50,891 bases of DNA from Bacteroides sp. (lineage in GTDB: Bacteria; Bacteroidota; Bacteroidia; Bacteroidales; Muribaculaceae): positions 1-50,891 of the forward strand of contig JAAVDF010000039.1 in NCBI GenBank assembly GCA_014801945.1, in the 5' to 3' direction. Positions 1-50,891 of this stretch are shown here, one piece after another. Made by a program: the position numbers and the translations under genes. The first letter of the stretch is position 1, and every line of letters starts with the position of its first letter. The notes beneath the pieces were generated by a model. It worked only from the letters and a program-made list of their open reading frames with translations. It did no database searches and was not told where the DNA came from.

Positions 1-4
1 AAAA

Positions 5-202
5 TTGTAGGGACGCGGCGTGCCGCGTATGCCGGATGAAATACATCTGCTTAGGACTTCGACATGTAAGTTAGCTGTAACTTCGACTGTAAGTTGGGTA
101 TAACTTCAATTGTAAATTCGACTGTAAATTCGACTGTAAATTCGACTGTAACTTAGCTATAACTATTTCATTCGGCATACGCGGCACGCCGCGTCCCTAC
201 AA
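5..202. repeat. 198-bp REP/MITE-like element with 39-bp terminal inverted repeats
   Basis: Bases 5-43 and 164-202 are inverted copies of each other with one mismatch in 39. Each arm also folds on itself (ACGCGGC / GCCGCGT around a 2-base loop), like paired REP sequences. The 120 bases between the arms consist of degenerate 11-13 bp units; the clearest copies are the 12-mer CGACTGTAAATT at 119-130 and 131-142, with a variant at 143-154. There is no coding capacity and no obvious target-site duplication. It could be a non-autonomous mobile element or a strong bidirectional transcription/RNA-stability barrier. Confidence 0.75.
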
Positions 203-217
203 GCCAAAATATGGACT

Positions 218-260
218 GATTGGCAGATGTTTCGCGAAACATCTGCCAATCATTTTTTAG
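218..260 (+). terminator. Rho-independent terminator (perfect 34-bp palindrome)
   Basis: Bases 218-251 form a perfect palindrome: a 15-base stem around CGCG, followed by ATTTTTTAG. The T-run is on the plus strand, so it best fits the end of a rightward gene lying before the window. Confidence 0.7.
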
Positions 261-279
261 ATCCCAATTAATTCAATAG

Positions 280-323
280 GAGAATAGGGGTGTCATGAAT
301 TGCTTCATGACACCCCTATTCTC
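280..323. terminator. Hairpin, probable bidirectional terminator
   Basis: A 20-base stem (280-299 with 304-323) closes a TTGC loop with no mismatch. The plus-strand side is followed by ATTTAGTTTATATA; the minus-strand side has a weak T-rich tail. It lies 150 bp past the stop of the leftward SusD gene and is the best candidate for its transcript end. Bases 324-473 are AT-rich and show nothing else. Confidence 0.55.
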
Positions 324-473
324 ATTTAGTTTATATATCCTTTTTAGTTTATATCCTTGGAATTTCAGTATATATATCCGGAATCTTCATATATCTCCGG
401 AATCTTCCGTTGAGCGACGATTATGATTCCTTTGATATTTATGATTCCTCTGATATTTCTGATTCCGATCAAA

Positions 474-2204
474 TTACTGACCTACGAGGACGGGATCGGC
501 AAGCTTATTGTAGATAAATTCTTTCTCAGGAATAGCCGCACGCCAACCCTCCATGAAAGTAGGCTCATACTTGGCTGCAACTGTCTTCGGATAAGATCCC
601 ATCTGGTCGAAGTCGCCGTCGAAAGTCTTGTATTCAATCACTTCATTCCAACGTTTGTAGTCGAACCAGTTGAAACCTTCACCCCAAAGCTCTATACGAC
701 GCTGAAGCTTCACTTCGTCAAGGAGGGCCTGACCTGTGCCGCTGAAGCTGTAGGAAGGATCGCGCTTGGCCATAAGTTCCTTCAGACAAGCCTGTGCGGT
801 AGCTTCGTCATTATTGTTGCATGCGGCCTCAGCCTCGATCAGGAGCATTTCGGCACTACGCATGTAGGGAACCCAGCATGAAGAATAGCCGTCAGGGAGA
901 CCTTGGAACTTGAACTGAGTTCCAAGTGCCAGACCATACTTGTTGAGCACGTAGATACCCTTGTTATCTTCGGGACGATTGGCCTGAAGAGTGGCTGAAT
1001 TACCATAATCTTGGATGAACTGCCACATGGCGAGATTCTTACCCTTGGGTGATGTTCCCGATCCGGTGATGGACACGAGTGCGCGCTGCTGTGAGTAGAG
1101 ATCGGCACTGAAGAAATCTTCCGCGGTCACGCCATACTTTTCAGCGAGATCGGGAGCGTGCTGTACGGTCAGAGGTCCGAAGTAGAGTTTCGAACGCACG
1201 TCCGAAGCCTTCAGATGTTTGTAGAGCTGATAGTCCATCGTATAGGTGTAGCCCCATTTCACTGAAGAATAGTGGCCGTTGCAGGCGTAGTGTGCGCCGA
1301 AGTTCCAGTAATATACTCCCAGATAGTCCATGACGGGTGACCACATGGTTTCGGAAGTAACGGTAGAGAAGCCGTTCAGGTAGTCCTCTCCCTGCATGAT
1401 GGGATAATTCTGGCGTGCGGCGTGAGCCATCTCCTGTGCGGTCTTATAGTCGTTCTTGAGAAGGGCGAGACGGGCGAGGAGACCGCGGGCCACATCCTCA
1501 TTTACCATAAAGAGCTCTTCGCTTGAACGCTTCTTGCTTGTCTTCTCGAAGCAACGGATGGCCTCTTTGAGATCGGCGTAGAGCTGATCATAGACCTCAT
1601 TGCATGTGTTCAAGGGATGTTCATTCGCTTCACCGGCACGCAGACGGAGCACGAGACAGTATTTCTCACCGTTGTCCGAGTCAATCCAGCGGGGAGCATG
1701 AACCTGCATGAGGCGGGTATAGCAATGGGCACGCATAGTCAGCGCGCTTGCCTTGAGCCAGAGCTCTACGCTATCATCCGGATCTTCTGCCATACCGTCG
1801 AGAATCGTATTGGCAGCACCGATGATCGAGTAACAGTAACGGTACATCCAGATGGTCCACCATCCACCTGACGAACGGCGGAAGTTGTTGGGGGTAATAC
1901 CCGTAGCCATGTAGTAGGTGGTTTCACAGGGGTTGGCATCAGGGCCGAGACCCTCACCGTATATGGTAGCGAGATATGTCTCACCCGAAACATTGAGGTT
2001 ACCGTTTTTCAGATCGTCGTACTGGGTCTGCATCTGGCGGAAAAGACCCATGACAGTTGCCACTGCGGCATTTTCGTCATGCTTGACGGTCTCAATCGAG
2101 GTATCGGTAAGCGGGGCTTGGTCCAGATAGCTGTCGCTACACGAAACAAGGGCGGGTGCCATCATCGTGGCAACAAGACCTCCGATAATATATTTATTTT
2201 TCAT
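474..2204 (-). CDS. SusD/RagB-family outer-membrane nutrient-binding lipoprotein
   Basis: A 576-aa surface lipoprotein that would cap the SusC-like pore encoded just upstream and capture the ligand. The N-terminus is a lipoprotein signal with the lipobox ending at Cys22 (ALVSC), followed by the family-typical SDSYLDQAPLT. The body is helix-rich with TPR-like segments, and the C-terminal half has the family pattern of Glu/Leu-rich helices (RSAEMLLIEAEAA) and a final RRIELWGEGFNWFDYKRW block. It follows the SusC gene by 28 bp, so the two form one transcript. No glycosidase, protease or sensor is linked, so the ligand (glycan or peptide) cannot be inferred. Confidence 0.93.
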   Translation of the reverse strand: MKNKYIIGGLVATMMAPALVSCSDSYLDQAPLTDTSIETVKHDENAAVATVMGLFRQMQTQYDDLKNGNLNVSGETYLATIYGEGLGPDANPCETTYYMATGITPNNFRRSSGGWWTIWMYRYCYSIIGAANTILDGMAEDPDDSVELWLKASALTMRAHCYTRLMQVHAPRWIDSDNGEKYCLVLRLRAGEANEHPLNTCNEVYDQLYADLKEAIRCFEKTSKKRSSEELFMVNEDVARGLLARLALLKNDYKTAQEMAHAARQNYPIMQGEDYLNGFSTVTSETMWSPVMDYLGVYYWNFGAHYACNGHYSSVKWGYTYTMDYQLYKHLKASDVRSKLYFGPLTVQHAPDLAEKYGVTAEDFFSADLYSQQRALVSITGSGTSPKGKNLAMWQFIQDYGNSATLQANRPEDNKGIYVLNKYGLALGTQFKFQGLPDGYSSCWVPYMRSAEMLLIEAEAACNNNDEATAQACLKELMAKRDPSYSFSGTGQALLDEVKLQRRIELWGEGFNWFDYKRWNEVIEYKTFDGDFDQMGSYPKTVAAKYEPTFMEGWRAAIPEKEFIYNKLADPVLVGQ

Positions 2205-2232
2205 ACTCTTTTGATTCTTTGATTATAGACTT

Positions 2233-5200
2233 TTAGAAACGTGCTGTGATCTCGAAAGAATAAACTCGTGAGGGAACAAAGTAGTCGCCCTGTCCACCTG
2301 CATAGCTGTAAGTCGGGTTCATACCGGAGCGCGCGGTTACGAGACAGACGTTGTCGATAGAGACTCCGGCAGTGATGCCGCGGAGACTGAGCGGAGCAAC
2401 CCATTTCTTGGGAAGATCATAGGAAATGTTGAGGTTCTTGAATGCGAGGTAGCTGCTTGAGGTAAGGAAACGGCTGCTCTGGGCATTCGTATCAGATCCT
2501 GTCGTATTGTTGATCTGCGGACGGATGTGCTTGTTGATGCGGTTTTCATCGGTGATACCCTCGGCCATTGAAGGAGTCCAAGCGTTAATGACCGCATCCT
2601 CGTGGATTGACTTGCCCGGGCTGGGAGTAAGCATACCGCGATACACACCGTCAAGAGTCTTACCGCCGAGGCTGTAAGTGAAGAGTGCGCCGAAGTAGAT
2701 TCCCTTCCATGAGAGGTTTGTACCGAATGAACCATAAACGGTCGGGAGCGATGTACCGCAGAACTCGTTTGAAGCATAGGAAGTCGCGGTTGTATAGTAT
2801 TTGTCGCCGATCTTCACGAGAGCACCTGCAGCTTCAGCCGTAGCGAGGTTGCTATCCCATTTTTCCTGATCAAATTCCCATACACCTGTTCCAAGACCGG
2901 TCTTTTCGTCAATGATTTCGCTCTGGAATTTGTGACAGTCATTGATCTCATAGAGTGACTTACCGGTGAGCATATCAGTTCCGGCCCACTTGGGCATGTA
3001 GAATTCATAACGGCTTTTACCTTCGATGAGCGCGCGGGGCGAATCGTAGATGTTTCCGGCAGGAAGCTTGGTGATCTTGTTGTCAATGAGAGTAGCGTCG
3101 ATGTGAGCTGTCCAGTTCAGATCCTTGTTGCGGATGATTTCGCCGCTGAACATGATTTCCCAACCACGGTTTCTCATGTTACCGACGTTCTGCCACTGCT
3201 TCATTGCTCCACCTTCAATGCTGGTTCCGTTTGAATAAGCCTGATCAACCTCATAAAGAAGGTCGGCATTCACGCGTGAGAAGAAACCGACAGAAGCGTT
3301 GAGACGACTGTTGAAGAAGCTGCCTTCCACCGCGAGGTCAAGAGTCTTGGTCGATTCCCAGTGCAGGAAGGGGTTACCCTTTGTGGTGGGGAACATGGTG
3401 GCATTTCCTCCGAGGGGGTGGTCACCCATTTCAAAGATGTCGAAAGCAGGATAGTCATCCTTGGTGTAGTCGTTACCGGCGGTACCGTAGGCTGCACGGA
3501 GCTTGAGGTTGCTGAGCCATGTAACTTCCTGAAGGAATTTTTCCTTGCTGATGATCCAGCTCGCACCTACACTCCAGAATGTACCCCAACGGCTGTCGCT
3601 GGAGAATCTGCTTGAACCGTCGCGCGAAAGGCTCGCCTCAAAGAAGTACTGGTTGTTCCAGTTGTAGCGGGCACGTCCCATGAACGTTTCAGTGCGGTAG
3701 CGGTAAGCTGACGCGTTGGTCGATTCGTTTGTGGTGAAGTTATTCAGATAGTAATTGTCGGCAAACACCTGATCCTTGTTTGTCACTCTTGAATAGTTAT
3801 AGTAACGGCCATAGTTCTCGTGATTGAGCATCACATCCACATGGTGCTGACCATAGTCATGCGCCCAGTTGATGATCTGGGAGAAGTTAGTGGATTCTTG
3901 GTTATAGAAATACTTGGCAAGACGACCGAATCCCTGAGCTGAACCGATCACGGAGCTTGAATAGTCGGTGCGCTCCCTGCGGTAGCGGTTCATTGTGCCC
4001 TTGATGGTGACATCGAATCCGTAAGGGAGGAGGATCGTAGCGTATGCATTACCGTCGATTGAAAGACGTTCGTAATAGTTATCGTTCTCGCGGATAGTGT
4101 AGCCCTTGTTGTTGGTAAAGGCTGAGTAACCTGCCATTGTATTCCAGATCGGCTTACCGAATTCATCGCGGAGAAGCTTACCGGTGGCCCAGTCATGTGC
4201 ATAGTAGGGAAGACCCGGAGCTATGCCCTGATATGACATGGCGTTTGAGGTAGATGAAAGGTTGTCGGAGTCGAACTGAGGCTGGTTTGATTTAACGGCA
4301 GCACCGGTGAGACCGACACCGAAACGGAGGAATTTCACAGGATTGAAATCGGCGCGCAGACGTGCGGTCAGACGCTCGAAGTCTGTCTTGAGGAGATAAC
4401 CCTGCTCCTTGACGTAGCCGACAGATCCGAATACGTTGAATTTTTCAGAAGCACCCGTACCGCTGATGTTGTATTCCTGACGGTGACCGTTGCGTGAGAT
4501 TGCGTCCCACCAGTCTGTGTCATTGTAATCAGAGAGGGGGTTGGCTGTGATTCGGCCATTGGCATCGAATACGCTTGCTCCGGAACCAGAACCGTCGGCG
4601 GGAGCATTGCCGTAGAGGTTGAGGACACCTGCGTCAGAGAAGAAGTTGTTTACGGTCTCCGTGAAAGCGTCGGCATACTCATAGCCGTTGGACACCTTAC
4701 CGTTGACGAGACCCTGAAGCATAGCCTCGTTCCAGCGGTTGTAACCGAGACGCTTGTATTCGGGGAGTGCGCGCTGATAAATACCCTGACGGACTTTGGC
4801 AGTCACTTCAACGCGACCGTCGCCCTTGGCGCGCTTGGTGGTGATGAGCACGACACCGTTCGCACCCTTCGAACCGTAGAGCGCGCAGGATGCCGCATCC
4901 TTGAGCACCGAGATATTCTCGACGTCGTTGGGATTGATGTCGCTGTATTGACCGTTCCAGACCACACCATCGACAACGTAGAGGGGATTGGTGGTACCGT
5001 TCACGGAGTTGATACCGCGGATAAGGATTGAGGGGGAGTCACCGGGGGCGCCGGTCGAACCGTTGACCTGAACGCCGGGCGCCATACCTTCGAGTGCGGA
5101 TGTCACGGAAGTCACGGGACGACGCTCGATCTCTTTGTCGCTGATGACGGATACCGAACCGGTCAGTGATTCTTTGGTAGCTGTACCGAATGCAACCACG

Positions 5201-5511
5201 ACAACCTCATCGAGATTCTCTGATGAAGTGGTCATCTGGATGTGCATCTTACCGGTGGTGATAGGTACTTCAACTGTCTCCATGCCGACGTATGACACGA
5301 TGAGCGTTGTAGCATTGTCGGGAGCTTTGATTGAAAACTCACCATTGAGATCTGTAGATGCTCCTATCTTTGTTCCCTTTACAAAAATAGAGGCTCCAAT
5401 GATTGGCTCATTGTCGGAAGCATCTGTAACGACACCTTGAACTGTCTTTGCTACTGCAGCTGAGCAGAATAGCGCAAGACACGTCAGGAATAACAATAGA
5501 CGTTGCTTCAT
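2233..5511 (-). CDS. SusC/RagA-family TonB-dependent outer-membrane transporter
   Basis: A 1092-aa TonB-dependent transporter. Order of parts: signal peptide (residues 1-21), carboxypeptidase-regulatory-like beta-sandwich (about 23-100, with GVVTDASDNEPIIGAS and VSYVGMETVEVP), TonB-box-like LDEVVVVAFG near 98-108, plug domain with the SusC signature VLKDAASCALYGSKGANGVVLITTK (described here in overlapping parts), then a 22-strand barrel ending in aromatic Phe (ITARF). The length is normal for the family. It is first in a two-gene operon with the SusD-like gene. A promoter-like element lies about 330 nt upstream, giving an unusually long leader. Substrate unknown. Confidence 0.95.
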   Translation of the reverse strand: MKQRLLLFLTCLALFCSAAVAKTVQGVVTDASDNEPIIGASIFVKGTKIGASTDLNGEFSIKAPDNATTLIVSYVGMETVEVPITTGKMHIQMTTSSENLDEVVVVAFGTATKESLTGSVSVISDKEIERRPVTSVTSALEGMAPGVQVNGSTGAPGDSPSILIRGINSVNGTTNPLYVVDGVVWNGQYSDINPNDVENISVLKDAASCALYGSKGANGVVLITTKRAKGDGRVEVTAKVRQGIYQRALPEYKRLGYNRWNEAMLQGLVNGKVSNGYEYADAFTETVNNFFSDAGVLNLYGNAPADGSGSGASVFDANGRITANPLSDYNDTDWWDAISRNGHRQEYNISGTGASEKFNVFGSVGYVKEQGYLLKTDFERLTARLRADFNPVKFLRFGVGLTGAAVKSNQPQFDSDNLSSTSNAMSYQGIAPGLPYYAHDWATGKLLRDEFGKPIWNTMAGYSAFTNNKGYTIRENDNYYERLSIDGNAYATILLPYGFDVTIKGTMNRYRRERTDYSSSVIGSAQGFGRLAKYFYNQESTNFSQIINWAHDYGQHHVDVMLNHENYGRYYNYSRVTNKDQVFADNYYLNNFTTNESTNASAYRYRTETFMGRARYNWNNQYFFEASLSRDGSSRFSSDSRWGTFWSVGASWIISKEKFLQEVTWLSNLKLRAAYGTAGNDYTKDDYPAFDIFEMGDHPLGGNATMFPTTKGNPFLHWESTKTLDLAVEGSFFNSRLNASVGFFSRVNADLLYEVDQAYSNGTSIEGGAMKQWQNVGNMRNRGWEIMFSGEIIRNKDLNWTAHIDATLIDNKITKLPAGNIYDSPRALIEGKSRYEFYMPKWAGTDMLTGKSLYEINDCHKFQSEIIDEKTGLGTGVWEFDQEKWDSNLATAEAAGALVKIGDKYYTTATSYASNEFCGTSLPTVYGSFGTNLSWKGIYFGALFTYSLGGKTLDGVYRGMLTPSPGKSIHEDAVINAWTPSMAEGITDENRINKHIRPQINNTTGSDTNAQSSRFLTSSSYLAFKNLNISYDLPKKWVAPLSLRGITAGVSIDNVCLVTARSGMNPTYSYAGGQGDYFVPSRVYSFEITARF

Positions 5512-5845
5512 AATTGTGATAAAATTGATTGATAATTATAAATGATTTTCCTATCCTGATAATAATTGTAGAAGCAGACCGCTGTCTGCATGGGTTCATG
5601 GCACTGATTGAATATGTCTGCCGGGGTTAACGGCAGTTTTCCCGATTGGAGAAAGGAAGATCGTATTACTTAACTACAAGGTATGAAAGCTCCGGTCCGC
5701 TTTCGGAACATCCATCCGTAGATAACCATCTATTATCCTCCCATTTCTGCCATCAGAGAGGGCTGAAGCATCGCTCAACTACCTCAAATGGCCTTCTGTT
5801 TTGAAATTTTAATTCTTTATAATATATTAGCATGATTTGATTTCG
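5512..5845 (-). promoter_or_regulatory. Long structured 5' leader of the susC-like gene
   Basis: This 330-nt stretch has no plausible gene. On the transcribed minus strand it holds two hairpins: GCAGAC/GTCTGC around a tetraloop (5574-5589) and CTGCCG/CGGCAG (5618-5636). Its length and structure suggest post-transcriptional control of the SusC/SusD pair. No known riboswitch class was recognised. Confidence 0.4.
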
Positions 5846-5879
5846 CAAAGTTACATATTTTTATGAAAAAACGAACAAA
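5846..5879 (-). promoter_or_regulatory. Bacteroidetes-type promoter for the susC/susD operon
   Basis: Minus strand: TTTG at 5879-5876, 22 bases, then TAACTTTG at 5853-5846. This fits the Bacteroidetes -33 TTTG / -7 TAnnTTTG consensus with slightly long spacing. Transcription should start near 5839. The rest of the 5512-6376 gap (5880-6290) is AT-rich with no convincing gene. Confidence 0.65.
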
Positions 5880-6294
5880 TGGACGAAAAAAATGCAAAAA
5901 TAGCTAAAATAAGGTATTCAGACTATTTCATTGACATTCCTGTCGTATCTTATGCCGGTCAGCTTCTATTTCCGACAGAAAATTATCCTGACAGACTGCT
6001 CGGTCAGCTTCAGCATATTCATTCATATCTGCACGCAAGATATGCATTCCGATTTCAGTTGAAATTTACATACCTTGTAAATAAGTAAAGTGATTCAACA
6101 ATGGACAATCCGGATATGAGCCATAAATCATAATATTCTATAGATCAGAACTATATATTTATACCAATTGAGCAAACGAAATAACAGGAATCGGGACGGA
6201 CGGGGATGAAAGGTGTATATAGAGGGGATGTCGAGGGGACAAATTGAATATTTAAAATAAAAATACGTGATTAGGATTATCAAATAAAGTAAGT

Positions 6295-6302
6295 TATATT
6301 TG
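6295..6302 (+). promoter_or_regulatory. -7 promoter element of tadA
   Basis: TATATTTG matches TAnnTTTG exactly. A poor -33 candidate (TTAG, 6271-6274) lies 20 bases upstream. The leader to the tadA start is about 65 nt. Confidence 0.5.
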
Positions 6303-6376
6303 CATCGAGATTACCGGTCTCTCCATGTATTAAACCAATCTCAGACATTTCAACGAACCGTCAATCTATTAACTCT

Positions 6377-6829
6377 ATGACTCAACAGGAAACAGACGAA
6401 AAATATATGCGCATGGCTCTTTCCGAGGCACGTGAGGCTCTTGAGCGCGATGAAGTGCCCATCGGAGCTGTCATCGTATCGCCGCGCGGAATGGTGATCG
6501 GTCGTGGCCACAATCTTACCGAGGCGTTGTCCGACGTGTCTGCTCATGCAGAAATGCAAGCTATCACCGCTGCTGCCCAGACGCTTGGAGGGAAGTATCT
6601 TCAGGACTGCACACTCTACGTGACTGTCGAGCCATGCCTGATGTGTGCCGGAGCGATAGGCTGGGCGCAGATCAGCCGTATAGTATATGGTGCGCCGGAT
6701 GACAAACGCGGTTATCACACCTTCACCTCGCGCACGCCCTTCCATCCACGCGCCTCAGTCACTCCGGGAGTGCTGGCCGAAGAATGTGCAGACCTTATGC
6801 GCACATTTTTCAAAGCAAAACGTTATTAA
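6377..6829 (+). CDS. tadA: tRNA-specific adenosine deaminase TadA
   Basis: A 150-aa cytidine/deoxycytidylate-deaminase-fold protein. It deaminates wobble adenosine 34 to inosine, classically in tRNA-Arg(ACG). Zinc ligands and catalytic acid are visible: H57-A-E59 and PCLMC with C87 and C90. Family marks include the N-terminal YMRMALSEAREA helix, the VPIGAVIV strand and RIVYGAPDDKRG. The length is standard and the ATG is the only sensible start. It precedes a sirtuin gene in the same direction (36 bp gap). Confidence 0.93.
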   Translation: MTQQETDEKYMRMALSEAREALERDEVPIGAVIVSPRGMVIGRGHNLTEALSDVSAHAEMQAITAAAQTLGGKYLQDCTLYVTVEPCLMCAGAIGWAQISRIVYGAPDDKRGYHTFTSRTPFHPRASVTPGVLAEECADLMRTFFKAKRY

Positions 6830-6865
6830 TTTAATTAATGCATGATGCATTATAAATTTTGAACT

Positions 6866-7579
6866 ATGAATCATGAATTAAATAAAAAGCCTAAACTTGT
6901 CATTTCATCCGGCGCAGGAATTTCTGCCGAGTCGGGGATCTCGACATTCCGCGACGCCGACGGTCTGTGGGAAAACTATCCCGTGATGGACGTATGCAGT
7001 GCCGACGGTTTCGCACGCAATCCCGCTCTCGTCCATCAGTTCTACAACGAACGCCGCAAAGGTTTGATGAAATGTCAGCCCAACGCCGCTCATAAAGCAC
7101 TTGTGGAGCTTGAGAAGTGGTATGACGTATATGTCATCACCCAAAACGTAGATAACCTCCACGAACGTGCCGGCAGTTCAAAGATACTCCATCTCCACGG
7201 CGAACTGATGAAGGTCCGCTCCATGCGCGACGAGACACGTGTCTATACCCTCGATGAAGAACATCTGGAGACATCGCCAGACACGCGCGACAGCTACGGC
7301 GATCCCATCCGTCCCCACATCGTGTTCTTTCAGGAGGCTGTCCCCAACATCGAACGTGCCATCGAGTGGGCACACGAGGCCGACATCTTCGCCGTCATCG
7401 GCACGTCGCTCGTGGTCTATCCCGCCGCAAGCCTGCTCCACTACGTCCGTCCGGGTGTCCCCGTCTATTATATAGACCCGCGCCCCGCAGCCGTTCCGCC
7501 CAGTGTCCACGTAATCCCCAAACCGGCCACGACAGGTGTCGCAGAGCTTGTCGAGCTGCTTCGTCCGCGTGAAGTGTGA
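6866..7579 (+). CDS. cobB: CobB-type NAD-dependent protein deacylase (sirtuin), zinc cysteines absent
   Basis: A 237-aa sirtuin that removes acyl groups from lysine using NAD+. Visible motifs: GAGISAESGISTFRD (16-30), QNVDNLHERAG (93-103), catalytic His111 in LHLHGEL, and GTSLVVYPAASL near the C-terminus. Tyr60 and Arg63 in FYNERR match the class III signature that favours succinyl/malonyl-lysine. The four zinc-binding cysteines of the small domain are missing: the only cysteines are at 44 and 70, and the segment after HGEL is short and acidic. The fold may be zinc-independent. Confidence 0.88.
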   Translation: MNHELNKKPKLVISSGAGISAESGISTFRDADGLWENYPVMDVCSADGFARNPALVHQFYNERRKGLMKCQPNAAHKALVELEKWYDVYVITQNVDNLHERAGSSKILHLHGELMKVRSMRDETRVYTLDEEHLETSPDTRDSYGDPIRPHIVFFQEAVPNIERAIEWAHEADIFAVIGTSLVVYPAASLLHYVRPGVPVYYIDPRPAAVPPSVHVIPKPATTGVAELVELLRPREV

Positions 7580-7619
7580 TAAATTGTTAAAGCATTAACA
7601 CATATTTAATATAATTTTT

Positions 7620-7627
7620 TACCTTTG
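7620..7627 (+). promoter_or_regulatory. -7 promoter element of topA
   Basis: TACCTTTG matches TAnnTTTG and follows an AT-rich run. No clear -33 TTTG at the usual spacing. Confidence 0.5.
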
Positions 7628-7716
7628 CGGTCTGAAAAGAGAAACATGGCCTAACTGCCTGACTCGTACCACTCGCCGGACGTCGCTGATTGCCCGGCAT
7701 CCACCTAAGTAAAAAT

Positions 7717-10059
7717 ATGTTGAAAAACCTCGTCATAGTAGAGTCTCCGGCAAAGGCCAAGACTATCGAAAAATTCCTCGGCAAGGACTTCAAAGTCATG
7801 TCGAGCTACGGTCATATCCGTGACCTCCGAAAGAAAGACATCAGCATCAAGGTCGATTCGGACTTCCAGCCCGTCTATGAAATCCCGGCTGACAAGAAAA
7901 ATCTCGTGGCCGAACTCAAGAAAGCCGCCAAGGAGGCCGAGACCGTATGGCTTGCATCCGATGAGGACCGCGAGGGTGAGGCCATCGCATGGCATCTCTA
8001 CGAAGTGCTCGGACTCAAACCAGAGAACACCAAGCGCATCGTCTTTCACGAGATCACCAAAAACGCCATTCTCAACGCCATCGAGCAGCCCCGCGACATC
8101 GACCTCCATCTCGTCGATGCCCAGCAGGCACGCCGAGTGCTTGACCGTCTGGTCGGGTTCGAGCTTTCACCGGTGTTGTGGAAAAAGATCAAGCCGGCTC
8201 TGTCGGCCGGACGCGTGCAGTCAGTGGCCGTACGCCTGATCGTTGACCGCGAAAACGAGATTAACGCCTTCACCTCCGAGCCCTACTATCGAGTGACGGC
8301 ACTTTTCAACATTCCCGGTCATGGACAGCTCCGTGCCGAGCTCTCCAAGCGTCTGCCCGACGAAAAAAGTGCCGAGGACTTCCTCGAAGCCTGCCGTAAG
8401 TCCATCTACACGGTGACCGAGATCAACGTCCGTCCCATCAAGAAGTCCCCTGCCCCACCCTTCACTACCTCCACGCTCCAGCAGGAGGCCGGACGCAAAC
8501 TGGGATTCACCGTATCGCAGACCATGATGATAGCCCAGAAGCTCTACGAAGCCGGCTACATCACCTACATGCGTACCGACTCGCTCAACCTCTCGCAGCT
8601 CGCCATCAATTCCATATCCAAACTCATCACCGACGAGCTTGGAGAGAAATATCTAAAGGTACGACGTTACCACACCAACTCCAAGGGTGCGCAGGAAGCT
8701 CACGAAGCCATCCGTCCCACCTATATAGATAAAGAGACCATCGACGGCAGTGCACAGGAAAAACGCCTCTACCGTCTGATCCGTCTGCGCACGATGGCCT
8801 CACAGATGGCCGATGCGGAACTTGAAAAAACCACCATCGATATCACCCCCTCCGAACGTCCCGAACACTTCACCGCCTCCGGCGAGGTCATAAAGTTCGA
8901 CGGCTTCCTGAAAGTATATCTCGAAGGCAATGACGATGACGACAGCAACGAAGCCGAGGAGGGAATGCTCCCGCCTCTCAACATAGGCGAAGTCCTGACT
9001 GCCGACAATGTAACCGCAACCGAACGCTTCACGCTCGCACCCCCGCGCTACACCGAATCGTCGCTCGTTAAGAAGATGGAGGAACTCGGCATAGGCCGCC
9101 CCTCGACCTACGCCCCGACCATCTCGACAATCCAGCACCGCGAATACATTGTCAAAGGTGAGAAACCTGGCGAAAAGCGTGACTTCAAAGTCCTCACGCT
9201 CAATGCCGACGGAAAACTCACCACCGGCACGAAGACCGAACATGTCGGAGCGGAGAAAGGCAAGCTCATCCCCACTGACACCGGCATCATCGTAAACGAA
9301 TTTCTCACCGAGCATTTCCCCGACATCCTCGACTATGACTTCACGGCCGACATGGAGCAGAAATTTGACCGCATAGCCGAAGGCGAGAGTAACTGGAATC
9401 AGGAAATAGCCCGTTTCTACGGTCTTTTCCACCCCGAAGTCGAGAAAGCCAACGATCTGCGCACCGAACACAAGATCGGTGAGCGTCTGCTCGGCACAGA
9501 TCCTGCGTCGGGCGAACCTGTCTATGTCAAGATAGGCCGTTTCGGACCGATCGTGCAGATCGGATCTGCCGAATCCAAGGACAAACCCCGCTTCGCCTCG
9601 CTCCGCAAGGATCAGAGCGTGTTTGATATCGAACTTGCCGACGCGCTCAAACTCTTCGAACTCCCCCGCGAGGTCGGTCAGTTCGAGGGTAAGGAAGTCA
9701 TCGCAGCCGTAGGCCGTTTCGGACCCTATCTGCGCCACGACGGTAAGTTTGTCAGCATCCCCAAAGATCTCTCGCCCACTTCCATCACCATCGAGGAGGC
9801 CGAGGAACTTATCAAAGCCAAACGCGAGGCTGACAACAACAAGGTGGTCAAGATCTTCGACGAGGATCCCGAACTGCAGATCCTCAACGGACGTTACGGT
9901 GTCTATATCGCCTACAAGAAGAACAACTACAAGATTCCCCGCTCAGTGGAGAATCCCGCCGACCTCACCATCGAACAGGTGCGTCAGCTCATCGAGGAGC
10001 AGGACAAAGCTCCAAAGAAGCCTGCACGCCGCGCATCCACCCGCGCAAAGAAAGCATAA
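7717..10059 (+). CDS. topA: DNA topoisomerase I (type IA)
   Basis: Relaxes negative supercoils by single-strand passage. A TTG at 7690 is in frame, but the ATG at 7717 gives the family N-terminus MLKNLVIVESPAKAKTIEKF, so 780 aa is preferred. Toprim domain at about 2-115 with acidic motif SDEDREGEA (81-89). The catalytic tyrosine is Tyr284 in YITYMRTDS. The C-terminus has no zinc ribbons; it carries toprim-associated repeats built on GRFGP/GRYGVY (three copies, e.g. IGRFGPIVQIG and VGRFGPYLRHDG) and a basic Lys/Arg/Ala tail, as in other Bacteroidetes TopA proteins. Confidence 0.96.
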   Translation: MLKNLVIVESPAKAKTIEKFLGKDFKVMSSYGHIRDLRKKDISIKVDSDFQPVYEIPADKKNLVAELKKAAKEAETVWLASDEDREGEAIAWHLYEVLGLKPENTKRIVFHEITKNAILNAIEQPRDIDLHLVDAQQARRVLDRLVGFELSPVLWKKIKPALSAGRVQSVAVRLIVDRENEINAFTSEPYYRVTALFNIPGHGQLRAELSKRLPDEKSAEDFLEACRKSIYTVTEINVRPIKKSPAPPFTTSTLQQEAGRKLGFTVSQTMMIAQKLYEAGYITYMRTDSLNLSQLAINSISKLITDELGEKYLKVRRYHTNSKGAQEAHEAIRPTYIDKETIDGSAQEKRLYRLIRLRTMASQMADAELEKTTIDITPSERPEHFTASGEVIKFDGFLKVYLEGNDDDDSNEAEEGMLPPLNIGEVLTADNVTATERFTLAPPRYTESSLVKKMEELGIGRPSTYAPTISTIQHREYIVKGEKPGEKRDFKVLTLNADGKLTTGTKTEHVGAEKGKLIPTDTGIIVNEFLTEHFPDILDYDFTADMEQKFDRIAEGESNWNQEIARFYGLFHPEVEKANDLRTEHKIGERLLGTDPASGEPVYVKIGRFGPIVQIGSAESKDKPRFASLRKDQSVFDIELADALKLFELPREVGQFEGKEVIAAVGRFGPYLRHDGKFVSIPKDLSPTSITIEEAEELIKAKREADNNKVVKIFDEDPELQILNGRYGVYIAYKKNNYKIPRSVENPADLTIEQVRQLIEEQDKAPKKPARRASTRAKKA

Positions 10060-10108
10060 ACATCCGATCATCCAATATCCGTACAGACCCACTACGAACT
10101 AACTGATT

Positions 10109-11047
10109 ATGGCAAAGAAAACATTCTCAACCAAACCCGGTGCCGAACGCAACGGCTTCAAACCCGACGTGATCGAGACCTACACTGTCGGCAATGAGAA
10201 AGAAGAGACTCCCCTGCTCGAATTTCTCATTCAGGCCATGCCTGAGCGTAAGCGCACGGCAATCAAAAACCTCTTGAGCCACAATCAGATCGCAGTAAAC
10301 GGTCTGCCGGTGACACAGTTCGACACTCCCCTCAAACCCGGCGACGAGGTCAAGGCTAACCTGACGCGCGAATTCCGTGTGTTCTACAACCGCCGTCTGC
10401 GCCTCGTCTATGAGGATGACGATATCATCGTGGTCAACAAGGGTTACGGTCTTCTCTCGATGGGTACTGACAAGATCAAGGAAGGAACAGCCTACAGCAT
10501 CCTGCGTGAATATCTGAAGTGGAAAGATCCGCGCAACAAGCTCTTTATCGTCCACCGTCTCGACCGCGACACCTCCGGCCTCATGGTCTTTGCCAAGTCC
10601 GAGGAAGCGAAGGAGCGTCTGCAACACAACTGGAACAACATGGTGCTCTCGCGCAAATATCTTGCCGTAGTCGAAGGCCGTCCCGATCCAGCAGAGGGTA
10701 CAGTCCAGAGCTATCTTGCAGAGAATTCCCGCTACGAGGTCTATTCCACACAGAATCCCGAAGAGGGACAGTTGGCCGTAACCCGCTACAAGACTCTTAA
10801 AAGCCGCAACGGCTATTCGCTCATGGAAGTCTCGCTCGACACCGGACGTAAGAATCAGATCCGCGTCCACATGAAGGATCTCGGTCATCCGATAGCCGGT
10901 GACCGGCGTTACGGTGCAAAAAGTTCGCCCATCCACCGCATGGCACTCCATGCACAGACCCTGCGCTTCGTCCATCCAATGACGCGCAAGGACATGAACT
11001 TCTCCACACCTGTTCCCGCATCCTTCGCCAAGATGGTGGGAATGTAA
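10109..11047 (+). CDS. RluA-family 23S rRNA/tRNA pseudouridine synthase
   Basis: A 312-aa RNA pseudouridine synthase. An S4-like RNA-binding segment (about 35-90, PERKRTAIKNLLSHNQIAVN) precedes the catalytic domain. The family signature HRLDRDTSG is at 149-157 with catalytic Asp152; downstream motifs RKYLAVVEG, GRKNQIRVHM and HPIAGDRRYG are intact. The target uridine cannot be told from sequence. The gene follows topA by 49 bp and may be cotranscribed with it. Confidence 0.92.
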   Translation: MAKKTFSTKPGAERNGFKPDVIETYTVGNEKEETPLLEFLIQAMPERKRTAIKNLLSHNQIAVNGLPVTQFDTPLKPGDEVKANLTREFRVFYNRRLRLVYEDDDIIVVNKGYGLLSMGTDKIKEGTAYSILREYLKWKDPRNKLFIVHRLDRDTSGLMVFAKSEEAKERLQHNWNNMVLSRKYLAVVEGRPDPAEGTVQSYLAENSRYEVYSTQNPEEGQLAVTRYKTLKSRNGYSLMEVSLDTGRKNQIRVHMKDLGHPIAGDRRYGAKSSPIHRMALHAQTLRFVHPMTRKDMNFSTPVPASFAKMVGM

Positions 11048-11130
11048 GCGCACGCGCTACCAATCGTCAGACATTCCACCCTCACAACATCCACCTACAC
11101 ACACATAGCACATCGCCCTCATATAAATAT

Positions 11131-11550
11131 ATGAAAAGACTTACTGCATCGTTCATCCTTACAGCAACGCTTTTCGCTTCGCTCCGCGCAGAGACACCGG
11201 TCTCGACGGACGATTTCATCGCGCGCACCGATTTTGATACCACTTGTCTGAATCTCGGAGAGATCCACCGTAGCGCGGGTGAGCAGCCTTTCAGTTTCCG
11301 GGCAGTCAATTCCGGCAACGCCCCCCTCGTGCTCACCTACGTCCATGCCTCGTGCGGATGCGTGAGGCTAAACTATCCTCGTCATCCAATAGCACCGGGC
11401 GACACTGTCACCATAAGCGGAGTCCTCAATCCCGGCTCTATCAACGAAGGTGATTTCAAACGCAACATCCTCGTTCGATCCAACGCTGAGCCACCCCAGA
11501 CACGCCTGTTTATAATAGGGAAAATACACCCGGAGGCAAATAAAGAATAA
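11131..11550 (+). CDS. DUF1573 secreted protein
   Basis: A 139-aa exported protein: signal peptide (1-20, ending LRA-E), then a DUF1573 immunoglobulin-like domain with the diagnostic ASCGCVRLNYP (Cys75, Cys77), PIAPGDT and FKRNILVRSN motifs. These small domains are common in Bacteroidetes envelope proteins; their molecular role is not established. Separate from the preceding gene by 83 bp; no clear promoter of its own. Confidence 0.85.
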   Translation: MKRLTASFILTATLFASLRAETPVSTDDFIARTDFDTTCLNLGEIHRSAGEQPFSFRAVNSGNAPLVLTYVHASCGCVRLNYPRHPIAPGDTVTISGVLNPGSINEGDFKRNILVRSNAEPPQTRLFIIGKIHPEANKE

Positions 11551-11590
11551 AACACTATTTATTAGCACTTTTTAAGTATTTTATTCTTGA
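11545..11590 (+). terminator. Possible terminator after the DUF1573 gene
   Basis: GAATAAAA (11545-11552) can pair with TTTTATTC (11580-11587), with more pairing inside. The stem is AT-only and starts inside the last codons, so this is tentative. Bases 11590-11720 are AT-rich and featureless. Confidence 0.3.
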
Positions 11591-11723
11591 AACCTGATCG
11601 ATCTACAGATTTTTAAGAAAATAATTCTAAATAAATCATAACTTATTCAGAATTAATCATCAGTATCGCCCCTGCGTCCCTGTGATCGCACTTCTCCATT
11701 CGGACACAATTGATCCGAAACGC

Positions 11724-11754
11724 TTTGTAAAGTGACAAATTATAGATATATTTG
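11724..11754 (+). promoter_or_regulatory. Canonical Bacteroidetes promoter
   Basis: TTTG (11724-11727), 19 bases, TATATTTG (11747-11754): exact match to the -33/-7 consensus and spacing. Expected start near 11761, giving a 54-nt leader. It supports the 11815 ATG over an upstream in-frame start at 11752, which lies within the promoter. Confidence 0.85.
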
Positions 11755-11814
11755 CAGAGATTTTCTAATAAACGGATATTATTATTCACATTTTTATTCC
11801 AAGTTACAAGTTCT

Positions 11815-13185
11815 ATGAAGAAAGTTTTACTCCCTTTCATCGCAGCGTGTGCTTGTGCTGCTCCGGCTTTTGCCGATGAGGTTTATGGCACTACGCCCGA
11901 AACCGCTAAGCCTTTCCCCGCTGCAGGCGGTTGGTTTGTTCCGGATCTTACCACAGCTCCTGCCGAAGCATGGTTTACGATTACCAACACTCAGGAAGCC
12001 CCTGTCCTTTGGGGTGGTGGCCCTACCGTTGCCCCTGACGTAACAGACAAACAGCAAATATTTGTTTACCTTTGCAATGGAGGTCAGGAAGCATTCCAGA
12101 TGGTTGAAGGAGATGATAGCTATGTCCTTCTTCCAAATCAGGAGTATCTTATTAAGATCACACCTAAAGCCGCTGGTTCTTTTGCATCTTCACCGGCAAT
12201 GGCACTGCCTGAACGCATGAAAGGCACAGCGAAATACTATCCTATCGATAGAAGTAGCAGCGATTATGAATCGCCGAACTACAAAGGCATTGCTAACTCT
12301 CAGACAGCCAATACTACCCAATGGTATCTCTACGATTTCAGTTATCCCACATCGCTGAATTTCACTACTCCTTTGAGTATTCCGGTAATGGATATAACTG
12401 CTACAGAGGCTATCCATATCCAATGCCCCGGTGGTACTAATTATGCTTCAGGCATTTTGCCTACCTATGTAAAAGCAGGTAAAAGTATAATTGGAGTTAC
12501 TGTTTCTGCCGATGTTAATTTTATCGTTACAGCCAATGCCTTTTCAATCCTTAGCTGTAACAACAACCTGCTCCGTGATACTCAGCCCCTCAAACTTGAT
12601 GTAGCACAGACCTATCCGGATGCATATTACACTGTTGAAAAGACATTCACAGTTCCTGAGGACGGAACATACACTTTCACCAACCATGGTGCTAAAGGAA
12701 CCATCCTCAATGTAGGCAATGTCAATGTCATAGATGCAGCTACTTACAAATACGAATGTGACTGGAGCAACATCAAGAGCGCAACCGTCGGTAATGAGGA
12801 TGCAGTCATTGTTGTTGAAAACCTCAAGGCCGGTGAAGTCGTCCTCGTTCAGTCCGACGCATTCGGTGTGATCGGCGAAGGTGTGGATAACCTCCCCTAC
12901 CTCAAGGTTACCAAGGGCGGTGACTCGGCTATCGACAACATCACAGCTGACGCTGACGGCCTCAAGGTCAACGTAGCAGGCAGCAATCTCAATGTTGAAA
13001 GCGTTCTCCTCGCTTCAGGTGCTGAAGTAGCCGTTTACGACATGCTTGCCCGCAAGGTTGCAAGTGCAGTCGCTCCCGCAGGCGCAGCAAGCCTCGATAT
13101 GAATCTTGACGTAGCTCCCGGCGTATATGTTGTGGTTGTCTATGGCAAGGGTAATTCTGAATCAGCTAAAATCGCAGTGAAGTAA
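11815..13185 (+). CDS. Secreted protein of unknown function with a T9SS-like C-terminal sorting domain
   Basis: A 456-aa protein with signal peptide (1-20, MKKVLLPFIAACACAAPAFA). The middle (about 20-370) is beta-rich, with no catalytic motif I recognise. The last 80 residues (from SAIDNITADADGLKVN to GVYVVVVYGKGNSESAKIAVK, partial quotes) have the shape of a type A T9SS sorting domain: an xVYD-type strand, a GVYVVxV strand and a final Lys. It is probably exported through the type IX system and anchored at or released from the cell surface. It has its own strong promoter and terminator. The first half is visibly richer in A/T than the second. Confidence 0.75.
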   Translation: MKKVLLPFIAACACAAPAFADEVYGTTPETAKPFPAAGGWFVPDLTTAPAEAWFTITNTQEAPVLWGGGPTVAPDVTDKQQIFVYLCNGGQEAFQMVEGDDSYVLLPNQEYLIKITPKAAGSFASSPAMALPERMKGTAKYYPIDRSSSDYESPNYKGIANSQTANTTQWYLYDFSYPTSLNFTTPLSIPVMDITATEAIHIQCPGGTNYASGILPTYVKAGKSIIGVTVSADVNFIVTANAFSILSCNNNLLRDTQPLKLDVAQTYPDAYYTVEKTFTVPEDGTYTFTNHGAKGTILNVGNVNVIDAATYKYECDWSNIKSATVGNEDAVIVVENLKAGEVVLVQSDAFGVIGEGVDNLPYLKVTKGGDSAIDNITADADGLKVNVAGSNLNVESVLLASGAEVAVYDMLARKVASAVAPAGAASLDMNLDVAPGVYVVVVYGKGNSESAKIAVK

Positions 13186-13228
13186 ACGAGAGACACCATC
13201 CCGCTCACACTTCACAGAAAACTCAAAT

Positions 13229-13266
13229 AAGGGGGGCATTTATTTACAATTGCCCCCCTTTCTCTC
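13229..13266 (+). terminator. Rho-independent terminator
   Basis: Stem AAGGGGGGCA / TGCCCCCCTT (13229-13238 with 13251-13260), tail TCTCTCT. It ends the monocistronic transcript above. Bases 13267-13482 contain no recognisable TAnnTTTG promoter for the following operon. Confidence 0.85.
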
Positions 13267-13482
13267 TAAAAAACAATCCGCGCGCAGAGCGCGACCCTAT
13301 ATTATAGACATTAAGCTGTCTTCTCCTTGGCAGCATCCAGATATCCATAAATTTTTCATATCATCTTTTCTTAATCAAAAAAAGCATTCACCCGTCACCG
13401 CTACGGTAGAAACTGCCTACAAAAAAATATTAAAAACACACATTTCAATAACCAGTCAGTAAAATCAAGTTTAACCGACTCC

Positions 13483-15981
13483 ATGAAACGGATATTCCTG
13501 CCGTATGTCCTCGCCATGATGGCGTGTGTGGGAGCGACGGCCGCCCCTGTTACCCGTAACGCCGCGCTTGTTTCGGCAAAAAAATTTCTTTCCGCCCGCG
13601 GACTTGATGCATCATCGCTCACCGCGACAGTTAATAACCGCAATCTGTCGCCCAGACAGACCGGAGAGGAGACTCCGGATCACTCACCTTACTATATTTT
13701 CAATCTTGCTGACGGCAAAGGCTTCATCGTGATAGCCGGCGACGACAGAGCAAGAGATATCCTCGCCTACAGTGACCAAGGCTCGATCAATCCTGCCACT
13801 ATGCCTGAATCATGCCGCGCATGGCTTGCGCAGTATGCCGGCGAGATCACATCACTGACAGCAGGACAGTCCGTTGCAGCTGACAAAGTCACAGCAGCAG
13901 ACGGCAACACTTATTCCACAGAAGTAATCTCACCCCTTCTTCCATGCAAATGGGATCAGGGTGTTCCTTATAACTACGATTGTCCCATCGACCCGGTCAC
14001 AGGTAAACGCTGCGTGACCGGATGCGTCGCCACCGCCGTGGCCCAGATCATGTATTATTACCGTTATCCCGAACGTGGTGTCGGATCGGTGACTTATGAT
14101 GATAAGGGCGTCACACGCTCCATTGACTTTGCGGACTATCCCGCATTTGACTGGGCCGGTATGCACGACACCTATACACGTGAGACCACCGAAGCCGAGG
14201 GCGCACCCGTCGCATCGCTCATGAAGGCCGTAGGCTACGCATCCAAGATGGCTTACAGCTCCGACGTCAGCGGCGCACAGCACCTCAACGCCGGATTAGC
14301 CCTGATCAATAACTTCGGTTATGATAAAAACATGCACCGCTATGAGCGCAGCCGCATGACCGATCAGGAGTGGTCAGACATCATCCTCTCCGACCTCAAA
14401 GCCGGTCATCCGGTGCTCTACACCGGACGTAACCCTGAAGGCGCGCATGCATTTGTCTGCGACGGATATGACGGCGAGGGATATTACCACATCAACTGGG
14501 GATGGGGCGGCATGAGCGACGGCTACTTCTCGCTGTCGGCACTCACTCCTCCCAACCAATCGACCGGGGGCACCGATAGCGGATATTCGCTCGACCAGCA
14601 CATACTCGCCAACATCGTCCCTGCAGGCAAAAGTGACGCAGGAGCTCAGACAGACGGACTTTTGTCGCTCTACAGTCTCTACTATCGCGACAAAGAGGAT
14701 TTCCACACGGCTTCATCTACTCCCGTAATCACATCAGATCTCAGTGACGCCCAACTGTTCCTCTACGTCTTTAACCGAGGCATAAGTGAATTTTCAGGAG
14801 ATGTATGCGTGGCCGATCTGACGGATGGTACCATGCGCCCGATGATGACCCAGTCGGTCTATTTCCTCGGCATGGATGCCTACACCGGTGTGCGTTTTCC
14901 CATCGCGGATATTCCCGGTATGGGCGAAGGCAGTCATACGGTGGGCTTCTATTACCGCTCCTCGGAGTCGGATCAGTGGCATCCCGTTCGTTCATCCACC
15001 ATCAACGCCCCATCGACATGCACTGTCACCGTCAGCGGCAACAATGTAACTTTCACGTCCATCTATCCCGACAATACCCTCAAACTTGTGGCTGCCCCTG
15101 TCTTCACACCTCTCTACAACAACCACAAGACCACTTGGAATTTCTCCGTCAGCAATGAGGGCGATACCCGTTTCGAGGGCTACACAGGCATAGCCTTTAT
15201 CAATGCGGCAGGTGAATACCAGACATTCTGCATCACCCCGACCGTCTGCTCGACCGGCGCGACAGCTGATGTAGAAATCACAAATTCGCTTTCCACGCTC
15301 GCATCGGGTGCATACAAGGCAGTGCCGTTCTACACGACCAGTTCAGAACCTGCGGCCGACAACATAAAGCTACTGTCCGAACCGGTCGATGTCAATATTT
15401 ACGCTATAATGCTCATGGCTTCCAACGGTACTTACCTCATACTTGACGGCAACACAGCCACGCTCGCGCTTACGGTCTTTAATATGGGCAATCTACCGTG
15501 GCAGACAAGTCTCGAAGGTGAGATCATCGCACAGGACGGCTCTTCAGCTCCCGGCAGGATCTATACCGACCAGATCTCCTTAGAGCCGGGTCAGAATATC
15601 CTTGTGCCCCTCAAGGCGGAGGCCCTCGACCTCAAACGCGGCACCTATACGCTCAATCTCTATGCCGCCGACAACCGCGACGAACTTCTGACCGGCATAC
15701 CTCTGATGGTGGTGTCGGATTTCTCGGCGATTGACGAAATCAAGGCTGAAGATATTGAAATCAGTGTTGAAAGTGACTGCATCAATGTCAGCGTTCCTTC
15801 ACCGATCCAATTCTGCACACTGCATGACATAGCAGGCAGATTGCAACGCCGCATCGACAATATTGACGCTAACAATGCCGTTATCAGTACCGACGGGCTT
15901 GCAGGCGGAGTCTATATCCTCACCGTGAAACCCGCCGATGGCTCACCTGTCGTTAGAAAAATAAGTATCCGAACATATTGA
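13483..15981 (+). CDS. Secreted C10-family (streptopain-like) cysteine protease with C-terminal sorting domain
   Basis: An 832-aa exported endopeptidase. Signal peptide (1-20), Spi-type N-terminal prodomain (about 21-135, PYYIFNLADGKGFIVIAGDD), then the C10 catalytic core (about 145-380). Catalytic residues are visible: Cys181 in TGCVATAVAQIM, His322 in GAHAFVCDGYD, and Asn338/Trp339 in HINWGWGG. The remainder is Ig-like modules and a terminal VYILTVK...VVRKISI segment typical of T9SS sorting tails. It is the first gene of a run with SusC-like (26 bp on), SusD-like and TlpA-like genes, so peptides it releases are likely the cargo of that transporter. Confidence 0.9.
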   Translation: MKRIFLPYVLAMMACVGATAAPVTRNAALVSAKKFLSARGLDASSLTATVNNRNLSPRQTGEETPDHSPYYIFNLADGKGFIVIAGDDRARDILAYSDQGSINPATMPESCRAWLAQYAGEITSLTAGQSVAADKVTAADGNTYSTEVISPLLPCKWDQGVPYNYDCPIDPVTGKRCVTGCVATAVAQIMYYYRYPERGVGSVTYDDKGVTRSIDFADYPAFDWAGMHDTYTRETTEAEGAPVASLMKAVGYASKMAYSSDVSGAQHLNAGLALINNFGYDKNMHRYERSRMTDQEWSDIILSDLKAGHPVLYTGRNPEGAHAFVCDGYDGEGYYHINWGWGGMSDGYFSLSALTPPNQSTGGTDSGYSLDQHILANIVPAGKSDAGAQTDGLLSLYSLYYRDKEDFHTASSTPVITSDLSDAQLFLYVFNRGISEFSGDVCVADLTDGTMRPMMTQSVYFLGMDAYTGVRFPIADIPGMGEGSHTVGFYYRSSESDQWHPVRSSTINAPSTCTVTVSGNNVTFTSIYPDNTLKLVAAPVFTPLYNNHKTTWNFSVSNEGDTRFEGYTGIAFINAAGEYQTFCITPTVCSTGATADVEITNSLSTLASGAYKAVPFYTTSSEPAADNIKLLSEPVDVNIYAIMLMASNGTYLILDGNTATLALTVFNMGNLPWQTSLEGEIIAQDGSSAPGRIYTDQISLEPGQNILVPLKAEALDLKRGTYTLNLYAADNRDELLTGIPLMVVSDFSAIDEIKAEDIEISVESDCINVSVPSPIQFCTLHDIAGRLQRRIDNIDANNAVISTDGLAGGVYILTVKPADGSPVVRKISIRTY

Positions 15982-16007
15982 AAACCACGCTAAGCAATTT
16001 TTATTAG

Positions 16008-19000
16008 ATGTATAATCAAGCCAACATTATCTGCAAATCACTGGTAATCGCCACTTTCGGGCTTTTCATTACTCCGGCCTTCAGCGTCGGGGCTACTGAA
16101 ACAGCCTCAAGTATCAGTGTTCCGCCGGCAAACGTCTATACTGTCCGGGGAACTGTCGTTGACGACACAAACGAACCCCTTCCGGGTGCTACGGTCTTCA
16201 TCAAAGGAACAAAGACCGGCACAAGCACTGACATTGACGGTAATTTCGAGCTGCATGTCCTCAAGGCCGGAAAGGTCACTCTTGAGGTAAGCTATGTCGG
16301 TATGAAAACAAAAGACGTGCAGACCGTCACAGGCACACATATAGATATCGTACTTGAGACCAATGCCGATGTGCTCGGCGAAGTCATCGTGTCAGGTTTC
16401 CAGACCATATCGCGCGAACGCAATACCGGTTCGGCCGTCGTGGTCAATGCCGACAAACTCGGCAAGATTCAGGCTCCTGACCTCAGCTCCAAGCTCGAAG
16501 GCGTGACCCCCGGTCTTACCATCTATAATAATCAGATGAGCATCCGAGGCAACTCATCGTTCTCCATCTCCAGCACTCCCCTCTTGGTTGTGGATGGTCA
16601 GCCCGCTACCGGCATGAGCCTCGACGACATTAACCCCAACACCATCGAGAGTGTGACGGTACTGAAGGATGCCGCCGCCACTTCGCTCTACGGTGTGTAT
16701 GCATCCAACGGTGTGATCGTCGTGACCACAAAACGTGGTGCTGACCAAAAACTCGAAGCCCACGTATCGCTCGGTTACTACTACAGTCCCAAGCCTTCGC
16801 TGGACTATCAGCACTACGCTTCGACTTCGGACATCATCGACCTCGAACGCGACATCCTCCTAAGTGATCCTGATTATATCAAGAGTCCGACCGGCTACTT
16901 CAACACCAAGACCACCAAGACCAATGCGGCCTATATGTCGCAGGTGGATATGCTCTACTACCGTCTCGCCAAAGGACAGATAAGCGAAAGTGATCTCAAC
17001 ACCTCGCTTGATCTCCTGCGCCGCAACGATTACCGCCGCGAATATCAGAAAAATCTGCTCCAGAACAGTCTCACGCAGGACTATAACGTGACGCTCAACG
17101 CCGGTAGTGACAAATATGGCTTCTATGCAGCCGCCCGCTACGAGAAAAAGGGCCTCTACACCAAATATGACAACGATGACCGTTTCTCGTTCTACACCCG
17201 CAACGACATCAAGGTCGCACCGTGGATGAAACTTACGCTCGGCGCAAACATCTGGCTGAAAAAGACCTCCTACACTCAGGCCTCAGGTCTTGGCGCGACT
17301 GCCACAATGCCTTACGACACCCTCTATGACGGTGACGGCAATCTCTCGTACCGCTACCCCTACAATCAGGTTCTTGCAGAGGACGTCAACGCGACCGACG
17401 GACTGAAATTCATGGGCTACAACGCTATCGAGGAATCCGGCAAGAACAAGAAAAAGACCGATGACCTCTACATGAAGTATTTCCTTCAGGCCAACTTCGA
17501 TCTTCTCCCCGGTCTTGACTTCGAGTTCAAGGCACAGTACGAGAAGCGCAAGGTCAATGCCTCGGAATACGACGAGGCCGACTCTTACATGATGCGCTCC
17601 ATGATCAACGAATTTGCCTCGGCGAACTCGCGCGGTGGATTCACCTACAACATCCCAGACGGAGGACATCAGATCTACAATGACTCGAACTATGACAATT
17701 ATAATGTCCGCGCCCAGTTCAACTATCGCAACACCTTCGGCGATAAGCACGATGTGACAGCCCTCATCGGTGGTGAAGCGCGCGAGGACAAGAGCAATCA
17801 GCACATTGGCGAACGCTACGGCTTCGATGCCCAGCGTCTGACATATTCTCAGGTCGATTGGCTCACACTCTCGCAGAGCGGTGTGATCGGTCAGCTCTAT
17901 GCCAACTCACGCACCAAGTCGGAGAATCTCTATGTCGGCGACGTGAAGCACCGCTATGTGTCGGCTTACTTCAACGCCGGTTATGTGTATGACTCACGCT
18001 TCTCAGTCAATGCCAGTGTCCGCGTCGAACAGGCCGACCTCTTCGGAAGCGATCCCAAGTACCGTTACCGTCCCCTCTGGTCGGTCGGCGGCAGCTGGAA
18101 TGTTGACAAGGAGCAGTTCATGCGCGATCTCACATGGCTCAATATGCTTAAAGTTCGTGCCACATACGGTATCACCGGTATGGTTGACCAGAGCTCCTCG
18201 CCCTATCTGCTTGCCTCTTTCGCAACATCGCCCTACTCCAACGGCCCCATCACCCTCATCACCACTCCTCCCAACAGTTCGCTCCGCTGGGAAAAGACAT
18301 CGACGTTCAATGCCGGTCTCGACTTCATGCTCATCAACCGTCTGACGGGTAGCTTCGACTTCTACCACAAGTACAGCTCTGATCTCCTCGTCAACAAGAG
18401 CATCGATCCCTCGCTCGGATTCAACGGTATGGCACGCGCCAACAACGGTGCGATGACTAACACAGGTATCGAACTCAACCTCAGCTATGACTGGGTGAAG
18501 AACCGCGACTTCACATTTACCACCTCGTTCTCGGCTGCTTACAACAAGAATACCATCGACAAGATCGACTATCAGCCCACCGATGCACTCGACATGATGC
18601 GTTACCCCACCTCGAACTACATGCAAGGTGACACCTACAATTCGCTCTATGCCTACAAGTATGCCGGCCTGACTGAAAACGGAAATCCCTCAGTCTATAA
18701 CGAGAAGGGCGAGATCGTGTCCATCAACCCCGTGCGCAATGTCGGTGCGGTCGTATGCGTCGGTCAGCTCACACCCAAGTGGAACGGTGCGCTCAATCTC
18801 GACTTCCGCTGGCGCGACCTCTCGGTGTTTGCAAAGATGGTCTATTATGCCGGTCATTCGCTCCGTCTGGATGTCCCCACCCTCTATGACTCCACCAACA
18901 AGCTCACCGACGGCGATGTCAACGAAGCTATCGCTGACCGCTGGACACCGACCAACACCAATACGAATATCCCCGTCATGGGTATCCATGGTGACACCGG

Positions 19001-19277
19001 CGAGCGTAACCAGCACTGGAAGTATGCCGACGTCAATACTGCAAGCGCATCATTCGTGAAACTGCGCAACATCGGAGTGGCCTACACCTTCCCCACCCGT
19101 CTGCTTAAAAAGACTCATGCGCTTCAGGGCGCACAGCTCCGCTTCCAGATCGACAACCTCTGCCACTGGGCTTCAAATGACCGTGGTATCGATCCCGAAG
19201 CTTACAATGCCAACTACGGCACCCGCAACGATCAGCAGACCCCGACCTATATCTTCGGTCTGAACTTTAATTTCTAA
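16008..19277 (+). CDS. SusC/RagA-family TonB-dependent transporter of the protease locus
   Basis: 1089 aa. N-terminal signal (about 1-30), carboxypeptidase-regulatory-like domain (about 45-120: VRGTVVDDTNEPLPGATVFI, VSYVGMKTKDV), TonB-box region VLGEVIVSGFQ, plug domain with VLKDAAATSLYGVYASNGV, and an outer-membrane barrel ending in FGLNFNF. It is 26 bp after the C10 protease gene and 27 bp before its SusD partner. By context it would import peptides, as the RagA/RagB pair of Porphyromonas gingivalis does, but sequence alone does not distinguish peptide from glycan ligands. Confidence 0.94.
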   Translation: MYNQANIICKSLVIATFGLFITPAFSVGATETASSISVPPANVYTVRGTVVDDTNEPLPGATVFIKGTKTGTSTDIDGNFELHVLKAGKVTLEVSYVGMKTKDVQTVTGTHIDIVLETNADVLGEVIVSGFQTISRERNTGSAVVVNADKLGKIQAPDLSSKLEGVTPGLTIYNNQMSIRGNSSFSISSTPLLVVDGQPATGMSLDDINPNTIESVTVLKDAAATSLYGVYASNGVIVVTTKRGADQKLEAHVSLGYYYSPKPSLDYQHYASTSDIIDLERDILLSDPDYIKSPTGYFNTKTTKTNAAYMSQVDMLYYRLAKGQISESDLNTSLDLLRRNDYRREYQKNLLQNSLTQDYNVTLNAGSDKYGFYAAARYEKKGLYTKYDNDDRFSFYTRNDIKVAPWMKLTLGANIWLKKTSYTQASGLGATATMPYDTLYDGDGNLSYRYPYNQVLAEDVNATDGLKFMGYNAIEESGKNKKKTDDLYMKYFLQANFDLLPGLDFEFKAQYEKRKVNASEYDEADSYMMRSMINEFASANSRGGFTYNIPDGGHQIYNDSNYDNYNVRAQFNYRNTFGDKHDVTALIGGEAREDKSNQHIGERYGFDAQRLTYSQVDWLTLSQSGVIGQLYANSRTKSENLYVGDVKHRYVSAYFNAGYVYDSRFSVNASVRVEQADLFGSDPKYRYRPLWSVGGSWNVDKEQFMRDLTWLNMLKVRATYGITGMVDQSSSPYLLASFATSPYSNGPITLITTPPNSSLRWEKTSTFNAGLDFMLINRLTGSFDFYHKYSSDLLVNKSIDPSLGFNGMARANNGAMTNTGIELNLSYDWVKNRDFTFTTSFSAAYNKNTIDKIDYQPTDALDMMRYPTSNYMQGDTYNSLYAYKYAGLTENGNPSVYNEKGEIVSINPVRNVGAVVCVGQLTPKWNGALNLDFRWRDLSVFAKMVYYAGHSLRLDVPTLYDSTNKLTDGDVNEAIADRWTPTNTNTNIPVMGIHGDTGERNQHWKYADVNTASASFVKLRNIGVAYTFPTRLLKKTHALQGAQLRFQIDNLCHWASNDRGIDPEAYNANYGTRNDQQTPTYIFGLNFNF

Positions 19278-19304
19278 TCACACACAACACATCTCATACC
19301 CGAC

Positions 19305-20792
19305 ATGACTATCAGACAATATATATCATCTACAGTTGCGGTGGTCGCTCTTGCAATGACCACCTCTTGCGACAGCTATCTGGACGTGGAGCCAAAGGGA
19401 CGCACACAGCTTGAAAGCACCGAGGACTATCTCGGACTGATCGAAGAGTACTCCCCGACCTATGACCACGCATACAGCCAGAACATCTGTAACGAGGCTT
19501 CATGGTATAAGACGGAGGAGCTTAAAAACTACACCTATCCCCTCCGCTCGGCCGGTTTCCTCTGGGATGACAGCTATGACCGCGCTGCTATAACCGTCAA
19601 CGACAATCTCTATAACAGCTGCTACAACCGAATCACAAACTATAATGTGATCGTCAGCAACATCGACAAGGCCAAGGGTCCTGAGGAGGAAAAGGTGCTT
19701 GCAATGGCTCAGGCAAAGATCATGAGAGCCTACAACTACTTCTTCCTGATCAACACCTACGCCAAACCTTACGATCCCGCCACGGCCGATCAGACCAATG
19801 GTGTGATCGTGCGCGAAAAGATGTTTGAGAGCATTGAGGAAAAGGGGGTTCAGCAGAGCGTGGGCTACACTTACCGCTTCATCCAGCAGGACATCGACGA
19901 TGCCGTCGAGAATCTGCCCCACATAGCTCTCAACTCTTTCCGTCCCGACAAGACTTTCGGCTACGCATTCAAAGCCAAGGTGCATCTTTTCAAGCGCGAG
20001 ATCGACGAATGTATCGCCGCCTGTCTCGCAGCTCTTGAAGAAGCTCCCGCAGGTAAACACGAGCTTTGGGACATGAATGTCGAATATAACCGCTATGCCC
20101 CCCAGCTCATCATGGCCTACCGTACAGACCGTGCCATCGACAGTCCGGAATACATGGGTGTCAATGATGCGATCGAGAACATCTGGAAAAACGGTGTGCA
20201 GAAGAATTACGATTCATCCGAGAATCTTCTCTATCAGTTCGGATCGACCTACACCGACCCCTTCCCCATGTATCTCACCTCGGCCGTTATCGACCTCTTT
20301 GACCATGAGGCCGACCTGCGCGAACTCTACTGCATCCGCTATCGCCGCCTGCACGAGACCGCGCCGGAAGGTGACCGCGAATTTGCCTCTATGGGCATCC
20401 GCTGGAATCCGTCGGGAATGCGCATGTCGGAGATCTATCTCATGCTCGCCGAATGTTACGCACGCAAGGGTAGCGCAGATGACATTGCCAAGGCCATGAA
20501 CTACCTCGACATCCTGCGCTCACACCGCAACATCACCGCACGCTACAAGCGTCTCACGACCACCGACAAGGATGAAGCCCTCCGTTTTGTCCGCGAAGAG
20601 CGCAAACGCGAACTCTTCCTAACTTACAACGGTTTCTTTGATCTCCGCCGCTTCTGCACCGAGTTCAACGAGACACAGACCAAGGTGTTCGATGGTCAGA
20701 CCTACACTCTCGCGCCCAATTCGACGCTGCTGACCTTCCCCTTCCCGCTTAAAGCAATGCAGACAAGTGATCTTAAACAGAACAGCAAATGA
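19305..20792 (+). CDS. SusD/RagB-family lipoprotein of the protease locus
   Basis: A 495-aa surface lipoprotein. Lipobox ends at Cys22 (MTTSC), followed by DSYLDVEPKGRTQLE. TPR-like helices fill the middle; the C-terminal family block is RFVREERKRELFLTYNGFFD (split over 20 residues) and LRRFCTEFNETQ. Partner of the preceding SusC-like porin. Its stop overlaps the start of the TlpA-like gene by 4 bp (ATGA), indicating translational coupling. Confidence 0.92.
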   Translation: MTIRQYISSTVAVVALAMTTSCDSYLDVEPKGRTQLESTEDYLGLIEEYSPTYDHAYSQNICNEASWYKTEELKNYTYPLRSAGFLWDDSYDRAAITVNDNLYNSCYNRITNYNVIVSNIDKAKGPEEEKVLAMAQAKIMRAYNYFFLINTYAKPYDPATADQTNGVIVREKMFESIEEKGVQQSVGYTYRFIQQDIDDAVENLPHIALNSFRPDKTFGYAFKAKVHLFKREIDECIAACLAALEEAPAGKHELWDMNVEYNRYAPQLIMAYRTDRAIDSPEYMGVNDAIENIWKNGVQKNYDSSENLLYQFGSTYTDPFPMYLTSAVIDLFDHEADLRELYCIRYRRLHETAPEGDREFASMGIRWNPSGMRMSEIYLMLAECYARKGSADDIAKAMNYLDILRSHRNITARYKRLTTTDKDEALRFVREERKRELFLTYNGFFDLRRFCTEFNETQTKVFDGQTYTLAPNSTLLTFPFPLKAMQTSDLKQNSK

Positions 20793-22165
20793 TACGTCCC
20801 ATACGTCCTGCCTTCATCGCTCTGGCAGCAAGCGTGACAGCCGTCGCAGCTGCTTCAGCTCCTGCGACGGTCAGAATAAGTAATCCGGCCGGCTCGAAAA
20901 TCTACTTCCAGCCGGAGTCACTTCAAGGTTATCAGGAGATAGCCGCTCCCGACACCGTGATTACTGTCAGCGATGCGCCAATCTACTACCGTTTTGTCGG
21001 TGACGGTGGAGTGTTCCACCCCGTGTTCATCACACCGGGATCATCCACCGAAATTTCGGTCAATGCTGATGGAGAAGTCAGCATCAAAGGCTCTAATGAG
21101 AGGGAGAACCGTTTCATGCGCGACAATAACTATATCTGCCGCGCACCGCAGACCATCCGGACTTATTCGGACGAATGGGTCGATTACAATGAGAAGGCTA
21201 TCGCTTCCCTCGACTCCCTTATCGACGCCTCCGGTTTCAATCAGGAATTTGCAGCTACCCACAAGCTCTACAATCGCTTCACATTCCTGAATCAGCGTCT
21301 CGGTGGTCTGACTCTTGCCAAGACCTTCAGACCGGGGGGACAGAAGATAGAGATAGGCCCGAATTTCTATAACTTCCTTGATACTCTCAAGTTTACTGAT
21401 AGCCGTATCCTGACCATCCCCAAATGGTTTACGGTTATCAACAATGCTCTTGAGGCCAAGGAGGTCCGCGGACTCATCCCTGCTGACAACGACAGCTACA
21501 TGATCTCATACGCCAACGCTATTGACAATGAGAAAATCCGTTCGCACTACCTCATCAGCCTGCTTGATCTGACCCTGAAACGCAACTATCTGACCGATTT
21601 CGAACGTCAGCTTCCGGCCGTCCGCACGCTCATCACTGATCCTGCTGCAGCCGCCATGCTTCCGGATCTTGAAAAGGAGTATGCCAAGAAGGCTGCCGAG
21701 GCCGCCAACGTTGCCGCCGGGACTCAGATGCCCGATTTTCTTTTCAAGGATGTCGATGGCAAGGAGTTCAACTTCTCGGATTTCAAAGGTGATTACGTGC
21801 TGCTCGACTTCTGGTTTACAGGCTGCGCACCCTGTCGCGCCGAAATGCCGTATTTCGACGAAGTGGCCAAGGCATTCGACGGCCATGGAGTAAAATTCAT
21901 ATCCCTGTCAGTCGATACAGGCGAGGAACTTTATCCCGCATGGGAAAAGATGATGCGTGAGAAGCCGCACACCCCAGAAGTGCTTAGCGTGAACCTTCCG
22001 GACGGCTTTAACTCGCCGCTTCTCGGCAAACTCAACATCCACGGTGTGCCGAGAATCATGCTGATTGATCCGGAAGGAAAGATTGTGGAGAGCTACGCCA
22101 AGCGTCCTTCCGATCCCAAACTCCGTCAGCAGCTTCAGCAGCTCACGAAATCAAAACTGCTCTGA
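20789..22165 (+). CDS. TlpA-like thioredoxin-fold protein, exported
   Basis: 458 aa. N-terminal signal segment (about 7-24), a beta-rich N-terminal domain and helical middle resembling DUF4369-type regions, then a C-terminal thioredoxin domain (about 310-455) with the redox motif Cys346-Ala-Pro-Cys349 and the cis-proline strand GVPRIMLIDPEGKI. It probably reduces or isomerises disulfides in the periplasm or at the outer membrane. Overlap with the SusD-like gene ties it to the protease/transporter locus, where it could keep the protease cysteine reduced or open disulfides of protein substrates. Confidence 0.85.
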   Translation: MIRPIRPAFIALAASVTAVAAASAPATVRISNPAGSKIYFQPESLQGYQEIAAPDTVITVSDAPIYYRFVGDGGVFHPVFITPGSSTEISVNADGEVSIKGSNERENRFMRDNNYICRAPQTIRTYSDEWVDYNEKAIASLDSLIDASGFNQEFAATHKLYNRFTFLNQRLGGLTLAKTFRPGGQKIEIGPNFYNFLDTLKFTDSRILTIPKWFTVINNALEAKEVRGLIPADNDSYMISYANAIDNEKIRSHYLISLLDLTLKRNYLTDFERQLPAVRTLITDPAAAAMLPDLEKEYAKKAAEAANVAAGTQMPDFLFKDVDGKEFNFSDFKGDYVLLDFWFTGCAPCRAEMPYFDEVAKAFDGHGVKFISLSVDTGEELYPAWEKMMREKPHTPEVLSVNLPDGFNSPLLGKLNIHGVPRIMLIDPEGKIVESYAKRPSDPKLRQQLQQLTKSKLL

Positions 22166-22260
22166 AGATCAGTGCCGTCAACGAGTATAGCCCACAAGAT
22201 TGATTCGGAGTTCATTAAGTACGCACATAATCCTTAGGATATCAATCGGATATAAAAGAC

Positions 22261-22305
22261 ACAGCCGGCCTGTCCACTATTCAGGACAGGCCGGCTGTAA
22301 TATTA
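22261..22305. terminator. Bidirectional terminator between convergent genes
   Basis: Perfect 15-base stem ACAGCCGGCCTGTCC (22261-22275) with its complement (22284-22298) and an 8-base loop. T-rich tails on both strands. It separates the rightward protease operon from the leftward transporter gene. Confidence 0.85.
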
Positions 22306-22316
22306 TTATCAATATC

Positions 22317-23801
22317 TCACGCTTCAGCTACTTTCTTTTCCGGCTCATTTCCCTTACTGATGAACTGGACAAGGAGAAATCCTATGAAGAATATGAGGAG
22401 CGTGCTTATGACTATACTCAGATTTATATGTACAAACGGCGATATGCCCCACCAGTCGGTGAGTTTGGTCTGGAGTGCGATAAGGATCAGTGCAGCCACA
22501 CCGATGATCACACCGGGCACCACATGATGCTTCTTCGCATCCGGACAGAGATAGGCAAGAAGGAACATGCCGAGCACACCGCCTGAACAGATGCTGCTGA
22601 GTGCCCACCAAGCATCAAGCGCATTATCGACAAGCATGAAGCACAAAGCGACACCGATACCGAGAACACCGACAGCCACACTCGCAAGGCGGAGGACCGT
22701 CACTTTACGGTCATCGCTTGCATTAGGGAATAAATGAGTATAGAAGTCGGTAAGGATGATGGTACCTGAAGATGTGACGCTCGTGGCAACCGTGCTCATG
22801 CCCGCGCAGAAGATCGAAGCGATAAGCAGGCCGACAAGTCCTACAGGCAATTCATTGATAATAAAGTAGGGAAACACATAGTCACTCTTTATCCCCTCCG
22901 GAAGTGCACCGGGGTGAACCTTATAGAACGCGAAAAGACATGAACCGATAAGGAACAGGATGAGATTGACGGGAAGTGTCAGCAGCGAACCCCAGAAGGC
23001 ACTCTTGCGGGCCTCACTGAGCGAGGGAGCGGCGCAGTAACGCTGGGTGTAGCTCTGGTCAATGGCGAAATTGTTGAGATTGGTGAACATACCGTAGATA
23101 AGGCATACCCAGAATGTACTCTCGACAAGAGAATCACCGAAACTTCCGAGCGAGAATTTATTATTCTCCATACAGATTTTCAGAGCCTGTCCCGGTCCTT
23201 CAGGCATTCCCTTGAACAGCATGACAAGACAGATAAGCGCACCGACAATCAGGATTGCACCCTGAAGTGCCTCAGTCCATATCACTGATTTCAGACCACC
23301 CTTCTGACTGTACAGGATGATACCCAGACCTGTAAAAGTAACAACAACCGGAATACTCCAGCCCATCAGCACATTCATCGGCACTGCAAGGAGGAAAAGT
23401 ATGGCACCCGAACGGCATACCTGAGTGAAAAGATAGAACACGGATGCATAGAGACGTGCCCAACGTCCGAAACGTTTTTCAAAAAAACTGTAGGCACTGA
23501 TACTGCCGAGCGAACGGTAAAACGGTACAAAGTAACGCATGGCAAGCAGGCCGGCCGGAAGGATGGAGAGCGTAAAGACAAACGCGTTCCAGTTACCCAT
23601 GAAGGCAGACGAGCAATAACCGAGAAAAGAAATGGAGCTACAGAACGAAGCAAAAATTGAGAGTCCGACAACCCAGCCGGGCACTTTGCCGCCGCCGCGT
23701 GTGAACTCATCACTGCTCTGTTTCTTGCGGCCAAACAGATAGCCGAACAAAATCGTACCCACCGTAAAGATAAGGAAAACGATAAGGTCTATTATATTCA
23801 T
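22317..23801 (-). CDS. Sodium:solute symporter (SSS family)
   Basis: A 494-aa inner-membrane transporter with about 13 hydrophobic helices, starting MNIIDLIVFLIFTVGTILFG. SSS marks: GGGKVPGWVVGLSIFASFCS near 36-55 (quoted at the limit) and the YTQRY motif in helix 6-7. Solutes of the family include sugars, sialic acid, amino acids and vitamins; specificity is not visible. It follows a DHDPS/NAL-family lyase gene by 128 bp on the same strand without an intervening terminator, so transporter and lyase probably act on the same compound or its product. Confidence 0.88.
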   Translation of the reverse strand: MNIIDLIVFLIFTVGTILFGYLFGRKKQSSDEFTRGGGKVPGWVVGLSIFASFCSSISFLGYCSSAFMGNWNAFVFTLSILPAGLLAMRYFVPFYRSLGSISAYSFFEKRFGRWARLYASVFYLFTQVCRSGAILFLLAVPMNVLMGWSIPVVVTFTGLGIILYSQKGGLKSVIWTEALQGAILIVGALICLVMLFKGMPEGPGQALKICMENNKFSLGSFGDSLVESTFWVCLIYGMFTNLNNFAIDQSYTQRYCAAPSLSEARKSAFWGSLLTLPVNLILFLIGSCLFAFYKVHPGALPEGIKSDYVFPYFIINELPVGLVGLLIASIFCAGMSTVATSVTSSGTIILTDFYTHLFPNASDDRKVTVLRLASVAVGVLGIGVALCFMLVDNALDAWWALSSICSGGVLGMFLLAYLCPDAKKHHVVPGVIIGVAALILIALQTKLTDWWGISPFVHINLSIVISTLLIFFIGFLLVQFISKGNEPEKKVAEA

Positions 23802-23929
23802 GGCATGAGAGGATAGGTATGGTTAAGAATATGTTGAGGTCAGAGAGTGGGATAGAGAAGAAATTTACAAATACGATATGTGTAAATAGAAATATGGAGA
23901 GAGAAGAATGAGCGGTTAAATTTTAAACA

Positions 23930-24868
23930 TCAGAGTATGATCTTGCCGTTTTCGATGGGCAGACGGTCAAGAGCCTCCTGAATCTTACGACGTTCGGGTT
24001 CGTTGAACTTATGGAAGGGAGCTGCAACGAAATCATCCTTGATTACACCGAGGAGCGAGCAAGCGCACTTCAGACCTTTCAGGTAGCTTGAGCCGTGCTT
24101 ACCGACGCTGTAGATCGACGTGCTGATCTGCATGATGATCTGCTGCAGACGCCACACTTCCTCTACGTTGCGATCCTTGGCGGCATTATACATGGCCACA
24201 TAGAGTTCGGGGAACATATTTGCACCACCGTTGATACCACCGTTAGCACCGAGGAGCACACATTCGCCTGTAACTTCCTCCGGACCCATGAGAAGCGCGA
24301 AATCAGGACGATCCTTCATAGTGTACATCACAGACTGGAAGTAAGGAATATTTGCTGAACTGTCCTTGAAACCGATCACCTTCTCATTTTCGGCAATGCG
24401 ATGGATAGTAGCCGGCGAGAAATTGACCTTCACGTGGCTCGGCATGTTGTAAAGGAACAGCGGGAGGGGCAGATGGGGAAGCATATCCTCATAGAACTCA
24501 GCAAGTTCAGGCTGACCGGTTGCGAAATAATAGGGAGCTGCGCTCACGACAGCAGATGCACAGCAGTCGGCAGCTACTTTCGAGAGATTTATACTCTCGA
24601 CAAGCGAAGTATCGGTGATGCAGACAAGCACCGGCAGACGTCCGGCGTTGATGCGGCATGTCTCCTTGATCATTTCCTTGCGCAGACGGTAGCTGAGGCT
24701 CTGCTCCTCACCGGTCGTACCGAGAATAAAGAGACCGTGGACACCACCGGCAATAAGATGTTCGATAAGATTTTCAAGGCTGGCCACATCAAGTGTGTCA
24801 TTGCCCAGAAGCGGGGTAACCAGAGGGGGAATAATTCCGCTCAGTGGCGATTTAAAGGTTGAAGTCAT
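23930..24868 (-). CDS. DHDPS / N-acetylneuraminate lyase superfamily aldolase
   Basis: A 312-aa class I aldolase-fold enzyme that cleaves or forms 2-oxo acids through a Schiff base. Catalytic Lys168 (VIGFKDSS), Tyr140 (FLYNMP) and the carboxylate-binding loop GTTGEE (50-55) are visible. True dapA is unlikely given the context. An upstream ATG at 24928 would lie beyond a good promoter at 24903-24934, so the 24868 start (MTSTFKSP) is chosen. Candidates: N-acetylneuraminate lyase, 2-keto-3-deoxy-sugar-acid aldolase, or hydroxy-oxoglutarate aldolase. The pairing with an SSS transporter and the nearby deoxysugar genes favour a sugar-acid aldolase. Confidence 0.8.
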   Translation of the reverse strand: MTSTFKSPLSGIIPPLVTPLLGNDTLDVASLENLIEHLIAGGVHGLFILGTTGEEQSLSYRLRKEMIKETCRINAGRLPVLVCITDTSLVESINLSKVAADCCASAVVSAAPYYFATGQPELAEFYEDMLPHLPLPLFLYNMPSHVKVNFSPATIHRIAENEKVIGFKDSSANIPYFQSVMYTMKDRPDFALLMGPEEVTGECVLLGANGGINGGANMFPELYVAMYNAAKDRNVEEVWRLQQIIMQISTSIYSVGKHGSSYLKGLKCACSLLGVIKDDFVAAPFHKFNEPERRKIQEALDRLPIENGKIIL

Positions 24869-24902
24869 AATGTTCTGAATAGTAATTTGAGCTATATGCT
24901 TG

Positions 24903-24934
24903 CAAAAGTAACAAATTCCCGCGGGCAATACAAG
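24903..24934 (-). promoter_or_regulatory. Promoter of the lyase-transporter operon
   Basis: Minus strand: CTTG (24934-24931), 20 bases, TACTTTTG (24910-24903). Start expected near 24896, leader about 28 nt. Bases 24935-25110 contain nothing else recognisable. Confidence 0.65.
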
Positions 24935-25112
24935 AAGTCAGACCGGAATAATTACCTCCACACCTAATAATTCTCTGATCCAACCATCCTTAAATCATCC
25001 GGACGCAATCTTATCAATCTATCCGGGTGTGACATAAAGATCAGATAGCCGGATCAGTCAGCTAAAACATATAACAGATATGGATCAGCGGTAAAATTAA
25101 ACAGATGGAGCT

Positions 25113-25170
25113 GTCGCAAAAAATAAGTCGGTTACATGGCCCGCGTCTGCGCAGACTATACAACCGACTT
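25113..25170 (-). terminator. Rho-independent terminator of the corrinoid/GH31 operon
   Basis: AAGTCGGTT (25125-25133) pairs with AACCGACTT (25162-25170), with an inner GTCTGCGCAGAC palindrome. On the minus strand the stem is followed by ATTTTTTGCG. It lies 65 bp past the stop of the SSS transporter gene. Confidence 0.75.
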
Positions 25171-25234
25171 AATCATTTCGACACGGACTCACCTGAAATT
25201 TAGAGGCCGCTAACTTTTGATTTAATGTCTAAAA

Positions 25235-26839
25235 TCAATGTCCGTTGAAGAAGATGTAGAGACTGATCATGACTATGGCGAGAGCAAGCCAAGCAAGCTG
25301 CACGCTGACTGACATCTTGCTCTTGATGACATTCATGGACGCACGCTCTTCCGAAGCCTTATCCATAAGACTTATGGCAACCATGCTTATAATGAGAACC
25401 ACGAAGATCAGGAACGAGAGCATCATAAAGTGAACATGGTCAGTCGCGTTCGGTATAATCCACAGATACAGGACACCGCATCCGATACTGAAAATCGTGC
25501 CGAAGGTCAGGACGATATTGGCCGCAAGTGTGGTGCAACGCTTCCAGAACACACCTACCACGAAAACGGCAGCCATAGGGGGAGCGATGAAGCTCAACAC
25601 TGACTGGAACACGTTGAAAAGATCCATGCCCTTGATGTTATCGACGGCAATCGTAATCAGGATCGACACGAGAGCACCGACAATGGTCACTATATGACCG
25701 GTCCTTATGATTTCCTGCGGAGTAGCATCCTTACGGATATTCTTCACATATATATCCATAGTGAACACCGTGCTGAGAGCATTGAGGGCCGAACCGATCG
25801 TGCTTATGAGAGCCGCCGTAAGGACTGCGATCACAAGTCCGACCATACCTGTGGGGAACAGACTGGAGACAAGTGTCATATAGGCCTGATCCGGCTCGAT
25901 AAGTGCATCCCCGAAGAAACCTTTCTTCCAAAGGGCGAAGCAGACAACGCCGGGAATGATATAGATAGCCACATCGAGGATCTTGAGCCATCCGGTGAAA
26001 TTAGCACCCTTCTGTCCCTCATTAAGATTACGGGCGGCAAGCACAGGCTGCACCATCGACTGGTCCGTACACCAGAACCAAAGGCCCGAAATCGGATAAC
26101 CGAGGAGAATCGGAAGCCAAGGGAATTCCTTATGGTCGTTAGGCTGGAACAGATTCCAGTAATGCGACGGAACTACATCGGGATTGGCAAGGGTGTTGAT
26201 ACCTCCGACTACAGAATGATCGCCAAGATGCCAGATACCGACAATGGTCAGCGTGGCCGAAACAAGTATAAGCAGTACCATCTGATAGACATTGGTATAG
26301 GCGATGGCCCTGAGTCCGCCAAGAATGGTGAAGAACGCCGAGATTGCAAGCAGGATGAACGCTGAAAGCCACATCGGGATACCAAAGACCTGACGGACGA
26401 TGATTCCGCCTGCAAAAAGCGTAAGCGCAAGCCATGAGATGAGCACGGTCACAATCGTGTACCACGCAAGCATGTTGCGTGTCGATTCACCGAAACGCTT
26501 TCCCATAAACTCCGGCAGAGTGGTGATCTTCTCACCGAGATAGCGCGGAGCGAAAACAAAGGCAAGCAAGGCGATGAACACGAAGGCATACCAAGCATAG
26601 TTGCCCGACACGATACCGGCGGCAAAACCGGCACTCGCCGAGGCAATGAGCATTGAAGGGCCCACATTGGTTCCCCACATTGAGAAACCGATGTGATGCC
26701 ATTTAAGCGAATTGCTCGCAAGAAATTTGTGAGAACCTTTCTTTGTCTTGGAGCTGGCCCATAGACCGATGCCGAGAAGGATCACAAAGTAAGCGATCAG
26801 GACAATCCAGTCCGTAGGTCGCATTGAAAGATCATTCAT
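25235..26839 (-). CDS. SSS-family sodium/sugar symporter (SGLT-like)
   Basis: A 534-aa inner-membrane transporter with about 14 helices. The N-terminus (WIVLIAYFVILLGIGLWASS), the GFSMWGTNVGPSMLIA stretch and FVFAPRYLGEKITTLPEFMG identify the sodium/glucose-cotransporter branch of SSS. ATG codons at 26839 and 26824 are both possible. It is the last gene of the leftward operon, 53 bp after the methyltransferase fusion, and so is the likely uptake route for that operon's substrate, perhaps a (methylated) sugar or small glycoside. Confidence 0.88.
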   Translation of the reverse strand: MNDLSMRPTDWIVLIAYFVILLGIGLWASSKTKKGSHKFLASNSLKWHHIGFSMWGTNVGPSMLIASASAGFAAGIVSGNYAWYAFVFIALLAFVFAPRYLGEKITTLPEFMGKRFGESTRNMLAWYTIVTVLISWLALTLFAGGIIVRQVFGIPMWLSAFILLAISAFFTILGGLRAIAYTNVYQMVLLILVSATLTIVGIWHLGDHSVVGGINTLANPDVVPSHYWNLFQPNDHKEFPWLPILLGYPISGLWFWCTDQSMVQPVLAARNLNEGQKGANFTGWLKILDVAIYIIPGVVCFALWKKGFFGDALIEPDQAYMTLVSSLFPTGMVGLVIAVLTAALISTIGSALNALSTVFTMDIYVKNIRKDATPQEIIRTGHIVTIVGALVSILITIAVDNIKGMDLFNVFQSVLSFIAPPMAAVFVVGVFWKRCTTLAANIVLTFGTIFSIGCGVLYLWIIPNATDHVHFMMLSFLIFVVLIISMVAISLMDKASEERASMNVIKSKMSVSVQLAWLALAIVMISLYIFFNGH

Positions 26840-26892
26840 TACTACTATTCAATTAGATTTTAGGTAAGTTACTCTTAAAGTTTATTCATGAT

Positions 26893-29800
26893 TCATTCCG
26901 AAGCACCGACCAGACGGCGGGCGAGAGCCACAGCCGTGTTGGCGTTGTCGCTGTAACCGTCAGCACCGATCTCATCGGCAAAATGCTGGCTTACAGGCGC
27001 ACCACCGACCATCACTTTCACCTTGTCGCGCAGACCGGCGGCTTCGAGAGCTTCGATCACGTCCTTCATGTAGGTCATGGTTGTGGTGAGCAGCGCACTC
27101 ATGCAGAGAATATCGGCATCTGACTTACGCACCTCCTCAACAAAGGTCTCGGCAGGGACATCAATACCTATATTTATCACATCGAAGCCACAGCCTTCGA
27201 GCATGGAAGCGACAAGATTTTTACCTATGTCGTGGAGGTCACCCTTCACTGTACCGATGACTACCTTACCGAGCGTAGTGGCCGCACCTCCGGTAAGCAT
27301 CGGTTTGAGTAGTTCAAGCGCGGCCTTCATGGCACGTCCGGCCATCAGAAGCTGGGGCACAAACGCCTTGCCGTCCTGAAAACGTTGGCCGACCTCGGCC
27401 ATGGCACGTATCATCTGACCGTTGATTATCTCCTGCGGTGCTACTCCGCGATCGACAAAGCGGCGGGTAGCTTCAGCCGCATCAGCAGCCTTTCCGGCCA
27501 CAATAGCATCAAATACGCCATTGTCATCCACAATTTCCTCCTCGGCCGGTTTTACCAGAGGCGGACAGCAATCACATTCCACTCCGTGAATCTGCGGAAC
27601 AACTTTGCGGAACGGTGCACGGACTGCATCACCGTCCGAGCTTTCATCAGCCACAGGAGCGGTCTCCATTATTGCCGAACCGACTCCGGGACGGTGAGGC
27701 GACAGCCACAGGCCGCTGACAGGTTCGACAATCTGCGCAAGTTTCCGTATATGTGCATCGGTAGTGCCGCAGCAACCGCCGATGATATTGACAACATGTC
27801 CGTCGAGAAGAGGCCACACGGCTTTCTGAAACATTTCGGGCGAAAGCGAATAACTTCCGTCATCAGCAGGAAGGCCGGCATTGGGATAGGCCGAGATACA
27901 GTAATCAGTCTCAGCACCCAGATTGACAAGCAGCGGAGTAAGTTCACGGATGTCTGTGAAGCAGTTGATACCTACCGACAGTACCGGATAGTCCCCGACA
28001 CCGGCGATAAATTCCGCTATGGACTGTCCGAGCATATTGTGACCGTCAGGTGTCTTGACCGAGAAGCTGAGCATGATGGGGAGTTGCTTACCGGCCTTGA
28101 CCATTGCAGCAGTAGCCGCCTTGATTGCAGCCTCGGCATTCTTCACGTCAAAAATAGTCTCGATAAGCAGGATATCGACACCGCCCTCTATCAGAGCCGC
28201 TACCTGTTCCTCGTATGCTTCCATGAGGGTAGTGTAATTGAATGTACCCCACCCCGGCTGAAGACTTTCAGACGAGAGAGAACAAGTCTTGCTTGTCGGG
28301 CCGACCGAACCGGCCACGAAACGCGGTTTCGACGGATCTTTACGCGTATATTCATCGGCAAGCTCACGCGCTATGCGGCACGCGGCAAGATTGATTTCCT
28401 TGACAGAACCTTCAAGACGGAAATCGGTCATTGATATGCGCTGGGCATTAAAAGTGTCGGTGCTGATAATGTCAGCTCCGGCCTCAAGATACTTACGGTG
28501 GATCTCACGGACCACATCCGGACGCGTGATAGCGAGAAGATCGTTATTGCCACGCAGGGCTGTGTCATGATTCTTGAAACGGTCACCACGGAAATCCTCT
28601 TCTGAAAGACGGTAAGTCTGAATCATGGTTCCCATAGCACCGTCGAGCACGAGCACCCTGCGCTCAATAGCCTTGAAGAGTGGTGATTCGCGGTCGAGTG
28701 TCAACTTGACAGGCTCTGCTGCCGCAACGGCAGCCACAGCTTCACTCTCGACCTTTTCAATAATGCGTGCGACTTCCGCATCCGCATCAAATTCCTCGTC
28801 CTTAACATCGGCTGTCTTTATGGTGATCACATCACTCTCCTCACGAGGCTTCGCGGGACGGTAGCGGTACTCCTCGACGATCTTCATGGCCTGTTCGACC
28901 TCATCCTCATTATGGAAATCCATTTCGAGATGCACACCGTTTCCACCGATATTGTCGAGCAGCGGTTTTAGCTCGTCAAGAGTAACCCAGCAGGCCATTA
29001 TGCTCTTGCCACCGTCAAGTATGCGGCGGTAGAGATCATACCATTTCGGTGATCCACCCTGAGGCTCACCGACTCCGGGAGTCCACTGGATGGCATTGAG
29101 CTCCTCGATTTCGAGAAGCGCGGGAAGGTGATGGAGCGCACCGACTCCATCAAGGTGATAGAGGGTGTAGTCGATCTTCTGACACTGCTGACGGATGAAC
29201 GGCTGCACGAAACGGCGGTAGTCCTCCACGCTGATCATGGTTGAGATGTCGCTCTGGAGTTTCGACATCTTTCCGGGAGCCCATGAGGAGAAGTAGCAGA
29301 AAGCCATCTCATCACCCTCACGGATTATGTCGTAAAGTTCATCATAGACCTTGAAATATATATCATTGATCTGCTGCATCTGGCGTTCAAGCACTTCGGG
29401 CTGCATGACGGTGTCGAGAAGCACCTTGTCAGTACCCTTAATGGCCGCAAGCACATCAAGACCCTCCATGAGGTCGGGCATACCGACATAGTAATGTCCC
29501 TGCGCCTTGGCCTTGCATGCCCTCAGCAGCTCCTTGTGGAGAAGCCAGTTGGGATGATTCTCATCAAACTTGATTTCATCCGTGTAATTCGGATCGGGGT
29601 GAATCCATATCGTATCCGGCCCACCCTCAAACACACCGCCGAGTATGGCAGCGAGCGAGCCCGGACCAAGCTGGGTGTTCGCAACCGGGAGCATGTCAGC
29701 TTTCAACGAACTGTGAGCCACGTACCAGTCCAGATAGTCAGCTCGCCACTTAGGATCGAACCACTTCTGATTAAGATCAACAGGTGCAGCCGGAGCCGGG

Positions 29801-29931
29801 ATATCGGCGTGAGGTTTCACTCCGTCCTGAAAGTGTTCCCACATATTGAGGACGATACCTTTGTGGTTCCACCAATCCATGTAGTGACGTTTGGTCTCTT
29901 CAAGATTTTCCTTCCAAGTATTCATTTTCAT
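26893..29931 (-). CDS. Fusion: UroD-type methyltransferase + homocysteine methyltransferase (MetH module 1) + corrinoid-binding domain (MetH module 3)
   Basis: A 1012-aa cytoplasmic protein. The frame is open from 29985, but the GH31 gene ends at 29939, so ATG 29931 (or 29925) is chosen. Residues about 5-360 form a uroporphyrinogen-decarboxylase-type barrel of the 'trimethylamine corrinoid protein 2' kind; the usual zinc H-x-C is H-L-D (259-261). An acidic/Ala-rich linker (365-415) follows. Residues 425-735 are a MetH homocysteine domain: LDGAMGTMIQ (429-438), zinc Cys657 in GINC, Cys720/721 in GGCCGT. A linker has ECDCCPP (785-791). The cobalamin cap (about 805-880) and Rossmann domain follow with D898-x-H900-xx-G903 (DLHDIG), His900 being the cobalt ligand. 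The folate-binding and activation modules of MetH are missing. Predicted to pass a methyl group from an unknown donor through cobalamin to homocysteine. Confidence 0.88.
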   Translation of the reverse strand: MKMNTWKENLEETKRHYMDWWNHKGIVLNMWEHFQDGVKPHADIPAPAAPVDLNQKWFDPKWRADYLDWYVAHSSLKADMLPVANTQLGPGSLAAILGGVFEGGPDTIWIHPDPNYTDEIKFDENHPNWLLHKELLRACKAKAQGHYYVGMPDLMEGLDVLAAIKGTDKVLLDTVMQPEVLERQMQQINDIYFKVYDELYDIIREGDEMAFCYFSSWAPGKMSKLQSDISTMISVEDYRRFVQPFIRQQCQKIDYTLYHLDGVGALHHLPALLEIEELNAIQWTPGVGEPQGGSPKWYDLYRRILDGGKSIMACWVTLDELKPLLDNIGGNGVHLEMDFHNEDEVEQAMKIVEEYRYRPAKPREESDVITIKTADVKDEEFDADAEVARIIEKVESEAVAAVAAAEPVKLTLDRESPLFKAIERRVLVLDGAMGTMIQTYRLSEEDFRGDRFKNHDTALRGNNDLLAITRPDVVREIHRKYLEAGADIISTDTFNAQRISMTDFRLEGSVKEINLAACRIARELADEYTRKDPSKPRFVAGSVGPTSKTCSLSSESLQPGWGTFNYTTLMEAYEEQVAALIEGGVDILLIETIFDVKNAEAAIKAATAAMVKAGKQLPIMLSFSVKTPDGHNMLGQSIAEFIAGVGDYPVLSVGINCFTDIRELTPLLVNLGAETDYCISAYPNAGLPADDGSYSLSPEMFQKAVWPLLDGHVVNIIGGCCGTTDAHIRKLAQIVEPVSGLWLSPHRPGVGSAIMETAPVADESSDGDAVRAPFRKVVPQIHGVECDCCPPLVKPAEEEIVDDNGVFDAIVAGKAADAAEATRRFVDRGVAPQEIINGQMIRAMAEVGQRFQDGKAFVPQLLMAGRAMKAALELLKPMLTGGAATTLGKVVIGTVKGDLHDIGKNLVASMLEGCGFDVINIGIDVPAETFVEEVRKSDADILCMSALLTTTMTYMKDVIEALEAAGLRDKVKVMVGGAPVSQHFADEIGADGYSDNANTAVALARRLVGASE

Positions 29932-29938
29932 GGGAAAA

Positions 29939-32203
29939 TTAGTCGTTAAACAATTTTTCGTTCCAGATGCCTTTGAAATCGTCATCGACCGTTATCGTAA
30001 CTGTCTTGGAAAGATCCATCTGGTCTGTGCAGTCAACCGCTTCGGGGTAGAACGGGATTTGTGCGCCGTATTTCACATAGACAGGCATATCCTCAAGGGG
30101 CACTTCAACATCTTTGAGCCAGCGCGCACCGTCAAGCACCTCTCCGGTAAAGAAGTTGACCCACTTCCCTTCGGGGAGATAGATGTCACGGCGGTTCTCA
30201 GAGTTCATTACAGGACATACGAGGAAGTTTTCGCCGAAATAATACTGATCATCAATATGAAGCACAGTCTTATCCGCCGGATTCTGGAAGACCATAGCCT
30301 GAACGAGTGTCGATCCGCTGACAGTGGCCCGCTCGCTCTCGGCATATATATAAGGTATGAGGGCATAGCGGAGTTTCCACCATTTCTTGACGATCGTAGC
30401 GATCGCAGGATAATGCCACGGCTCACGCTTACCTGTGCCGTGATAACGGATATGAGATGAGAATACTCCGAACTGCGTCCAGCGTACATAGACATCGTCG
30501 CGCACGACTGAATTCATGAAGTTGGGCAACGTGTGGAAACCCGGCACGTCGTGACTCCAGAACGCGAAACCTGAAAGGCCGAAATGCAGACCGCCTTTCA
30601 GCGAACCGGCCATGCCATCCCACGAGCTGCATGAGTCACCACCCCAATGCAAGGGGTAACGCTGACATCCGGCCCATGCCGCACGTGCCCATACGATACC
30701 GTCGCCGGTCACGTCCTTGGTAATCTCGTAGGCGGCTTTCTGGTAGAGTAGCGCATAGAGATTGTTGAGGAGTTCCGGTTTCATGCCCTTGTAGAGCGCA
30801 TCCATGTGAATATTTTCACCGAAATCGGTCTTGATGCACACAACTCCCATGTCAAGCAGATCCTTCAGAAGACCCTTGTACCACTCGGTGGCGGCAGGAT
30901 AGGTGAAGTCGATAGTTCCGGCATAGTCAAGAGCCGAGAAGTTTGAGCCTTCCGAAGCCTGTTCCTTGGTCAGAGGTGCTATGTACTCGTTCTCACGAGC
31001 CTCATCAATCTGCTCGGCATCCTTCGCCACATACGGAAGCTGCCAGAGCGACACACGGAAACCTTTATCCTTCAATCCCCGGATGAAACCTTCGGGATCG
31101 GGGAAACGCTCAGGATTGAATTTCCATTCGCAGAGCCAGTCGGTGCGGAACCATCCGGTGTCGAGATGAATGACGTCACAAGGATAGTGCTCATCGCGCA
31201 GGCGGTCACAGATTCCATTGACCTCATCGGCACTGAAGTATGTCATACGGCTCATCCATACACCGAAACTCCACAGAGGAGGCATGGTCGGGTAGCCGGT
31301 CAGATCGCGGTAGCCACGAATGATCTCCTCGACAGTGTCACCACCGATAACAAACGCATCGACCAGAGCCTGATCGCTCATGAACTGTACGGAACGGGTG
31401 GAGTGGCCGGCAAGCGAGAGTTTGCAGTGTGAGGTAGTGTGATAGAATGTACCGTACATGCGGCTCGACACATAAAACGGAATGTTCTTATAGGTGCGGC
31501 AGTTATTGACACCCTGTCCGTCCTGATTTTTAAGGAAGAAGGTGCGTCCGCTCAGGTCCATTTTCGCAAAACGTTCGCCCGTACCGCCGAAACATTCGTC
31601 CGGCTTGCATTCGAACGACAGTGTGGCGCGCTCCTTCTCACCGTCAAGCTTACAGTAAGCCACCGGCAGAGCATCGTAACGGGGAGGTGAAAAATGGTCG
31701 TAGGCTGCAAGACGGATCTCGCGCTTGCCGTCGGGGAAAAGACGGAGGTCAAGTGTCTCCTGCGGATCAGGCAGAAGGTCGCTCCAGCGATCCAAGAGCG
31801 GTTCGCGGAGGTTGATGACAGCACGACGCACACCGTCGGCCTCAGTCGAGATGATCCACTCGCCGTCAGCAAATTCTGCCTTGAGCGGCATTTTGCCCAC
31901 TCGGTCGCTGAGCATGAGCATTTCCGACTCATCGGTCATTGAGAGTTCGCCGAAGCCCATGAAAATGCGGGTGATCTTAGGTCCGTACTGACGGAGAATG
32001 AGAGTATGGTTTTCACGAGGAGCCGATTCATCTGCCGCCATATCGTTGGCAAGCATCTGCTTCTGGAAAGGTACCGTTATGTGAATATCGCCATCCACAC
32101 ACTCGACAGCCGTCGGTGAACAGGCTTTCCACAGCGACTCGTCGCGCTTCAAGTCTATATCGAAATCAAGAAAATCGAATAAATGATAATTTGTTGGTTT
32201 CAT
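29939..32203 (-). CDS. GH31 alpha-glycosidase, probably cytoplasmic alpha-xylosidase-like
   Basis: A 754-aa retaining alpha-glycosidase. Beta-sandwich N-terminus (about 1-290), catalytic barrel (300-620) and C-terminal beta domains. Nucleophile Asp460 in CIKTDFGENI and probable acid/base Asp523 in HWGGDSCSSW. The KTDFGE form is the one seen in YicI-type alpha-xylosidases. No signal peptide is present, so it acts on an imported oligosaccharide. It ends 8 bp before the methyltransferase fusion and is preceded by a secreted beta-helix protein, all on one strand. An alpha-glucosidase or alpha-galactosidase specificity cannot be excluded. Confidence 0.9.
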   Translation of the reverse strand: MKPTNYHLFDFLDFDIDLKRDESLWKACSPTAVECVDGDIHITVPFQKQMLANDMAADESAPRENHTLILRQYGPKITRIFMGFGELSMTDESEMLMLSDRVGKMPLKAEFADGEWIISTEADGVRRAVINLREPLLDRWSDLLPDPQETLDLRLFPDGKREIRLAAYDHFSPPRYDALPVAYCKLDGEKERATLSFECKPDECFGGTGERFAKMDLSGRTFFLKNQDGQGVNNCRTYKNIPFYVSSRMYGTFYHTTSHCKLSLAGHSTRSVQFMSDQALVDAFVIGGDTVEEIIRGYRDLTGYPTMPPLWSFGVWMSRMTYFSADEVNGICDRLRDEHYPCDVIHLDTGWFRTDWLCEWKFNPERFPDPEGFIRGLKDKGFRVSLWQLPYVAKDAEQIDEARENEYIAPLTKEQASEGSNFSALDYAGTIDFTYPAATEWYKGLLKDLLDMGVVCIKTDFGENIHMDALYKGMKPELLNNLYALLYQKAAYEITKDVTGDGIVWARAAWAGCQRYPLHWGGDSCSSWDGMAGSLKGGLHFGLSGFAFWSHDVPGFHTLPNFMNSVVRDDVYVRWTQFGVFSSHIRYHGTGKREPWHYPAIATIVKKWWKLRYALIPYIYAESERATVSGSTLVQAMVFQNPADKTVLHIDDQYYFGENFLVCPVMNSENRRDIYLPEGKWVNFFTGEVLDGARWLKDVEVPLEDMPVYVKYGAQIPFYPEAVDCTDQMDLSKTVTITVDDDFKGIWNEKLFND

Positions 32204-32275
32204 CTGTGATGATTATCGTTGTTTACTTATTTATTTCATGAAATGTCGAGGAGAAGATATGATGATGGAAAATGA

Positions 32276-34108
32276 TTATTTCTTAGGGAGATTGAGATTC
32301 AGTTTCACATCCGGGCCGTTGTCACCGACGATGAGCTTCGGACCGGGACGGTTATAGCCGAATTCGGGATCGGGACACTGGTTGCCGGTGACGGTATAAC
32401 CATCCGTAGCCTCATCGAAATAGATGTAGAACGCACGGTTGTTGGTGGCATAAGGTGCATCGATCAGATTGTCGATACGGTTACCTGTGATCACTGATCC
32501 GGGCTGATTGGAAAGCGTATAGATACCGCCCGCGTCATAGAGCTGTCCGGCAAAGTGATGGACATGGTTACCCGTGATACGGTTGTTGCACATACCGCTT
32601 TCAAGAGGAGTCCACCCCCACCCTACACATATACCTGAGTAATTGAGATCCGAGACCTCGTTATCGGCAATCTCCACGTCGCGCACGTAGCCTGCACCGA
32701 TACCCACGCAACCCCAGTCCTCGTTGGTGGCATTGCGGATCACATTGGATTTCACCGTGATGTCACGGCATATATCGCTACCGACAGCGGGAATATAAGG
32801 AACATGAGTCTCAAAACCGCCGTCGGGGAAAGTGCCCATCTGAATGGCCGTGCCGCCTATGTCCTCAAAAAGACATCCTTCAACTTTTGAATTGCTCACG
32901 GCAGTAATATAGTCAAGCCCTGTGGCTCCCAAATGACGGAAGTTGCAGTCAGTGAAATCTATCCCGTCGGCATGGCACACGGTCACGGCTGCTTCCGGAC
33001 GCGCTATCCATGCCTGATTTTCAAGTTCGGCTTTCTCAGGCAGGCCGGGGATCTGTAGTTTATAGGCATCAAGCAGACGGAAACCACCCTGAAGGGTGAC
33101 ATGTCCCTCACGCGACGGCCGAAGCCATGAGGCATGTTCAAACCCAACGTTCTCAAAACGGATGTTGCTAACCGGTCGTTCGCGGCTACCATCGACAGTG
33201 ACAAGTGTCTCAAGGAGTGGTATCACCACCTCGCGGTCATTCATGTCGGTTTCCGATTCGGGATAATAGTAGATACGGCCCGAAGGATAATCCTGATACC
33301 ATTCTCCCGGCTCATCGAGGAGTTCAAGCGCATTGGCAAAGAAGTATGACGAGTTGCCGCGCTCACCGTCAATCACCGGCTGCGGCCACGGATGATCAAA
33401 CTCAAGTTTGCTTTCGGGATCATGGAACGAAACGATCACATTACCCTTGCCGTCCTCACGGATATCCTTCACGCGGAGTATGGCTATAGCCCAACGCTGA
33501 TGAACGAACATTTCGAGTTGACCGGCTTTCGAAAGATCTGTTTTGGGATCTGGTACGGTGATCGTGCGGTCCGAAGTATTGAAATCGACCATGCGCTCCA
33601 TCACTCCCGGAGCGAATTGCGAGGCTCGTTGAGCTTTCGCACCATCCACATAGAGCTGACGAGTCTCCACCAAACGGTTGCCATCGAGGGGAGCATCCGC
33701 CACCCATATCTTGTCGCGCAGTTCGGGTGAGATTCGCGGGTCATCGCAACCACGTGTCCAGCCTTTGACCTCGACACCTCCGCTGATGACAGCATCCGTC
33801 CCTTCGGGCGCACATATAATTGTAGCCGACGTTTCCGTACCGCTGTCCTCCGGGCGCAGGAAAAGAGGCGAAGTCTGCCTGTAGATTCCGCCGTCGAGGA
33901 TAATGCGTATATCCTCCGAAGCTTCCGGAGCTTTCAACCTGCGCCATTCGCGGGCACGCTTCAAAGCTTCTCCGACCGTCTGCAACGGATGCCCGATACT
34001 GCCGTCGGCCTTGTCATTGCCTCCGGTAGCCGATACATATATGTTTCCTGAATTTGAAGTGATGCCCGATGCAATTATCATGGCGGCAAGCACTGCTACA
34101 ACTCTCAT
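32276..34108 (-). CDS. Secreted right-handed beta-helix protein, GH141-like (candidate alpha-L-fucosidase)
   Basis: 610 aa. Signal peptide (about 1-20), then a parallel beta-helix: NIYVSATGGNDKADGSIGHP at the start, beta-sandwich insertion with VISGGVEVKGWTRG, and repeated helix rungs with Asn/Gly turns (e.g. FTDCNFRHLGATGLDY, VKSNVIRNATNEDWG, ITGNHVHHFAGQLYDAGGIY). This architecture matches GH141 (alpha-L-fucosidase/xylanase) and related polysaccharide-acting helices; the family assignment is by pattern and not certain. First gene of the leftward operon. A fucosidase role would fit the fucose genes on the facing operon. Confidence 0.72.
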   Translation of the reverse strand: MRVVAVLAAMIIASGITSNSGNIYVSATGGNDKADGSIGHPLQTVGEALKRAREWRRLKAPEASEDIRIILDGGIYRQTSPLFLRPEDSGTETSATIICAPEGTDAVISGGVEVKGWTRGCDDPRISPELRDKIWVADAPLDGNRLVETRQLYVDGAKAQRASQFAPGVMERMVDFNTSDRTITVPDPKTDLSKAGQLEMFVHQRWAIAILRVKDIREDGKGNVIVSFHDPESKLEFDHPWPQPVIDGERGNSSYFFANALELLDEPGEWYQDYPSGRIYYYPESETDMNDREVVIPLLETLVTVDGSRERPVSNIRFENVGFEHASWLRPSREGHVTLQGGFRLLDAYKLQIPGLPEKAELENQAWIARPEAAVTVCHADGIDFTDCNFRHLGATGLDYITAVSNSKVEGCLFEDIGGTAIQMGTFPDGGFETHVPYIPAVGSDICRDITVKSNVIRNATNEDWGCVGIGAGYVRDVEIADNEVSDLNYSGICVGWGWTPLESGMCNNRITGNHVHHFAGQLYDAGGIYTLSNQPGSVITGNRIDNLIDAPYATNNRAFYIYFDEATDGYTVTGNQCPDPEFGYNRPGPKLIVGDNGPDVKLNLNLPKK

Positions 34109-34173
34109 GGTATCTACTTATGGTGAAAAAATGTATTTTTAATCCTCTTAATCATGTTAATCATGCAGAAAAA

Positions 34174-34184
34174 CAGTGTCACTG
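34174..34184. promoter_or_regulatory. Candidate operator palindrome and tandem repeat
   Basis: CAGTG-T-CACTG at 34174-34184 lies about 10 bases inside the predicted leftward transcript. A perfect 9-bp tandem repeat TTAATCATG lies at 34148-34165. Either could be a regulator site. No regulator gene is present nearby. Confidence 0.3.
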
Positions 34185-34200
34185 CACTCATAATGTATAG

Positions 34201-34208
34201 CAAAAGTA
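34201..34208 (-). promoter_or_regulatory. -7 element of the leftward GH141-like/GH31/corrinoid operon
   Basis: TACTTTTG on the minus strand (34208-34201) matches TAnnTTTG. No exact -33 TTTG at 19-20 bases. Start near 34194, leader about 85 nt. No B12-riboswitch-sized leader is present. Confidence 0.6.
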
Positions 34209-34261
34209 CAAATTCTCACTGAAAATGGAAAATATTTATATAGAATTAAGCTGAAAAGGAG

Positions 34262-34269
34262 TATCTTTG
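34262..34269 (+). promoter_or_regulatory. -7 element of the rightward methyltransferase/fucose operon
   Basis: TATCTTTG matches TAnnTTTG; a weak TTTA sits at 34235-34238. Start near 34276, leader about 40 nt. It is 53 bp from the opposing -7 element. Confidence 0.6.
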
Positions 34270-34315
34270 CATTCAAGTTTTACGATTTTACAATCACTTC
34301 ATATTGTAACTAACC

Positions 34316-35320
34316 ATGAAAATTAATATGACCCGGTGGATGCGTGACATAATTGCACGCAAAGATGTGACGGCCATCCCTGTAATGACCCATCCGGGAA
34401 TAGAGATAATCGGTGAGACTGTCCTCAAAGCTGTGAGCGACGGTGATATCCACCACAAAGCCATTATGGCTCTTGCCGAAAAATATCCGACGGCCGCTGC
34501 AACCGTCATCATGGATCTCACTGTCGAGGCTGAGGCTTTCGGAGCTGAGATCTCATTTCCGGAGAATGAAGTGCCTGCAGTGATCGGTCATCTGCTCAAC
34601 ACGCCTGATGACATAGACCGTCTGGAAGTTCCCTCGCTCAAAGCCGGTCGCGTCCCTCAATATCTCAAGGCAAACCTTCTCGCCGCACGATCCATCACTG
34701 ACCGTCCGGTGCTCGGAGGCTGTATCGGTCCATTCTCGCTTGCCGGTCGTCTCTACGACATGTCGGAGATCATGATCCTCATCTATCAGGATCCCGAAGC
34801 GGCTCACAAGCTACTCGAAAAATGCACGGAATACATCCTCCGTTACTGCAAGGCTCTGAAAGAGACAGGTGTCAACGGCGTGGTCATGGCTGAACCGGCC
34901 GCAGGACTCATGTCCGACGAGGATTGCCGCCGTTTCTCTTCCGATTATGTGAAGAGAATTGTAGATGCCGTTCAGGATGACTATTTCACCGTCGTGCTCC
35001 ACAACTGCGGCAACACCGGTCACTGCACCGGAGCTATGGCTGCTACAGGATCGGCTGCATACCACTTCGGAAATAAGTGTGACATGGCCGAGGTGATACG
35101 CGACATACCTGCTGACGCTCTCGCAATGGGCAATCTCGATCCGGTGTCAGTGTTCAAGGACGCTACACCCGATCAGATGAAGGAAGCCACACGCGATCTG
35201 CTCGAACGCATGAGCGGTCATCCCAACTTCGTTCTTTCAAGCGGTTGCGACACTCCGCCCCACACTCCGGCTGCCAACATCGACGCATTCTTTGAAACAC
35301 TCAAGGAGTTCAACGGATGA
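34316..35320 (+). CDS. MtaA/CmuA-family zinc methyltransferase (UroD fold)
   Basis: A 334-aa cobamide methyltransferase of the uroporphyrinogen-decarboxylase superfamily. Unlike the UroD part of the fusion, it keeps the zinc triad: His229-x-Cys231 in VLHNCGNT and Cys311 in SSGCDTPPHTP. Characterised relatives (MtaA, MtbA, CmuA) move methyl groups between corrinoid proteins and thiols or take them from a substrate. Genuine HemE is excluded by these ligands. The stop overlaps the next start by 4 bp (ATGA), coupling it to the reactivation protein. With the facing fusion gene it probably serves the same corrinoid domain. Confidence 0.87.
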   Translation: MKINMTRWMRDIIARKDVTAIPVMTHPGIEIIGETVLKAVSDGDIHHKAIMALAEKYPTAAATVIMDLTVEAEAFGAEISFPENEVPAVIGHLLNTPDDIDRLEVPSLKAGRVPQYLKANLLAARSITDRPVLGGCIGPFSLAGRLYDMSEIMILIYQDPEAAHKLLEKCTEYILRYCKALKETGVNGVVMAEPAAGLMSDEDCRRFSSDYVKRIVDAVQDDYFTVVLHNCGNTGHCTGAMAATGSAAYHFGNKCDMAEVIRDIPADALAMGNLDPVSVFKDATPDQMKEATRDLLERMSGHPNFVLSSGCDTPPHTPAANIDAFFETLKEFNG

Positions 35321-36009
35321 TCAGTAAGGAGCTGACTTTCGATGAGCTCGGAATCGCGCCGGAGGATATCTACGAGCAGATGGGCTACGGCAAGGCTGTT
35401 CCTGACGATATGACTGTCGGCGAGACCATGAGCATGCTCGACCAGATACGTCCGATGCTCCGCCCGCGTTTCTGCGTATTCATTACCGACGGATCTCTTG
35501 ACATTGATTCGAAGATCCTTTCGGCTATGGGACGTGACTTTTCGATCGGACGCATAATCTCCCGTCAGCTCCGGGGCTCGCAACGCTACGCATTCTTTGT
35601 CGCAACGGCCGGAATGGAATTCGAACGGTTGCAACACGATCTCATGGCCGATGGTGACATGGTGAAAGTTTTCATCGCCGACGCCATAGGAAGCGTGATA
35701 GCCGAAAAAACTGCCGACCGAATGGAGGAAGCACTGCAGGAGCTTCTCGATAAGGCCGGATGGCATCACACCAACCGTTTCAGTCCCGGTTACTGCGGAT
35801 GGCATGTCTCGGAACAGCAGCAGCTCTTCCGACTCTTTCCGGAAGAAGAACCCTGCGGGGTCAGACTATCCCCTTCCAGTCTCATGACCCCGATAAAATC
35901 AGTCAGCGGTGTCATCGGTCTTGGAGAGAATGTCAGGAAGCTCGAATATTCCTGCGGTCTGTGTGACTACCGTCAATGTTACAAACGTAAGATAAAACCC
36001 ACTAAATAG
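35317..36009 (+). CDS. Stand-alone MetH activation-domain-like protein (corrinoid reactivase)
   Basis: A 230-aa protein resembling MetH module 4, the domain that reductively remethylates oxidised cob(II)alamin using S-adenosylmethionine. Key stretch: [15 protein letters not shown] (154-168), equivalent to the SAM-binding R-x-x-PGY motif, followed by [18 protein letters not shown]. The C-terminus has C213-xx-C216-xxxx-C221 ([11 protein letters not shown]), a possible metal or Fe-S site as in other corrinoid reactivators. It supplies exactly the module missing from the fusion protein in the divergent operon. Translationally coupled to the zinc methyltransferase. Confidence 0.82.
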
Positions 36010-36065
36010 ACATATTATCTATAAAGCAAATTTACAATACACTTAATTTCATATTATTCAGTATC

Positions 36066-37844
36066 ATGAACACTTATCCCAAAATCGGTATCCGTCCGGT
36101 AATCGACGCTCGTCAGGGTGGTATCCGCGAAAGTCTTGAAGACAAGACCATGAATCTTGCCAAAGCAGTGGCCGACCTTATAGCAGCCAACCTCCGCTAC
36201 CCCGATGGAAGCCCCGTGCAGTGCGTGATCGCTGACGGCACTATCGGCCGCGTACCTGAGACAGCAGCTTGCGCCGAGAAGTTCGAGCGCGAAGGTGTAG
36301 GCGCAACCATTACCGTCACTTCATGCTGGTGCTACGGTTCAGAGACTATGGACATGAATCCTCACTGGCCCAAGGCTGTATGGGGTTTCAACGGAACTGA
36401 GCGTCCCGGTGCGGTATATCTTGCAGCTGTTCTCGCAGCTCACGCTCAGAAAGGCCTCCCCGCATTCGGTATCTACGGACACAACGTGCAGGATCTCGAT
36501 GACAACAGCATCCCCGCTGATGTAGCTGAAAAACTTCTCCGCTTCACCCGCGCCGCCCTCGCTGTGGCACTCATGCGTGGCAAATCATACCTTTCCATCG
36601 GCTCAGTGTCAATGGGTATCGCAGGTTCTATCGTCAACCCGGATTTCTTCCAAGAATATCTCGGTATGCGCACCGAATCAGTCGATGCTACCGAAATCAT
36701 GCGCCGCATGACCCTCGGCATCTATGATCAGGAAGAATACGCTAAGGCGATGGCATGGACTGAAAAGTACTGCAAGCCCCGTGAAGGCGAGGACTTCAAG
36801 AATCGTCCCGAAAAGAAAAAGACCCGCGAGGAGAAGGAAGCTGACTGGGAATTTGTCGTTAAGATGACCCTCATCGTGCGCGACCTCCTCAAAGGTAACC
36901 CCAAACTCCGCGAAATGGGCTTCAAGGAAGAAGCTCTCGGCCACAATGCTATCGCCGGCGGTTTCCAAGGTCAGCGTCAGTGGACCGACTTCTATCCCAA
37001 CGGTGACTTTACTGAAGCCCTCCTCAACACCTCGTTCGACTGGAACGGCATCCGTGAGGCATTCGTATTCGCAACAGAAAATGACGCATGCAACGGAGTG
37101 GCAATGCTCTTCGGTCACCTCCTCACTAACCGTGCACAGTTCTTCAGCGATGTCCGCACTTACTGGAGTCCTGAAGCCGTATATCGTGTGACAGGCAAGG
37201 AACTCACCGGCCGTGCCGCAGGCGGTATGATCCACCTCATCAACTCCGGTGCAACCACACTCGACGGTACAGGCCAGTCAGTGGATGCCGAAGGTGTTCC
37301 CACCATGAAACCCCACTGGGAGATGGATGAGAAGGATGTTGAAAACTGTCTCGGTGCCACCACTTGGTATCCTGCCGACCGTGACTACTTCCGTGGCGGC
37401 GGTTTCTCATCAAACTTCCTCACCAAGGGCGGTATGCCTGTGACCATGATGCGTCTCAACCTCGTCAAAGGTCTCGGTCCGGTTCTCCAGATCGCCGAAG
37501 GCTGGACAGCCGACGTCGATCCCGAAATCAACAAGGTGCTCGACATGCGTACAGACCCCACTTGGCCCACCACTTGGTTCGTTCCCCGTCTCTGCCCCGA
37601 CCGCGACGCATTCAAGGATGTATATTCAGTGATGAACAACTGGGGTGCAAACCACGGTGCTATTTCCTATGGCCACATCGGTCAGGACCTCATCACACTC
37701 GCATCGATCCTGCGTATCCCCGTCTGCATGCACAACGTCGAAGAGGACAAGATCTTCCGTCCCGCTGCTTGGAATGCATTCGGCATGGATAAGGAAGGTT
37801 CGGACTACCGCGCATGTGCCGCTTACGGTCCTATCTACAAATAA
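36066..37844 (+). CDS. fucI: L-fucose isomerase
   Basis: A 592-aa ketol isomerase converting L-fucose to L-fuculose (also D-arabinose to D-ribulose). Start [16 protein letters not shown] and full family length. The metal/catalytic acids lie in [13 protein letters not shown]; further family marks are [29 protein letters not shown] and [20 protein letters not shown] (partial). It is 56 bp after the reactivase gene, so the methyltransferase pair and the fucose genes share an operon. No fuculokinase or fuculose-phosphate aldolase is in the window. Confidence 0.95.
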
Positions 37845-37871
37845 AAATTTTTCATTAAGCAAATAATAAAG

Positions 37872-37961
37872 GAGGTTGTGTCAGGATTAAATTCAGAAGT
37901 TCCGGCCTACGCAAGCGCAGGTCCAGCAAAATTTAATTATTCTGACACAACCTCTTTTTTT
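37872..37961 (+). terminator. Terminator/attenuator between fucI and the mutarotase gene
   Basis: GAGGTTGTGTCAG (37872-37884) is perfectly complementary to 37942-37954 and is followed by seven T (37955-37961). The 57-nt loop contains a second nested pairing (ATTAAATT with AATTTAAT). The structure sits inside the operon and overlaps any N-terminal extension of the next gene. Confidence 0.75.
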
Positions 37962-38003
37962 CCCAACACCCAGATTATGCAAAAGAAGGAAACCGGTTAT
38001 CCT

Positions 38004-38366
38004 ATGAAGGAATATAAAGTGCCGGTGAAACGTTTCTGCCGCACTCTTGACCTGAAAGATGATCCGGAGCTCATAGCCGAGTACCGCAAACGTCATGCTG
38101 AAGAAAATTTCTGGCCTGAAATACTCGCCGGAATCAAGGAGGTGGGCATACTTGAAATGGATATCTATCTGCGCGGCACGCGCCTGATGATGATACTCGA
38201 AGTCCCGGCCGATCTTGACCTTGACGAAGCCATGACCCGTCTGGCAACACTCCCGCGCCAACAGGAATGGGAAGACTACATGTCGATATTCCAGCAGGCA
38301 GAACCCGGCGCGTCCTCTGCAGAAAAATGGCAGCCGATGGAGAGAGTGTTTCATCTCTACGACTGA
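38004..38366 (+). CDS. L-rhamnose/L-fucose mutarotase family protein (RhaM-like)
   Basis: About 120 aa, a ferredoxin-like aldose 1-epimerase that interconverts anomers of 6-deoxy sugars. The core RFCRTLDLKDDPELIAEYRK, HAEENFWPEI and MERVFHLYD matches the RhaM/DUF718 family. Upstream GTG/ATG starts at 37878 and 37977 exist, but the first lies inside a strong terminator hairpin, so 38004 (MKEYKVPVKRFC) is preferred. Its place between fucI and fucP indicates L-fucose as substrate. Confidence 0.82.
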   Translation: MKEYKVPVKRFCRTLDLKDDPELIAEYRKRHAEENFWPEILAGIKEVGILEMDIYLRGTRLMMILEVPADLDLDEAMTRLATLPRQQEWEDYMSIFQQAEPGASSAEKWQPMERVFHLYD

Positions 38367-38431
38367 TTCACCAGCCTCTACCTACCTATTCTCATTCACC
38401 TTAACCGCACCTGAAAACAAACATATCATAA

Positions 38432-39748
38432 ATGAAAGAATCTCAATCGTCCGAATCGCAGTCGCTCCTGCGATCCAACGGCATCAATTACCTCGTACCG
38501 TTTATCCTTATTACAAGTTGCTTTGCTTTGTGGGGCTTCGCCAATGACATCACCAACCCGATGGTCAAAGCTTTTTCAAAGATCTTCCGCATGAGTGTGA
38601 CCGACGGCACTCTCGTACAGGTAGCATTCTACGGCGGCTACTTCGCCATGGCTTTCCCTGCCGCTATTTTCATACGCCGCTTCTCCTACAAGGCAGGTGT
38701 CCTCCTCGGACTCGGCCTCTATGCCTGCGGAGCATTCCTCTTCTATCCGGCCATGCTTACCGGAAGCTACTATCCATTCCTCATCGCCTATTTCATACTG
38801 ACCTGCGGTCTGTCATTCCTTGAGACGAGCTGTAATCCTTACATCCTGTCAATGGGATCGGAGGCGACAGCCACCCGCCGTCTCAACATGGCCCAGTCAT
38901 TCAATCCTGTCGGATCACTGATGGGCATGTGGGTAGCAATGACTTTCATTCAGGCCAAGCTCAACCCGATGGAGACCGAGGCACGCGCACAGTTGAGCGA
39001 TGCCGAATTTGAAGCCGTGCGTGACGCCGATCTTCTCACGCTCATCACTCCTTATATCTTCATCGGACTTGTCGTATTGCTGATGTTTGTGGTGATTGCG
39101 GTGACACGAATGCCCAAGAACGGCGATCAGTCGCACTCCATCAACTTTTTCAGTACGCTTCGCCGCATCTTCTCACTGAGCCGTTACCGCGAAGGCGTGA
39201 TCGCGCAGTTCTTCTATGTAGGCGCACAGATCATGTGCTGGACATTCATCATTCAGTACGGCACACGCGTTTTCATGCTCGAAGGTCTTGATGAAAAGAG
39301 TGCGGAAGTCCTCTCGCAGAAGTACAACATAATTGCAATGGCCATCTTCTGCTGCAGCCGTTTCGTCTGCACCTATCTTCTCCGCTACATCAACGCAGGA
39401 CGTCTGCTCGCTGTGCTTGCCACTGCCGCCGCTATCCTCACAGTCGGTGTCATCATGTTCCAAGACCGCATGGGAGTCTATTGTCTCGTAGGGGTCTCTG
39501 CCTGCATGTCACTCATGTTCCCTACCATCTACGGTATCGCTCTTAACGGCCTCGGTGATGATGCCAAATTCGGTGCGGCTGGTCTGATCATGGCTATTCT
39601 CGGCGGATCCGTGCTGCCTCCGCTTCAGGCACGCATAATCGACTGCGGTACGATCGCAGACTTCCCCGCTGTCAATATCTCGTTTGTGCTCCCCCTCATC
39701 TGCTTCCTCGTGATCATAGTCTATGGAATGCGCAGAGCTAAGGAATAA
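38432..39748 (+). CDS. fucP: L-fucose:H+ symporter family permease (FucP-like MFS)
   Basis: A 438-aa major-facilitator protein with 12 hydrophobic helices. The FucP-type signature is near the N-terminus (CFALWGFANDITNPMVKAF) and GLSFLETSCNPYILSMG in helix 4-5. Imports L-fucose or a similar sugar with protons. Last gene of the rightward operon, 65 bp after the mutarotase gene, followed by a strong terminator. Glucose/galactose MFS porters of Bacteroidetes share these motifs, but the gene neighbours support fucose. Confidence 0.88.
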   Translation: MKESQSSESQSLLRSNGINYLVPFILITSCFALWGFANDITNPMVKAFSKIFRMSVTDGTLVQVAFYGGYFAMAFPAAIFIRRFSYKAGVLLGLGLYACGAFLFYPAMLTGSYYPFLIAYFILTCGLSFLETSCNPYILSMGSEATATRRLNMAQSFNPVGSLMGMWVAMTFIQAKLNPMETEARAQLSDAEFEAVRDADLLTLITPYIFIGLVVLLMFVVIAVTRMPKNGDQSHSINFFSTLRRIFSLSRYREGVIAQFFYVGAQIMCWTFIIQYGTRVFMLEGLDEKSAEVLSQKYNIIAMAIFCCSRFVCTYLLRYINAGRLLAVLATAAAILTVGVIMFQDRMGVYCLVGVSACMSLMFPTIYGIALNGLGDDAKFGAAGLIMAILGGSVLPPLQARIIDCGTIADFPAVNISFVLPLICFLVIIVYGMRRAKE

Positions 39749-39777
39749 TACATATTATTACATATCCACACAAAATG

Positions 39778-39818
39778 CCGGGCCGATGATCACAGTTTCA
39801 TCGGCCCGGTATTTTTTA
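39778..39818 (+). terminator. Rho-independent terminator of the fucose operon
   Basis: Stem CCGGGCCGATGA (39778-39789) with 39798-39809, tail TATTTTTTAC. It also lies between convergent genes and may act leftward. Confidence 0.88.
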
Positions 39819-39825
39819 CTTCAAA

Positions 39826-41205
39826 TCAGAATTCGGCCACAGGTTCACGACCTTCGAGCCATGCAATCATATTGAGGACAAGATAATTCCAGTTCTGGAA
39901 TCCCTTGTTGATTATAGGTTCGCCGGTGTCGGGATTATAGTATTCATGCAATGCTCCCTCTTTCTCATAATCCATACCGAAAAGTGTCACGGTCTTGTCT
40001 GCCAGCTCACGGGCCTCGTCATTAAAACCGTAATTGACCAATCCACGGAACACGAGATAATTGGATATGCCCCATATAGGCCCTTGCCAGTTGGAGGGAT
40101 TGTGGGTAGCGTTCATATTATACATTTTTTCGAGCTTCGAGAGCGTACGGACGCCGTAAGGAGCACTGAACGTGCGCGGATCACTGTAATTCTCGGCTAC
40201 CATACGTCGTGCCTGCTCCTCAGTAGCAATCCCGGCCCACATGGTCATGAAACCGGACCAAACACCTATACGCTGTATCAGGCAGGGATAATTACGTGGC
40301 ATTCCGCTATGGAGCACCATTTCTGTTCCGAAAATGATCGAAGGCTCGTTGGTCACCGGAAGCAGATTCAGATCCACAGAGTAGTAGAACCCATCCTTCT
40401 CATCCCAGCAATGCTCCTGCACGGCGGCTTTCAATGCGTCAGCATCTGCTGCGTAACGTTGCGCGTCAGCATCTCGGCCGAGCTGTCCGGCCAGATAAGC
40501 CATCGCCTCAAGCTCTTTGTACATCAGACAGTTCAGGAAAATAGATGCGGAACTACCTTTGGGGCGGAAAAATGTTGACGGATCGTTATCGACACCTATG
40601 GCGAGATCATCCTGCCAGTAATACAATCCGGTCTCCGCATGGCGGTGGTGGTTCTGATAGTTGTCAATGAAACCCTGCATTGCATGGAACTTTTCCGAGA
40701 GCCACGAGGCATCACCGCCGTTGACACGGGTCAGGAAGGCTGCATGCTGAGCAAGCACTGGCTTGTGCATATTTGTCGAATATATATCTGCCGGTTTTAT
40801 CTTGGCAGGATCACTGTCCTTGTCAATGCACATGGGCATATAGCCATCCTCACCTGTATGATGCAGGAAATTAAGGATACATCCCTGCTCATAAACGAGG
40901 GCTTTCTCCTTATCCTCGGCTGACCCGCGCTCTTCGAGAATCTGACGCAGTGCAATGTCGGAAGTCCATGAATCCCAGTCCCAAAGCACATTGGCATAGC
41001 CCTGACTTCCGGGAGTTATATACGGATAAACCAATGCTCCACCGGATGCATCACGAAACATCTGTTTATAGTCCTTCCCTATATTCTCCTTGCAGAGTTG
41101 CTTATAGACATCAATTCTGTTTGCCGTGTTTTCGGTAGTCGCGTTTGCCGTTCCGGATGTCACCAGACACGCGGCCAACAGCAAGGACTTCATCGATTTT
41201 CTCAT
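39826..41205 (-). CDS. Exported GH63-like alpha-glycosidase
   Basis: A 459-aa (alpha/alpha)6-barrel glycosidase. Signal peptide (about 1-22, LLLAACLVTSGTANA). Motifs of the GH63/GH37 clan: LWDWDSWTSDIALRQ (95-110 region) and NWQGPIWGISNYLVFRGL near the C-terminus; the W-x-GPIW form points to GH63 rather than trehalase. Bacterial GH63 enzymes act on alpha-glucosyl/mannosyl-glycerate type or alpha-glucosyl glycans; the target here is unknown. It has its own promoter and is not cotranscribed with the dehydrogenase operon. Confidence 0.8.
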   Translation of the reverse strand: MRKSMKSLLLAACLVTSGTANATTENTANRIDVYKQLCKENIGKDYKQMFRDASGGALVYPYITPGSQGYANVLWDWDSWTSDIALRQILEERGSAEDKEKALVYEQGCILNFLHHTGEDGYMPMCIDKDSDPAKIKPADIYSTNMHKPVLAQHAAFLTRVNGGDASWLSEKFHAMQGFIDNYQNHHRHAETGLYYWQDDLAIGVDNDPSTFFRPKGSSASIFLNCLMYKELEAMAYLAGQLGRDADAQRYAADADALKAAVQEHCWDEKDGFYYSVDLNLLPVTNEPSIIFGTEMVLHSGMPRNYPCLIQRIGVWSGFMTMWAGIATEEQARRMVAENYSDPRTFSAPYGVRTLSKLEKMYNMNATHNPSNWQGPIWGISNYLVFRGLVNYGFNDEARELADKTVTLFGMDYEKEGALHEYYNPDTGEPIINKGFQNWNYLVLNMIAWLEGREPVAEF

Positions 41206-41263
41206 TGGTAATAAGATTTTTAGATCAATTTGGATACTCTGCCCGTAAAGCCGGACATCAACA

Positions 41264-41294
41264 CAAAGTTACAAGCATTTTTCGGAATATGAAA
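41264..41294 (-). promoter_or_regulatory. Promoter of the GH63-like gene
   Basis: Minus strand: TTTC (41294-41291), 19 bases, TAACTTTG (41271-41264). Leader about 50 nt. Confidence 0.7.
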
Positions 41295-41334
41295 ACATCA
41301 GCTTGAAAGTAGTGTGACTTTTACCTCTATGATA

Positions 41335-41380
41335 AACAAAAGAAGATCATGCCAAAAGTGTTTTTCTGACATGATCTTCT
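41335..41380 (-). terminator. Terminator of the dehydrogenase operon
   Basis: AGAAGATCATG (41341-41351) pairs with CATGATCTTCT (41370-41380); on the minus strand the stem is followed by TTTGTTT. Confidence 0.75.
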
Positions 41381-41419
41381 TATATTTCAAGCTAATATGT
41401 GCAATATTAATCCGTCGGC

Positions 41420-42445
41420 TCAGGCGAATTTCACAAGAATGCGGAATACTTTTCCGGGATTGGCATCCCACTGCTTGAGGGCCTCACCGGCTTCATCGGG
41501 AGTGACTGTCGCAGAGATGAGCTTCTCGGCATTCTCACGGCCTCCGGCAAGGAAGTAGCGGATGACGGCTGCAAAGTCATTGGGCATGGCGTTGCGCGAA
41601 CCACGGATGTCGAGTTCCTTCTGAACGAAAAGTTTGGTATGGAACGATACGTCATCCTTGGCATAACCGATGCAGACCACACGACCGCAGAAAGCAACAT
41701 TATCGACCGCTGCAACGTAGGTGAACGGTGAACCTACAGCCTCGATCACTACATCAGGGCCATTTCCGTCAGTGAGGCGGGCAAGTTCATCAGCAAGATT
41801 TGAGGTCGCAGAGTTGATGGAGTATGTCGCACCGAGTTCACGTGCAAGAGCAAGCTTCTCATCATCAAGGTCGATAGCAATTACGGTAGCTCCACGGAGC
41901 GAAGCACGCACGATAGCTCCAAGACCGATCATACCGCAACCGATCACGGCAACGGTGTCGATATCTGTAACCTGACCGCGATCAACGGCATGGAAACCTA
42001 CGCTCATCGGCTCGACAAGCGCACATTCGCGCGGAGTGAGACCCTGCGCAGGGATGATCTTTGTCCAAGGTACGGCGATATAATCCGACATGGCACCGTG
42101 ACGCTGCACTCCGAGAGTCTCGTTGTGACGACATGCATTGGGACGGCCGCGACGGCATGAAGAGCACTTACCGCATGCGGTGTAGGGATTCACCGTAACA
42201 CTCATTCCCTTCTCGAAGAGTCCGGCGGGAACTGCCGTACCGACCTCCTCTACCGTACCTCCGATCTCATGACCGGGGATCACCTGATCAATAGCCATAG
42301 GATTCTTGCCACGGAAAGTATTGAGATCCGAACCGCAGAAACCCACGTAGTGAATCTTGACCAATACTTCATCCGGACCGAGAACCGGGATTGCCTGCTC
42401 CTCGACAACTACACGACCGGGAGCTACAATTTTTACTGACTGCAT
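41420..42445 (-). CDS. Zinc-dependent alcohol dehydrogenase, L-galactonate-5-dehydrogenase-like
   Basis: A 341-aa medium-chain dehydrogenase. Catalytic zinc ligands Cys in GFCGSD and His-Glu in PGHEIGG; structural zinc from the four-cysteine CGKCSSCRRGRPNAC segment; nucleotide-binding VIGCGMIGLGAI. The pattern GVQRHGAMSDYIAVP and KELDIRGSRNAMPNDFAAV resembles L-galactonate/sorbitol-type dehydrogenases. Third gene of an operon with a lactonase-like amidohydrolase and an L-galactose/L-fucose dehydrogenase-like reductase, so a sugar-acid oxidation step is likely. Exact substrate is inference. Confidence 0.82.
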   Translation of the reverse strand: MQSVKIVAPGRVVVEEQAIPVLGPDEVLVKIHYVGFCGSDLNTFRGKNPMAIDQVIPGHEIGGTVEEVGTAVPAGLFEKGMSVTVNPYTACGKCSSCRRGRPNACRHNETLGVQRHGAMSDYIAVPWTKIIPAQGLTPRECALVEPMSVGFHAVDRGQVTDIDTVAVIGCGMIGLGAIVRASLRGATVIAIDLDDEKLALARELGATYSINSATSNLADELARLTDGNGPDVVIEAVGSPFTYVAAVDNVAFCGRVVCIGYAKDDVSFHTKLFVQKELDIRGSRNAMPNDFAAVIRYFLAGGRENAEKLISATVTPDEAGEALKQWDANPGKVFRILVKFA

Positions 42446-42509
42446 TTTAGTTCTTTTATTTTTAATTCGTTGGATTATGCTTTAGAAATATTATACTCTG
42501 GAGAGAAGA

Positions 42510-43436
42510 TTACTCCGACATGTTCTTGACGTAAGGCAATACGGGAAGATTCTTAAAGCCGTAGAACCTTATAGCGTTATCGCCCAAGAACAGATGCTTT
42601 TCCTCATCGGTCAGCTCTGTCGATTTGGTAATGAAATCGTAGGACATACGGTATGTGATAGCCGTGATGGTACGCGGATAGTCCGAACCCCACATCAATT
42701 TATCCATACCCACCTCATCGGCCGCCTCCTTGATGGCTCTGACAGCCGAGGGGAAAGGATAAAATTCAGAGTTGAAGAGCCATGTGATACCTCCCGATTC
42801 CACCATCACGTTTTTAGCACGCGCAAGCTTGATCTGCTCCATCCAGCCATCAGTGGTGACCATGCCGAAATGGCCGATGGCCACCTTCAGATCCGGACAT
42901 TCCTCAATGACTTCCTTCATCTCACCGACCTGCATATCGCCGTCGGCAAGAGTGATCGAGAGAATGACACCTCGGCGTTCCATCTCCTTGAAAAGTTGCA
43001 TCATCTCCTCGGAGTTGAGCCATACTCTTTTCTCTCCTTCAAGCGGAAGACGATGGGCCGGAATGGCGAGACCACGGAATCCGGCATCCATCAGCTCTTT
43101 GGCCTTGGGAAGAAAACCCGGCTCACGAAACTCACACATACCGTTGACAAAGAATCGGTCAGGATGCTTCCGAGCCACCTCCGCAAGATACTCATTCTGC
43201 TCTCCGTCGATAAACTCCTGCACGATGACCGCGCCGGCCACCTGTGCATAATCCATATTGGAGAGAAAGACCTCCACGGTGTTTCGTCCGTCGATCATGA
43301 ACGGAGGAAGCATCTGACGCTCCTCTCCCATGAAGTCGGCACGTCCGTTGGGGAGCGGACGGATCGGGCGACCGTTGACCACGGTGTCCTGACGCAGCCA
43401 CAGATGGGCGTGAGCGTCTATAATGAAGTGCTCCAT
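42510..43436 (-). CDS. Amidohydrolase-family protein, probable sugar lactonase
   Basis: A 308-aa metal-dependent TIM-barrel hydrolase. Metal ligands His9-x-His11 (DAHAHLW), a later His in VAIGHFGM and the terminal Asp in LMWGSDYPRT. The branch (amidohydrolase 2) contains L-fucono-/L-rhamnono-lactonases and some decarboxylases. It sits 21 bp after an L-galactose/L-fucose-dehydrogenase-like gene, whose product would be a lactone, which supports the lactonase reading. Confidence 0.75.
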   Translation of the reverse strand: MEHFIIDAHAHLWLRQDTVVNGRPIRPLPNGRADFMGEERQMLPPFMIDGRNTVEVFLSNMDYAQVAGAVIVQEFIDGEQNEYLAEVARKHPDRFFVNGMCEFREPGFLPKAKELMDAGFRGLAIPAHRLPLEGEKRVWLNSEEMMQLFKEMERRGVILSITLADGDMQVGEMKEVIEECPDLKVAIGHFGMVTTDGWMEQIKLARAKNVMVESGGITWLFNSEFYPFPSAVRAIKEAADEVGMDKLMWGSDYPRTITAITYRMSYDFITKSTELTDEEKHLFLGDNAIRFYGFKNLPVLPYVKNMSE

Positions 43437-43457
43437 ATATCTTATAGCTGATCTTGA

Positions 43458-44390
43458 TTATGAATTTTTCCAGCGTGCGCCCATCTGGTCACCGATAATC
43501 TCGCGGACTTCCTTTACAAGAGTCTCGTCCATCGGCTCTTCGGCATACTGAAGATTACGGCGCACATTGTCCGGATTGGCTGAACTGAAGAGAGTGGTTG
43601 CGATACGAGGATTGCTGATGGCATACTGCACGGCCAGTTTTTCGATCGGATACCCCTTGGCGGCACAGTGTTCGGCCGCCTTTTTGCAAGCTTCGACAAG
43701 TCCCTTGGGAGCCGGATGCCATGCGGGGACACCGCGCTGCGACAGAAGTCCCATCGAGAGTGGCGACGCGCTTATGACACCGATGCCTTTCTCCTCAAAC
43801 ATGTCGAGATAGTCGAGCAGAAGCGTATCGTTGAGCGTATAGTGACAGAAATTCATGATGGTCTCCACCATGCCGTCGGGCGTATGTTCCACCACCCATT
43901 TTATGTTCTCAGGCTGGAGATCAGTGATGCCGACGTGACTCACGACACCTTTCTCCTTGAGTTCGACAAGCGCGGGGAGGGTCTCGTTAACAACCTGATT
44001 GAGATCGGCGAACTCGATATCGTGGACGTTGATGAGATCGATATGGTCAATGCCGAGACGCTCCATGCTCTCATAGACGCTCTCCTTGGCACGCTTGGCC
44101 GAATAGTCCCACGTGTTGACACCATCCTTGCCATAGCGTCCGACCTTCGTCGAGAGGTAATATTTATCACGGGGGATCTCACGCAATGCCTTGCCGAGCA
44201 CAGTCTCCGCCTTGTAATGTCCATAGTAAGGCGACACGTCTATGAAGTTCATACCTCCATCCACAGCAGCGTGGACTGCCTCAAGCGCACGGGGTTCGTT
44301 GATGTCGTGAAACACTGCGCCGAGCGACGACGCTCCGAAACTCAGGGCCGACACCTTCATGCCGGTTTTGCCTATTTCATGATATTCCAT
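43458..44390 (-). CDS. Aldo/keto reductase, L-galactose/L-fucose 1-dehydrogenase-like
   Basis: A 310-aa NAD(P)-dependent barrel oxidoreductase. The AKR tetrad is visible: Asp51 and Tyr56 (FIDVSPYYGHYK), Lys in LSTKVGRYG, His in NVHDIEFADL. The stretches HDIEFADLNQVVNETLPAL and GVISASPLSMGLLSQRG closely resemble plant L-galactose dehydrogenase, which also oxidises L-fucose at C1. First gene of the operon reductase-amidohydrolase-dehydrogenase, behind a canonical promoter. Confidence 0.85.
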   Translation of the reverse strand: MEYHEIGKTGMKVSALSFGASSLGAVFHDINEPRALEAVHAAVDGGMNFIDVSPYYGHYKAETVLGKALREIPRDKYYLSTKVGRYGKDGVNTWDYSAKRAKESVYESMERLGIDHIDLINVHDIEFADLNQVVNETLPALVELKEKGVVSHVGITDLQPENIKWVVEHTPDGMVETIMNFCHYTLNDTLLLDYLDMFEEKGIGVISASPLSMGLLSQRGVPAWHPAPKGLVEACKKAAEHCAAKGYPIEKLAVQYAISNPRIATTLFSSANPDNVRRNLQYAEEPMDETLVKEVREIIGDQMGARWKNS

Positions 44391-44450
44391 AATAAATATT
44401 GTAATTTTTATTCAAGGTGAGTGGTGACAGATTTACGGTCATCCATTGCG

Positions 44451-44481
44451 CAAAGTTACAAATTTAGGCATAAGCATCAAA
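44451..44481 (-). promoter_or_regulatory. Canonical promoter of the L-sugar oxidation operon
   Basis: Minus strand: TTTG (44481-44478), exactly 19 bases, TAACTTTG (44458-44451). Start near 44444, leader about 54 nt. Confidence 0.85.
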
Positions 44482-44550
44482 AATAATCCGCTATTATTCG
44501 ACATTAAAGTTTTGACAATAAGCCACCCCCACCCGACTTGCCAAAAGGAA

Positions 44551-44590
44551 TCAGCGGCCACGCCCCTGACGAAAGGAGCACGACCGCTGA
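44551..44590 (-). terminator. Possible terminator after ahpC
   Basis: TCAGCGG (44551-44557) pairs with CCGCTGA (44584-44590); minus-strand tail ATTCCTTTT. It is 115 bp past the ahpC stop, so assignment is uncertain. The rest of 44391-44705 has no gene. Confidence 0.4.
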
Positions 44591-44705
44591 GCACTTTTCA
44601 CATACGGCACTCTTGGATCTGACCAAGCATGATGCCGGATGAGTGATATAACCGGAAGATTCGTTTTACCAATAAATTCCAAGTAAAAGCTTTCTACAAA
44701 ATGCT

Positions 44706-45272
44706 TTAGATCTTGCCTACGAGCTCAATACCGGGCTTGAGGGTATCCTTGCCCGGTTTCCAGCGGGCGGGGCATACCTGATCGCCGTGCTCGGCCACGA
44801 ACTGCGCTGCCTCAAGCTTACGGAGAAGCTCCTCGGCATTACGTCCGATACCGTTGTCCTGAACCTCGGCAATCTTGATCTTTCCCTCAGGATTGATCAC
44901 GAACGTACCGCGATATGACATGAAGTCATCGGGATTGAGCACACCGAAATATTCGGAGAGGACTCCGGTCTTATCGGCAAGCATCGGGAACTTCACTTTC
45001 TTGATGGAATCGCTGGCATCATGCCAAGCCTTGTGGGTAAATTTGCTGTCGGTGCTGACGCTATAGACCTCAGCTCCGAGTTCCTTGAACTTGTCATAGT
45101 TCTCGGCCATATCCACAAGCTCGGTCGGACACACGAAAGTGAAGTCCGCAGGATAGAAGAAAAGGATGGACCACTTGCCTTTGAGATCGGCATCGGTCAC
45201 TGTCTTGAAGTCGCCGTCAACAAATGCATCGACTGCGAACTGGGGGATTTCCTGATTGATGATTGTTTGCAT
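44706..45272 (-). CDS. ahpC: Alkyl hydroperoxide reductase subunit C (2-Cys peroxiredoxin)
   Basis: A 188-aa peroxiredoxin reducing H2O2, organic peroxides and peroxynitrite. Peroxidatic Cys48 in DFTFVCPTEL, resolving Cys167 in DQVCPARW, and Arg in the SYRGTFVI strand. Full length; start MQTIINQEIPQF is typical. AhpF, its usual flavoprotein reductase, is not next to it in this window. The promoter was not clear from consensus. Confidence 0.96.
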   Translation of the reverse strand: MQTIINQEIPQFAVDAFVDGDFKTVTDADLKGKWSILFFYPADFTFVCPTELVDMAENYDKFKELGAEVYSVSTDSKFTHKAWHDASDSIKKVKFPMLADKTGVLSEYFGVLNPDDFMSYRGTFVINPEGKIKIAEVQDNGIGRNAEELLRKLEAAQFVAEHGDQVCPARWKPGKDTLKPGIELVGKI

Positions 45273-45427
45273 AATAATATAATGTTTTTATGTTTTTGAT
45301 ATTTCTATTACATATTTAGTTTACGGTATTAGAACGCAGGTCTGACCGTAATGGTTCGGACGGACATTTTCACTCATTTTACTTAAATTTATTGGAATCC
45401 AAAATATTATAAATAGTTAAAAGGCGC

Positions 45428-45472
45428 AACAACCGTGGTTTAAAGACAATATATATCTAAACAACCGTTGTT
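45428..45472. promoter_or_regulatory. Duplicated palindrome, candidate operator between ahpC and rprX
   Basis: AACAACCGTGGTT (45428-45440) and AACAACCGTTGTT (45460-45472) are two copies of one element differing at a single base; the second is a perfect odd palindrome (AACAAC-C-GTTGTT). They start 32 bp apart, about three helical turns, on the same face. The second overlaps the -33 position of the rprX promoter. Confidence 0.5.
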
Positions 45473-45498
45473 TTATTCACATTTTTATGTTAATTTTG
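45468..45498 (+). promoter_or_regulatory. Promoter of rprX-rprY
   Basis: TTGT (45468-45471, imperfect -33), 19 bases, TAATTTTG (45491-45498). Leader about 145 nt to the ATG at 45651. Confidence 0.55.
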
Positions 45499-45650
45499 AC
45501 GCAAATTGTTAATACGATTGAAACTTATTTGAAAAATTTCACAACAATTATACTTCGCAATTGTTAAGATATTAAATATCCGACAAGAGTTCAGACTTGA
45601 GGCCAAGAAGCTTAAAGCCTACACACACGGACACATATTTTTATATAATA

Positions 45651-47144
45651 ATGAAAAAATCGACTATCTGGTTCCTGACTATAATAATGGCCCTCACCTT
45701 CATCGGGTTGCTTTATGTACAGATCATGTACATGAACAACATGAAGAAGATGCGTGACGACCAATTCGCCGAGGGTGTGAAACGCTCCCTCTACGCTGTC
45801 AGCACCCGTCTGGAACAGGATGAGACAAAGCATTATCTTGAAGAGGATATGGCCACGATGGCCACTCAGTTCATACCGCGGACCAATGCCGACGGCTCGG
45901 TTGACATGAATTACAACTTCACCACTTCCGACGGCACCAACTATGACCTCACACTCAAAGGTAGCATTGACAAGCCCAAGGCAAGCAGTTCGATGCGCGA
46001 GATCATGCGCGGTAAATATCTTTATCAGAAAGGTCTGCTCGATGAAGTCATCTTCAATATCATCACCCAGTCAAGCAACCGCCCGATAAGCGAACGCGCT
46101 GACTCGGCTGAAGTGAGCAGCTATCTGCGCTCGGAACTTGACAACAATGGACTGACAATACCCTTCGAGTTCGCGGTGGTCAACCGTGTCGGCGGCATCG
46201 TCTATCGCTCCGCCGGCTACCACCCTACCCTCAGCGACGAGAACTCGATGTTCATACAGACACTCTTCCCGAATGATCCGAAAAACAAGATGTATTACCT
46301 CAAGGTATATTTCCCGACTAAGAGTGACTACATTTTCGGATCTATCCGCTTCATGATCCCGTCGTTCATCTTCACGTTCATACTGTTGGTGACATTCCTC
46401 TGCACAATCATTCTTGCTTTCCGCCAGAAGAAACTGACAGAGATGAAAAATGACTTCATCAACAATATGACCCACGAGTTCAAGACTCCGATCTCGACAA
46501 TATCACTCGCGGCCCAGATGCTCAATGACGGAGCGGTGCTGAAATCGCCGGCTATGCTCAGCCACATATCAACCGTGATCAACGACGAGACCAAACGCCT
46601 GCGCTTTCAGGTTGAAAAGGTGTTGCAGATGTCAATGTTTGACCGTCAGAAAGCCACTCTCCGTCTTCAGCACGTGGATGCCAATGTCCTGATAGCAAAC
46701 ATCACATCGACGTTCAAACTTAAAGTCGAAAAATACGGAGGTCACATCGAGGCAGTCCTTGATGCCGACGACTCGACCGTCAACGTGGATGAGATGCACT
46801 TCACCAACGTGATCTTCAACCTGCTCGACAATGCAGTCAAGTATCGCCGCGAGGAAGAACCGCTGCAGCTGACTGTGAGCACACGCAACGTCAGTCATAA
46901 CGGCGAAAAAATAGAGATCACCATCCGCGACAACGGCATCGGCATGAAGCGTGAGGATCTCAAGAAGATTTTTGAAAAATTTTATCGTGTATCCACCGGC
47001 AACCGTCACGACGTGAAGGGGTTCGGCCTCGGACTCGCATACGTCAAGAAGATGGTGGGCGAACTCGGAGGCGAGATCAGCGTGGATAGCGAGCTCAACG
47101 TAGGAACAAAATTCATAATTACATTACCAATAACTAAAAACTAA
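45651..47144 (+). CDS. rprX: RprX-like sensor histidine kinase
   Basis: A 497-aa inner-membrane sensor kinase. The ATG at 45651 (MKKSTIWFLTIIMALTF) gives a clean first membrane helix; an upstream TTG at 45597 is unlikely. Periplasmic sensor region (about 27-225), second helix (about 230-260, SFIFTFILLVTFLCTIILAF), phospho-acceptor His275 in NMTHEFKTPIS, then N box (FNLLDNAVKY), G1 (DNGIGM) and G2 (GFGLGLAYVKK). The N-terminus and order match RprX of Bacteroides. The response regulator gene starts 6 bp after its stop. Confidence 0.92.
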   Translation: MKKSTIWFLTIIMALTFIGLLYVQIMYMNNMKKMRDDQFAEGVKRSLYAVSTRLEQDETKHYLEEDMATMATQFIPRTNADGSVDMNYNFTTSDGTNYDLTLKGSIDKPKASSSMREIMRGKYLYQKGLLDEVIFNIITQSSNRPISERADSAEVSSYLRSELDNNGLTIPFEFAVVNRVGGIVYRSAGYHPTLSDENSMFIQTLFPNDPKNKMYYLKVYFPTKSDYIFGSIRFMIPSFIFTFILLVTFLCTIILAFRQKKLTEMKNDFINNMTHEFKTPISTISLAAQMLNDGAVLKSPAMLSHISTVINDETKRLRFQVEKVLQMSMFDRQKATLRLQHVDANVLIANITSTFKLKVEKYGGHIEAVLDADDSTVNVDEMHFTNVIFNLLDNAVKYRREEEPLQLTVSTRNVSHNGEKIEITIRDNGIGMKREDLKKIFEKFYRVSTGNRHDVKGFGLGLAYVKKMVGELGGEISVDSELNVGTKFIITLPITKN

Positions 47145-47150
47145 GAAACT

Positions 47151-47858
47151 ATGGAAGATCGTTTGCGCATACTGCTTTGCGAGGATGACGAGAATCTCGG
47201 CATGCTCCTCCGCGAGTATCTTCAGGCCAAGGGGTTCAATGCTGACCTTTTTGCCGACGGTGAAAGCGGCTACAAAGCCTTCCTCAAAGGGAAATATGAT
47301 CTTTGCGTCCTCGACGTAATGATGCCCAAGAAGGACGGTTTCGCACTCGCTCAGGAAATAAGGACCGTAAACTCGGAAGTACCCATCATTTTCCTTACGG
47401 CGAAATCACTCAAGGAAGATATCCTCGAAGGCTTCAAGATCGGAGCTGACGACTATATCACCAAACCGTTCTCGATGGAGGAACTCGTGTTCCGTATCGA
47501 AGCCATTCTCCGCCGCGTGAAGGGCAAGAAGGGCAAGGAAATCACAATGTACAAGATCGGTAAGTTCACATTCGATACCCAGAAGCAGGTGCTCCTGATC
47601 GACGATAAGGTGACTAAACTTACCACCAAGGAATCCGAGCTCCTCAGTCTGCTCTGTGCCCATGTCAACGAGATCCTTGAACGTAACTTCGCGCTCAAGA
47701 CCATCTGGATCGACGATAATTACTTCAACGCACGTTCGATGGACGTCTATATCACCAAGCTCCGCAAGCACCTGAAGGACGATCCGTCAATCGAGATCAT
47801 CAATATCCACGGCAAAGGCTACAAGCTTATCGCTCCTGAACTTGAAACGTCAAATTAA
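47151..47858 (+). CDS. rprY: RprY-like OmpR-family response regulator
   Basis: A 235-aa transcription factor: receiver domain (1-120) with acidic pocket CEDDEN, phospho-acceptor Asp55 (VLDVMMPKKDG) and Lys in ITKPFSMEEL; C-terminal winged helix with TKESELLSLLCAH and SMDVYITKLRKHL. Wording is very close to RprY of Bacteroides. It is cotranscribed with rprX and could bind the repeated palindrome upstream of the pair or the ahpC region, though that is inference. Confidence 0.94.
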   Translation: MEDRLRILLCEDDENLGMLLREYLQAKGFNADLFADGESGYKAFLKGKYDLCVLDVMMPKKDGFALAQEIRTVNSEVPIIFLTAKSLKEDILEGFKIGADDYITKPFSMEELVFRIEAILRRVKGKKGKEITMYKIGKFTFDTQKQVLLIDDKVTKLTTKESELLSLLCAHVNEILERNFALKTIWIDDNYFNARSMDVYITKLRKHLKDDPSIEIINIHGKGYKLIAPELETSN

Positions 47859-47874
47859 TCGGTAGGTCCTACCG

Positions 47875-47896
47875 TCCTCCATATCTGTATGGAGGA
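47875..47896 (+). other. Hairpin after rprY
   Basis: TCCTCCATA (47875-47883) pairs fully with 47888-47896 around TCTG. There is no T-run, so it is not a standard terminator; it may stabilise the rprY mRNA end. Confidence 0.35.
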
Positions 47897-48026
47897 GGAT
47901 CATCCGATGTCCCCCATAACCTACTCCGGCCCGATGCCCTGTCGCCGACAGGGATCTGACCGGAGTAATATATATCCATCTACGGCCATCTCCACCTCAC
48001 AACCGAATCACACACACGATCACCTT

Positions 48027-49088
48027 ATGGAAATACATTCCCATAGCTCTACCACGAGGATCCCAAGGATACTCGTCTGCTTCCTGCTCACATATCTCGC
48101 ATTCCATTCCCATCTGTTCGGTCAGGATACCGGCAAATGGCTTCCGGACATTCTGGGCGACGGCTACGAAATGTGTCAGGTCAAGCAGCCCGACGATTAT
48201 ACCGGGCCGGTCGTATCGACCGTCATCCGCAAACTTGCCCCCAAGCATATCGACGGCTCACCCGTGACACGCGGTGCGCTCTATGTCCACGGTTTCAACG
48301 ACTATTTCTTCCAGTCCGAGATGGGCAACCGCTTCGTAGAGCACGGTTATGACTTCTATGCAGTAGATCTCCGTCGCTACGGGCGTTCGCTCCGCGAAGG
48401 CGACAAGCTGTTTGACGTCCGCGACATGACCACATATTTTCAGGACATTGACTCGGCTCTCGTAATCATGGCGCGTCAGGGCATCACCGAAGTCATCCTC
48501 ATCGGCCATTCTACGGGCGGACTGACGACAGCCTATTTTGAAAGCCGTTGCCATCCTGAAGCCGTCAAGGCACTGATACTCAACAGTCCCTTCCTCGATT
48601 GGAATCTCGGATGGAAAGAGAAGCTGATACCGGCCATCACTCTCCTCGGAAAAGTATGGCCGAGCTTCAAGATAAGTCAGGGAATGTCTGACGCCTACGC
48701 TGAAAGCCTGCTGAAACGCTATCACGGCGAATGGGATTACCGCACTGACTGGAAGCTCATCCAGTCGCCTCCGGTAACGGCCGGATGGATTCGTGCGATC
48801 ACCCTCGCCCAGAAAGCCCTGCGCGGCGGCAAGGCCGACATACGCGTACCCATACTCCTGATGTATTCCTCGGCAAGCGTAAGCGGGTCGCAATGGTCGC
48901 CCGAACATAATCGGGCAGACGGTGTGCTCGATGTTAAGGATATTAAGAAATATGGTCTCGGACTCGGCCCGAATGTCACATGTGTGCGTGTCGATGGCGG
49001 ACTGCATGACCTCGTACTCTCTGCAAAATCAGTCCGCGAACCACTTTACCGCTACATATTTCAATGGCTTGCGCAGAGAGGGCTCTGA
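48027..49088 (+). CDS. Alpha/beta hydrolase (lysophospholipase/serine aminopeptidase-like), exported
   Basis: 353 aa. The ATG at 48027 places a hydrophobic signal segment (about 11-32, ILVCFLLTYLAFHSHLFG) at the N-terminus; the frame is open further up from 47889 but codes for unlikely sequence. Hydrolase fold with oxyanion strand ALYVHGFNDYFF (85-96), nucleophile Ser162 in LIGHSTGGL and His in VDGGLHDLVLS near the C-terminus. Typical of Hydrolase_4/S33 enzymes acting on lipids or small esters. Follows rprY by 168 bp; own promoter not seen. Confidence 0.82.
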   Translation: MEIHSHSSTTRIPRILVCFLLTYLAFHSHLFGQDTGKWLPDILGDGYEMCQVKQPDDYTGPVVSTVIRKLAPKHIDGSPVTRGALYVHGFNDYFFQSEMGNRFVEHGYDFYAVDLRRYGRSLREGDKLFDVRDMTTYFQDIDSALVIMARQGITEVILIGHSTGGLTTAYFESRCHPEAVKALILNSPFLDWNLGWKEKLIPAITLLGKVWPSFKISQGMSDAYAESLLKRYHGEWDYRTDWKLIQSPPVTAGWIRAITLAQKALRGGKADIRVPILLMYSSASVSGSQWSPEHNRADGVLDVKDIKKYGLGLGPNVTCVRVDGGLHDLVLSAKSVREPLYRYIFQWLAQRGL

Positions 49089-49150
49089 CACAAGGGTACA
49101 GGTCCGTTAGATGACCCAAATGTTAATATTCTATAATTACGATCTAATAT

Positions 49151-49181
49151 TTTGTTTTATCGCCCAAACTCACTATATTTG
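49151..49181 (+). promoter_or_regulatory. Canonical promoter of ssrA
   Basis: TTTG (49151-49154), 19 bases, TATATTTG (49174-49181). Expected start near 49188, giving a 68-nt 5' precursor to be trimmed. Confidence 0.88.
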
Positions 49182-49255
49182 TAAGCTAAAATCATGAACG
49201 GCATCTAAAGAAAGAGTTCTTTTTTTGACAGTCCGTCCATACTCACTTATCCTAC

Positions 49256-49654
49256 GGGGCTGACCGGTTTTGACAGCGTGTAGAGGTGGTGGGTAAGCAT
49301 GCAGAGCAATGATGGCTACGCTCTTTAATCAGGGACATCAAAATTTCAAATGGCGAAAACAACTACGCTCTCGCTGCTTAATCGAAGTACAGTAGATTAG
49401 CTTTATTTCCGCAACAGTTGCGGAAACGAGACATCACCCGATTGTCCTTTTTCCGAGACGGATCGACAAGGTGGTGCAGGTAAATCGGAAATATGGCGAG
49501 GAAAGCCTCGATAATCGCCGAGATTTTTAGAGGATAAGGTCGAGATTGGTCGTTTCTTGCCTGTCTTGACACGAAAACCAAGTAGAAACTAAGCATGTAG
49601 AAAGCTCATTAGTTCCACGTTTGGACGAGGGTTCAAATCCCTCCAGCTCCACCA
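49256..49654 (+). ncRNA. ssrA: Transfer-messenger RNA (tmRNA)
   Basis: About 399 nt. The 5' end GGGGCUG pairs with 3' CAGCUCC to give the tRNA-like acceptor stem, CCA is encoded (49652-49654), and the T-arm GGGTTCAAATCCC is at 49629-49641. The tag frame at 49352-49381 reads GENNYALAA then TAA, with the LAA degradation signal. It rescues stalled ribosomes with SmpB. The one-piece form fits Bacteroidetes. Confidence 0.95.
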
Positions 49655-49722
49655 TGTACTACCGAACTTATTGCTGCAAACAAGTTACAGCGAGCTAAAG
49701 GTTCGGACTAAAGAAGACTTAT

Positions 49723-49786
49723 CGCCCTATGGGCGCTTTGACCACAAAGAAACCTCGGACTATCAAGTAGTTCAGAGGTTTTTTTG
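49723..49786 (+). terminator. Terminator downstream of ssrA
   Basis: AAACCTC (49750-49756) pairs with GAGGTTT (49775-49781), followed by TTTTTG. A further small hairpin (CGCCC/GGGCG, 49723-49735) precedes it. Another hairpin CCGAAC/GTTCGG lies at 49662-49706. Confidence 0.7.
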
Positions 49787-49835
49787 TATCTAATCCTTTC
49801 GTTTCAGGACCGAAATAAGACCAAAAAAAAGACCA

Positions 49836-49900
49836 CTCCAGACCGAGCTTGGGCACTAACCATGCACTAAGATTTTGAAAATCGTTTTAGTGCCTAAACG
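49836..49900. repeat. Imperfect inverted repeat with GCACTAA copies
   Basis: GCACTAA occurs twice on the plus strand (around 49853 and 49865) and once inverted (TTAGTGC near 49890), around a GATTTT/AAAATC core. The arrangement resembles a tyrosine-recombinase core site or a terminator, but neither role is proven. No integrase gene is seen. Confidence 0.3.
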
Positions 49901-49942
49901 TGGTATAAGTATCAAATTTTTTCTCTTCGAAGTGAAAAATCT

Positions 49943-49974
49943 ATTGGCCGTTATCAAAATAATTTGTAACTTTG
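49943..49974 (+). promoter_or_regulatory. Promoter of the structured RNA unit
   Basis: ATTG (49943-49946), 20 bases, TAACTTTG (49967-49974). Start expected near 49981. Confidence 0.65.
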
Positions 49975-49980
49975 CCGACG

Positions 49981-50291
49981 CATATCGTCCGCGGAGTCCC
50001 GATATGGGGTAAGCGTGGCGGGGTGCGCAGACATAATATAAGAGCGTTTATCAAGCGCTTGTTCTTGGCTTCTTGAAATCTGGCAGTTTCAAAATCACAG
50101 TCGGGAATGAGGCAACGATAGGCGCCTTTCGGGGTATGATATACCTATGTAGGAGCATGTAGCGATACATACTCCTCCTCATCATATCATACAGCGTGAG
50201 GCTCCGCGTTGCTCGTTCTACTGTGATGGGCACATGCCAGAGCCTCAAGAAGCGGGACGAGCAACAGATACAGACTCTCACGCTCTTTTTG
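49981..50291 (+). ncRNA. Unnamed structured RNA or leader (promoter-to-terminator unit)
   Basis: About 310 nt. The predicted 5' end begins a hairpin CATATCG/CGATATG (49981-49987, 50000-50006). A 9-bp stem GTATGATAT/ATATCATAC (50134-50142, 50184-50192) encloses a hairpin AGGAG-c-ATGTA / TACAT-a-CTCCT capped by a GCGA tetraloop (50151-50176). Directly next to it AGCGTGAG (50193-50200) pairs with CTCACGCT (50277-50285 region) followed by a T-run, with GTTGCTCG/CGAGCAAC nested inside. The last stem plus T-run is a terminator. No RNA family was recognised with certainty; it could also be an attenuator for the gene at 50340. Confidence 0.6.
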
Positions 50292-50339
50292 TATATAGAC
50301 TTTTGCCAATGAGGTGAGTCCGGCGGCTTAGGGCACAAA

Positions 50340-50891
50340 ATGACCGGCTACGCGGCGATTTTACAGCACTACGATCACTGGGACAATTTTGTCAGACTCT
50401 GGAAAATCGGAGCCAATCCCGATGTGTCCTATATGCCCGAGCCTTGGTGGGGGTGGCATCCTGCCGGAAACGAGAGCTTGCAAAGCGTAGTGGTCAATCT
50501 CAGTCCCGGGCACGGGGGCAAATTGCAGTCACCGGTCTGCATGGCTTGCACATTAGGCTGCGGCATGGGTGCTTTGTCCTATTCTGCCGCTATGTTCGGC
50601 AATGTGCTGCGCGCCCACCTCGCCGACACTGAGCGTTGGCATTATCGCCGACGCTACCTCCCCTTGATGAATGCCCTCCAACTGTCTGACGACCTGCTCG
50701 CGCCCGACACCCGTCATCATCTCAGCATAGAATTGGCTCCATATCACAGCAACTCCGGCCTGCTAAACCGCGAGTATCTGCTCAGCAACAAAGAGGATGT
50801 GTTCGAGCACACCCTTTGCTTCGCCGCCCGTGCAGCCCGACTTATCAGCACTCGCCTGAAGAATATCGTCATGGTGCGAGCCGTGTATGGC
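50340..50891 (+). CDS. Partial protein of unknown function, runs off the window
   Basis: 184 codons are present without a stop. The ATG at 50340 is the first possible start after an in-frame stop at 50310. Translation begins MTGYAAILQHYDHWDNF and includes PEPWWGWHPAGNES, VVVNLSPGHGG, a Cys pair in MACTLGCGMG, and IELAPYHSNSG. The NLSPG and aromatic/His patterns faintly recall uracil-DNA-glycosylase-like folds, but that is weak. It lies 50 nt past the terminator-like end of the structured RNA unit. Confidence 0.7.
   Translation, partial: MTGYAAILQHYDHWDNFVRLWKIGANPDVSYMPEPWWGWHPAGNESLQSVVVNLSPGHGGKLQSPVCMACTLGCGMGALSYSAAMFGNVLRAHLADTERWHYRRRYLPLMNALQLSDDLLAPDTRHHLSIELAPYHSNSGLLNREYLLSNKEDVFEHTLCFAARAARLISTRLKNIVMVRAVYG

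Follow-up and report, generated by a model that had tools for sequence, protein, structure and literature searches.

A candidate one-chain corrinoid methyl-transfer protein for O-methylated plant sugars in Bacteroidales, combining a UroD-fold barrel with homocysteine and B12 modules

The window, that is, the whole stretch of DNA analysed here, comprises 50,891 nucleotides from a Bacteroides sp. placed in the family Muribaculaceae (GenBank assembly GCA_014801945.1, contig JAAVDF010000039.1). Its minus strand carries a three-part fusion gene (26893..29931) that encodes a UroD-fold barrel (28867..29931), a MetH-type homocysteine S-methyltransferase module (27727..28653) and a corrinoid module made up of a B12-binding_2 helical cap (27304..27516) and a B12-binding domain (26929..27270). 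The open reading frame extends to 29985 and spans 1030 amino acids (26893-29985), position 29931 being its in-frame Met19; the start is likely to lie near this residue, since most aligned relatives, whose own starts were set by a first-Met rule, begin no more than two residues from it. Pfam recognised S-methyl_trans at residues 445-753 (290 bits), B12-binding_2 at 824-894 and B12-binding at 906-1019, and a search of the whole translated protein found no Pterin_bind domain. The original prediction had described these three modules in a single frame with no folate-binding module, naming in advance a Pterin_bind match or an assembly artefact as grounds for refutation. As an observation it is borne out: the frame, the modules and the key residues were all recovered, the homocysteine and B12 parts by Pfam and the barrel by fold. 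A model of the whole fusion (1012 residues) has a pTM of 0.53 and supports nothing on the relative placement of the modules.

Fold-level evidence decides the nature of the N-terminal part, which is, judging from its predicted structure, a UroD fold. The AlphaFold2 model of the barrel (pTM 0.85) retrieved with Foldseek, at ranks 1-11, exclusively PDB structures of the UroD superfamily at 8-12% identity, headed by the methylcobalamin:CoM methyltransferase 4ay8 (E 1.3e-8, probability 1.00, TM 0.62/0.65), and the predicted UroD-type barrel is thereby supported though Pfam does not see it, even at E<=1 (PF01208). PDB sequence searches with the barrel gave no match, the mtaA_cmuA model does not match it, and hhalign found no clear profile match with the second UroD protein encoded nearby, UroD2 (probability 4%). 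A barrel HMM, applied to 3708 frames taken from the window and the retrieved loci, likewise did not recover UroD2; beyond the family it reached L013 (9e-15), a frame of L024 (3e-6) and L014 (0.029), a remote relative that does match PF01208. The barrel is strongly conserved, is also found alone or joined to B12 only, and shows no recognisable catalytic motif. We propose that it could act as methyltransferase I, passing a methyl group onto the corrinoid; O-demethylases described in the UroD superfamily include MtvB, OdmB, VdmB and MtoB (accessible text of PMC13222342).

The homocysteine module scores 382 bits with the metH model, and Cys657, Cys720 and Cys721 (numbered from Met19) are conserved in at least 90% of a 47-sequence alignment, four rows of which lack this module. 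Together with the Pfam match, these results uphold the MetH-type homocysteine domain as first read, with the cysteines as predicted zinc ligands. Homocysteine is the likely methyl acceptor, because the module keeps its cysteines and because a separate homocysteine methyltransferase gene is present at an unfused locus (L023), the only one of five unfused loci to show such a gene; one of the other four is only 6.7 kb long. The motif DLHDIG is invariant in the 47-sequence alignment. A corrinoid domain with this motif had been foreseen, and is present, but as a MetH domain; MtgC_2 outscores metH here (224.6 versus 148.1 bits), so that the module is by score of the small corrinoid-protein type (MtgC/MtbC) and its identification as MetH's own B12 module was rejected.

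Several neighbouring genes suggest sugar metabolism. On the same strand, a GH31 alpha-xylosidase-like enzyme (29939..32203) ends 7 bases before Met19 of the fusion; by eye it has no signal peptide and would be cytosolic. Xylose may be its substrate, a case weakened by a score of 470 bits against an alpha-xylosidase cut-off of 606 and by a nearest structure that bears the name alpha-glucosidase. Next to it on the minus strand lies a GH141 relative of BT1002 (32276..34108), with an N terminus that resembles a signal peptide by eye; it is only 40% identical to BT1002 and its substrate may therefore differ. When the catalytic Asp of this GH141 was sought by eye, an Asp aligned at both candidate places, which are apparently five residues apart in numbering. 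Domain searches identified, also on the minus strand, a sodium:solute symporter that we propose as importer (25235..26839), a DHDPS-family aldolase (23930..24928) and a second sodium:solute symporter (22317..23801). The plus strand encodes UroD2, of MtaA/CmuA type (34316..35320), which scores 159 bits with the mtaA_cmuA model, under the cut-off of 235. Its H229, C231 and C311, which do not vary across 18 rows and line up with 4ay7, form a His-x-Cys and a distal Cys at positions shared with MtaA, and we take them to correspond to the zinc residues of that enzyme. UroD2 is followed by a stand-alone MetH-type activation domain with the motif RFSPGY, a proposed corrinoid reactivator (35317..36009), an L-fucose isomerase, fucI (36066..37844), a rhaM-family mutarotase (37878..38366) and an L-fucose:H+ symporter (38432..39748), all assigned by domain search and all on the plus strand.

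All three modules occur in one frame at 67 of 80 named loci, the other 13 being two-part (six) or broken off at a contig or locus end (seven), and an assembly artefact can therefore be rejected. Quick trees, together with the occurrence of a two-part UroD-B12 form in Phocaeicola, suggest that a MetH homocysteine module was inserted into a UroD-B12 protein; the original idea of a rewired methionine synthase would then probably have the history reversed, a UroD-B12 methyltransferase having captured the homocysteine module. The total metH score of the fusion, 522.1 bits, is below the curated NCBIfam cut-off of 1010.85. A full metH had been suggested as something to look for, and the window's genome does contain a complete folate-type MetH, pterin module included, elsewhere, so the fusion was rejected as this organism's housekeeping MetH. 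A further PF02574 frame of MetH size (913-1249 amino acids) is found in 15 of 20 carrier genomes scanned, the window's among them. In three genomes of one genus that are 99% complete (G584, G499 and G600), the fusion is the sole PF02574 protein, MetA is present and a model search found no PF01717; there it could be the only methionine synthase.

The cluster is conserved well beyond the window. In the 42 named loci for which wide flanks were available, GH31 and the symporter each occur in 33, GH141 in 30, the activation domain in 29 and UroD2 in 28; fucI is near in only 6, and nine loci have neither GH31 nor GH141, three of them lacking all seven tabulated partners. In the window's order, 8 of 295 genomes have the barrel, 10 a full GH141 and 7 both (Fisher p 2.6e-11, with cut-offs of E<1e-80 for the barrel and E<1e-38 for GH141 that were chosen after the lists were seen). 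In the genus taken for Bacteroides (149 genomes), the barrel adjoins this GH31 in all 21 genomes that carry the latter. The 5f7c genome itself was not found among the genomes searched, the closest standing at 98.5%. BT1002 is described as the first GH141, releasing 2-O-Me-Xyl-a1,3-Fuc from chain A of the pectin rhamnogalacturonan-II (RG-II) (accessible part of PMC10154630). A relative of BT1002 at 72% is also present in the window's genome, within an RG-II-like locus. Phocaeicola vulgatus ATCC 8482 has the cluster with a two-part UroD-B12 protein. B. thetaiotaomicron seems to carry it in two-part form as well: the literature available to us lists BT_0338 as GH141, BT_0339 as alpha-xylosidase and BT_0340, BT_0342 and BT_0343 as methylamine corrinoid methyltransferases, and this species was accordingly rejected as a natural knock-out.

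We propose that the fusion takes methyl groups from an O-methylated plant sugar by way of a corrinoid, all within one chain. The sugar would most likely be 2-O-methyl-D-xylose, alone or linked to L-fucose as a disaccharide, from side chain A of RG-II; in our judgement this reading falls slightly on the probable side. An O-methyl RG-II sugar is suggested as donor by the neighbouring GH141, GH31, symporter, fucose genes, MtaA-like UroD and activation domain. For the donor, the direction of transfer, the acceptor and the order of steps, we infer the following. Secreted GH141 would free the methyl-sugar unit and the symporter would import it, whereupon the cytosolic barrel would shift the O-methyl group onto the corrinoid module's Co(I). 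From there the homocysteine module would hand it to homocysteine, yielding methionine. Oxidised cobalt would be rescued by the stand-alone activation domain with SAM. GH31 would cut the sugar before or after demethylation, and the freed sugar would enter xylose and fucose catabolism. On general chemical grounds a 2-O-methyl group would block aldose-ketose isomerases, so this group would have to go first. The earlier suggestion of methionine made from a non-folate donor stands as regards the likely acceptor and the missing folate module; the donor is only probably non-folate. Several observations speak against the proposal: the low identity of the GH141 to BT1002, the score and nearest structure of the GH31, the wide loci with neither glycosidase, the unfused loci that show no homocysteine gene, two-part relatives that do without a homocysteine module, and a barrel in which no catalytic signature is apparent. 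We know of no member of the fusion family with an assayed activity.

The same chemistry might serve a different methylated substrate, either the 2-O-methyl-L-fucose found in chain B of RG-II or some other O-methylated glycan, with the product used directly by the adjacent fucose isomerase. fucI lies in the window's cluster and also near the fusion in three stretches showing no GH31 or GH141 (L033, L036 and L167), and according to a figure legend in PMC7939467 the compounds followed in the medium include 2-O-Me-Fuc; however, the scarcity of fucI across the wide loci and the constant adjacency of barrel and GH31 in the genus taken for Bacteroides, a better fit to xylose, make this alternative unlikely in our view. 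The genes could also be a methylamine, methanol or methyl-sulfur system merely parked beside sugar genes, as the published 'Mta' label of the B. thetaiotaomicron proteins suggests. The MtgC/MtbC-like corrinoid module and the MtaA-like UroD2, with its presumed zinc-binding His and Cys, would suit such a role, but MttB-type methyltransferases are not of the UroD fold that the barrel has, no MttB, MtbB, MtmB or MtaB family member was found among the window genes scanned, and glycosidases recur as partners across several families. Roles in methyl-sulfur or methyl-selenide metabolism have been proposed for MtaA-like clusters (passages of PMC10418091); we nevertheless regard this explanation as quite unlikely.

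A diverged methionine synthase, whose corrinoid module is charged by a separate folate or other methyltransferase while the barrel does another job, would account for the three genomes in which the fusion is the sole candidate synthase. It fits poorly with the second MetH-sized frame of most scanned carriers and with a highly conserved barrel that in some proteins stands by itself or is paired only with B12, and we consider it improbable. For the favoured reading, demethylation of an RG-II sugar, B. thetaiotaomicron is a difficulty: according to the accessible text of PMC7939467, 2-O-Me-Xyl-a1,3-Fuc builds up in its medium and the species is unable to cleave the linkage, and the presence there of BT_0338-0343 counts against an RG-II substrate. 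Nor are the B12 proteins of this B. thetaiotaomicron cluster among the known ones captured with a B12 probe, an approach that may under-sample, as its authors say. A literature search that covered titles, abstract starts and passages, mostly of freely accessible papers, returned no link between corrinoid transfer and RG-II or methyl-sugars, nor do the available parts of PMC12282258, PMC12786026 and PMC12168206 hold one.

A bolder version of the proposal, which we offer tentatively and consider doubtful, is that a single polypeptide demethylates an ether-methyl sugar of pectin via B12 and makes methionine, that this is the missing step for the RG-II linkage B. thetaiotaomicron reportedly cannot cut, and that in G584, G499 and G600 it is the cell's only methionine synthase, sugar methyls replacing folate. 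If true, one of the most complex plant polysaccharides would have its methylated sugars opened to gut and rumen Bacteroidales through B12, there would be an explanation for a conserved cluster that at present bears the label 'methylamine methyltransferase', fibre use would be tied to B12 supply, and methionine would be made without folate. Tractable strains are available for testing the proposal: the two-part cluster is present in P. vulgatus ATCC 8482 and, it seems, in B. thetaiotaomicron.

In the three-component O-demethylases MtvB, OdmB, VdmB and MtoB, the methyl acceptor is folate. As is proposed for the fusion, these systems combine a UroD-superfamily methyltransferase I, a corrinoid protein and a methyltransferase II, but they act on methoxylated aromatics with separate proteins (accessible text of PMC13222342). 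With MetH the fusion shares the homocysteine module and its three Cys, and an activation domain is encoded nearby; it differs in having no pterin module, a corrinoid module of MtgC/MtbC type and the activation domain in trans (35317-36009). CmuA, of chloromethane users, is without a homocysteine module, whereas the fusion has one, together with a barrel unmatched by mtaA_cmuA and a sugar-gene neighbourhood. CmuA nevertheless holds as the precedent originally cited for UroD-corrinoid joining, since Pfam, scores and fold place both parts in one chain in the fusion too, and CmuA is described as methyltransferase I plus corrinoid protein in a single polypeptide (same source, PMC13222342). Another close counterpart is the two-part protein of P. 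vulgatus (L083), with the same barrel (84%) in the same cluster; BT_0340, published as a methylamine corrinoid methyltransferase, would by the gene order of this near relative also be a two-part UroD-B12 protein, and what sets the fusion apart from both is its homocysteine module.

The fusion gene (26893-29985, minus strand) is an open frame of 1030 aa in which the Pfam models S-methyl_trans, B12-binding_2 and B12-binding were matched. The same Pfam search gave no pterin module in the frame, in agreement with the original prediction of a methionine synthase devoid of its folate module. The homocysteine module is indeed of the MetH type (382 bits), and the cysteines 657, 720 and 721 put forward for it are conserved over an alignment of 47 sequences. 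The corrinoid module had also been assigned to MetH; its DLHDIG motif is conserved in the same alignment, but the module is of the MtgC/MtbC type (225 bits vs 148 for metH). A CDCC motif lies in the linker, near residues 800-806 in the numbering of the 1030-aa frame, and is also present in L031, a locus without the homocysteine module.

For the N-terminal part, neither a UroD family in Pfam (E<=1; the sole match, UPF0004 at 0.21, is at chance level) nor a PDB sequence came up, and the UroD label is unsafe on direct sequence matches as sole basis. The predicted UroD-type barrel is nevertheless borne out by fold: a model built from 39 aligned relatives (pTM 0.85) has UroD superfamily proteins as its 11 best PDB matches, headed by 4ay8, a methylcobalamin:CoM methyltransferase, and on this modelling the barrel is of the UroD superfamily fold. 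Remote relatives also link it to UroD by sequence, since a search with the barrel finds L013 (E 9e-8) and L014 (E 6.5e-4), and L014, though not L011 or L013, matches PF01208.

The same architecture recurs elsewhere. The 87 loci examined comprise 69 with the three-part form, 6 with two parts (UroD-B12), 5 with the barrel only and 7 that are cut by an end; the 80 named loci within them are the best 80 of 224 found, so that the sample leans to close relatives. The barrel occurs in 18 of 399 genomes drawn from one family, that of G059, which we take to be Bacteroidaceae; judged by frame length, it is three-part in 6, two-part in 8 and alone in 4. The barrel tree has 61 rows and comes from a quick search with SH-aLRT support only; the outgroup consists of single proteins, and 24 of the 58 inner branches are open. 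Its early branches include two-part Phocaeicola rows, and 3 changes are required to account for the three-part label, of which starred branches force 1; a single gain with later losses, as in L029 and L045, would fit. L029 is titled Paenibacillus, but its cluster is of Bacteroidales kind, 68-93% identical to the window, and the record is probably a mislabelled MAG. In a quick tree of 50 homocysteine modules, all 28 fusion rows (26 distinct) form one clade with support 100, nested in a branch (support 95) whose remaining rows are MetH of the same family code, f59. Because of this nesting and the early two-part rows, a UroD-B12 protein probably captured a MetH homocysteine module once. In eight f59 loci (L140-L145, L148, L149) MetH-type open frames measure only 913-949 aa, a length suggestive of a separate activation domain.

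A GH31 gene ends 7 bases before the fusion gene in the same direction; by eye, neither product has a signal-like start, and the GH141 encoded upstream has a signal-like N-terminal stretch. A symporter gene follows the fusion, and the divergent genes encode UroD2 (34316-35320, plus strand), a stand-alone activation domain (35317-36009), fucose isomerase, mutarotase and fucose permease. GH31 is found in 33 of the 42 named loci that extend more than 8 kb upstream and 6 kb downstream of the gene, GH141 in 30, the symporter in 33, UroD2 in 28, the activation domain in 29, fucI in 6 and DHDPS in 4. Neither glycosidase is present in nine (L033, L036, L062, L065, L067, L085, L096, L098 and L105); none of the 7 tabulated partners was found in L067, L096 or L098, and in L033 a rhamnosidase occupies the place of GH31. 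A Fic/DOC-family gene (L098:13154-13936) lies directly 3' of one such partnerless fusion gene. In the genus of G677, taken as Bacteroides because its GH31 genes are nearest to 5f7c, 21 of 149 genomes carry this GH31, with the barrel adjoining it in all 21; G295, of another genus, has this GH31 without the barrel, but there only 171 bases separate the gene from the end of the contig. Elsewhere in the window lie a GH63-like glycosidase, zinc dehydrogenase, amidohydrolase and aldo-keto reductase (39826-44390), the last three of which are found together again at other loci and perhaps form an oxidative fucose route, and a C10 peptidase with Spi-inhibitor propeptide (13483-15981) adjoining a SusCD pair and a thioredoxin-like protein.

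Barrel and GH141 also co-occur across 295 genomes of the window's order. Under strict cut-offs, set afterwards, both are present in 7 genomes, the barrel only in G006 and GH141 only in G133, G165 and G208 (Fisher p 2.6e-11, only a guide since the genomes are related); seven families are represented among the 8 genomes with the barrel. At E<=0.001, a hand count gives the barrel in 12, GH141 in 31 and both in 9.

BT1002, the GH141 founder, is described as freeing 2-O-methyl-D-xylose-a1,3-L-fucose from chain A of rhamnogalacturonan-II (RG-II) (PMC10154630). The window's GH141 is its relative (484 bits, 40% identity), and a second GH141 in the genome is 72% identical to it. The latter sits among GH127, rhamnosidase-like, GH2 and GH106 genes (L107 and L108, G000:C23), as in what would be an RG-II locus; the front part of the GH2 protein matches 5mt2/5muj, presumably BT0996. 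The window's GH31 falls below the alpha-xylosidase cut-off and the structure closest to it, 5f7c, bears the name alpha-glucosidase, so that xylosidase specificity is putative. A 2-O-methyl-xylose-fucose disaccharide fits well with a gene set that combines fucose genes and a methyltransferase with an alpha-xylosidase-like enzyme and a member of an alpha-fucosidase family. On balance, we lean towards the fusion being a corrinoid methyl-transfer system for an RG-II O-methyl sugar, most likely 2-O-methyl-D-xylose or its disaccharide with fucose.

This proposal meets a conflict in Bacteroides thetaiotaomicron. One genome, with a GH31 98.5% identical over its first 205 residues to 5f7c (which we take to be BT_0339), has the order GH141, GH31, UroD-B12, symporter, activation domain, UroD2, matching the numbers BT_0338-BT_0343. 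In the published accounts consulted, BT_0338 is a GH141 (PMC8264420), BT_0339 an alpha-xylosidase (PMC10434189), and BT_0340, BT_0342 and BT_0343 are methylamine corrinoid methyltransferase proteins (PMC8941943). From these names and the matching order, the cluster seems to be present in B. thetaiotaomicron, which is nevertheless reported to cut 21 of 22 RG-II linkages, the exception being that of the 2-O-methyl-xylose-fucose disaccharide, which accumulates outside (PMC7939467). The cluster may not have been expressed, or B12 may have been too scarce, under the conditions used; import of the disaccharide may be poor; or the proposed substrate may be wrong. Because of this conflict, our confidence in the RG-II sugar as donor is kept only a little on the favourable side.

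Homocysteine as the acceptor agrees with the unfused cluster L023, where a homocysteine methyltransferase is encoded by a separate gene; none was found in the unfused clusters L021, L022, L024 (short) and L025. UroD2 carries MtaA-like residues, and in two-part forms, which lack the homocysteine module, UroD2 or MetH may take over. At the MetH RxxxGY site, the window's activation-domain protein has R-x-SPGY, as do 9 of 10 relatives (8 with RFSPGY, and L022 with RYSPGY); L021 has NYSPGY. At its end the stand-alone domain carries a group of cysteines, CxxC-x4-C, that the 10 aligned relatives share and the genome's own MetH lacks; these cysteines are a possible binding site for a metal or Fe-S cluster.

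That MetH is complete, with pterin module and activation domain, which answers whether the genome also has a full metH. An additional MetH-sized PF02574 frame occurs in 15 of 20 carrier genomes scanned. In three genomes of one genus, each 99% complete (G584, G499 and G600; loci L166, L170 and L167), PF02574 matches nothing but the fusion, MetA (PF04204) is present and PF01717 is absent by profile scan; a fellow member, G415, has a MetH-sized frame. Their clusters hold GH31, symporter, UroD2 and activation domain (G584), GH31 and GH141, the contig being short (G499), and fucI, two symporters, DHDPS and UroD2, with no activation domain within the 20 kb covered (G600). Either methionine comes from the fusion in these genomes, or another synthase escaped the PF02574 and PF01717 models. 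In G108 and G402, which carry the barrel alone, PF01717 was not found and PF02574 matches only smaller frames (783, 304 and 310 aa), so that three-part carriers are not alone in lacking a MetH. A MetA match is present in 15 of 16 genomes, the exception being the window's own (79% complete).

A search of the full-text literature, covering titles, the openings of abstracts and some passages, found no report of the three-part chain or of a sugar donor, in keeping with the claim that no such form had been described. UroD barrels are already known from other corrinoid methyltransferase systems: as in the fusion, such a barrel is part of the O-demethylases and of CmuA, the precedent named in the original prediction (PMC13222342).
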